Assembly (NCBI GenBank): GCA_946497955.1
Contig: CAMMMH010000016.1
Location: 1-32,012, forward strand
Direction: 5' to 3'
DNA: 32,012 bases
Source: an uncultured Mycoplasmatota bacterium
GTDB taxonomy: Bacteria; Bacillota_I; Bacilli_A; RF39; UBA660
In this document: positions 1 to 32,012 of the stretch, one piece after another
How positions within the stretch are numbered: position 1 is the first letter of the stretch
Layout: each line of letters opens with the position of its first letter
The notes under the pieces: model-generated
Seen by the model: only the letters and a program-made list of their open reading frames with translations
Database searches by the model: none
What the model was told of the DNA's origin: nothing
Translations under genes and position numbers: made by a program

Positions 1-1586
1 GTAAACTTAGTCTTAAATGGTTGCATCCTCATTCTTAAAATAATAACTTCAAACTGTTTCATTCTCTGTAAATCAGATACAGTAACTAAAGGAGTTGAAG
101 CCGTCTTATCATCATCTTTAGATTTAACTTCCCCACACATCTTAGATATTTCTTCAAGGGCAGCAAGCTCTGCTGAAATTAAGTAAATAATATTACCACA
201 GTTACCACGAATAGTCTCAGCATTTTCTTTACCATAAACTTGATTTAACTGGGCATAGTTTTGAATAATCATTGTAAATCTTATATGTCTTGAACGTGCT
301 GCCGTAATCATAGTTGTAACATCTTTTAAAGGCGGCATATTTGCAAACTCATCTAGTAAGAAGTTAGTTCTAACAGGGAGTTCTCCCCCATTTTCTTGGG
401 CTACCCCAATTAATGTTTCATAACACTGTTTCAAAAGAATTGTAACAAGAGAATGATAAGTTTTCTTTTCATCTTGTACAACTATAAATAAGGCTGTCTT
501 CTTCCTACCAATATCAGCAAGCTCTATATCACTATGACTAAGCATTTCTGATAAGTTCTCACGAGATGCAAATAACTTAATCTTTTGTCTAAATACTGAT
601 AAAATTGACCCCTTAGTATCTGTAGGAGCATTAATAGTACTAGAAGCATTAATAACAGATGCACTAGCAGGATCTTTAAATGAGAAGTATTCTTTAATAT
701 AAGTACTACCCCCAAACTTCTCTTCTCCAACCGTAGTCATTAAACTAATACTATTAATATTAATCTCATCTTCTTTAGCATCTTCAAAAAGTCCTAATGC
801 AACACCAGAGAAGTAATCAGCTGATGTCTTTTCCCAGAAAGGGTCACTATTATTACTAGATTCATCATATAAAATATTTAAAGCAAGGTCATCAAGTAAC
901 TCAATCGCTTTATCTTGATTACCACTTTTATACATTCTATAAGGAAGTGATAATGGATTCCAACTACTACCATTTTGAGGATCACGGAAGTTAAGTATCT
1001 GTACATCATATCCTTTATCTCTTAACATATTAGCAGTAGCCTCATAAATCTCACCCTTAGGGTCCGTAATAATCATAGACTCCCCTGCTTTAGCAAGTAA
1101 TTTAACAGTAGGCTTAATAACAGTCTGAGTCTTACCAGAACCAGTAGAACCAATAACTAAAGTATGATATTCTCCATTATCAACCCAAGCTTCTTTTTCA
1201 CTAAGAAGTAAAGGAACACCAGCTGCATCACTAGTCTCTTGTTGAGGACTAACCATTGTAAGTTCTGCTTTCATCTCTTTATCCTTAGCCCATCTAGAGT
1301 AACCTTTATCTTTTTTCTCACTAGTAAAACCAAAACCCTTTTCCATCTCAAAGAAATATGATTTAACACTAATAAGCATGCCAATTAATGCTACAAAATA
1401 AATGATTAAAGTAATCCATAAAAATCTAGGTGTAAAAGCAGGAAATGGATTAAGTCCACTAAAATATCCTTCTGTAGCAAAAGAATGCAAATTAACAACA
1501 CCTATTGCAACTATATAAAGTAAAAAGATTGCAAAGACAGCAAATATCATTACATCATCTTTATCAGCTCTAAACTTTAACTTCAT
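1..1586 (-). CDS. virD4: VirD4/TraG-type coupling ATPase, C-terminus cut by window edge
   Basis: Type IV coupling protein: a hexameric membrane ATPase that brings substrates to a T4SS channel. I translated 528 codons from ATG 1586; the reading frame is still open at base 1. Two N-terminal membrane segments lie at about residues 12-31 and 55-74. Walker A is GSTGSGKT at 146-153, followed by an ITDPKGE-type strand, and Walker B is FLLDEFANM with D412/E413; DEFAN is the hallmark of the TraG/VirD4 family. A TMIIQNYAQ-type motif follows. The start is supported by AGAGGTGGA six bases upstream. It is the last T4SS gene seen in the cluster and has its own promoter at 1627-1655. No relaxase lies beside it, so its substrate (protein or DNA) is unknown. 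Family assignment is firm; role is inferred from family. Confidence 0.93.
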   Translation of the reverse strand, partial: MKLKFRADKDDVMIFAVFAIFLLYIVAIGVVNLHSFATEGYFSGLNPFPAFTPRFLWITLIIYFVALIGMLISVKSYFFEMEKGFGFTSEKKDKGYSRWAKDKEMKAELTMVSPQQETSDAAGVPLLLSEKEAWVDNGEYHTLVIGSTGSGKTQTVIKPTVKLLAKAGESMIITDPKGEIYEATANMLRDKGYDVQILNFRDPQNGSSWNPLSLPYRMYKSGNQDKAIELLDDLALNILYDESSNNSDPFWEKTSADYFSGVALGLFEDAKEDEININSISLMTTVGEEKFGGSTYIKEYFSFKDPASASVINASSTINAPTDTKGSILSVFRQKIKLFASRENLSEMLSHSDIELADIGRKKTALFIVVQDEKKTYHSLVTILLKQCYETLIGVAQENGGELPVRTNFLLDEFANMPPLKDVTTMITAARSRHIRFTMIIQNYAQLNQVYGKENAETIRGNCGNIIYLISAELAALEEISKMCGEVKSKDDDKTASTPLVTVSDLQRMKQFEVIILRMRMQPFKTKF

Positions 1587-1626
1587 AATATCCACCTCTG
1601 TTTAATCTCAATTTAAATCTACGCTT

Positions 1627-1655
1627 ATTATACCAGTATTTTATTAATTTGCAAA
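1627..1655 (-). promoter_or_regulatory. Promoter of virD4 (internal to the cluster)
   Basis: Read on the minus strand, TTTGCA (1650-1655) is followed after exactly 17 bases by TATAAT (1627-1632). TGG immediately precedes the hexamer, giving an extended -10 (TG-N-TATAAT). It lies in the 80-base gap between the lipoprotein gene and virD4, about 40 bases upstream of the virD4 start. This suggests the coupling ATPase can be expressed separately from the genes upstream. Confidence 0.7.
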
Positions 1656-1666
1656 CAAAATTTTAA

Positions 1667-2365
1667 TTATATTTTATTATTCTTTCTATTTCTAATAAGT
1701 AATAAAACTAAAATAATAAGTATTATTAAAATCACAACACCTAAAGTAATTACTGTACTAGTATCTACTATACCTAAAACTCTAGCCCCACTTTTACTAG
1801 TATCCACTACTATTTTAATACTTTTCTTACTCTCTTTATTAAAGACCCAAGTATATGTATTACCATTAACTTTATCAGCATTATTTTCTTCTACTAAATA
1901 GTCTGTTTTTATATTAATAGTTACTTCTTCTAAAAGAGGATACTCATCAAAATAAATTAATCCTTCATTATCAGTTGACAATGATATAATATCATTTCTA
2001 TAAGAATAACTATAATCTCTAAAACCTTCTTTAATAGTTCTAGCAGATCCATATTTATCTATATCAAAATCATAACTATAATTAAATCTATAACCATTTC
2101 CTAAATCAGTAGTATTTTTATTATAATACAAAACATCAGAAAAAGGCTGATCAGGAACTGTATCTACTATTAAATCAGATGCATATATAGGAATATAATT
2201 TCTAAATGACGTTCTTAAAATATCTTTAGTATAAATAGCATTCTGATAAATAGTAATATCATTACTCTCTTTTATTTTATTATCACTAATATCAACATTA
2301 ACTTCTACACTACAACCACTAATCATAAATATTAATAATATTAAGATTAAGATTTTCTTTTTCAT
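1667..2365 (-). CDS. Lipoprotein with C-terminal membrane anchor (LppM-like candidate)
   Basis: A 232-aa exported protein. It starts with MKKKILILILLIFMISGC, a lipoprotein signal peptide whose lipobox Cys is residue 18, then VEVNVDIS and a roughly 170-residue beta-rich extracytoplasmic domain. The C-terminus is a long hydrophobic helix (about 200-224) followed by a basic RNRKNNK tail. The combination of lipid anchor, soluble domain and C-terminal helix resembles LppM-type lipoproteins; that is a layout comparison, not a proven homology. It sits three bases after the NlpC/P60 gene and before virD4, so it is probably an accessory envelope part of the secretion machine. The C-terminal hydrophobic-basic tail recalls sortase substrates, but no LPXTG- or NPQTN-like motif precedes it. 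Function unknown. Confidence 0.75.
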   Translation of the reverse strand: MKKKILILILLIFMISGCSVEVNVDISDNKIKESNDITIYQNAIYTKDILRTSFRNYIPIYASDLIVDTVPDQPFSDVLYYNKNTTDLGNGYRFNYSYDFDIDKYGSARTIKEGFRDYSYSYRNDIISLSTDNEGLIYFDEYPLLEEVTINIKTDYLVEENNADKVNGNTYTWVFNKESKKSIKIVVDTSKSGARVLGIVDTSTVITLGVVILIILIILVLLLIRNRKNNKI

Positions 2366-2368
2366 ATC

Positions 2369-3691
2369 CTATCCTCCATAGAAACCACTCATATCAATTC
2401 CATAGTAACTAGAAGCATCAAAAGATTTTCTAGAAAACATAACTCCTGTTTCATTACCAGCTGCCTCCGCGCAGATATAACCACTATCATCAACACCAAC
2501 AATTAAAATAATATGTCCACTTGTCGCTAGTAAATCCCCAGCCTGTAAAACTGCACTGCTACTTAATGAAACCCTCTTTGCCCCAGCTAAATATACAAAA
2601 GTACCAGATGATTGAACAGGAATAGAAAATCCCCCATTATTAATAGCCCAAGTAACAAAACCAGAGCAATCAAGCCCACAATAGTTATAAATTTGTCCAT
2701 TAGCAGAAGTATAACAGGTATTACTTCCCCAACTAGCTTCAGCACCTACAGAAATACTTCCATGGCCTCCAGTCCAAAAATAAGGAACTTTCACATTATA
2801 GTTATTGCCAAGTTCTGCAATTAAAGTAACAGCCGCAGCAACAACACCTGCTCTTGTTCCATATCCTGCTTCCTGTACATTACTTGCAATAAGATTATTA
2901 AATTCTTCTAAACTTGTACCATTACTTTGTAAAAAGGTATCTAACCTCTCATGTAATATTTGATCACCATCCGAAGATAAAACATAATCTCCATAATCTA
3001 TACTACCTCCACCAGTACCAATATTATTATTAGCAAACACTTCATCAGTAGCAAAAAGACCACTAAAAAGGCCAATTACAACTATAGGAATGAAAAAAAC
3101 AAGCATAAAAGTAACTATAGGTCCAAATATTCCAATCAATAATTTAACAGGAGTTGATAATTTACCAAAAAAGCTAAATCTACCACTAATTTTTTTTCTA
3201 CCACCAAAAATAGAACTTAAAGGATTTAAAGAACTAGATTCACTTTCTTCATTAGAAACAACACTATCATCATTAGTATTATCATTACCAGTTACACTAC
3301 TAGTAATACCATCATCCCTACTACTTTCTTTTCTATTATTACCAACAATACCCCCAGTAGTAGAATTTCTTCTAGCCATAACACTTTTTCTAATATTATT
3401 AAGATTATTTAATGTTCTTAAAGCAGGAACATTAGATAAAGCTCTATTAGCAACTTGATTTTTTAAGTTATTAACAACCCTATTTTGTCTATGAGGAACT
3501 TCTCCCTTAGGACTATCATTATTAAAATTAGCAGAGTTCTTTTTTCTACTTTTATATTTATTAAAATCTATAATATTACTAGCAGATCCCCTATGAGATG
3601 ATTTTGAAGAAGAATTACGAGAAGAATCCTTATTCTTTACATCATTATTTTTTTTATTAGTATCTTCTAAATATTCATTTTCCTCTGGCAT
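2369..3691 (-). CDS. Membrane-anchored NlpC/P60 peptidoglycan hydrolase
   Basis: Probably cuts stem peptides of peptidoglycan to open the wall for the secretion apparatus. The first 180 residues are cytoplasmic-type, rich in Ser, Asn and Lys, with no Cys and low complexity. One strong membrane segment follows at about 185-213. The outside part ends in an NlpC/P60 domain: catalytic Cys in GLDCSGFVTW (C342) and His in SGHIILIVG (H393), counted from ATG 3691. A longer reading from GTG 3703 exists, but ATG 3691 has GGGTGA just upstream and is preferred. It lies between the small VirB8-like candidates and the lipoprotein gene. In Gram-positive T4SS loci a wall hydrolase of this kind takes the VirB1 role; here there are two (see 4719-6509). 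The long cytoplasmic tail is unusual and might contact cytoplasmic ATPases (inference). Confidence 0.88.
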   Translation of the reverse strand: MPEENEYLEDTNKKNNDVKNKDSSRNSSSKSSHRGSASNIIDFNKYKSRKKNSANFNNDSPKGEVPHRQNRVVNNLKNQVANRALSNVPALRTLNNLNNIRKSVMARRNSTTGGIVGNNRKESSRDDGITSSVTGNDNTNDDSVVSNEESESSSLNPLSSIFGGRKKISGRFSFFGKLSTPVKLLIGIFGPIVTFMLVFFIPIVVIGLFSGLFATDEVFANNNIGTGGGSIDYGDYVLSSDGDQILHERLDTFLQSNGTSLEEFNNLIASNVQEAGYGTRAGVVAAAVTLIAELGNNYNVKVPYFWTGGHGSISVGAEASWGSNTCYTSANGQIYNYCGLDCSGFVTWAINNGGFSIPVQSSGTFVYLAGAKRVSLSSSAVLQAGDLLATSGHIILIVGVDDSGYICAEAAGNETGVMFSRKSFDASSYYGIDMSGFYGG

Positions 3692-3726
3692 TATATCACC
3701 CACTCTCTACTAAATCTAATAGATTA

Positions 3727-4185
3727 TTAAAGTAATAACTCTACTTCATATTTAAATACAGCATCAACATAAAAATTAATCACTTGATTATTACTATTTG
3801 TAATTCTATATAAAGAATCTGTAATTCTATAATCAACAACTTTATTAGTATAGTAATTATTTATTAAATCATTTCTAAAAGTATTAAAAGCATCCTCACT
3901 TACCTCATCCTTATTTCTAATTCGTTTACAAGCCTCTGCACTATCATTAACTACTAAATTTTTAAAATGATTATAATATATAGTTGCAAGCTCCTTATCA
4001 GGAATATCTTTTACTTCATAACTATTCGCTTCGCTCTTTGACTGAACATTACTAAACTCTCTTAATTCATCATTATTAGGAAGATTTCTTTCCGCTTCTT
4101 CTATACCTCTTATATTATAGAAAATTAAAAAAATAATCAAGGAGATAAATATTATAAATACAATAATTTTAACATTTTTTCCCAT
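3727..4185 (-). CDS. Small single-pass membrane protein, VirB8-like candidate (second of two)
   Basis: 152 aa. Short cytoplasmic N-terminus, one membrane segment (about 6-24), then roughly 125 outside residues containing a YYNHFKNL helix and a mixed alpha/beta C-terminal half. This layout (one TM, then a compact domain of about 100 residues) is that of VirB8/TraM/TcpC-like NTF2-fold proteins that scaffold T4SS channels. I see no diagnostic motif, so the assignment rests on layout and on position between VirB4 and VirD4. The start overlaps the previous stop by one base (TAATG), and GGGGAGG precedes it, so the two genes are probably translationally coupled. Together with the gene upstream it may form a hetero-oligomer. 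Confidence 0.6.
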   Translation of the reverse strand: MGKNVKIIVFIIFISLIIFLIFYNIRGIEEAERNLPNNDELREFSNVQSKSEANSYEVKDIPDKELATIYYNHFKNLVVNDSAEACKRIRNKDEVSEDAFNTFRNDLINNYYTNKVVDYRITDSLYRITNSNNQVINFYVDAVFKYEVELLL

Positions 4186-4709
4186 TAAGAATCAACCTCC
4201 CCTATTTTATTTAAATACATAGTCTCTGAAATAGGTTCTATTGCAAAAGTTAATTCATTCTCATTAATTGTAACTATATAATAAACATATTCTTGAAAAG
4301 TTGAATCATATAAAGTCTCTAATCTAAGCACTACTTTAACATAATATTTATAAATATTATTATATGAACTAAACTGATAAGCTTCCTCCAAACTACTACT
4401 TATATTAGTATCATAATTACCAACAAAGTTATAAATATTATCATTAGTAATATTATTTCTAGAAACGTAATCTGCAGATAATATTTTTAAAATAGACTCA
4501 CTATTTTTAGATGTAACATAAGAGAAGTACTTAGAAATAGCAGAATCTATAGTAAAAAAGCGATTAACATCAGCAAGAGCTGTAACAGATGTATTTATTT
4601 GTTGATCCTCAGTTTTCTTTTCTATCATTTTCGTATATATAAATGTACTAACAAGAATAATAATAAAAATAACAACTATAGACAATTCTATTTTTTCTAC
4701 TTTTTTCAT
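4185..4709 (-). CDS. Small single-pass membrane protein, VirB8-like candidate (first of two)
   Basis: 174 aa. Membrane segment at about 8-26 (LSIVVIFIIILVSTFIY), then an outside domain with an N-terminal helix (FFTIDSAISKYFSYV) followed by beta strands containing YKYYVKVVLRLETLY and YVYYIVTINENEL. The helix-then-antiparallel-sheet pattern fits an NTF2/VirB8-type fold. It is not alignable by eye with its downstream neighbour beyond this layout. The ATG start has AGGAGGAAACT upstream. It sits nine bases after the M23 hydrolase gene. VirB8-like is the best guess from order and topology; any other single-pass T4SS scaffold is possible. Confidence 0.6.
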   Translation of the reverse strand: MKKVEKIELSIVVIFIIILVSTFIYTKMIEKKTEDQQINTSVTALADVNRFFTIDSAISKYFSYVTSKNSESILKILSADYVSRNNITNDNIYNFVGNYDTNISSSLEEAYQFSSYNNIYKYYVKVVLRLETLYDSTFQEYVYYIVTINENELTFAIEPISETMYLNKIGEVDS

Positions 4710-4718
4710 AGTTTCCTC

Positions 4719-6509
4719 CTACAATCCAAATATTGCACTTCTAAGTTCTAACTTTTCTTTTAATTGCCATGCTGTATAATCATTTTGTTCACAAACTGTA
4801 GTAGCACTACTACTAGGACAACTAGAATAACTAGTACAAACCGGTACAGAAGAACAATAATCTTCTCCATAAATAATATTTAAATAGACACATCCTCCTC
4901 GCCCCCAACTACCAGGACTATAGCGATAATCTCCAACCCAAGAATAAACAGATTGCATACCTGCTAAAGTACCCGCTACACCATGTCCCGCTGCATCACA
5001 ACCAGCTGCCTCTCTTTCACTATTTCTACTTTCAATAGATGAAGCATATCTACCACCTGGTTGATATTCTGCCAAAGTACTAGCATATTCTCTTATTCCT
5101 GCACTTAAAGATGTTAACTGAGGTCCGGCACTACAACTTGCACCATTTGGTATTCCAATTCCCCAAAAATTATAAAGGCCACCACATTTTTGCCAAGCTT
5201 GTTCCGTTCCAGCAGTAACAACAACAAGTTCAGGATTAACCCCTGCATCTAATGAAACATCATAAACTTCTGCAGCATGATCAGCAAAGTTAGTACAAAA
5301 TGCACTATTACCACTATTAGTACAATATGCTTCCATCTTAGAAATAAATTCCTGTTTTGATAATGATGTTGAGGTTAAAGAAAAATCAACACATCCAGGA
5401 CGTGGATTATCAATACTTACATAATCTAATGGATCAACTCTATTAGAAATAGTATTACCACCAGATCTAACTTCAAAATGTAGATGTGTACCAGTAGAAT
5501 CACCAGAATGTCCCATTTTACCAATTACTTGACCTTGTTTAACAGAGTCCCCTGCTCTAACAGTAATACTATTTTGAGCCATATGAGCATAATAAGTATA
5601 ATTACCATCAGAATGTTCTATAATAACATAATTACCATAACCGCCACCATCACTAGAATTACCATTATCAGCATATCCTGTCTGTGAATCACTTGTAGGA
5701 TAAATTACTACCCCATCTTTAGCAGCGATAATATTAGTTCCACCAACTCCTAAACTATTAGAAATATCAATCGCTCCATGATTACCATTATGAACGCTAT
5801 CATCTCCACCGAAATAAGCAGTAAGCGTCGAAGCTACAGGTTCTCCACTTGCAAAAGTAACACCATTTTCAGTTGTTGTCTCAGCACTACCAATAGGCCA
5901 CCAATAAGAATTACCATCACAAGATGATGTAGAAGTACCCTCTTCTTCTTCAGCACCAATAAACTCTAAATAATCATCAACATAATCATAGACATCTTCA
6001 GCCATTCTTGCACAAGTAACATCATCTAAACTACCATCAACACCTTTAAAATAACTAGTTAGGCTCTCTTTAACAGCCTCTTCACTCTTAGGAGTATAAG
6101 TAAAACTACCATCTTCATGACTAACCTCATCAAGCATTAAATCAGCAACTTCTCTCATCCTCGCACTTGACATATCATCATAAGAAAAGCCTTCTATATT
6201 AGATTGCATTACTGTAAAAGCAGAAGTAATAATTAATTCCGAAAAATCCTTCTCAGAAGCTCTATACTCATCACGTACTTCTTTTAATCTAGAAAAATAT
6301 TCTTCTTGAGCATCTCCATAAGCTACTAAAGTAGTATTTTTTATATTAAATTCTCTATATAAAGACGTTACCCCAATAAGAAAAAGAGAGAAAACAAGTC
6401 CTATTACTACTAGTTTCCCATAATTAAAAAATGATAATTTAAAAGAAGATAGAAATCTAGTTATACTATACTTCTTACTTCTTTTACCATTATTTCTATC
6501 TCCTTTCAC
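4719..6509 (-). CDS. Bifunctional cell wall hydrolase: M23 endopeptidase plus glucosaminidase-like domain
   Basis: A VirB1-type wall-remodelling enzyme. Basic cytoplasmic N-terminus, one membrane segment (about 32-50), a helical stalk (65-185), then an M23/LytM domain at about 215-365 with zinc ligands H244 and D248 in NHGAIDIS, H309 in YYAHMA and the HLHFE motif (H342, H344). All key residues are present. The C-terminal 200 residues are Cys-rich and resemble a GH73/lysozyme-like muramidase: GVNPELVVVTAGTEQAW with candidate acid E436, followed by NFWGI. The pairing of an NlpC- or M23-type peptidase with a lytic domain is common in Gram-positive T4SS hydrolases. The start is GTG at 6509 with AAAGG upstream; no in-frame ATG is close. 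The gene lies directly behind virB4. Confidence 0.9.
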   Translation of the reverse strand: MKGDRNNGKRSKKYSITRFLSSFKLSFFNYGKLVVIGLVFSLFLIGVTSLYREFNIKNTTLVAYGDAQEEYFSRLKEVRDEYRASEKDFSELIITSAFTVMQSNIEGFSYDDMSSARMREVADLMLDEVSHEDGSFTYTPKSEEAVKESLTSYFKGVDGSLDDVTCARMAEDVYDYVDDYLEFIGAEEEEGTSTSSCDGNSYWWPIGSAETTTENGVTFASGEPVASTLTAYFGGDDSVHNGNHGAIDISNSLGVGGTNIIAAKDGVVIYPTSDSQTGYADNGNSSDGGGYGNYVIIEHSDGNYTYYAHMAQNSITVRAGDSVKQGQVIGKMGHSGDSTGTHLHFEVRSGGNTISNRVDPLDYVSIDNPRPGCVDFSLTSTSLSKQEFISKMEAYCTNSGNSAFCTNFADHAAEVYDVSLDAGVNPELVVVTAGTEQAWQKCGGLYNFWGIGIPNGASCSAGPQLTSLSAGIREYASTLAEYQPGGRYASSIESRNSEREAAGCDAAGHGVAGTLAGMQSVYSWVGDYRYSPGSWGRGGCVYLNIIYGEDYCSSVPVCTSYSSCPSSSATTVCEQNDYTAWQLKEKLELRSAIFGL

Positions 6510-6539
6510 AAAATCACTACCTTTCTACATCAATTACTA

Positions 6540-8330
6540 TTAAAATCCTCCAGCCGTTCCAAATGACTCTAATTCTTCTTGGGTAACAACAACATTTATT
6601 CTCATACGTCTATTACCGCAAACAAAGAGTGCTTCTCCTTGAGAATAACGTTTAATACTATCTTTCTCATTTTCATTTAAATCTATCAGTAATGATAAAT
6701 CTTCAACTGCCTGTTTTCTAAGTCCCATAACAAGATAATATGATGAGTTATCAAATATTGCCTTACCCTGAGTAATAATAGCAGGACTAGAAAAATCACT
6801 AGGTTGTTGTGTAATAATTATTGTACCAGTATTATACTTACGAGCACGTCTTTGTACTTGAGCAAGGAAATCAGCTCCCTGTTCATTATTAGTACCAAGT
6901 AAAACATGTGCTTCATCTACCATTAATATTGTATTAACAGAAGAATCTAGGCATAGACCCCAAGCATATTTTAAGATATTAAAGAATAAAGCATTTCTAA
7001 TATTAGTATCAGAGTTCATAAACTCTTTTATATTAAATACCATAAAATCACTATCAGCAGTTAAAGTTGTCTTACCATCAAAATAGAATTTTAACTCTTT
7101 TATTAAAGGTCTAATTTTAAGTTCCAATGTTTGAATAATATCTTTTTCACGAGTCTGTTCTGTCAAAGACATAAGTCTACCTCTAATAGTAGCATAAACA
7201 TCAGAAAAAGTTGGATAATCAGCTGATGTAAATTTAGAAAAATCAGTATTAAAATCTATTCCAAAACGTTTATATGTATCTTGAACAATCTCACTAAACA
7301 TATTTAAGACATCTTCTTCAATAGAAGGATCATAATACTTCATAAAAGCTCTAAGAGACTGTAAGGTACGAGTTAAAACAGTATAACCAAGACCTTGACT
7401 CATCTCATCATCATCTGCATCAATAATGACTTCTAATGGATTAATAAGTCCATATTCTCCACCTTTACCGATATCAATAGTATCTCCTCCAAAAGTTTTA
7501 GTCATCTCTTCAAGCTCATTCTCAGGGTCAATGGCAACTATCTGACAACCATTTCTAATATGAGTTCTAAGTAGTAGTTTAGCAGCCGTAGATTTACCAC
7601 TACCAGAAGTACCAAGAATAATCATATTAGCATTATTTCTATTATTCTCTTTTCTTATTTGATAAAGAAATTGATTAAACAAGATAACTCCACCAGAAAA
7701 GTCAACTCCAAGTAAAACAGAAAGTCCTGGATCTTTAATACTATCAAAGATAAAAGGATACATCGCTGCAATAGTAGGAGAAGGAATTGGTGTACCAATT
7801 CTCTCTTCTATATCTTGATCAGGAAATATTGGTAAAATACTTTTCAAGACTTTCTCTTGTTCAAAACGAAGAGATACGGCTCTAAGTTCCATAGCATCTA
7901 AATAGTTTTTAACATTAACTTTTTTTAATTCCAAATCTTCTTTAGTATCAGCATTTATCATAATATGCATTTGAAAATCAAAGATACGAGACTGACTAGA
8001 AGCAAGCATTGAAACAAATGATTCAAGACTCTCAGCATCTTGCCTAATTCTCTCTTTAGCAGTTTGATCATGTTCTTGACGATACTTCTCACGTAAATCT
8101 GCGACTTGTCTATTTATCATCTTAGACATAGTACTAAATGGTACAGGAATATGTTTAATAACTATTTTAATACCACTCATAGATGTTAAAGTCGATAAGT
8201 ATCCAGGTGAAATAAAACGAGGATATGATATAACAGACAAAATAGTTGCATACTTATCACTTATAAAGAAATCACTTGGATTAAACTGTAATCCTTTAGG
8301 CGCTAATTGACTTTTTATACTTATACTCAT
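6540..8330 (-). CDS. virB4: VirB4-type T4SS ATPase
   Basis: The conserved energising ATPase of type IV secretion systems, peripheral to the membrane. In 596 aa: Walker A GTSGSGKS at 240-247, a VAIDPENE strand at 265-272, Walker B TILMVDEAH at 467-475, QVQRRARKYNTG at 491-502 (conserved Arg-rich motif) and IITQQP at 505-510. These are the standard VirB4/TraE/TrsE motifs in the standard order. The start overlaps the stop of the preceding gene (ATGA), with GGTGAT upstream, so translation is coupled. The protein is slightly short for Gram-positive VirB4, because the usual N-terminal domain appears to be encoded by the separate gene 8327-8884. Confidence 0.95.
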   Translation of the reverse strand: MSISIKSQLAPKGLQFNPSDFFISDKYATILSVISYPRFISPGYLSTLTSMSGIKIVIKHIPVPFSTMSKMINRQVADLREKYRQEHDQTAKERIRQDAESLESFVSMLASSQSRIFDFQMHIMINADTKEDLELKKVNVKNYLDAMELRAVSLRFEQEKVLKSILPIFPDQDIEERIGTPIPSPTIAAMYPFIFDSIKDPGLSVLLGVDFSGGVILFNQFLYQIRKENNRNNANMIILGTSGSGKSTAAKLLLRTHIRNGCQIVAIDPENELEEMTKTFGGDTIDIGKGGEYGLINPLEVIIDADDDEMSQGLGYTVLTRTLQSLRAFMKYYDPSIEEDVLNMFSEIVQDTYKRFGIDFNTDFSKFTSADYPTFSDVYATIRGRLMSLTEQTREKDIIQTLELKIRPLIKELKFYFDGKTTLTADSDFMVFNIKEFMNSDTNIRNALFFNILKYAWGLCLDSSVNTILMVDEAHVLLGTNNEQGADFLAQVQRRARKYNTGTIIITQQPSDFSSPAIITQGKAIFDNSSYYLVMGLRKQAVEDLSLLIDLNENEKDSIKRYSQGEALFVCGNRRMRINVVVTQEELESFGTAGGF

Positions 8331-8884
8331 ACAGGCATCACCGTCCCAAACTCAGTATTAACTCCCCCATTTAAGAAGTTTTCTAAAACTATTCTTAAGT
8401 CATCATTACTAACTTGTGCAGCATTTAAACCACAACTTGCAAGACCATTAATAAGCATTCTAACACGTTTCTGTAGGACATCTTCACTAGTATCTTTAAA
8501 TAGAATAAAGTACTCAGTATCAACAATATTATTATTAGTAAACATATTACCTTTATCTATATCTTGTAAAATAAGTTTACGAATAGCAGGAGATGTTGCA
8601 TCGTTATATAATAGTTGTAACTGTGACATATAAACAGAAATATCAACAGGTCTATCTGCAACAACTAACCAAAACTCAAAATCTATCATATTATAAAAGT
8701 TTTTAAGACTAATCATTACATTATCTTGATCTTGTTGATCAAGGATAAATATATTACGAGGAGTAATTTTAACTCCAGTAACTTTCTGTTTACCTTCACA
8801 AATTATATAACCATTTTGTATACCAGTAATAGGCAACCAATCTTCAGTATACTGACTACTTGTTGTTTTGGACATCTTTGACAT
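8327..8884 (-). CDS. Probable detached N-terminal domain of VirB4
   Basis: A soluble protein of about 185 aa, with no signal or membrane segment, between prgI and virB4. It begins TEDWLPITGIQNGYIICEGK and continues with short strands and an MISLKNFYNMIDFEFWLVVADRPVD stretch, which is how the N-terminal part of Gram-positive VirB4 ATPases typically looks (seen in sequence, compared from memory). It ends in ATGA overlap with virB4. I infer that it is the VirB4 N-terminal domain made as a separate subunit. The start is uncertain. ATG 8884 is used here, but ATG 8911 (GAAGGA only three bases upstream, overlapping prgI by 56 bases) and ATG 8875 are alternatives. Confidence 0.75.
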   Translation of the reverse strand: MSKMSKTTSSQYTEDWLPITGIQNGYIICEGKQKVTGVKITPRNIFILDQQDQDNVMISLKNFYNMIDFEFWLVVADRPVDISVYMSQLQLLYNDATSPAIRKLILQDIDKGNMFTNNNIVDTEYFILFKDTSEDVLQKRVRMLINGLASCGLNAAQVSNDDLRIVLENFLNGGVNTEFGTVMPV

Positions 8885-9182
8885 CTTTAACACACCAACC
8901 TTTCCATACATAATTCCTTCTATTAGTTAAGAAAGTATAAGCTTCTATAATAATTGTTAAAATATTATGATAATTAGGAATAGGAATAACAAGAAAAGCA
9001 GAAATTAAACCAGGCATAACCACAAGAATAACTTGCCAATTAGAAGACATTGGAAAAGTCATCAACAAGACAAGAGAAATCAAGACCCCAGTTCCTAACA
9101 ATATCAAATCAAAAGGTTTAAAGTAACCAAGAATAAGTTGACCACTCTTTGTATTAGCAGGTATTAAATAATTATTCACCAT
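8856..9182 (-). CDS. prgI: PrgI family membrane protein (VirB3-like)
   Basis: 108 aa with two membrane segments (about 23-43 and 49-70) and a short basic C-terminus containing the NYVWKGW motif typical of the PrgI/VirB3 group in Firmicutes T4SS. The N-terminal YLIPANTKSG also fits (the IP near residue 7 is conserved in the family). VirB3-like proteins sit in the inner-membrane complex next to VirB4. The usual order prgI then virB4 is kept here, with the small domain gene in between, which it overlaps. The start at 9182 has GGAGTGTGATAT upstream. Assignment is confident from motif plus position. Confidence 0.85.
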   Translation of the reverse strand: MVNNYLIPANTKSGQLILGYFKPFDLILLGTGVLISLVLLMTFPMSSNWQVILVVMPGLISAFLVIPIPNYHNILTIIIEAYTFLTNRRNYVWKGWCVKDVKDVQNNK

Positions 9183-9197
9183 ATATCACACTCCTTT

Positions 9198-11189
9198 TTA
9201 ATGTTTATTATATTGCTGATTAGCTTTTCGTGCACTATACTTAGTTGTATTCTTAATATTACGAGCAGCATCCGCAGCCGTAAACTGTACAGCTTTAAAT
9301 GATTTAACTGCCTTAGCAACCTCTCCAACATTTAATTTTTCATCAACATCACCAAATAAATCCAAATGGCGACTTCTATCAATACCACGAAGATTCTTCA
9401 AATCAATTTGCATTTGTGATGCAAAAGGACCGTCAGTATATTTTCCAGAAAGTACATCACCTATTAATTGCTCCTGTGCATCTTTATAGCTATTTCTAGC
9501 AGCAGTTAACTCCGCTTCACTAACACCATCGGCATTCTGTAAAAGTTCGTATCTTTCTTTTAAATCTTTTACAGATTGACCAGAAGCATCTTTCCAAACA
9601 CTATCAGCATCAGCTTTAGCAAAAATACTTTTTACCAAACTAGAAGCTTCATTATATCCTTCAACTTGCTGATCCATTTTATCAACAGGAGAAGATCCAG
9701 TGAAAGCACTTGAAAATTTATCAATCCCCCTACCAAAAAGAGTTGAATGTGCAGCACGTCTCGTCATATTTCTTTGCATTGCCGAATAAACAGCACCAGG
9801 TGCTTTTTTATCAGTAGTAGCTAAAGTTCTACCACCAACAAAAGCACCACCAATACCACCAGCAACACCAGAAGCACCAGCTCTTAAAACAGATAATGCG
9901 CCTCTACCAATTTTTCCAGGTGTACCTTGAGCCTTATCTCTAAACTCCTGTCCTTCCTGCCAACCAGCTCTAGCACCAGTTACAACAGATCCAGCTAAAC
10001 CTCCTGTTAAAGCAGCAGCTCCTAACATAGTACCAATACCACTAAATAGCTTCCCATCACCTTTGATACCTAACATATCTTGGAAAAACTTAGGAGCATC
10101 TTTCATAAATACTAAAATACCAATTATAATAAATATATTAGCAAGACCAGTAGTTAAGGCATTTGATGTATGTACCCAAGTAACTAAATCTCCATCTCTT
10201 AATAAGATTATCAAATATATACCAAAATAAATAATTATTAGTCTAATAAACAAGCTTAAATAAGTAGAAGTTAATGTCTTAACCCAATTACCAAAAGCCC
10301 CATCTTTTTCCTGACCTGGACTAATATAGGAAATAATAGGAACAGGGGCAATTAATCTTAATAATGCAAGTTTAATAGCCCTAACAGCAACATCTAAAGT
10401 AAATCCAATTATTATAATAGTCATTACAATAGCAACAACTACCCCACCAAATCCTGTATAACTAAAAGCATATGTTTCTCCATTTGCATTACAAGTATCA
10501 TTTATATGGTCTAATAAAGACTCAGAAGTAACTAAAGGATTAAAATAAGGTCCTACAATATCAGGACAAGCTGCAGCCTCTTCATAATTATCAGCTGTTA
10601 TATCATCGTAGCCATCATTTAAAGTTGGTGTAATAAAGGCTTTAGCAATATCTGAAGTAATAACATCACCAACATTTTGCATACCGTTTAATTGAAGTCC
10701 TCCAGAATTTGAAGTTGTACTTGCAGTTTTCGAACCAAGAATTAATTTACCTAAAATATTATCTTCAACAACACTATTTTGAAATTGATATAAAAGTCCA
10801 AATAATATACCATTGTTCTTAATTTGTTCATTTAAAGGATTACCATTTGTATTTGGAATATCAATAGGTACAATAACAGATAATAAGATTAACATAATTG
10901 CAATTCTTTTAACAAGAGAAGCAGCACCTTTTTGTTTATCTTTGAATAAATCAGGATTTACAATAATCTGTAAGAAGGTAATAGTTAATCTAAAAATCAT
11001 AAAAATACCTAATATCATTTGTATTCTTGAATAAAAGGTATCTATAACATCGCCTTGAAAAAAACTTGCATTTGCAATAGTAAAAAATATATTAAAAATA
11101 CCATTCAAAAAGAAATATCCTATACTATCTAATATAGCAAGAAAACCTCTACAAAAATTTGCAAGAAAACCTGGGTAACTCCAAAACAT
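9198..11189 (-). CDS. virB6: VirB6/TrbL-like polytopic channel protein
   Basis: About 663 aa. The N-terminal 400 residues carry around seven hydrophobic segments (roughly 15-50, 60-80, 105-120, 245-275, 300-325, 345-365), with an outside loop at about 125-235 that is rich in Asn/Thr and contains Cys. The conserved LRLIAPVPIISYISPGQEKDG region resembles TrbL/VirB6 family proteins of Gram-positive elements. The last 250 residues are hydrophilic and Ala/Gly-rich (GASGVAGGIGGAFVGG), then helical and charged, probably cytoplasmic. VirB6 forms the inner-membrane channel of T4SS. ATG 11189 is preferred over GTG 11198, because AGAGAAG sits too close to the GTG. A gap of 103 bases with an extended -10 precedes it. 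Confidence 0.87.
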   Translation of the reverse strand: MFWSYPGFLANFCRGFLAILDSIGYFFLNGIFNIFFTIANASFFQGDVIDTFYSRIQMILGIFMIFRLTITFLQIIVNPDLFKDKQKGAASLVKRIAIMLILLSVIVPIDIPNTNGNPLNEQIKNNGILFGLLYQFQNSVVEDNILGKLILGSKTASTTSNSGGLQLNGMQNVGDVITSDIAKAFITPTLNDGYDDITADNYEEAAACPDIVGPYFNPLVTSESLLDHINDTCNANGETYAFSYTGFGGVVVAIVMTIIIIGFTLDVAVRAIKLALLRLIAPVPIISYISPGQEKDGAFGNWVKTLTSTYLSLFIRLIIIYFGIYLIILLRDGDLVTWVHTSNALTTGLANIFIIIGILVFMKDAPKFFQDMLGIKGDGKLFSGIGTMLGAAALTGGLAGSVVTGARAGWQEGQEFRDKAQGTPGKIGRGALSVLRAGASGVAGGIGGAFVGGRTLATTDKKAPGAVYSAMQRNMTRRAAHSTLFGRGIDKFSSAFTGSSPVDKMDQQVEGYNEASSLVKSIFAKADADSVWKDASGQSVKDLKERYELLQNADGVSEAELTAARNSYKDAQEQLIGDVLSGKYTDGPFASQMQIDLKNLRGIDRSRHLDLFGDVDEKLNVGEVAKAVKSFKAVQFTAADAARNIKNTTKYSARKANQQYNKH

Positions 11190-11228
11190 TTCTTTCACTT
11201 CTCTTTCATTAAATATCTATCATTTACT

Positions 11229-11237
11229 ATTATATCA
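11229..11237 (-). promoter_or_regulatory. Extended -10 promoter before virB6
   Basis: The minus strand reads TGATATAAT (TG-A-TATAAT; hexamer at 11229-11234), 40 bases upstream of the virB6 start. The -35 position holds only a weak TTTATC-like match, so this would rely on the extended -10. It sits in the 103-base gap after the last VirB2-like gene, where no clear terminator hairpin is visible. Confidence 0.5.
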
Positions 11238-11292
11238 GAGATAAAATCAAAGATAAATAGCAATTATAATAACCATGCAACAAAAAACATTT

Positions 11293-12210
11293 TCACTGTA
11301 AAGTACAAGTAGTAGCATTAATAAATGATAATAACAATTGTACTAAAGTAGGCACTAAAAATAAACATATAGCAGCAACTAATCTAATAACTAATTTAGA
11401 CTGAGCTTCTTTCATTGCTTTCTCATCAAAGCCTACAACTGCTTTTATAAAATCTATTGCACTAAGTAAAACTACTAAAATAGGTCCTATTATTTTTATA
11501 TAATTTAATATTGTATAAAGTATCCAACCTACAGAACCAGGATCATTTATATCAATAATATCATTGCATTCTAATCCAGGATCATCAAAATCTTCCCTAT
11601 TTAATCCCTCTTCAAGGTATTCCCAATCTTCATCAGGATCTTCATTTCTATTACTACCATTGTTACCAGTTCCAGAACTCAAATCAAAATGTACAACATT
11701 ACCGGTTGGAAAACTAGTATAAATAGTTGCAGGACATGTATCTACTGCATTAAGACTATCAGAAATATCAATACTCCTACCTCTATCAGGATTAACGATT
11801 ACATCCCACTTATTACCATTTCTAGTAAAAGTATATCTAACATTTTGAGAATAGTAAAAACATCCTTCTGTTTTTTGCTGCAATTTAGCATAGGCATTTG
11901 TCCTTTTCGTTTCAGAAAAAGTAACACTACAAGTACCATTATAAGGAGTTTGAACTAAAACGTAAGCAGGACACTCACCTACTTCATAAGAAACTTTTTT
12001 ATTACAAGTAAGGCCATTACTGGTAAAAGAACCACTTAATTCTCCATCCTCATTCGTAAAAATAATATTAGCACCATAATCACAATTAACAACAGTTCCA
12101 CTTAAACTAGTAGCATTCTCAGCTTCATCAGCATAAACAATATCAGTAGTTAAAATATTAAATAACATTATTCCCAAAATAAATACTAATATATATTTTT
12201 TATTACTCAC
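11293..12210 (-). CDS. VirB2-like membrane protein with Cys-containing ectodomain
   Basis: 305 aa. Signal peptide (1-27, ending VYADEA), then an outside domain of about 160 residues with six cysteines (NCDYG, TCNKK, ECPAY, TCSV, GCFYY, DTCPA), an acidic linker (DPDEDWEYLEEGLNREDF), and a C-terminal module with two membrane helices. Those helices flank DFIKAVVGFDEKAMKEAQSK. The helix-loop-helix module matches the two small proteins encoded at 13515-13862 and 13912-14283 (KAV..., D.K..KEAQSKL...R pattern), which have the size and topology of VirB2/TrbC-type T4SS pilins. It is a paralogue of the gene at 12246-13433, with a 212-base identical DNA block. The GTG start at 12210 has GGTGATG upstream. 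The fused ectodomain is unusual for VirB2; its ligand is unknown. Confidence 0.8.
   Translation of the reverse strand: MSNKKYILVFILGIMLFNILTTDIVYADEAENATSLSGTVVNCDYGANIIFTNEDGELSGSFTSNGLTCNKKVSYEVGECPAYVLVQTPYNGTCSVTFSETKRTNAYAKLQQKTEGCFYYSQNVRYTFTRNGNKWDVIVNPDRGRSIDISDSLNAVDTCPATIYTSFPTGNVVHFDLSSGTGNNGSNRNEDPDEDWEYLEEGLNREDFDDPGLECNDIIDINDPGSVGWILYTILNYIKIIGPILVVLLSAIDFIKAVVGFDEKAMKEAQSKLVIRLVAAICLFLVPTLVQLLLSFINATTCTLQ
11354..11565. repeat. 212-bp direct repeat, copy 1 (inside VirB2-like gene)
   Basis: I compared this block base by base with 12307-12518 and found no difference over 212 bases, including synonymous positions. It ends at C/T on one side (11353 versus 12306) and G/A on the other (11566 versus 12519). 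Similarity continues with scattered changes outside. It encodes the two C-terminal membrane helices and the loop between them. Confidence 0.95.
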
Positions 12211-12245
12211 ATTGCATCACCATCAAATCTTAATAAAATAATATT

Positions 12246-13433
12246 TTAACCTAACGTACAAGTAGTGGCATTAATAAATGACAATAATAATTGTACTAAA
12301 GTAGGTACTAAAAATAAACATATAGCAGCAACTAATCTAATAACTAATTTAGACTGAGCTTCTTTCATTGCTTTCTCATCAAAGCCTACAACTGCTTTTA
12401 TAAAATCTATTGCACTAAGTAAAACTACTAAAATAGGTCCTATTATTTTTATATAATTTAATATTGTATAAAGTATCCAACCTACAGAACCAGGATCATT
12501 TATATCAATAATATCATTACATTCTAATGTGTTATCAAAATCTTCCCTATTTAACCCTTCTTCAAAGTACTCCCACTCATCTTCATCATCAATAGGAACA
12601 CCATTTTGTTCATTTATATTGTCATCAATCTGTTTTACTTCCTGTTGCAAACTATCAATTCTGCTTTCATAATTTTTATACTCATCACTATTTTCATCAA
12701 GGCAACCAGATTTTGTATAATCATTTAAAGCACTTCTAGCACTAGAAACGGTAATATTATAATTGTCAGTTATTTGTTGACATTCACGTCCCCACTGAAT
12801 TTTTTCAGGACTTGCCACTGTATCTTTCTCCTCTTGAGTTAATTCATAATTTTGACAACCCATTTCAGTTAACTTATTTCTATTACCCTCTAATAATGCC
12901 ATAGCATTATCAAGTGCATTTTTTTTACTAGTACAAGCTTGAGCTGACTCACTATCAGGATTATCTTTAATCTCTTCATCTCTTATGCTAGTTTCAAGAT
13001 AAGGAGTAAAACTTTGACCATATTTTTTTCTAATCTTATCAACCTGTTTATCAGTATTAGCAGCATATGCAGATCCTTTAGAAGATGCTTTGTTTTGATT
13101 AAAAACTAAATATCTTGGACATTGTTTATTTTTGCCAAACCAATCATCTAAAGCAAACCCTGTACCTTTTTCACTATTATAATTGCCAATTAAAACAGTC
13201 ATTCTTCCATTCGATCCCATATCATATTTACAGCTATATGAAAAACCACCAAAAAACAAAAAAGGGTCACTCCAATTAAATTCACAACTTATAGTACCAC
13301 CGAAAGAATTTTGACCAAGTTGATTTTCATTAACATAGTAACTACATTGCTTTGTAGTTTTTGCCTCTACTCCCACAGGTAATATCATAATACAAAACAA
13401 AACTAGAAAAGCTACCAACATTTTCTTCTTCAT
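12246..13433 (-). CDS. VirB2-like membrane protein with long coiled ectodomain
   Basis: 395 aa. Signal peptide (MKKKMLVAFLVLF..., ending GVEA), an N-terminal Cys-containing domain (QCSYYV, SCEFNW, SCKYD, QCPRYLVF) that shares the C-x-Y ... CPxYLV spacing with its paralogue, then a helical, coiled-coil-like region at about 120-280 rich in Glu, Lys and Asn with four further Cys. The end is the same DEWEYFEEGLNREDF linker and two-helix module as in the gene at 11293-12210. The C-terminal modules are virtually identical while the ectodomains differ, suggesting a conserved membrane base with a variable displayed part. The ATG at 13433 has GAGGTGG upstream and the promoter 13460-13488. Probably a T4SS pilus or surface subunit; exact role unknown. 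Confidence 0.8.
   Translation of the reverse strand: MKKKMLVAFLVLFCIMILPVGVEAKTTKQCSYYVNENQLGQNSFGGTISCEFNWSDPFLFFGGFSYSCKYDMGSNGRMTVLIGNYNSEKGTGFALDDWFGKNKQCPRYLVFNQNKASSKGSAYAANTDKQVDKIRKKYGQSFTPYLETSIRDEEIKDNPDSESAQACTSKKNALDNAMALLEGNRNKLTEMGCQNYELTQEEKDTVASPEKIQWGRECQQITDNYNITVSSARSALNDYTKSGCLDENSDEYKNYESRIDSLQQEVKQIDDNINEQNGVPIDDEDEWEYFEEGLNREDFDNTLECNDIIDINDPGSVGWILYTILNYIKIIGPILVVLLSAIDFIKAVVGFDEKAMKEAQSKLVIRLVAAICLFLVPTLVQLLLSFINATTCTLG
12307..12518. repeat. 212-bp direct repeat, copy 2
   Basis: Identical to 11354-11565 at an offset of 953 bases in the same orientation. A perfect match across third codon positions in otherwise diverged paralogues points to a recent duplication or gene conversion of the membrane module. 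Such a repeat could also recombine and delete 953 bases, fusing the two genes in frame. Confidence 0.95.
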
Positions 13434-13459
13434 AAAAGGTCCACCTCAATCATGATATT

Positions 13460-13488
13460 AGTATATCATTAGATGAAAAAAATAGCAA
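13460..13488 (-). promoter_or_regulatory. Internal promoter before the long VirB2-like gene
   Basis: On the minus strand TTGCTA (13483-13488), 17 bases, TATACT (13460-13465), with TGA just before the hexamer (extended -10). The -35 hexamer lies inside one arm of the terminator hairpin of the upstream gene, so the end of one transcript and the start of the next overlap. The start codon at 13433 is 27 bases downstream. Confidence 0.6.
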
Positions 13489-13503
13489 TTAATACATGCT
13501 ATT
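13476..13503 (-). terminator. Rho-independent terminator after 13515-13862
   Basis: Minus strand: AATAGCA, nine-base loop, TGCTATT, then a run of seven T. The seven-base-pair stem pairs 13481-13487 with 13497-13503. It begins 12 bases after the stop codon of the small VirB2-like gene. The stem is AT-rich, so it is probably partial and allows read-through. Confidence 0.6.
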
Positions 13504-13514
13504 CTAAAAACATT

Positions 13515-13862
13515 TTACATTTCCATTGGATTATTCCAACACTCACTCCATTTAATTAAAGTTTCATTTTCAGTAATACTTCCTACCATTGAAAATACTA
13601 AATTAACAACAGTTACAAAGAAAAATATTAATAAAGCATAAACTAATCTCTTAACAATCCTCTTTAATAAATCTTTATTTTTTTTATCATCACTACTAAT
13701 AACTGCTTTTCCTAAATCAAAAGTACAAAGTACTATTAATATAATAGGTATAGCAATCTGAATAATAGGAAATACTCCCTCTTTAATAACTCTAACGATA
13801 GCATCAAAACCATAACAATTACTATCTATATTTACAACAACTGTATCTAATATACTTATCAT
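13515..13862 (-). CDS. Small VirB2-like two-helix membrane protein (T4SS pilin-type)
   Basis: About 115 aa. A short N-terminus with NCYGFDAI, then two membrane helices (GVFPIIQIAIPIILIVLC and LLIFFFVTVVNLVFSMVG) separated by a charged loop, DLGKAVISSDDKKNKD. It closely resembles the neighbour at 13912-14283 and the C-terminal modules of the two long genes downstream. Size and topology fit mature VirB2/TrbC T4SS pilins. I chose ATG 13862 (start MISILDTVVV) because AAGGTG lies nine bases upstream. The ATG at 13883 has no ribosome site, and the shorter form aligns end to end with the neighbour. The SSDDKK loop has lost the AQSK part of the module. Confidence 0.8.
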   Translation of the reverse strand: MISILDTVVVNIDSNCYGFDAIVRVIKEGVFPIIQIAIPIILIVLCTFDLGKAVISSDDKKNKDLLKRIVKRLVYALLIFFFVTVVNLVFSMVGSITENETLIKWSECWNNPMEM

Positions 13863-13887
13863 ATTAACACACACCTTTTTCATATAG

Positions 13888-13912
13888 AAAAAAATAGCAA
13901 CTTAATTGCTAT
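13888..13912 (-). terminator. Rho-independent terminator after 13912-14283
   Basis: Minus strand: ATAGCAA, loop TTAAG, TTGCTAT, then seven T. The perfect seven-base-pair stem is at 13894-13900 with 13906-13912 and overlaps the TAA stop. It is almost the same hairpin as at 13476-13503, one gene further on. It probably lowers expression of everything behind the first VirB2-like gene. Confidence 0.65.
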
Positions 13913-14283
13913 TAACTTATCTCCGCAGGATAATTCCAACAGTTACTCCACTGGGTTAAAGCCTCATTACCAGTAATTTGTCCTATCATAGAGAACAATA
14001 AATTAAGAAGTGTTACAATAAAGAATACTAATATTGCATAAATACATCTTTTAATTAACTTAGATTGAGCCTCTTTAACAGCTTTATCATCACTAGATAT
14101 AACTGCTTTTCCTAAATCTAATGTACCTAAAACTATCAAAATAATAGGTATACCTATTTGTAAAATAGGGAATAAACCATTCTTAATAATTCTAATTAAA
14201 AAATCAAATCCACGACAATTACTTCCAGGATCAGCTGTTATATCAGTTAAAACTTGCATCATATTCATTAACATCATATTCAT
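13912..14283 (-). CDS. Small VirB2-like two-helix membrane protein, first of the set
   Basis: 123 aa. A Met-rich N-terminus (MNMMLMNMMQVL), SNCRGFDFLIRIIK, a membrane helix (GLFPILQIGIPIILIVLG), the loop DLGKAVISSDDKAVKEAQSK, a second helix, and a WSNCW end. The KEAQSKL string is shared exactly with both long VirB2-like genes, so all four form one family. ATG 14283 is preferred over an upstream start at 14334 because GGAGGAGAT sits directly before it. It is driven by the best promoter in the cluster (TTGACA...TATTAT) and followed by a terminator, as expected for an abundant structural subunit. The two conserved Cys could form a disulfide. VirB2/TrbC pilin role is inferred. Confidence 0.82.
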   Translation of the reverse strand: MNMMLMNMMQVLTDITADPGSNCRGFDFLIRIIKNGLFPILQIGIPIILIVLGTLDLGKAVISSDDKAVKEAQSKLIKRCIYAILVFFIVTLLNLLFSMIGQITGNEALTQWSNCWNYPAEIS

Positions 14284-14305
14284 AAAATCTCCTCCACTTA
14301 CAATA

Positions 14306-14334
14306 ATAATATACAAATTATTCAAATTTGTCAA
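14306..14334 (-). promoter_or_regulatory. Strong promoter of the VirB2-like set
   Basis: Minus strand TTGACA (14329-14334, perfect -35), 17 bases, TATTAT (14306-14311, five of six). It begins just after the stop of the TadZ-like gene and ends 22 bases before the start codon at 14283. It divides the pilus-type genes upstream from the T4SS-type genes downstream. Confidence 0.8.
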
Positions 14335-14337
14335 TTA

Positions 14338-15318
14338 TTACCGCTTAAATAAGCCAAATATTTTACCCCCACTCTCTTTTTCCTTAGTTTTATTAATAAG
14401 TCCTATCTTAGATAGAAAATCTCCAAGCACAGGATTCTTAACTCTATCATTTAATGGTGGAATATTATAAAAGACTTTAGTCTTTCCCTCATATTCGAAA
14501 TCCATAATATCACTATTAGAAAGTAAACTCATATTTAAAACTATCTTTTTACCTTTTAACTCATCAAATATTCGCCTATCTCTTTTCATTAATTTATTAA
14601 GTCTAATACTAGAAGGCTCTATTAAATATAAAACATCATTACAAGCCCCTTCATTACTAGAATCATTCAAATCTATCAATATTATTGAGACATCATTATG
14701 CTTAACAATCTCAGTCATTAAATGTTCATCATCAACAGAAATCATATTACTACTATTAAAATATAGAAAATCATGCCTATTAACTTCAATAGCAATTACA
14801 CTCATACCATAAGACTGTTCCAACTCTTTTTTTAACATATAAATAAGTGTAGTACTTCCTGCATGATCAGTAATATTTTTAATTCCAATAATTCTAGAAC
14901 CAGAAACTACTTTTTCATTAATAGTTGTAGATAAATCATTAAGTTGCTGAATATGAGCTACATCTTTATATGTATTGGGATGATCTAAAAAATATTTAAT
15001 TCCATCAACAGTTGTAGTAAAATTATAAATCCCCATTGAAATTATTTTAGATAAGTAAGCACTAGAAGTTGAAGCTTCTGTATTAGGTAGCAAAAGAATG
15101 ATTTTATCAGCATCGAGACCAATAGATATTTTTTGGATATTAGTTATATCCTCATAATCTTTAATTGCCGTAACATCTAAAATCATTCTTGCATAAAAGA
15201 AGTTCTTGAACATTTCAACAATTTCATCAGCTGTATGAACACCATCAACACTCTTAATAACATCAATATCTAAAGTAGATAGCATTCCTTTCGCTTCGTT
15301 AGCAATTATAACGTTCAA
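14338..15318 (-). CDS. TadZ/CpaE-like protein with degenerate P-loop
   Basis: 326 aa, soluble. The N-terminal 110 residues look like a receiver-like alpha/beta domain (IILLLPNTEAS and MGIYNF strands, with no clear phosphoacceptor Asp). From about 141 it follows the ParA/MinD fold: SRIIGIKNIT, then DHAGSTTLI at 151-159 where a deviant Walker A (GGxGKTT) should be, VIAIEVNRHDF and IILIDLND. Both the signature Lys and the Gly pattern are missing, so ATP binding is doubtful. TadZ/CpaE proteins place the Tad machine at the pole and often carry atypical Walker boxes. The start is a TTG codon (15316-15318) with AAAAGGAGTGA eight bases upstream; no in-frame ATG is near. It ends in GGKIFGLFKR. Confidence 0.75.
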   Translation of the reverse strand: MNVIIANEAKGMLSTLDIDVIKSVDGVHTADEIVEMFKNFFYARMILDVTAIKDYEDITNIQKISIGLDADKIILLLPNTEASTSSAYLSKIISMGIYNFTTTVDGIKYFLDHPNTYKDVAHIQQLNDLSTTINEKVVSGSRIIGIKNITDHAGSTTLIYMLKKELEQSYGMSVIAIEVNRHDFLYFNSSNMISVDDEHLMTEIVKHNDVSIILIDLNDSSNEGACNDVLYLIEPSSIRLNKLMKRDRRIFDELKGKKIVLNMSLLSNSDIMDFEYEGKTKVFYNIPPLNDRVKNPVLGDFLSKIGLINKTKEKESGGKIFGLFKR

Positions 15319-15338
15319 TTATATCACTCCTTTTCCTA

Positions 15339-15785
15339 TCAATAGATTGTCCTAGTTTCACCTACAACTCTTAAAAAATTCCCTAATCCTAAGATATTAT
15401 TAATTACAGGAATATCAATATTAACAAATGTAACAACTGTATAATAAGTACCCTGTCTTTCTCCATCACCATCATTAGTAGTTACATTATGTGGAACATA
15501 ACACCATCCATTATAGTTAGGACACTCAGCATCAGGATTATCATTTTGAAAATTTAATAGTTGTTGATTATTTACATTATAAGTTATTTGATTAATATAA
15601 CTATTTATTTTCTCAAGTGCTTCATCATTATAAGGACCTTCATATTGTTCAATAATATTAACGATTTGATTCTTAACTCGAAATGCTCTTGTATAATTGA
15701 CAGAATAAGCCATATATCCATTAATTAAAAGAACAAAAGCTAATATAATTTGTAAAGTAAAAACTTGTCCTATCGCATCTCTCAT
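15339..15785 (-). CDS. TadE-like pseudopilin
   Basis: 148 aa. The N-terminal membrane helix follows a short leader (MRDAIGQVFTLQIILAF), then a helical stretch (FRVKNQIVNIIEQYEG) and a soluble C-terminal domain with one Cys pair (ECPNYNGWC). This is the layout of TadE/TadF pseudopilins of Tad pili. The leader M-R-D-A-I-G-Q-V matches the first residues of the Flp-like protein encoded just upstream (M-K-E-A-T-G-E-L), suggesting both are processed alike, perhaps after the Gly. The start has AGGATGTG upstream. No prepilin peptidase is present in the window. Confidence 0.7.
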   Translation of the reverse strand: MRDAIGQVFTLQIILAFVLLINGYMAYSVNYTRAFRVKNQIVNIIEQYEGPYNDEALEKINSYINQITYNVNNQQLLNFQNDNPDAECPNYNGWCYVPHNVTTNDGDGERQGTYYTVVTFVNIDIPVINNILGLGNFLRVVGETRTIY

Positions 15786-15812
15786 TATTAATCACATCCT
15801 AACATTTTTTTA

Positions 15813-15983
15813 CTACTTAATAGGTTTTACAACATTAACTTGAGAATTAACATTATCATTCCAACTGTTTTGAATAGCAGGTTGAATAACATTAGGCCAA
15901 AATATTGCAAAAAATGCAGTAATAACACCAATTAGAACGATAGTTACTACAGTCATGTTTAACTCTCCAGTTGCTTCCTTCAT
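15813..15983 (-). CDS. Flp-like small pilin
   Basis: 56 aa: leader MKEATGELN, one hydrophobic helix (MTVVTIVLIGVITAFFAIFW), then PNVIQPAIQNSWNDNV and a short polar end. Size, single helix and position right after tadC fit an Flp/type IVb pilin, the main subunit of Tad pili. The usual G-XXXX-E processing motif is not exact: Glu directly follows Gly. An 82-residue reading from 16061 exists, but the real start is ATG 15983, with AAAGGAGAG upstream and a dedicated promoter (16018-16046) that lies inside the longer reading. Own promoter plus small size fit an abundant fibre subunit. Confidence 0.75.
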   Translation of the reverse strand: MKEATGELNMTVVTIVLIGVITAFFAIFWPNVIQPAIQNSWNDNVNSQVNVVKPIK

Positions 15984-16017
15984 TAAAACATCTCTCCTTT
16001 CATATCTTACAAATATA

Positions 16018-16046
16018 ATTATAACAAATAATTTTAATTTTGTAAC
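16018..16046 (-). promoter_or_regulatory. Promoter of the Flp-like pilin gene
   Basis: Minus strand GTTACA (16041-16046), 17 bases, TATAAT (16018-16023), with TGT directly before the hexamer (extended -10). It lies wholly in the 70-base gap behind tadC and about 35 bases before the pilin start, as expected for extra expression of a fibre subunit. Confidence 0.65.
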
Positions 16047-16053
16047 TACTTTT

Positions 16054-16833
16054 TTATGCAATCATTGTTAACATTGACGCTAATATTACAACCATAACAC
16101 TAACACCAGTTACAACAAGCATAATCATAGTCATATTACCCATACGATCAAGACGTTCTTTATATTTAGTCTCTCTTGCTTTTTGCTGTAAATTTGACAC
16201 AGTTCTAGAAAACATCAATAGTCTCTCTTGTTTCTTCTCCTGTCCTCCAAGACCTAAACGATATAAAAGACGCATCATTCTCATAGAATCCCTAACTGGA
16301 TATGTATTCGCAAAATCCATATAAGGAGTAATACTAGAATCACCAGAATTAATCTTTTCAATTAATTCTCGAAGCCCTGGTTTAAAAATGTCAGGAGCAT
16401 CATTTATACTTTTACCAATCGCTACAGGTACAGTATAATGCTGTATTAATATTTCTAAACTCTTTAAATAGTATGGCAACATTATATCAATTTGATGCAA
16501 ATGTTTTTTGTAATATGACTTTAATTGCATATATGGCATTTTAAAGACAAGAGCAGCTACTATAATAGCAAGAATAACATTTAAAGCTGTAACATTATCA
16601 ATAAATAAAAACATAAATACAAAGAAAACACCAATAGCCCATATTACTCTTTTTTGAAATAAAACATTAGGAGTAGCACTATCACCATACCTAGCATAAA
16701 CAAGAAAATCATAATCAGACTCTCTTAATATTTCAAAATACTTTTTATTATCATTAATAAACTGATTTTTATCTATTGTTCTATTATAAACCAAAATAAA
16801 TAAAATTATTGCCGCAACAAATACTATTTCCAT
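16054..16833 (-). CDS. tadC: TadC-like inner membrane platform protein (T2SSF domain)
   Basis: 259 aa. Membrane segments near the N-terminus (1-15, 70-105) and at the C-terminus (about 235-257), with a cytoplasmic helical T2SSF domain between them: PYYLKSLEILIQHYTVPVAIGKSI and later LLYRLGLGGQEKKQERLLMFSRTVSNL. This is the arrangement of TadC/GspF-type platform proteins, which couple the CpaF ATPase to pilus assembly. It lies two bases behind tadB and the two are surely cotranscribed. TadB and TadC are a heteromeric pair in Tad systems. Confidence 0.87.
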   Translation of the reverse strand: MEIVFVAAIILFILVYNRTIDKNQFINDNKKYFEILRESDYDFLVYARYGDSATPNVLFQKRVIWAIGVFFVFMFLFIDNVTALNVILAIIVAALVFKMPYMQLKSYYKKHLHQIDIMLPYYLKSLEILIQHYTVPVAIGKSINDAPDIFKPGLRELIEKINSGDSSITPYMDFANTYPVRDSMRMMRLLYRLGLGGQEKKQERLLMFSRTVSNLQQKARETKYKERLDRMGNMTMIMLVVTGVSVMVVILASMLTMIA

Positions 16834-16835
16834 AC

Positions 16836-17729
16836 TTATTCAACCCCCACATTCTCATTATAATATTTTTCTCCTTTTAAAAGGAAATAACAATTAAATA
16901 TAATAATAAAGTGAAGTACAAGCTTAACCCAAATACTCTTAATTAACTCAACATAACTATCGCTTCCAAGCATATATTGAATAAGCATAACTAAAAGGAA
17001 TAGCATGATACCATATTGTAAAAACTTTTTATGAAATGTCGCTCTATCCATTCTATCTCTATATACACTTTCAACAAGAGTATCGATATCAAGTTGCATA
17101 TTTTCCAAACTCTCTCCAGTATCTCTAGCACCTTCTTTAGTTATTTGTAAAAATAACTGATGCATATTTTTTACTATATAATATGGATACTTATCACTAA
17201 AGAACTTTAAAGCTCCATCAATCGCTCCATCTTCATATGACATATCAATCATATGATTAACATCTGTTAGAACAGGATCTTCCAAGACTCCAGAATCTCT
17301 AACCCCCTCAAGTGATTTAACAAAACTTTGAGTTGTAGCAAATTCCATAATAACATTTGTAGTATATATTTGAATTTGTTCAAATATAAATTCACTATAA
17401 ACTCTTTTACATCTTAAAAAAGATAAATAAGGTACAAAAGATACTGTAATAGCTACATAAATTAATGATACTATTATATTATAGAAATATAAATATGTAA
17501 CCACTAAAGCAAATCCACCCATAATCAAAATTTGAATAAGATATTGTCTTGCTGTATATTCTTGCCCTAACTGTTTAGTCTTTTCTCTTACGATTTTATA
17601 AGAGTAAGGTGCAAATTTATCATATATTGCCTGTACTTGATCAGTAATATATTTAGAAACATTTTGCCCCTTATAATTTCTATATAATAAAACGATAAGT
17701 GCAATTATTAACAGTAAAAAAAGTACCAT
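16836..17729 (-). CDS. tadB: TadB-like inner membrane platform protein (T2SSF domain)
   Basis: 297 aa. N-terminal membrane helix, two central ones (about 65-110), a helical cytoplasmic T2SSF domain (IYTTNVIMEFATTQSFVKSL; FLQITKEGARDTGESLENM) and two C-terminal helices (about 240-285). The G-x-x-x-T-G-E-S-L-E pattern is characteristic of TadB/TadC. Strong ribosome site GAAAGGAGGGG. It follows cpaF after 16 bases. Together with TadC it forms the membrane base on which CpaF acts. Confidence 0.87.
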   Translation of the reverse strand: MVLFLLLIIALIVLLYRNYKGQNVSKYITDQVQAIYDKFAPYSYKIVREKTKQLGQEYTARQYLIQILIMGGFALVVTYLYFYNIIVSLIYVAITVSFVPYLSFLRCKRVYSEFIFEQIQIYTTNVIMEFATTQSFVKSLEGVRDSGVLEDPVLTDVNHMIDMSYEDGAIDGALKFFSDKYPYYIVKNMHQLFLQITKEGARDTGESLENMQLDIDTLVESVYRDRMDRATFHKKFLQYGIMLFLLVMLIQYMLGSDSYVELIKSIWVKLVLHFIIIFNCYFLLKGEKYYNENVGVE

Positions 17730-17745
17730 AAAACCCCTCCTTTCT

Positions 17746-18960
17746 TTAAACTATCTCAGTATCATTAGAAAATGGTACTTGAACAGTATTATTAACTTGA
17801 TTAACATTATTAAAGTTAGGAGACTCCACTACATTGACAGATTGTTGATTAAGATTAACAGAATTATCAACAGCATTAACAGCATCATCAATATTACTCA
17901 TTGAATCACCTTTAGTAAATAAATTATCAATAAAAATATTTTGATTTTCAAGATATTCTTTCAAATGTTCAGTAGGCATATTTTGTACTGGTGCTTTACC
18001 AAAAGTCTTTTGATAAAGAATATGAGATTGAGGTCTATTATTATCATCAACATAAAACTCTACTACTTCGTCAACTTCACGATGGAATTTACCATATTCT
18101 TTACTATAATATGCTTTAATATGAACACCTAATTGAATATATCTATATATTGTCGTTAAAAACTGATCTACATCTATATCACTTTCCAAAAGTGAATACA
18201 TACGATAAGGAATAGCACTAGCTTTATCAGCATGAATTGTAGATAAAATATTATGACCTGAACTTATTGAATTACGAACTGCAGTAACTGCCTCTGCACT
18301 ACGAACCTCTGATAGTAAAATCCATTTAGGGTTTTGACGCATACAAGTAACAAGAACATCAGAATAACTAGCTACATTATTAGTCTTCATTGCAACAATA
18401 TCACGATGTGGGAATATCTTATCCAAATGAAGTTCCAAAGTATCTTCAATTGTAATAATCTTCTCGTCCTCTTTAGTATGGCTAGCAAGATATTTAACAA
18501 ATTCTGTCTTACCTGAACCAGTCTCTCCACTTACCATAATATTACAATGTCCTTCAACACATTTCATTAGGATATCATGAATATTGGCAGTAAAATAATC
18601 TTCGCTAAGTAATTTTTCTCTTGATAATCTAATCTTAGCAGGAGTCTTACGAATAACAACTGCTATTCCATTAGTTGCAATAGAATCATGAACAAAGTTA
18701 AGACGAAGTTCTGTAGATTCAGCATCAAGAAATGGATTAGCCCCATTAAATGTAGTTCCCATAACATTAGAACACTGAAAAGCTAATTTTTCTACAAAAG
18801 AATCACTTATTCCTTCTATTTCAACTCTCTTAGAACCTTGAGATAAAGAACGAACCCATATCTGTCCATGATTGCAATAAGAAATATCCGTTATATCATC
18901 ATCTTTAATTAAAGGTTCAAAAAGTCCAAAATCCAGTTTATCAAATATGGAATCGTTCAT
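17746..18960 (-). CDS. cpaF: CpaF/TadA secretion ATPase
   Basis: Cytoplasmic hexameric ATPase of the VirB11/PulE superfamily that powers Tad pilus assembly. In 404 aa: an N-terminal domain with DDITDISYCNHGQIWV, Walker A GETGSGKT at 145-152, Asp box TIEDTLEL at 170-177, Walker B ILLSEVRSAEA at 214-224 and His box GHNILSTIHAD at 235-245, all intact. The last 60 residues are a Asn/Val/Gln-rich tail (NNVNQVNNTVQVPF) not usual in the family. Because VirB11 is the T4SS relative, it could in principle also serve the T4SS genes downstream, but adjacent tadB/tadC argue for the Tad role. Start ATG 18960 with GGGAGTGATT upstream. Confidence 0.93.
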   Translation of the reverse strand: MNDSIFDKLDFGLFEPLIKDDDITDISYCNHGQIWVRSLSQGSKRVEIEGISDSFVEKLAFQCSNVMGTTFNGANPFLDAESTELRLNFVHDSIATNGIAVVIRKTPAKIRLSREKLLSEDYFTANIHDILMKCVEGHCNIMVSGETGSGKTEFVKYLASHTKEDEKIITIEDTLELHLDKIFPHRDIVAMKTNNVASYSDVLVTCMRQNPKWILLSEVRSAEAVTAVRNSISSGHNILSTIHADKASAIPYRMYSLLESDIDVDQFLTTIYRYIQLGVHIKAYYSKEYGKFHREVDEVVEFYVDDNNRPQSHILYQKTFGKAPVQNMPTEHLKEYLENQNIFIDNLFTKGDSMSNIDDAVNAVDNSVNLNQQSVNVVESPNFNNVNQVNNTVQVPFSNDTEIV

Positions 18961-18976
18961 AATCTAAATCACTCCC

Positions 18977-19801
18977 TTATTGTTGCGTATAGGCTAAATC
19001 TTCTTCAGTCATCGCTGTAACATTATTAATAAAGTTTCTTAAATCTTCACTAGATAAAGTAACATCTCCTGGCTCATCTGCTAATGATTCTGCTGTAGGA
19101 ACAGGTATAATCTCAGACTCATAAGCTCTTAAGAAACTAGCTTTACGAAGCAATATATGATATTCTTCAGGAATAGCAAAGATAATCTGAGCCGGTACTG
19201 TCTTTTCATCTAAGTTAGCAAAAACATTGTTACCACTACTATCAAATACAGCAAGAACTTTAACATTAGACAATAATTTACCAACCATAATTCTATCATC
19301 AGTAACAATCGTACCATCAGCATTTTGTGCATTTTGAACTTTTAGATAAATATCAATATAATTACCAGGATAAATAGAATTACTATAAGTACTAGCCATA
19401 TCAACATCTAAGTTATATAGTACATATCCTTTAGGATAATCTAAAATTATACTATCAGGTAATTGTTCACGAGATACAACACTTCTTTTATAGAACAAGC
19501 TACCTTCAGGAATAACGCTATCACCATTAGAATACATATCAATAACATCCGCACTATTAGTTATTATATTATCATTAACCATAGACTGAGGAATTTCCAT
19601 AGTACTAACCATATCTTCTGTAATTTGTGTTCGAGGATTAATCTCTTCAATTGCATAAGGTACACTGACAGGTGTAATCGCTTGATTAATACGCATATTA
19701 TATCCAACATACAATACTATAATAGCAAGTATTACACCAACAACAGTAACTGTATTTTTATTAGTTAAGAATTTCTTTATTCCAACAAGTAAATTATTCA
19801 T
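18977..19801 (-). CDS. cpaB: CpaB/RcpC-like protein with SAF domain
   Basis: 274 aa. Membrane helix at about 18-34, followed by a SAF-type domain (TPVSVPYAIEEINPRTQITEDMVSTMEIP, about 43-74), GSLFYKRSVVSREQLP and YVLYNLDVDMAST, then the RcpC-like stretch PGNYIDIYLKVQN. This is the usual make-up of CpaB/RcpC proteins; in diderms they sit in the periplasm of Tad systems and bind glycan, whereas here the protein would face the outside of a monoderm cell. AAGGAGG upstream of ATG 19801. It opens the canonical cpaB-cpaF-tadB-tadC order. Confidence 0.87.
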   Translation of the reverse strand: MNNLLVGIKKFLTNKNTVTVVGVILAIIVLYVGYNMRINQAITPVSVPYAIEEINPRTQITEDMVSTMEIPQSMVNDNIITNSADVIDMYSNGDSVIPEGSLFYKRSVVSREQLPDSIILDYPKGYVLYNLDVDMASTYSNSIYPGNYIDIYLKVQNAQNADGTIVTDDRIMVGKLLSNVKVLAVFDSSGNNVFANLDEKTVPAQIIFAIPEEYHILLRKASFLRAYESEIIPVPTAESLADEPGDVTLSSEDLRNFINNVTAMTEEDLAYTQQ

Positions 19802-19818
19802 AAAATCCCTCCTTATTC

Positions 19819-20280
19819 TTACTCATCAACATCACTATAATCAAGTTTACCTGCTCTAGTCATATCTGTTACATACTTATTCTCATAATATCTAGATTCT
19901 AATATTACATTTACTCTATTAGTAAGTTCAACAGACTCCCCATTTATACTAGCAGCAGTATCAGACTTAACCAAAATACTAACTTTAGGTGGTGTTTCAT
20001 TTATATCATAAAAACCAATATCATAAGTTCTATTATTAGATACATTTTGAGCAAAACGTCTAATAAAACTCTCAACAAACTTTTCTTTATCTATTCTTAA
20101 TAAACCGCTTAAGCGGTAATAACCAACATCAACTGCATCAGTCATTGCCGCTTCTGCTGTTTCTCTTAGCAAGTAATAATCAAGCTCATTACCTGTCTGA
20201 TAGTTCTGAACAATATTAACAACTCCAAAAGTAATAACAGCTAAAAGAATAATACCAAGAACTAACATTGCTTTATTCAT
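19819..20280 (-). CDS. Single-pass pseudopilin-like protein of the Tad cluster
   Basis: 153 aa. MNKAMLVLGIILLAVITFGVV forms an N-terminal membrane helix, followed by a long amphipathic helix (LDYYLLRETAEAAMTDAVD) and a small beta domain. The layout (N-terminal helix continuing into a soluble helix) is that of type IV pseudopilins and TadE-like proteins; there is no clear leader peptide Gly. It lies 17 bases before cpaB. I do not recognise the family; pseudopilin is the best guess from architecture. Confidence 0.6.
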   Translation of the reverse strand: MNKAMLVLGIILLAVITFGVVNIVQNYQTGNELDYYLLRETAEAAMTDAVDVGYYRLSGLLRIDKEKFVESFIRRFAQNVSNNRTYDIGFYDINETPPKVSILVKSDTAASINGESVELTNRVNVILESRYYENKYVTDMTRAGKLDYSDVDE

Positions 20281-20281
20281 A

Positions 20282-23083
20282 TTATTCAGCTCCTTTCAAG
20301 ATAGCGGATTCTGCCATATATTCATTGTAACAACTAGTTGTAGTATCAACTACATTAACACAAGTACCATCGTCTTCATTATTACATCCAATTAAACCAC
20401 TCTTTAACAATTCATTACTATTAAGAACTTTATGAAGTAAATAGCTCTTATAAACCGTAATACCTGAAGTTTTATTACTACCAGCATTTAAAATTATACC
20501 TTTCTCCTCAGCCGCAATACCTGAAGGTTGAACATAGCTATCATAATCAGAATTATATTTTCTAACTTTATTCATAGTTTCTGGTGTAAGAACAATATGA
20601 TAATCAAGATATCTATCATCATCATAAATACTATCACCTAAAGCCTGAATTTGATTTATTAAAGTAACTGGTTGTACCAAATAATCAGGATTTTCTAAGT
20701 TAGTCGCTGCGCAAGTCCAGTTAAAGCCTATCGCTCTACTATCAGTATCAGCAACTTTAACAAAGTCATTGTTTTTTAAACTCTCAACCTCATTTATTAA
20801 GTTAGAAGCTACTATATCTTTACTAGCATCAGTAGAACTAGTTTGTGTAACCCTATCTGGGAATAAATTATCAAGAGAAATAGGTCTATAATCGTAATTA
20901 TTTATTGGCGGTTCTTCCTCACTATCTCCGTCTGGATCACAATCTGGCCAATTAGGATCAGTTGGAGGACATCCAGGATTTACGATTTCATCATTAGGAT
21001 TTGGAATACACTCTTCTTCTTTAGGATCACATGAAGTAGGATTATCTAAAGCATAGAAACAACTAACATCAAAATTCCAACCAAAGTAACCATAATTATC
21101 TATATGACCATTAATATTCATCTCAGTAACATCTTCTATCGCTTGTTTTTGACTATCTGTAAGAGCATTAGGATTTCCATTTTGATTTACTTTCCAATCA
21201 TACCAAGCTGTATTAACTGGAACTGAATTTAATTTAGTACAATATTGATTACCAACATAAGTATAGAAATCTTCACGACCAGGATCCATAGAATGAACAG
21301 GCATACCAGTCTTATTATTAAGCCATGTACCAGGGAAAGTAATTATATTATGATAATGCCATGGATCATCTTTTCCATCCTCACATGAACCATCTGTAAG
21401 AATAACCATATCAGGAAAATCACCAGTGACATTAGTACTATTTAATTTTTGTGAAGAAGAAAATTTTTCTTCATCGTCGTCAGTGTTATTATCATTATCA
21501 ACATTATCAACAACAATCTCATAACTTGTAGTTTCATTTGTACAAGTAGCAGCCTTTTGTTCACAAGCTTGCTTTTTAGACATATATTCCTGAACCTCTT
21601 TCTCATATTGTTCTTGAGCAAGTGTTTCCGTCAAGACAGTATCAGAACCGCAACTTCCTGACCAATAACATGAATCACTACAATAATATCCACCATAGTT
21701 CTCTCTTAAAATACCATTACCATCAGGATCATATCCATTAGCACCACCACTATAAGAGTAAGTACCATTCATCATATTAATAGTCTTTTGTGTTTGAGCA
21801 AGACTTCTAAAGTAATAAGGACCAAGAGCACTAGGACAAGTACCAGACTGAATCCAACTACCATTGCTATAATAGCCTCCAGGATATTTCTGTCTTAATT
21901 CATATAACTGTTGTGCATTAGACCAACTACAGTTATTAGCCATCTTTCTAGCTTCATAAAAAGTATCAGTTGGTACATATAATGGACTAAGAGCCTTTAT
22001 TTCATCTTTTGTAAAAGTACCATCATTTGCTGTTTTAGTAGAACCACTATTTTTATATACCTTATAGTAACAACTATCTATACATTTTTGGGTATATTTA
22101 CCACCATCACATGACTTTACACAACTATCAAATTCTTCATTAGGACCACCTGCATCATAAGAAGAACTACCAGAAACACATACAGGTGCAGGATAACATA
22201 CTTGCTTTCTTGTAGGTGGAGCAGCTGTATAACTAGAATCACAAGTTACTTTAGATTTAATTTCAATTAAATATTGAAAGCACATACCAGCTTGTGTCGC
22301 TACAGGATCACTAAAATTAACTTCTATCTCTTCTTTACAAGTGACTTTACATCCAGCCCCATCATCATCTGTACCAATATGATAATACTTATGCATAGTT
22401 TCATAATTATTATTACTAAAAGCATCACAAACAAGTTTTTCTGTATTTTTAACATCTGAAACTTCTTTATAAGAATCATCTATTGTAATATCAGTATTAC
22501 TACCAGAATTTATACTATTATATAAAGATTCAGCAGTATCAATCCATCCTTGTACTTCTTCCCTAGAGTAAGAACTATAAGTTTGAGTAGAATAACAATA
22601 AGGAACAGCATTTTGCATCGTAGTATTATTGCCCCATTTATTACGATAATTAACACAAATTGAATCATAATATAGTGGATTATCTATAAGTCCCTCATTA
22701 TTAAATTCAATTTTACCAATCTCTTCACCAGCATTAGCTAAACAAGGATCACTCATCTCATCTTGTAAATAAAAGTAAATTAAACCACCATCAGATACTG
22801 TAAAACTAACATTACCACCATTTTCTAAACTACCAGTAACTTCATTTGTAGTATCAGCATCTTTTAGAAACTTATAATCTAAATTTAAACCAGAATTATT
22901 TGTAAGAGTCGTTGTATCACCATTATATTCAACACTTATTTTTGTTAAGTATTCATCTCTAAAATCTTCTGCTGAACATACAGGATTATTCTCAGCATTA
23001 ACATCATTAACATTAGATAACCATACACCAAAACCTGCTGTAGCAATAACTAATGGAACTAATAATAATTTAAACTTCTTCAT
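20282..23083 (-). CDS. Large secreted cysteine-rich protein, possible pilus tip or adhesin
   Basis: About 933 aa. Signal peptide (MKKFKLLLVPLVIATAGFGV, ending VNAEN), no other membrane segment. I count about 33 cysteines after the signal peptide, clustered in the middle (about 230-500, for example SCVKSCDGG, KCIDSCYY, YYCSDSCYW), so the fold is held by disulfides. A Pro/Asp/Asn-rich hinge at about 700-735 (NPNDEIVNPGCPPTDPNW) separates a C-terminal domain of 190 residues. No LPXTG-like motif is present. ATG 23083 fits AAGGTG upstream; a GTG reading from 23092 adds three residues. It overlaps the sortase gene by 14 bases. I do not recognise the family. Being next to the sortase and inside the Tad set suggests a surface-exposed pilus-associated protein. 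Confidence 0.7.
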   Translation of the reverse strand: MKKFKLLLVPLVIATAGFGVWLSNVNDVNAENNPVCSAEDFRDEYLTKISVEYNGDTTTLTNNSGLNLDYKFLKDADTTNEVTGSLENGGNVSFTVSDGGLIYFYLQDEMSDPCLANAGEEIGKIEFNNEGLIDNPLYYDSICVNYRNKWGNNTTMQNAVPYCYSTQTYSSYSREEVQGWIDTAESLYNSINSGSNTDITIDDSYKEVSDVKNTEKLVCDAFSNNNYETMHKYYHIGTDDDGAGCKVTCKEEIEVNFSDPVATQAGMCFQYLIEIKSKVTCDSSYTAAPPTRKQVCYPAPVCVSGSSSYDAGGPNEEFDSCVKSCDGGKYTQKCIDSCYYKVYKNSGSTKTANDGTFTKDEIKALSPLYVPTDTFYEARKMANNCSWSNAQQLYELRQKYPGGYYSNGSWIQSGTCPSALGPYYFRSLAQTQKTINMMNGTYSYSGGANGYDPDGNGILRENYGGYYCSDSCYWSGSCGSDTVLTETLAQEQYEKEVQEYMSKKQACEQKAATCTNETTSYEIVVDNVDNDNNTDDDEEKFSSSQKLNSTNVTGDFPDMVILTDGSCEDGKDDPWHYHNIITFPGTWLNNKTGMPVHSMDPGREDFYTYVGNQYCTKLNSVPVNTAWYDWKVNQNGNPNALTDSQKQAIEDVTEMNINGHIDNYGYFGWNFDVSCFYALDNPTSCDPKEEECIPNPNDEIVNPGCPPTDPNWPDCDPDGDSEEEPPINNYDYRPISLDNLFPDRVTQTSSTDASKDIVASNLINEVESLKNNDFVKVADTDSRAIGFNWTCAATNLENPDYLVQPVTLINQIQALGDSIYDDDRYLDYHIVLTPETMNKVRKYNSDYDSYVQPSGIAAEEKGIILNAGSNKTSGITVYKSYLLHKVLNSNELLKSGLIGCNNEDDGTCVNVVDTTTSCYNEYMAESAILKGAE

Positions 23084-23855
23084 CATTCTCACCTTCTTTC
23101 ATCTTTTCTTCAATTACCTTGTAATTGTCATTAATTTCAACCGTAGAATACTTCATATTTTCTCCCTCCCTTAATTTTCTAGCATCTACTCTGAACGAAT
23201 AAGTACCGCCAGCTCCATAAAGTCTAGTACACGTATATAGAGTTAACAGCATATCATCAGAACTAACATCAACATCCATAGTATACATACTCTCTTTGTT
23301 TACTTTTTTAATATAATCTTCAAGTTCTTTCTTAGTAAAAGTATCATAATAAGACATAGACTGTGTCTCATCAACTAAAGATACGCCATATATTCTATAA
23401 ATAGATGTTTCACCACTAGGATCAGTAAACTCAATAAACTGATTATCTTTAATGAAATCAGGATAGATAAATGACATAAGTTGTTCAAAATAAGTCATTG
23501 TATCATCACCAACTATAGGATTTTTAGAAACATTTCTAATATTATGCGAAATATAGGTAAAATGATTGCTATTTTCATCTGGAAATGAATTAGTCCAAGC
23601 AAAATTAAAATCACTAACCGATACATCTGCTGTATTATTTCTAGCTATTAAAGGTAAATCTATATTAGTCCCTTCTACTCTAAGCCATCCTACTATATCA
23701 TAGTCTGTTTTTTTCGCTTCATTTATTTTAGCGGTCTCATCAATTATTTTAAAATCGCTTCTATTACTAAAATTTTGATAAAGCAAAAGTAAACAAGCTA
23801 CTACAAAAATAACAATAATTCCTAAAATAAGTAATACTCTCTTTTTAACCTTCAT
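23070..23855 (-). CDS. Class B-type sortase
   Basis: Membrane transpeptidase that cleaves a sorting motif and links the protein to the wall or to another subunit. 261 aa: N-terminal membrane helix (about 6-26), catalytic His in YISHN (H104), catalytic Cys in LYTCTR (C209) and Arg in SFRVDAR (R222); all three residues are present. The extra helical region between His and Cys (MSFIYPDFIK..., KKELEDYIKKV) and TLYTC are typical of class B. No encoded protein in the window shows an obvious LPXTG, NPQTN or similar C-terminal signal, so its substrate is unknown or lies elsewhere. AAAGGAGTATTTT precedes the start. Confidence 0.9.
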   Translation of the reverse strand: MKVKKRVLLILGIIVIFVVACLLLLYQNFSNRSDFKIIDETAKINEAKKTDYDIVGWLRVEGTNIDLPLIARNNTADVSVSDFNFAWTNSFPDENSNHFTYISHNIRNVSKNPIVGDDTMTYFEQLMSFIYPDFIKDNQFIEFTDPSGETSIYRIYGVSLVDETQSMSYYDTFTKKELEDYIKKVNKESMYTMDVDVSSDDMLLTLYTCTRLYGAGGTYSFRVDARKLREGENMKYSTVEINDNYKVIEEKMKEGENDEEV

Positions 23856-23866
23856 AAAATACTCCT

Positions 23867-25705
23867 TTAATCTATAAGTATATATGGATCAGAATAAGTT
23901 CCCTTCCCTGATTCTATTATAACATCTTTATCAAAATATGCCATAACTTTTACACCAGCTTGTAAATTATCTGAAGCAGTTGAATAAGTTACAGTTCCTA
24001 AAGATCTAACAATTACCTTTGTATAATCACGTTTAGAAGAATCTCTCAACCAATATCCAGAATCACTAGCTGTACTATTTCTAGCACTAAATATATCAAA
24101 TGTTGATGGAATAGTTATTAACAAATCATAATTTTTAGTATCTTTCTTTCCTTCATAAGTAATATTACCACTATAGATTGGAACAGATATCTTCTTTTTA
24201 ACAAATAAAGACGTATCTATATATCTTGTCATATCATTTTTTATTTTATAACCAATATTACCTTCTTGATTAGGATTATAAACTTTCTTTTTATTTCCGT
24301 TTGTATAACCTATATCTACTTGTTGACCACTTGATTTTAAGACTGAATCCATAATAACTTCAGTTGTGCCATCATCTAAGATATCACTTATCCTAAATAA
24401 ATATCCAGAATAGCTAATATATTCGCCTACTTGTCTTTTATTTAAATCACTGCTTCTTTTCGCTGTCGCCAAATTTAATATAACATAAGGATCACCAAAA
24501 GTTCCATCTCCATCTAAAATAGTTGTTGAAGATTTTAAAGTCAATGCCGGAACAACATTTAATAAATTTGTATTTTCTGAAGCAATAATTGTATTAGGAT
24601 AACTATCAGTGCTTGTAATTGCCCAAGCTTTATTATTATCAGCAAAATTTGCATACCAAGTAAAATTACTTTTATCAAGATAACTTCTTGAACCATCAAA
24701 GCTTAAATTGTAATCTTGTAAAGATAAAATACCAACTTTTCTTTTTGCAGTTTCTCTACTACATTCTTTTGTGGTAACATTATCACTGCTAAGTGCATCA
24801 TCACACCATGAACTCGATTTTACTAAATCTTGATATTCAGGTTCCAACAAATTATAAAAATAATTATTTAGCCATTTATCTAAAGCACTATCTTCAAATT
24901 TTCCATTGTTAGTATAGTCAACATTAGCAAGAGCATCATTACTTACAATAACAACACTATCATCATCATTAACCCTTACAATTCTAAATAACATATTATT
25001 AAAATATATATAATTATTGGAAACGTCGCCTATATAATAACCATCAGGAGTATTTTCTTTAACTGTAGAAGATAAACTTTGTAAAACATTTACCTTTCTA
25101 GTAACAGTAGTTTTATTTTCAAGGCTATCAGTAATAGTATAAGTAACTTCATATGTTCCTACAGTCGATGTATCAACATCGCCTTTAATAATAACCTTAG
25201 ATACATCTATATTTCCATCTACATTATCAGCAACGCTTTTAACACCAGGTTCTTTATAAGTATCACCTCTACTAATAGTCATATCAGAAGAACCATTAAG
25301 AGTAATAACAGGGCCATCATGATCAACATCAGATTCATAATTTCCACATTTCAAATATGTATAGTAAACATACTCTCCATTTCTATTAACTGCCTTAACA
25401 TTAGAATTATTCAAATCACACAAATTATCTCCGTAAGCTTCATAAAGTCCTTCTAAATATTTCTGTTTAACTAAAGTATTTAAAGAAACAGAAATCACCC
25501 GTCCTTCATCCTTAGGAAGTCGAGCTTTATTAATTTCATAATATCTTATACCAGCTTCTTCTAATAATTTTTCATTGTCTATAAAAACCTTACGAGGGTA
25601 TAAGTATAAAAACCAAATCAACAAAAGAATAACAACTATAATAACAACAAAAGAAATAATTAAAATTATTTTCTTCTTATCAAACTTTTTCCTCTTTTTA
25701 TCCAT
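23867..25705 (-). CDS. Surface protein with Ig-like (DUF5011-type) domain and repeated C-terminal domain
   Basis: 612 aa. Basic N-terminus, one membrane helix (about 13-33), a pilin-like region (KLLEEAGIRYYEINKARLP), then an Ig-like domain at about 125-210 (GPVITLNGSSDMTISRGDTY ... TYEVTYTITDSLENKT), the shape of DUF5011/HYR repeats. After it come two similar modules of about 200 residues: GYYIGDVSNNYIYFNNMLFRI and GEYISYSGYLFRI, each with a W-x-N/R-D-type end. They recall DUF6273-like domains of gut Firmicutes. No C-terminal anchor. AAAGGAGAGTTTTTT before ATG 25705. Probably a displayed adhesive or structural component; function not known. Confidence 0.7.
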   Translation of the reverse strand: MDKKRKKFDKKKIILIISFVVIIVVILLLIWFLYLYPRKVFIDNEKLLEEAGIRYYEINKARLPKDEGRVISVSLNTLVKQKYLEGLYEAYGDNLCDLNNSNVKAVNRNGEYVYYTYLKCGNYESDVDHDGPVITLNGSSDMTISRGDTYKEPGVKSVADNVDGNIDVSKVIIKGDVDTSTVGTYEVTYTITDSLENKTTVTRKVNVLQSLSSTVKENTPDGYYIGDVSNNYIYFNNMLFRIVRVNDDDSVVIVSNDALANVDYTNNGKFEDSALDKWLNNYFYNLLEPEYQDLVKSSSWCDDALSSDNVTTKECSRETAKRKVGILSLQDYNLSFDGSRSYLDKSNFTWYANFADNNKAWAITSTDSYPNTIIASENTNLLNVVPALTLKSSTTILDGDGTFGDPYVILNLATAKRSSDLNKRQVGEYISYSGYLFRISDILDDGTTEVIMDSVLKSSGQQVDIGYTNGNKKKVYNPNQEGNIGYKIKNDMTRYIDTSLFVKKKISVPIYSGNITYEGKKDTKNYDLLITIPSTFDIFSARNSTASDSGYWLRDSSKRDYTKVIVRSLGTVTYSTASDNLQAGVKVMAYFDKDVIIESGKGTYSDPYILID

Positions 25706-25718
25706 AAAAAACTCTCCT

Positions 25719-27254
25719 TTAATTTAATTGATAAACATATTGTCGATTTCTAAAGGTAAAAACTAAAGATATAGTTTTATCTGTATCTGCATCGTTAGGT
25801 ACACTATAATAAGCATAATTACCATTATAGTTAGAAACCAAAGAACTAGGTGTTATACTCTTACTCTTCCCATTTTTATCTTCATATTTAATTTTAGCAT
25901 ATATATTAGAAAAGTCAACAAAACTTTTTCCAGTAAAATTATTACTTACAAAAGAAATTTCTAAAATTTTATTACTTGATTGCAAAGGTAACTCCATAAT
26001 TGCACAACCAGTATCACTGCAACCATACCTACTATAAGTTGTCTCATTACCAATTTTAACTCCTGTAATAGTCAAAGTAGTTTTATCTTCAAAAGTCATT
26101 TTCTCATTTAAATTAACTGTTGATACTACTTCAATATCTCTAACATCTTTAACATTAAGTTTTGTCTTCTTTAAAATATTATCCATGGAAACATCGCTAT
26201 AATAAAGAACATATTTACTAGGATCAAGAGAAGCATCCACTCTATAAACTAAAATAAACGTTACCTCTTTACCTGAATCCATCTTTCTATCAGGACTATA
26301 ACTATTTCCTAAATCTTTAAATTCATCATACTCACGACTTGTATATTTAAACTGATCACTCTTATTCATAACCCTAAATCTATCCAAATTAATCTTTCTT
26401 TTACTAGCATTATTTTTAACAGTTACATTCAAAATAAGATATGCACTAGAAGAATTAGTAATAATATCTCCTCTACTATCTCGTGTTGTTAAATAACTAT
26501 TATTAACAGTAATATCATAATAATTGGCAGAAAAGGTCGTACCTTCTTGATAAGTTTTATGTAAAATTCCAAAATAATAATATGTATAGCCTGTAATAGA
26601 AACAAAAATAATTATTATAATAGCGTTACAAACTCGTTTATGTTCAAAATAGACATATCTAACATTTCTAAAAAATCTTTTTATATTTCTTGTTATTTTA
26701 TCTTTATCAAACTCTATATTAACTTCAAATTCTTCTCTATCTTCTTCTTTGATATCTAAGTATTCTTCATCTTCTTTAAAACCAAACTTTTTTAAATCTA
26801 TACCAAGAAACCTAATACCAAAAATAATAAATACTGCAAATTGAGGAAGATAAACAATATTTAAAAAATCCCTTCCTGCCATTATTAACTGAATAGAAGA
26901 CAACTCATCATATGAATCAAAGTAACTTTTTATATAAATGAAAAGAGCGATCATAAAAACATATTCAAATATCGGCACAAGATAAACTTTCCAAGGTTTC
27001 TTTTTATAACGCAACAAAACAATTAAAACAATGCTAATAGCAACTACAACAAGCAAGGCAAGTATCAGACCAATACTTATATAATCACTTATAGGTTCAT
27101 AATATGCATTATAACTTTCTGTCTGCAGAAATTCAGCAACAAATGTCCGTAAAGCAATAAACTTATAAAAAATATAAGCACAGATTATTATTAACAATAA
27201 ATGTATTCGTTGAAAATATTGAATTAAAAGAGCATATGGCTTTCTTAAAATCAT
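25719..27254 (-). CDS. Polytopic membrane protein with C-terminal ectodomain, first gene of the cluster
   Basis: 511 aa, family not recognised. Four membrane helices at about 19-38, 58-84, 90-112 and 130-152, an acidic cytoplasmic linker (LDIKEEDREEFEVN), a fifth helix (208-230), and a 280-residue outside domain with two beta-sandwich-like halves (LILNVTVKNNASKRKINLD; LEISFVSNNFTGKS) that resemble DUF4352-type domains. It is the first gene of the minus-strand cluster, with GGGGTG before ATG 27254 and a promoter 29 bases further out. It may be an assembly factor or sensor for the machine, but nothing in the sequence fixes this. Confidence 0.65.
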   Translation of the reverse strand: MILRKPYALLIQYFQRIHLLLIIICAYIFYKFIALRTFVAEFLQTESYNAYYEPISDYISIGLILALLVVVAISIVLIVLLRYKKKPWKVYLVPIFEYVFMIALFIYIKSYFDSYDELSSIQLIMAGRDFLNIVYLPQFAVFIIFGIRFLGIDLKKFGFKEDEEYLDIKEEDREEFEVNIEFDKDKITRNIKRFFRNVRYVYFEHKRVCNAIIIIIFVSITGYTYYYFGILHKTYQEGTTFSANYYDITVNNSYLTTRDSRGDIITNSSSAYLILNVTVKNNASKRKINLDRFRVMNKSDQFKYTSREYDEFKDLGNSYSPDRKMDSGKEVTFILVYRVDASLDPSKYVLYYSDVSMDNILKKTKLNVKDVRDIEVVSTVNLNEKMTFEDKTTLTITGVKIGNETTYSRYGCSDTGCAIMELPLQSSNKILEISFVSNNFTGKSFVDFSNIYAKIKYEDKNGKSKSITPSSLVSNYNGNYAYYSVPNDADTDKTISLVFTFRNRQYVYQLN

Positions 27255-27282
27255 GATTTATGCACCCCTTTATTATAAAAAT

Positions 27283-27311
27283 AGTATAACTTAATTTTTC
27301 CATTTTGAAAA
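27283..27311 (-). promoter_or_regulatory. Promoter of the Tad/T4SS cluster
   Basis: Minus strand TTTTCA (27306-27311), 17 bases, TATACT (27283-27288). The start codon at 27254 is 28 bases downstream of the -10. It is a moderate match; the region is AT-rich, so other hexamers are possible. Its promoter neighbour on the plus strand lies back to back with it. Confidence 0.5.
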
Positions 27312-27318
27312 GTATTTA

Positions 27319-27347
27319 TTGTTTTTATAGTATTAAATTGTTATAAT
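27319..27347 (+). promoter_or_regulatory. Promoter of the thioredoxin-like lipoprotein gene
   Basis: TTGTTT (27319-27324), 17 bases, TATAAT (27342-27347), with TGT directly before the hexamer (extended -10). A ribosome site AAGGAAAG follows at 27352-27359 before ATG 27370. Divergent from the cluster promoter, the two sharing a gap of 115 bases. Confidence 0.65.
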
Positions 27348-27369
27348 ACATAAGGAAAGTAGTGATAAA

Positions 27370-27774
27370 ATGAAAAAGAAAATTAAATATTTATTAATAG
27401 GAATACTAGTTTTAATATTAACAGGGTGCTCTAGTAGCAAGGTTATTACTGATATTGATTATAGCAAATTAGAAGAAATGATTGATAATAAGGAAAGCTT
27501 CATTCTAGAAGTTGTTCAAACAGGTTGTTCTCACTGTGAAGAATTTTCTCCAAGATTTAAAGCTGTTTTAAAGACAAATGATGAAGAAGCTTATTCTCTT
27601 AATTTATATAATATGACAGATGAAGAAAGAAAAAAGTTTAATGAACTGACAACTAGTGTATCAGGAACACCTACTGTTTTATATTTTGAAGATGGCAAAG
27701 AAACATCACACAAAATAAATGGAGCAGTATCTAATGAAAAGATAGAAGAATTTTTAGAGAAGATAAAAAAATAA
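27370..27774 (+). CDS. Thioredoxin-fold lipoprotein
   Basis: 134 aa. Lipoprotein signal peptide with lipobox LTGC (Cys 20), then a thioredoxin fold: the strand FILEVVQTGC, the redox motif CSHC (C53, C56), and the cis-Pro loop GTPT (P101). The first strand and the CxxC helix (EEFSPRFKAVL) fit TlpA/TrxA-like proteins, here anchored on the outer face of the membrane. A likely role is thiol-disulfide exchange on exported proteins. It is the only plus-strand gene in the window, transcribed away from a cluster with many secreted cysteine-containing proteins; that link is suggestive but not shown. It ends in a terminator shared with typA. Confidence 0.87.
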   Translation: MKKKIKYLLIGILVLILTGCSSSKVITDIDYSKLEEMIDNKESFILEVVQTGCSHCEEFSPRFKAVLKTNDEEAYSLNLYNMTDEERKKFNELTTSVSGTPTVLYFEDGKETSHKINGAVSNEKIEEFLEKIKK

Positions 27775-27806
27775 ATAGACTATAACAAAGCCTATTTATT
27801 TTTTTT
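27765..27806. terminator. Bidirectional terminator between the lipoprotein gene and typA
   Basis: AATAAATAG (27770-27778), 13-base loop, CTATTTATT (27792-27800), followed by six T on the plus strand (27801-27806) and preceded by six A (27765-27770) that give T on the minus strand. The perfect nine-base-pair stem overlaps both stop codons, so it can end both converging transcripts. Confidence 0.8.
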
Positions 27807-29606
27807 AGCATCTACTTTCTTTCTTTCTTCGGTATTTAAAATACGTTTTCTAAGCCTAATAAAGTTAGGTGTTACTTCTACAAGTTCATCTGAATTAATA
27901 TAGTCAAGGGCATATTCTAAGGTAATAGGACGAGGTCTTTTTAAAACCACAGTATGATCACTTCCTGCAGCACGCATATTTGTTAGTTGTTTACCTTTAA
28001 CAACATTAACTGCAAGGTCATTATCACGATTACATTCTCCTATTATCATACCTTCATATACTTCTGTACCAGGTTCAATAAACATAGTTCCTCTATCTTC
28101 AAGGTTACCAATAGAGTAAGCAGTTGCACTACCATTTTCAACTGAAACTAAAACACCAAGTTTACGTTCTCCAATATCTACGTTTTCATATGGTTTATAT
28201 TCACTAAAGGTATGATTCATAATTCCATATCCCTTAGTCATAGTCATAAAGTCAGTAGAAAAACCAATAAGTCCACGAGATGGAATACTATAGTTAAGTC
28301 TAACTTGATTTTCAAAGTTAGTCATATTTTCCATTACTCCACCACGAGTTCCAAGATGTTCAATAACACTACCAACAACATCTTCTGGAACTTCTATTTG
28401 TAACTCTTCCCAAGGTTCACACTTAACACCATCTATTTCCTTAATAATTACTTTAGGTTTAGATACTTCAAGTTCAAATCCTTCACGACGCATATTTTCT
28501 ATTAATATACCAAGATGTAATTCACCACGACCTGAAACAAGAAAACTATCACTACCAGCAGGTTCAACTCTTAAAGAAACGTCTTTTTGGGTCTCACGAA
28601 TTAATCTTTCTTCTATCTTACGAGCTGTTAAAATCTTACCATCGCGACCAACAAAAGGACTAGAGTTAGTTCCAAAAGTCATTTGTAAAGTAGGTTCATC
28701 AATATGAAGGATAGGTAAAGGTAAATTATCTCCCATATTACAGATAGTCTCACCTACTGATATATCAGCAAGTCCTGCAATAGCGACAATGTCCCCTGCT
28801 TCCGCTTCTTCTATTTCAATACGATGATATCCATAATAACCAAATAGTTTTTGAATTCTAAAATTCTTAACAGAGCCATCTAATCTAATACAACTAACCA
28901 TCTCACCTGTCTTAATAATACCATTATGTACACGTCCAATACCAATACGTCCTACAAATTCATTATAATCAAGTAATGCTGGTTGGAATTGTAATGGTTT
29001 AGAATTATCTCCAGACGGAGCTGGTATCTTTTCAATTATTAAATCAAGTAATGGTTCAAATCCTTTTTTCTGAGTACTTATATCATCACTTAAACTACAA
29101 GTCTCATTTAAAGCACTAGCATAAACGACTGGAAAATCTAATTGATCTTCATCTGCACCAAGTTCAATAAATAAATCAAGTACTTCATCAACAACAGCAC
29201 TACATCTTGCACTAGGTTTATCGACTTTATTAATAACAACTATAGGCTTAACTTTAGCTTCAAATGCTTTCTTTAAAACAAATCTAGTCTGAGGCATAGC
29301 ACCTTCATAAGCATCAACAACAAGGATAACACCATCAACCATATTCATAATACGTTCAACTTCTCCTCCAAAGTCAGCATGACCAGGAGTATCAAGAATA
29401 TTAATACGATATCCGTTATAATCTAAAGCTGTTGTTTTAGCAAGAATTGTAATACCACGTTCTTTCTCTAAAGCATTAGAATCCATTGATACATTACTTA
29501 CATCTTCATTATCACGAAACATACCAGATGTTTTTAAAATACCATCTACTAAAGTAGTTTTACCATGATCGACATGGGCAATAATCGCTACATTTCTTTT
29601 TTTCAT
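27792..29606 (-). CDS. typA: TypA/BipA ribosome-binding translational GTPase
   Basis: Housekeeping GTPase related to EF-G that acts in ribosome assembly and stress or cold adaptation. 604 aa from ATG 29606: G1 AHVDHGKTT, switch I ERGITILAK, G3 DTPGHADFG, G4 NKVDKP, then EF-G-like domains 2, III and V and the TypA-specific C-terminal domain ending VEVTPNFIRLRKR. Length is normal (about 600-615 in the family). A start three codons earlier (GTG 29615) would lie on the ribosome site TTGGAG, so ATG 29606 is used. It marks the flank as core chromosome, not mobile DNA. Confidence 0.97.
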   Translation of the reverse strand: MKKRNVAIIAHVDHGKTTLVDGILKTSGMFRDNEDVSNVSMDSNALEKERGITILAKTTALDYNGYRINILDTPGHADFGGEVERIMNMVDGVILVVDAYEGAMPQTRFVLKKAFEAKVKPIVVINKVDKPSARCSAVVDEVLDLFIELGADEDQLDFPVVYASALNETCSLSDDISTQKKGFEPLLDLIIEKIPAPSGDNSKPLQFQPALLDYNEFVGRIGIGRVHNGIIKTGEMVSCIRLDGSVKNFRIQKLFGYYGYHRIEIEEAEAGDIVAIAGLADISVGETICNMGDNLPLPILHIDEPTLQMTFGTNSSPFVGRDGKILTARKIEERLIRETQKDVSLRVEPAGSDSFLVSGRGELHLGILIENMRREGFELEVSKPKVIIKEIDGVKCEPWEELQIEVPEDVVGSVIEHLGTRGGVMENMTNFENQVRLNYSIPSRGLIGFSTDFMTMTKGYGIMNHTFSEYKPYENVDIGERKLGVLVSVENGSATAYSIGNLEDRGTMFIEPGTEVYEGMIIGECNRDNDLAVNVVKGKQLTNMRAAGSDHTVVLKRPRPITLEYALDYINSDELVEVTPNFIRLRKRILNTEERKKVDAKKNK

Positions 29607-29634
29607 ACTTATCACACTCCAAAATACGTTCTAA

Positions 29635-29643
29635 ATTATATCA
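29635..29643 (-). promoter_or_regulatory. Extended -10 promoter of typA
   Basis: Minus strand TGATATAAT (TG-A-TATAAT, hexamer 29635-29640). The -35 position falls on the terminator hairpin of the upstream gene and has no good match. The ribosome site and start follow within 30 bases. Confidence 0.6.
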
Positions 29644-29650
29644 CAGATTA

Positions 29651-29676
29651 AAGAAAAATACTAGAGTTTTCTAGTA
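29651..29676 (-). terminator. Terminator of the AAA ATPase operon
   Basis: Minus strand TACTAGA, loop AAAC, TCTAGTA, then TTTTTCTT. The seven-base-pair stem at 29659-29665 with 29670-29676 follows the stop of the gene at 29698 by 22 bases. Confidence 0.65.
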
Positions 29677-29697
29677 CTTTATCTTTTTTATAACATA

Positions 29698-30099
29698 CTA
29701 AATTTTTACAAGCAATGAATATACTTCCTCATTTATTTTATTACCATCTAAATTTGAGTAAGTAACAACTACTATGCAGTTACCAGGCAAATTAAATGTA
29801 CTTATTTTTTTATATTTAAGAATTTCAATAAACTTAGTTTGTTCAATTAATGAAATTTTATCTATATTATTAATAATCAACACTACTGGACTCAGTGTAC
29901 TTTTCTTAACCAACTCTTCATACCATGAAGGTGGACAATATTTTAAGTTCTCATAATGTCCATTTAATTCACATCTATCTATATCAGCATTAATAATGAC
30001 AGAATTATCAAAATAATCCATATATTTATTTTGTATTAAAAGTGAAAATAATCCAAGTTCAAGATATTTTTTTAATAAGACTAATTTTTCTTTATCCAT
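29698..30099 (-). CDS. Degenerate AAA+ domain protein lacking Walker A
   Basis: 133 aa, cytoplasmic. I align it by eye with residues of about 290-405 of the ATPase encoded just upstream. PPSWYEELVKK matches PPTWYLNIKEK. VVLIINNIDKIS matches the Walker B IIFFDELTHAP but with Asn-Ile-Asp in place of Asp-Glu-Leu. EILKYKKISTFNLPGNCIVV matches the IVLDHNINGKWNLPLNARIV stretch, including the NLP turn before sensor 1. The N-terminal part has no P-loop, so it should not hydrolyse ATP. It ends where the Arg finger begins. It may be a pseudo-subunit of the same ring, or a relic. The ribosome site is weak (AGAAG), suggesting translation coupled to the gene 14 bases upstream. Confidence 0.7.
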   Translation of the reverse strand: MDKEKLVLLKKYLELGLFSLLIQNKYMDYFDNSVIINADIDRCELNGHYENLKYCPPSWYEELVKKSTLSPVVLIINNIDKISLIEQTKFIEILKYKKISTFNLPGNCIVVVTYSNLDGNKINEEVYSLLVKI

Positions 30100-30113
30100 A
30101 ATATTATTAACTT

Positions 30114-31877
30114 CTATATATTCCTTTTAAGACGTTTTAATCTCTGCTTATTTCCGCTAGCCCACATATTCTCAAATGTAGTAGTTGGTTCATCTCCAAA
30201 TTGTCTCATAAAATCTCTTGCAACTTCAAAATGCTCATCATCAACAAATGATAAACTAGCAGCAGTTGCATAACATTCTGATAAATTCATATCTAGATTT
30301 TTAGAAGAATAATTATGATTAACAACATCCTCTATGCTTATTCCTTTCTGCTTAACAAATTCTATAAAATCATTTGTAAGTTTATTACCAATTAAAGCCC
30401 TAAACATTTCTGGTTCTTTAGTATTATACAATACTTTTGAAGCCATTTCCCACTTTCTAGGATCAGCATTAGCATAATCGCCAGTATATGATGTATTTAA
30501 AACATTTTCACCCATAGCATCTTTATAGGCTACAAATGAATAAATAGCTGGATGAATTTTAGAAGTTTGTTTATCATCAACATAATCTAATCTTTCATAA
30601 CTTTCTTCTGGAGTAATAGCCCATTCTAACCACTTCTCTACCGTAGTATTAATATAAACATGAGCAAATCTATTAAATAATTGTTCAACCATTTCATTAG
30701 CAGAAATTGATTCACTCTTTTCATTACCAGCAGCAACTATTCTAGCATTAAGTGGAAGATTCCACTTACCATTAATGTTATGATCAAGCACAATATTAAA
30801 TAACATATTTTGAAATTCATAAGGAGCATGAGTTAATTCATCAAAAAATATTATATGAATTTTATTAGGCTCTCTTTCACATTTTTCCTTTATATTTAAA
30901 TACCAAGTTGGTGGTACATCTTCCATTTTTTTAGTTTCACTATTATATATACTTTTCCCAATTAAACTTTCTTTGCTAGCATTAGCCAGATATACAATTT
31001 CACAATCTGGATCAAGTTGTTTTACTCTTGATGATTTACCTACACTTGATTTACCATGTAAATACACTGGAATATTACTAATAATGGCCCCTCTTATAAT
31101 TTCTTCTTCTGATAATGACCTAAAATCAAAATTATAAATATTATTAACAGCCTCTTCCCTCAATAATCTTTCCCTATCAGTAAGCATTTCTTTCAACCAA
31201 ATATTCATAATTTTATTTATAAAAAGTTTACCATCGGTATCTTTAGTAGGTATTTCAGGAAATACTATATCAGAAGTTATTGCTATATCATTATTTATAT
31301 CAGCAAACCAATATATTGGGTCAACGCTAAACCATTTTACTGTACCTTTTTCTATTAAAAAATAGTTTCCTTTTTTCCTTAAATCTTGTTTTAAAACATA
31401 ACGAATATATTTTTCATTCTTATATTCATATACAGGATATGAAACTAAATCAATATTATCACCATTCTTAGTAAACAAGGTATATGTTTTTTCTACTTTT
31501 TTTAATTTACCTTTATTATATAAATTTTCTAATTTAGAACTTTCTGAATAAAAACCAGTTCCTTGAGGAAATTCACCACAAGCAACTCTTATAATTCCTT
31601 TACCTAGAAACTTTTTTTCTGAACAAAATGATGATATTAAAGAATATGGTATAACAGGACGAATTATAGCAGAATCTCTAGATAGATAACTCTTTTTACT
31701 ACACCAGTAACTATTATCCTCCTGATGTCCTTTCTCTAAATCACGAGGATATTTAGATGTTTCATAATCAAAATAACGAGAAAATTCACAGCGATAAAAA
31801 GAAGCATAAATTTCTTTTAATAATGGTAACTGACCAGTCCCCCTTTTTTCTTCATCGTTTAAAAGAAAACTATTCAT
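30114..31877 (-). CDS. MoxR/AAA_5-type AAA+ ATPase with YGEYPQ-like N-terminal domain
   Basis: 587 aa, cytoplasmic. The C-terminal half is a AAA+ domain: Walker A GKSSVGKSS at 275-283, PPTWY at 322-326, Walker B IIFFDEL at 342-348, sensor 1 AAGNE at 382-386 and Arg finger FNRF at 401-404. This order fits MoxR/AAA_5 chaperone-type ATPases. The N-terminal 240 residues contain CGEFPQG (100-106), then YTLFTKNGDNIDLVSYPVYEY, and VKWFSVDPIYWFADINNDIAITSDI, which resembles a domain family seen in many gut Firmicutes proteins (DUF6273-like, from memory). Such domains are rare on MoxR ATPases. MoxR proteins usually work with VWA partners; none is seen here. Its only partner in the window is the degenerate protein downstream. 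Target unknown. Confidence 0.82.
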   Translation of the reverse strand: MNSFLLNDEEKRGTGQLPLLKEIYASFYRCEFSRYFDYETSKYPRDLEKGHQEDNSYWCSKKSYLSRDSAIIRPVIPYSLISSFCSEKKFLGKGIIRVACGEFPQGTGFYSESSKLENLYNKGKLKKVEKTYTLFTKNGDNIDLVSYPVYEYKNEKYIRYVLKQDLRKKGNYFLIEKGTVKWFSVDPIYWFADINNDIAITSDIVFPEIPTKDTDGKLFINKIMNIWLKEMLTDRERLLREEAVNNIYNFDFRSLSEEEIIRGAIISNIPVYLHGKSSVGKSSRVKQLDPDCEIVYLANASKESLIGKSIYNSETKKMEDVPPTWYLNIKEKCEREPNKIHIIFFDELTHAPYEFQNMLFNIVLDHNINGKWNLPLNARIVAAGNEKSESISANEMVEQLFNRFAHVYINTTVEKWLEWAITPEESYERLDYVDDKQTSKIHPAIYSFVAYKDAMGENVLNTSYTGDYANADPRKWEMASKVLYNTKEPEMFRALIGNKLTNDFIEFVKQKGISIEDVVNHNYSSKNLDMNLSECYATAASLSFVDDEHFEVARDFMRQFGDEPTTTFENMWASGNKQRLKRLKRNI

Positions 31878-31911
31878 TTATATTTCCCCCAGTACTAATT
31901 AATATATAAAT

Positions 31912-31939
31912 ATAATAGCATCTTAATTAAAATTGTCAA
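31912..31939 (-). promoter_or_regulatory. Promoter of the AAA ATPase operon
   Basis: Minus strand TTGACA (31934-31939, perfect), 16 bases, TATTAT (31912-31917), with TGC before the hexamer. The ATPase start at 31877 is 34 bases downstream of the -10, with GGGGGA as ribosome site. Right of it (31950-32012) I see no gene. Confidence 0.8.
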
Positions 31940-32012
31940 TACTTATCATACCACAAACAGGATAAAATAATGAAAAAAAGTTAAAAAACCGTAGAATCTT
32001 TGATATATAAAG

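Follow-up and report, generated by a model that had tools for sequence, protein, structure and literature searches.

The locus considered here raises the question of what role is served by four neighbouring genes that share a two-helix membrane module and lie next to the genes of a type IV secretion system (T4SS), two of them encoding large additional domains. According to reviews, Gram-positive-type T4SSs are without VirB2 pilins, Patescibacteria excepted (PMC12857230, PMC12102498). The window, i.e., the whole stretch of DNA that was analysed, comprises 32,012 nucleotides of a MAG from uncultured gut Bacilli resembling Candidatus Onthousia; all genomes compared are MAGs. A fixed pilin base bearing fast-changing heads, shuffled between species by recombination, looks like an exchangeable docking device on a machine considered free of pili in bacteria of this kind.

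The Pilin Genes and Their Operon

The four genes are found on the minus strand at 11293-14283, where an initial annotation, made from the letters alone, had placed them. Two encode bare pilins of 122 and 123 aa, within the range of about 115-123 aa proposed there, and two encode headed pilins of 305 and 395 aa, each with the predicted signal peptide and Cys-containing ectodomain; about 180 and about 275 residues, respectively, separate the signal peptide from the module. The motifs described in that annotation were recovered as well. The loop D-x-x-K-A-V...D-x-K is present in all four pilins (DLGKAVISSDDK in two, DFIKAVVGFDEK in two), its two C-terminal helices appear in the AlphaFold models of both headed pilins, and the string KEAQSKL is common to three (genes 11293, 12246, and 13912). 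The start of bare pilin 1 is the ATG at 14283, the mechanical ORF call beginning at TTG 14334. The intergenic gaps, in transcription order, are 28, 81, and 35 nt, followed by 94 nt to virB6.

The pilin genes immediately precede virB6 in a chromosomal operon that combines a Tad-type part (TadA, RcpC, and DUF5411) with a T4SS part (VirB6, PrgI/VirB3-like protein, VirB4, M23 and NlpC hydrolases, and VirD4) (Table 1). VirB4 has a mean column identity of 82% among 19 sequences, and a full-length VirD4 homologue of 750 aa (E=1.5e-58) is present in the sister species L072. As expected of a Tad system, a TadA-family ATPase and RcpC share one operon, RcpC scoring under its own cut-off; the TadB, TadC, and Flp candidates fit Tad in position, size, and order and have no Pfam match to T2SSF or Flp pilin.

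Table 1. Features of the operon region in transcription order (positions in the window).
Feature	Position	Strand	Details
936-aa Cys-rich surface protein and sortase	20282..23855	-	
DUF5411 protein	19819..20280	-	family-restricted operon marker; PF17424 E=1e-49
RcpC/CpaB-like protein	18977..19801	-	PF16976 E=3.6e-5, under cut-off
TadA/VirB11-superfamily ATPase	17746..18960	-	T2SSE E=3.5e-28; TIGR03819 E=4e-32; VirB11 E=9e-32
TadC-like and TadB-like membrane proteins	16054..17729	-	names from position; no T2SSF Pfam match
Small pilin-like (82 aa) and TadE-like (148 aa) proteins	15339..16061	-	putative names
Conserved 326-aa protein at TadZ-like position	14338..15318	-	name from position
Bare VirB2-like pilin 1	13912..14283	-	123 aa from ATG 14283; no signal peptide
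Bare VirB2-like pilin 2	13515..13883	-	122 aa; no signal peptide; Mbov_0395 pilin-like model E=0.027
Ectodomain-bearing pilin B	12246..13433	-	395 aa; signal peptide, ectodomain, linker, pilin module
Pilin B ectodomain			beta-rich CxY...CP domain (aa ~26-138) and three-helix bundle (aa 162-276)
Constant module of pilin B	12249..12521	-	aa ~305-395; nucleotides near-identical to pilin A module
Ectodomain-bearing pilin A	11293..12210	-	305 aa; signal peptide, beta-strand-rich Cys ectodomain, linker, module
Constant module of pilin A	11296..11568	-	aa ~215-305; T4SS_pilin E=0.096, 13.2 bits, under cut-off
VirB6/TrbL-like channel protein	9198..11198	-	666 aa; PF19597 E=2e-10; NF045848 E=7.5e-8
VirB6 N-terminal hairpin, pilin-module-like (suggestive)	10860..11051	-	aa 50-113; hhalign
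PrgI/VirB3-like two-helix protein	8856..9182	-	from position, size, conservation; no Pfam match
Conserved 194-aa protein between PrgI and VirB4	8327..8911	-	function not assigned
VirB4 ATPase	6540..8330	-	596 aa; NF045975 E=3.7e-104
M23 peptidase, VirB1-like wall hydrolase	4719..6509	-	PF01551 E=4e-24
Two small membrane proteins (174 and 152 aa)	3727..4709	-	VirB8 candidates by position only; no family match
NlpC/P60 protein	2369..3703	-	PF00877 E=3e-5
Operon lipoprotein	1667..2365	-	
VirD4 coupling ATPase	99..1286	-	PF02534 E=3.7e-59; frame leaves contig end

The module was found in 88 of the 98 genomes of the family, so the observed pattern is not a product of chance. Pilins stand beside virB6 in 60 of 61 informative VirB4 loci, the last pilin adjoins virB6 in 59 of 61 (median gap, 20.5 nt), and every complete TadZ-VirB6 interval (61/61) holds at least two pilins. 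Hence the co-occurrence with VirB4 in relatives on which the initial annotation had staked its reading holds, but the number four is not the rule; the set in most relatives is one bare and one signal-peptide-bearing pilin. This pairing and the Tad/T4SS composite operon form a family-wide pattern, and Patescibacteria are thereby joined by another monoderm group whose VirB2-type pilins are chromosomal and present throughout the family.

The presence of VirD4 and VirB4 is also what an ordinary integrative conjugative element (ICE) with accessory surface genes would offer. Against such an origin, which is very unlikely, dozens of relatives show the same operon order, their VirB4 being 70-99% identical, and the DUF5411 marker occurs in 14/14 sampled family members and scores above cut-off in no other genome when 120 genomes of the class are sampled. 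Moreover, no relaxase is among the Pfam matches of the window ORFs, the only relaxase match of the genome lying on another contig (C12) beside another VirD4, and the headed pilin has no plasmid or viral match. A conjugative element was therefore rejected, the machine having no relaxase with it and its synteny being family-wide. Judged by gene content and order, the operon is a chromosomal, family-wide, relaxase-less T4SS.

Assignment of the Two-Helix Module

The Pfam T4SS_pilin family (PF18895) was matched by 35 of 50 modules at E<=0.1 (best, 4.2e-8), and 21 of 58 family genomes encode proteins that pass its curated cut-off of 26.6 bits, ectodomain-bearing frames of 305-431 aa among them; all four pilins of the window are under this cut-off, the best at 13.2 bits (11293-12210). 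The NCBIfam model of the Mbov_0395 ICE pilin-like protein was matched by 18 of 50 modules. TrbC/VirB2 (PF04956) gave no match in the window's genome or among the 10 further family genomes listed for the phylum sample, and membership in that Pfam family was dropped; sequence comparison of the module with solved structures gave chance matches only. The profile similarity to VirB2-type pilins on which the initial annotation had also staked its reading is thus borne out, by T4SS_pilin and Mbov_0395 and not by TrbC/VirB2. By profile comparison, the module is homologous to T4SS_pilin and not to TrbC/VirB2.

The general features of VirB2-type pilins are also present. Two transmembrane helices with a short charged loop (DxxKAV..D.K..K) are predicted, the AlphaFold helices spanning residues 227-260 and 263-303 in the 305-aa pilin and 317-349 and 353-394 in the 395-aa pilin (pLDDT mostly 75-87 in the latter), and the genes are encoded with those of VirB3, VirB4, and VirB6, VirB3/PrgI being identified by position only. 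An iterated pilin HMM drew in VirB6 N-termini, a result that was possibly self-confirming and was tested by profile-profile comparison with two-helix controls. The hairpin of VirB6 (aa 50-113) then gave a probability of 45 (E=2e-4) against the pilin module, with controls at 7 or less, and this signal above the controls suggests a resemblance between the two.

Alternatively, the headed proteins might be adhesins or receptors displayed at the cell surface, the hairpin anchoring them beside VirB6 without ever polymerising. Two long hydrophobic helices would suffice as an anchor, the genes adjoin virB6, VirB6 itself has the similar N-terminal hairpin, and orphan headed pilins were found distant from T4SS genes. 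Such a role is nevertheless less likely, as the putative anchor belongs specifically to the T4SS_pilin family and every complete locus conserves it together with bare pilins, and the loop and arginine positions kept by the module exceed the needs of an anchor.

Independent Recombination of Head and Base

In the window, the modules of pilins A and B are 100% identical in amino acids and 98% in nucleotides, on unrelated ectodomains; over about 270-290 nt the two headed genes are 98-100% identical, and the boundary of this similarity is abrupt. Within nine genomes (the window's, G004, G044, G078, G090, L079, L080, L081, and L085), modules on unlike ectodomains are 90-100% identical in amino acids, while in other species an ectodomain of the same type sits on a diverged module. 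Module dS is 0.04-0.77 within genomes versus 0.13-1.70 across genomes for the same head type. On the module tree, sorting by genome takes 4 changes, the minimum, versus 13 by ectodomain type, and a type B clade was rejected. Homogenisation is not universal, since modules are only 26-59% identical within G010, G015, G048, G064, and G071. Breakpoints were read from stop-anchored window counts, the local-alignment scores of adjacent pairs being ignored for their trivial flank overlaps; the claim of sharp breakpoints is confined to the window, L079, L081, L034, L049, and L032/L067, and L080, L085, and L061/L062 were left out because their genes end differently and stop-anchored counts fail.

All genomes being MAGs, and repeats being error-prone under short-read assembly, near-identical modules might be thought an assembly artefact. 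This is scarcely credible, given that the pattern recurs in the nine genomes, which come from several projects, that the synonymous differences between copies are nonzero, and that the copies occur in distinct contexts, i.e., in tandem, divergently, and on separate contigs.

Comparison with the sister species L072 adds two observations. The gene of pilin B is cleanly missing there as a unit, and the gene of pilin A is mostly 73-83% identical between flanks that are mostly 97-100% identical. The corresponding dS is 0.49 for the pilin A head and 0.01-0.06 for the bare pilins and PrgI; with dN/dS of the head below 1 (0.176/0.49), no positive selection is demonstrated on it. Since the modules sort by genome, pilin B is absent from L072 as a unit, and head A diverged amid conserved flanks, the sequences indicate that base and head recombine independently. 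The initial suggestion of an unchanging membrane base on which exposed parts are swapped is borne out by this concerted evolution of the modules. What appears new here is the combination of near-identical modules on unlike heads within a genome and diverged modules on like heads between species.

Proposed Role of the Heads

The favoured reading, to which a probability of about 0.55 is given, is that the headed pilins are minor or tip VirB2-type subunits that present exchangeable recognition heads in a Tad-fused, relaxase-less T4SS. Briefly, a pilus or channel extension built upon VirB6 would have the bare pilins as its common subunit, and the headed pilins would join the same structure via the same two-helix hairpin. 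The N-terminal ectodomain would face outward and bind a ligand as a contact or recognition head, in a role analogous to that of VirB5, and the machine would presumably secrete a substrate. Recombination between near-identical modules, together with import of ectodomains, could replace, add, or delete heads, while the part that fits the machine stays unchanged. No pilus is known from this group, and the reading is further weakened by the scores of the window's own pilins, which fall under the T4SS_pilin cut-off and lack a TrbC/VirB2 match, and by ectodomain models of middling or low confidence that match no known adhesin.

With regard to the fold, the 305-aa model (pLDDT 60) gave no significant match, and the three-helix bundle of the 395-aa model resembles many unrelated bundles at Z of about 10, under the kinship level for bundles. 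CagL, the T4SS tip protein of H. pylori, came up at Foldseek rank 50 (probability 0.23) and was not counted as evidence. In an HMM search, the ectodomain unit was absent from the other named operon proteins. The machine does not depend on a large head, as only 25-93 residues precede the module in 27 of 60 relatives.

Fast replacement of the exposed parts while the base stays constant would also be expected if the heads were exposed antigens or phage receptors, changing under pressure from phages or host immunity rather than for target recognition; immune evasion has been discussed as a benefit of tandem pilin variation in pathogens (PMC12102498). That explanation is unlikely, because the heads retain a conserved Cys framework (C30 and C105 are nearly invariant) and because distinct head types persist across species, which fits a binding repertoire as well as escape. 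Escape and recognition are mutually compatible.

A more far-reaching and tentative proposal builds on the recognition role, namely that this Tad/T4SS composite of reduced-genome gut Bacilli has self-renewing heads that change its target cells. The operon and the dispersed orphan ectodomain-pilin genes would exchange heads through the homogenised module, and the targets might be other gut bacteria needed by these organisms, as some Patescibacteria depend on their T4SS. For secretion machines whose docking heads can be exchanged, the locus is a case open to testing, and its evolution records how their range of targets may shift. The joining of Tad genes bears on ATPase sharing between T4SS and Tad systems.

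Comparison with Known Systems

The T4SS of Patescibacteria (PMC12102498; PF18895) is likewise monoderm-type, chromosomal, and mostly relaxase-less, with tandem arrays of divergent VirB2-like pilins near VirB4 and homologues of VirB6 and PrgI/VirB3. However, the present family belongs to Bacilli and has Tad-type genes in the same operon, and many of its genomes have homogenised modules, as against at most 54% identity in the Patescibacteria arrays. Up to about 480 residues precede the module in signal-peptide-bearing members of the present family.

In the Trw system of Bartonella, pilus components (TrwL, i.e., VirB2, and TrwJ, i.e., VirB5) also occur as multiple tandem variants, and the minor component TrwJ binds host cells with host-specific adhesion (PMC3406051). 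There, in a diderm host, recognition falls to VirB5 as a protein of its own, whereas here the large external head is fused to a VirB2-type base and evolves uncoupled from it.

The PilV shufflon adhesins of IncI plasmids (PMC9045228) similarly join a constant assembly part to a variable adhesin part that alters partner specificity. PilV is a type IVb pilin whose variable part is switched by a site-specific recombinase, whereas the hairpin here is of the T4SS type, the variable part is N-terminal, and the pattern fits homologous recombination. The site-specific recombinase beside inverted repeats that marks a PilV-type shufflon was not found, as the window repeats its module in direct orientation and no recombinase or integrase is among the Pfam matches of its ORFs.

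The pilin-like proteins of Mycoplasma ICEs (Mbov_0395/MMCAP2_0565, NF045849) share the profile similarity noted above, their model covering 80 positions without an ectodomain, and the model closest to the VirB4 of the window, Mbov_0397 (NF045975), is likewise an ICE model. The pilin-like genes there belong to a mobile element, in contrast to the family-wide chromosomal operon found here.

Organization of the Pilin Genes and the Operon

The window spans one entire contig (G000:C16, 32,012 bases) of a genome that is 1.72 Mb in size and 92% complete. By VirB4, and among the matches listed, Candidatus Onthousia and other uncultured Bacilli/Tenericutes MAGs are its nearest named kin. A two-helix module (the base) with the motif DxxKAV...D.K...K is common to four consecutive pilin genes, two of which encode bare pilins with no signal peptide; the other two encode headed pilins, in which a signal peptide and an ectodomain (the head) of ~180 and ~275 residues are present. 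Downstream, in the same direction, are genes for VirB6 (PF19597, E=2e-10), a PrgI/VirB3-like protein, a conserved 194-aa protein, and VirB4 (NF045975, E=3.7e-104). These are followed by an M23 hydrolase gene, genes for two small membrane proteins, NlpC/P60, and a lipoprotein gene; the last is VirD4 (PF02534, E=3.7e-59), which is truncated by the contig end. Upstream is a Tad-type block comprising the TadA ATPase, an RcpC-like protein, DUF5411, and proteins at the TadB, TadC, TadE, and TadZ positions (named by position and conservation alone, with no convincing Pfam match), together with a sortase and a 936-aa Cys-rich surface protein. The DUF5411 gene is placed between the surface protein gene and RcpC. 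A thioredoxin-like lipoprotein, encoded on the opposite strand beside the Cys-rich surface protein operon, carries a CSHC motif and is a candidate for introducing disulfides into the ectodomains.

Features of the window and of related loci discussed in the text
Feature	Location	Strand
NlpC/P60 gene	window 2369-3703	-
VirB6 residues 50-113	window 10860-11051	-
Four pilin genes	window 14283-11293	-
Pilin A (305 aa)	window 11293..12210	-
Pilin B (395 aa)	window 12246..13433	-
Bare pilin	window 13515..13883	-
Bare pilin	window 13912..14283	-
DUF5411 gene	window 19819-20280	
Thioredoxin-like lipoprotein	window 27370-27774	+
Relaxase and second VirD4 (L157)	G000:C12:14000-30000	
Additional pilin-like protein (L156)	G000:C31:1371-1727	
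Unrelated genes in TadZ-virB6 interval	L091:2259-3554	
Unrelated genes in TadZ-virB6 interval	L086:1-1089	
Unrelated genes in TadZ-virB6 interval	L098:251-6487	
Unrelated genes in TadZ-virB6 interval	L095	
Headed pilin not beside virB6	L032:11577-12788	
Headed pilin not beside virB6	L067:4817-5923	
Headed pilin not beside virB6	L041:9123-11295	
Headed pilins not beside virB6	L049:9596-12171	

Pilin Family Assignment

Pfam T4SS_pilin (PF18895) was matched by 35 of 50 modules (best E=4.2e-8) and the NCBIfam Mbov_0395 ICE pilin-like model (NF045849) by 18 of 50. The curated T4SS_pilin cut-off was passed in 21 of 58 family genomes, ectodomain-bearing frames included, and by none of the window's four proteins; TrbC/VirB2 (PF04956) was matched neither in the window's own genome nor in the 10 other family genomes listed in the phylum sample. 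On these profile results, the proteins, called VirB2-like in the initial annotation, are T4SS_pilin-related and VirB2-like by architecture and context, and are not TrbC/VirB2 members at the profile level. The same genome encodes an additional 118-aa pilin-like protein (T4SS_pilin E=1.3e-4), with T4SS genes nowhere near within the stretch read.

Distribution of the Composite Operon

The module was found in 88 of 98 family genomes by a search with the 395-aa protein, and the operon order is kept in most of 20 loci drawn from module-bearing genomes and in most of 80 loci from the VirB4 alignment (at least 571 relatives in the scan). Where 4.5 kb or more precedes virB6 (61 loci), pilins are present in 60, a Tad gene in 59, and virB6 directly adjoins the last pilin in 59 (median gap 20.5 nt); in the last pilin, 25 to 485 residues (median 205) precede the module. 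At least two pilins lie in the TadZ-VirB6 interval of all 61 loci having TadZ, VirB6, and VirB4; the short second pilins listed there retain the signal peptide. The marker DUF5411 seems confined to the family within a 120-genome class sample (14/14 members positive, no non-family genome above the cut-off), and VirB4 identity to the window copy is 70-98% in 18 relatives. No relaxase occurs among the Pfam matches of the window, and the headed pilin has no match in plasmids and no confirmed match in viral contigs. The composite operon appears to be chromosomal and vertically maintained. The sole relaxase match of the genome is on contig C12, which also bears a second VirD4 and resembles an integrative conjugative element in its own right.

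Independent Evolution of Base and Head

The modules of pilins A and B are identical in amino acids (100%) and 98% identical in nucleotides, and the shared stretch stops sharply ~270-290 nt before the stop codon (30/30 matches, then 19, then 6). Ectodomain pairs in other genomes have similarly homogenized modules (amino acid/nucleotide identity): 99%/97% in G044, 99%/93% in G004 (separate contigs), 96%/98% in G090 (divergent orientation), and 90%/89% in G078 (separate contigs). Within the genus, the same applies to L079, L080, L081, and L085, giving nine genomes with the window. Homogenization is not universal, as modules are diverged in G010, G015, G048, G064, and G071.

Ectodomain types are shared across species in differing combinations: type B occurs in the window, L073, L081, and L082; type F in L079, L080, L081, L084, and L087; and type G in L079, L080, and L085. 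Module dS is 0.04-0.77 within a genome versus 0.13-1.70 for the same head type between genomes. On a tree of 23 modules, four changes are needed for genomes (five; minimum 4) and 13 for head types (seven; minimum 6), and constraining type B as one group costs 99 log-likelihood units. This pattern requires head-base recombination, by either module gene conversion or head replacement.

A recent case is provided by L072, the nearest VirB4 relative among the matches listed (99%). Nucleotide identity to the window is 97-100% along most of the operon, with patches as low as 85% in TadA-TadC, VirB6, and VirB4; gene B is absent as a clean unit. Most of the pilin A ectodomain is 73-83% identical versus 95-100% for the module and bare pilins, and dS is 0.49 in this ectodomain versus 0.01-0.06 in the bare pilins and PrgI. 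The comparison shows mosaic recombination over the whole region, peaking at the head. As head dN/dS is below 1, only fast replacement of heads is claimed, and positive selection is not proven. The NlpC/P60 gene is a second variable spot of the operon and also differs strongly among near relatives; in the comparison with L031 and L073, its identity to the L031 copy is 55%.

Predicted Structures and Proposed Mechanism

In the pilin B model (mean pLDDT 80), residues 26-138 form a beta-rich domain, residues 162-276 a confidently predicted three-helix bundle (pLDDT mostly >90), and residues 317-394 the hairpin; that of pilin A (pLDDT 60) has beta strands followed by the hairpin. Fold searches with both models gave no significant match to any known fold. 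The Cys pair C30 and C105 is nearly invariant in 34 headed pilins. In a profile comparison, residues 50-113 at the N-terminus of VirB6 are similar to the pilin hairpin (hhalign probability 45, E=2e-4; controls <=7). This is a lead only; the two could derive from a common ancestral hairpin.

T4SS pilins of VirB2/TraA topology have a cytoplasmic charged loop and both ends outward; since both ends face out, the N-terminal ectodomain of a headed pilin would, by analogy, be displayed outside the cell. From assembly onward, we infer that bare pilins would be the common subunit and headed pilins minor or tip subunits conferring contact specificity, with head exchange presumably running through the module. 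The presence of VirD4 implies that the machine translocates protein or DNA. In the R388 model, VirB5 occupies the pilus tip, atop VirB2 pilins recruited by VirB6 (PMC12857230). No VirB5 was identified in this operon, and the headed pilin encoded directly before virB6 is, by analogy, plausibly a fused VirB5 equivalent.

VirB2 pilins have been reported missing from Gram-positive-type T4SSs except in Patescibacteria, whose arrays contain 2-11 pilins of ~25% mean identity (PMC12102498, PMC12857230). In Bartonella Trw, trwL and trwJ occur in tandem and TrwJ proteins bind erythrocytes (PMC3406051). IncI PilV adhesins confer conjugation specificity (PMC9045228). The idea is common to the present system and each of these; the differences are the fusion of large N-terminal heads to T4SS-type pilin bases, the homogenized module, and the Tad/T4SS operon. 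No earlier description of a headed-pilin Tad/T4SS system was found in the literature searched, a partial coverage that does not prove absence.

Variants in Relatives

The TadZ-virB6 interval is an insertion hot spot in some relatives, where it holds unrelated genes, such as a TnpB-like transposase protein in L086 and a Fic-like fragment with other unplaced genes in L098 (named by eye). Headed pilins away from virB6 adjoin housekeeping genes or sit 3' of virD4. L049 has two in divergent orientation, so placed that their module copies form inverted repeats.
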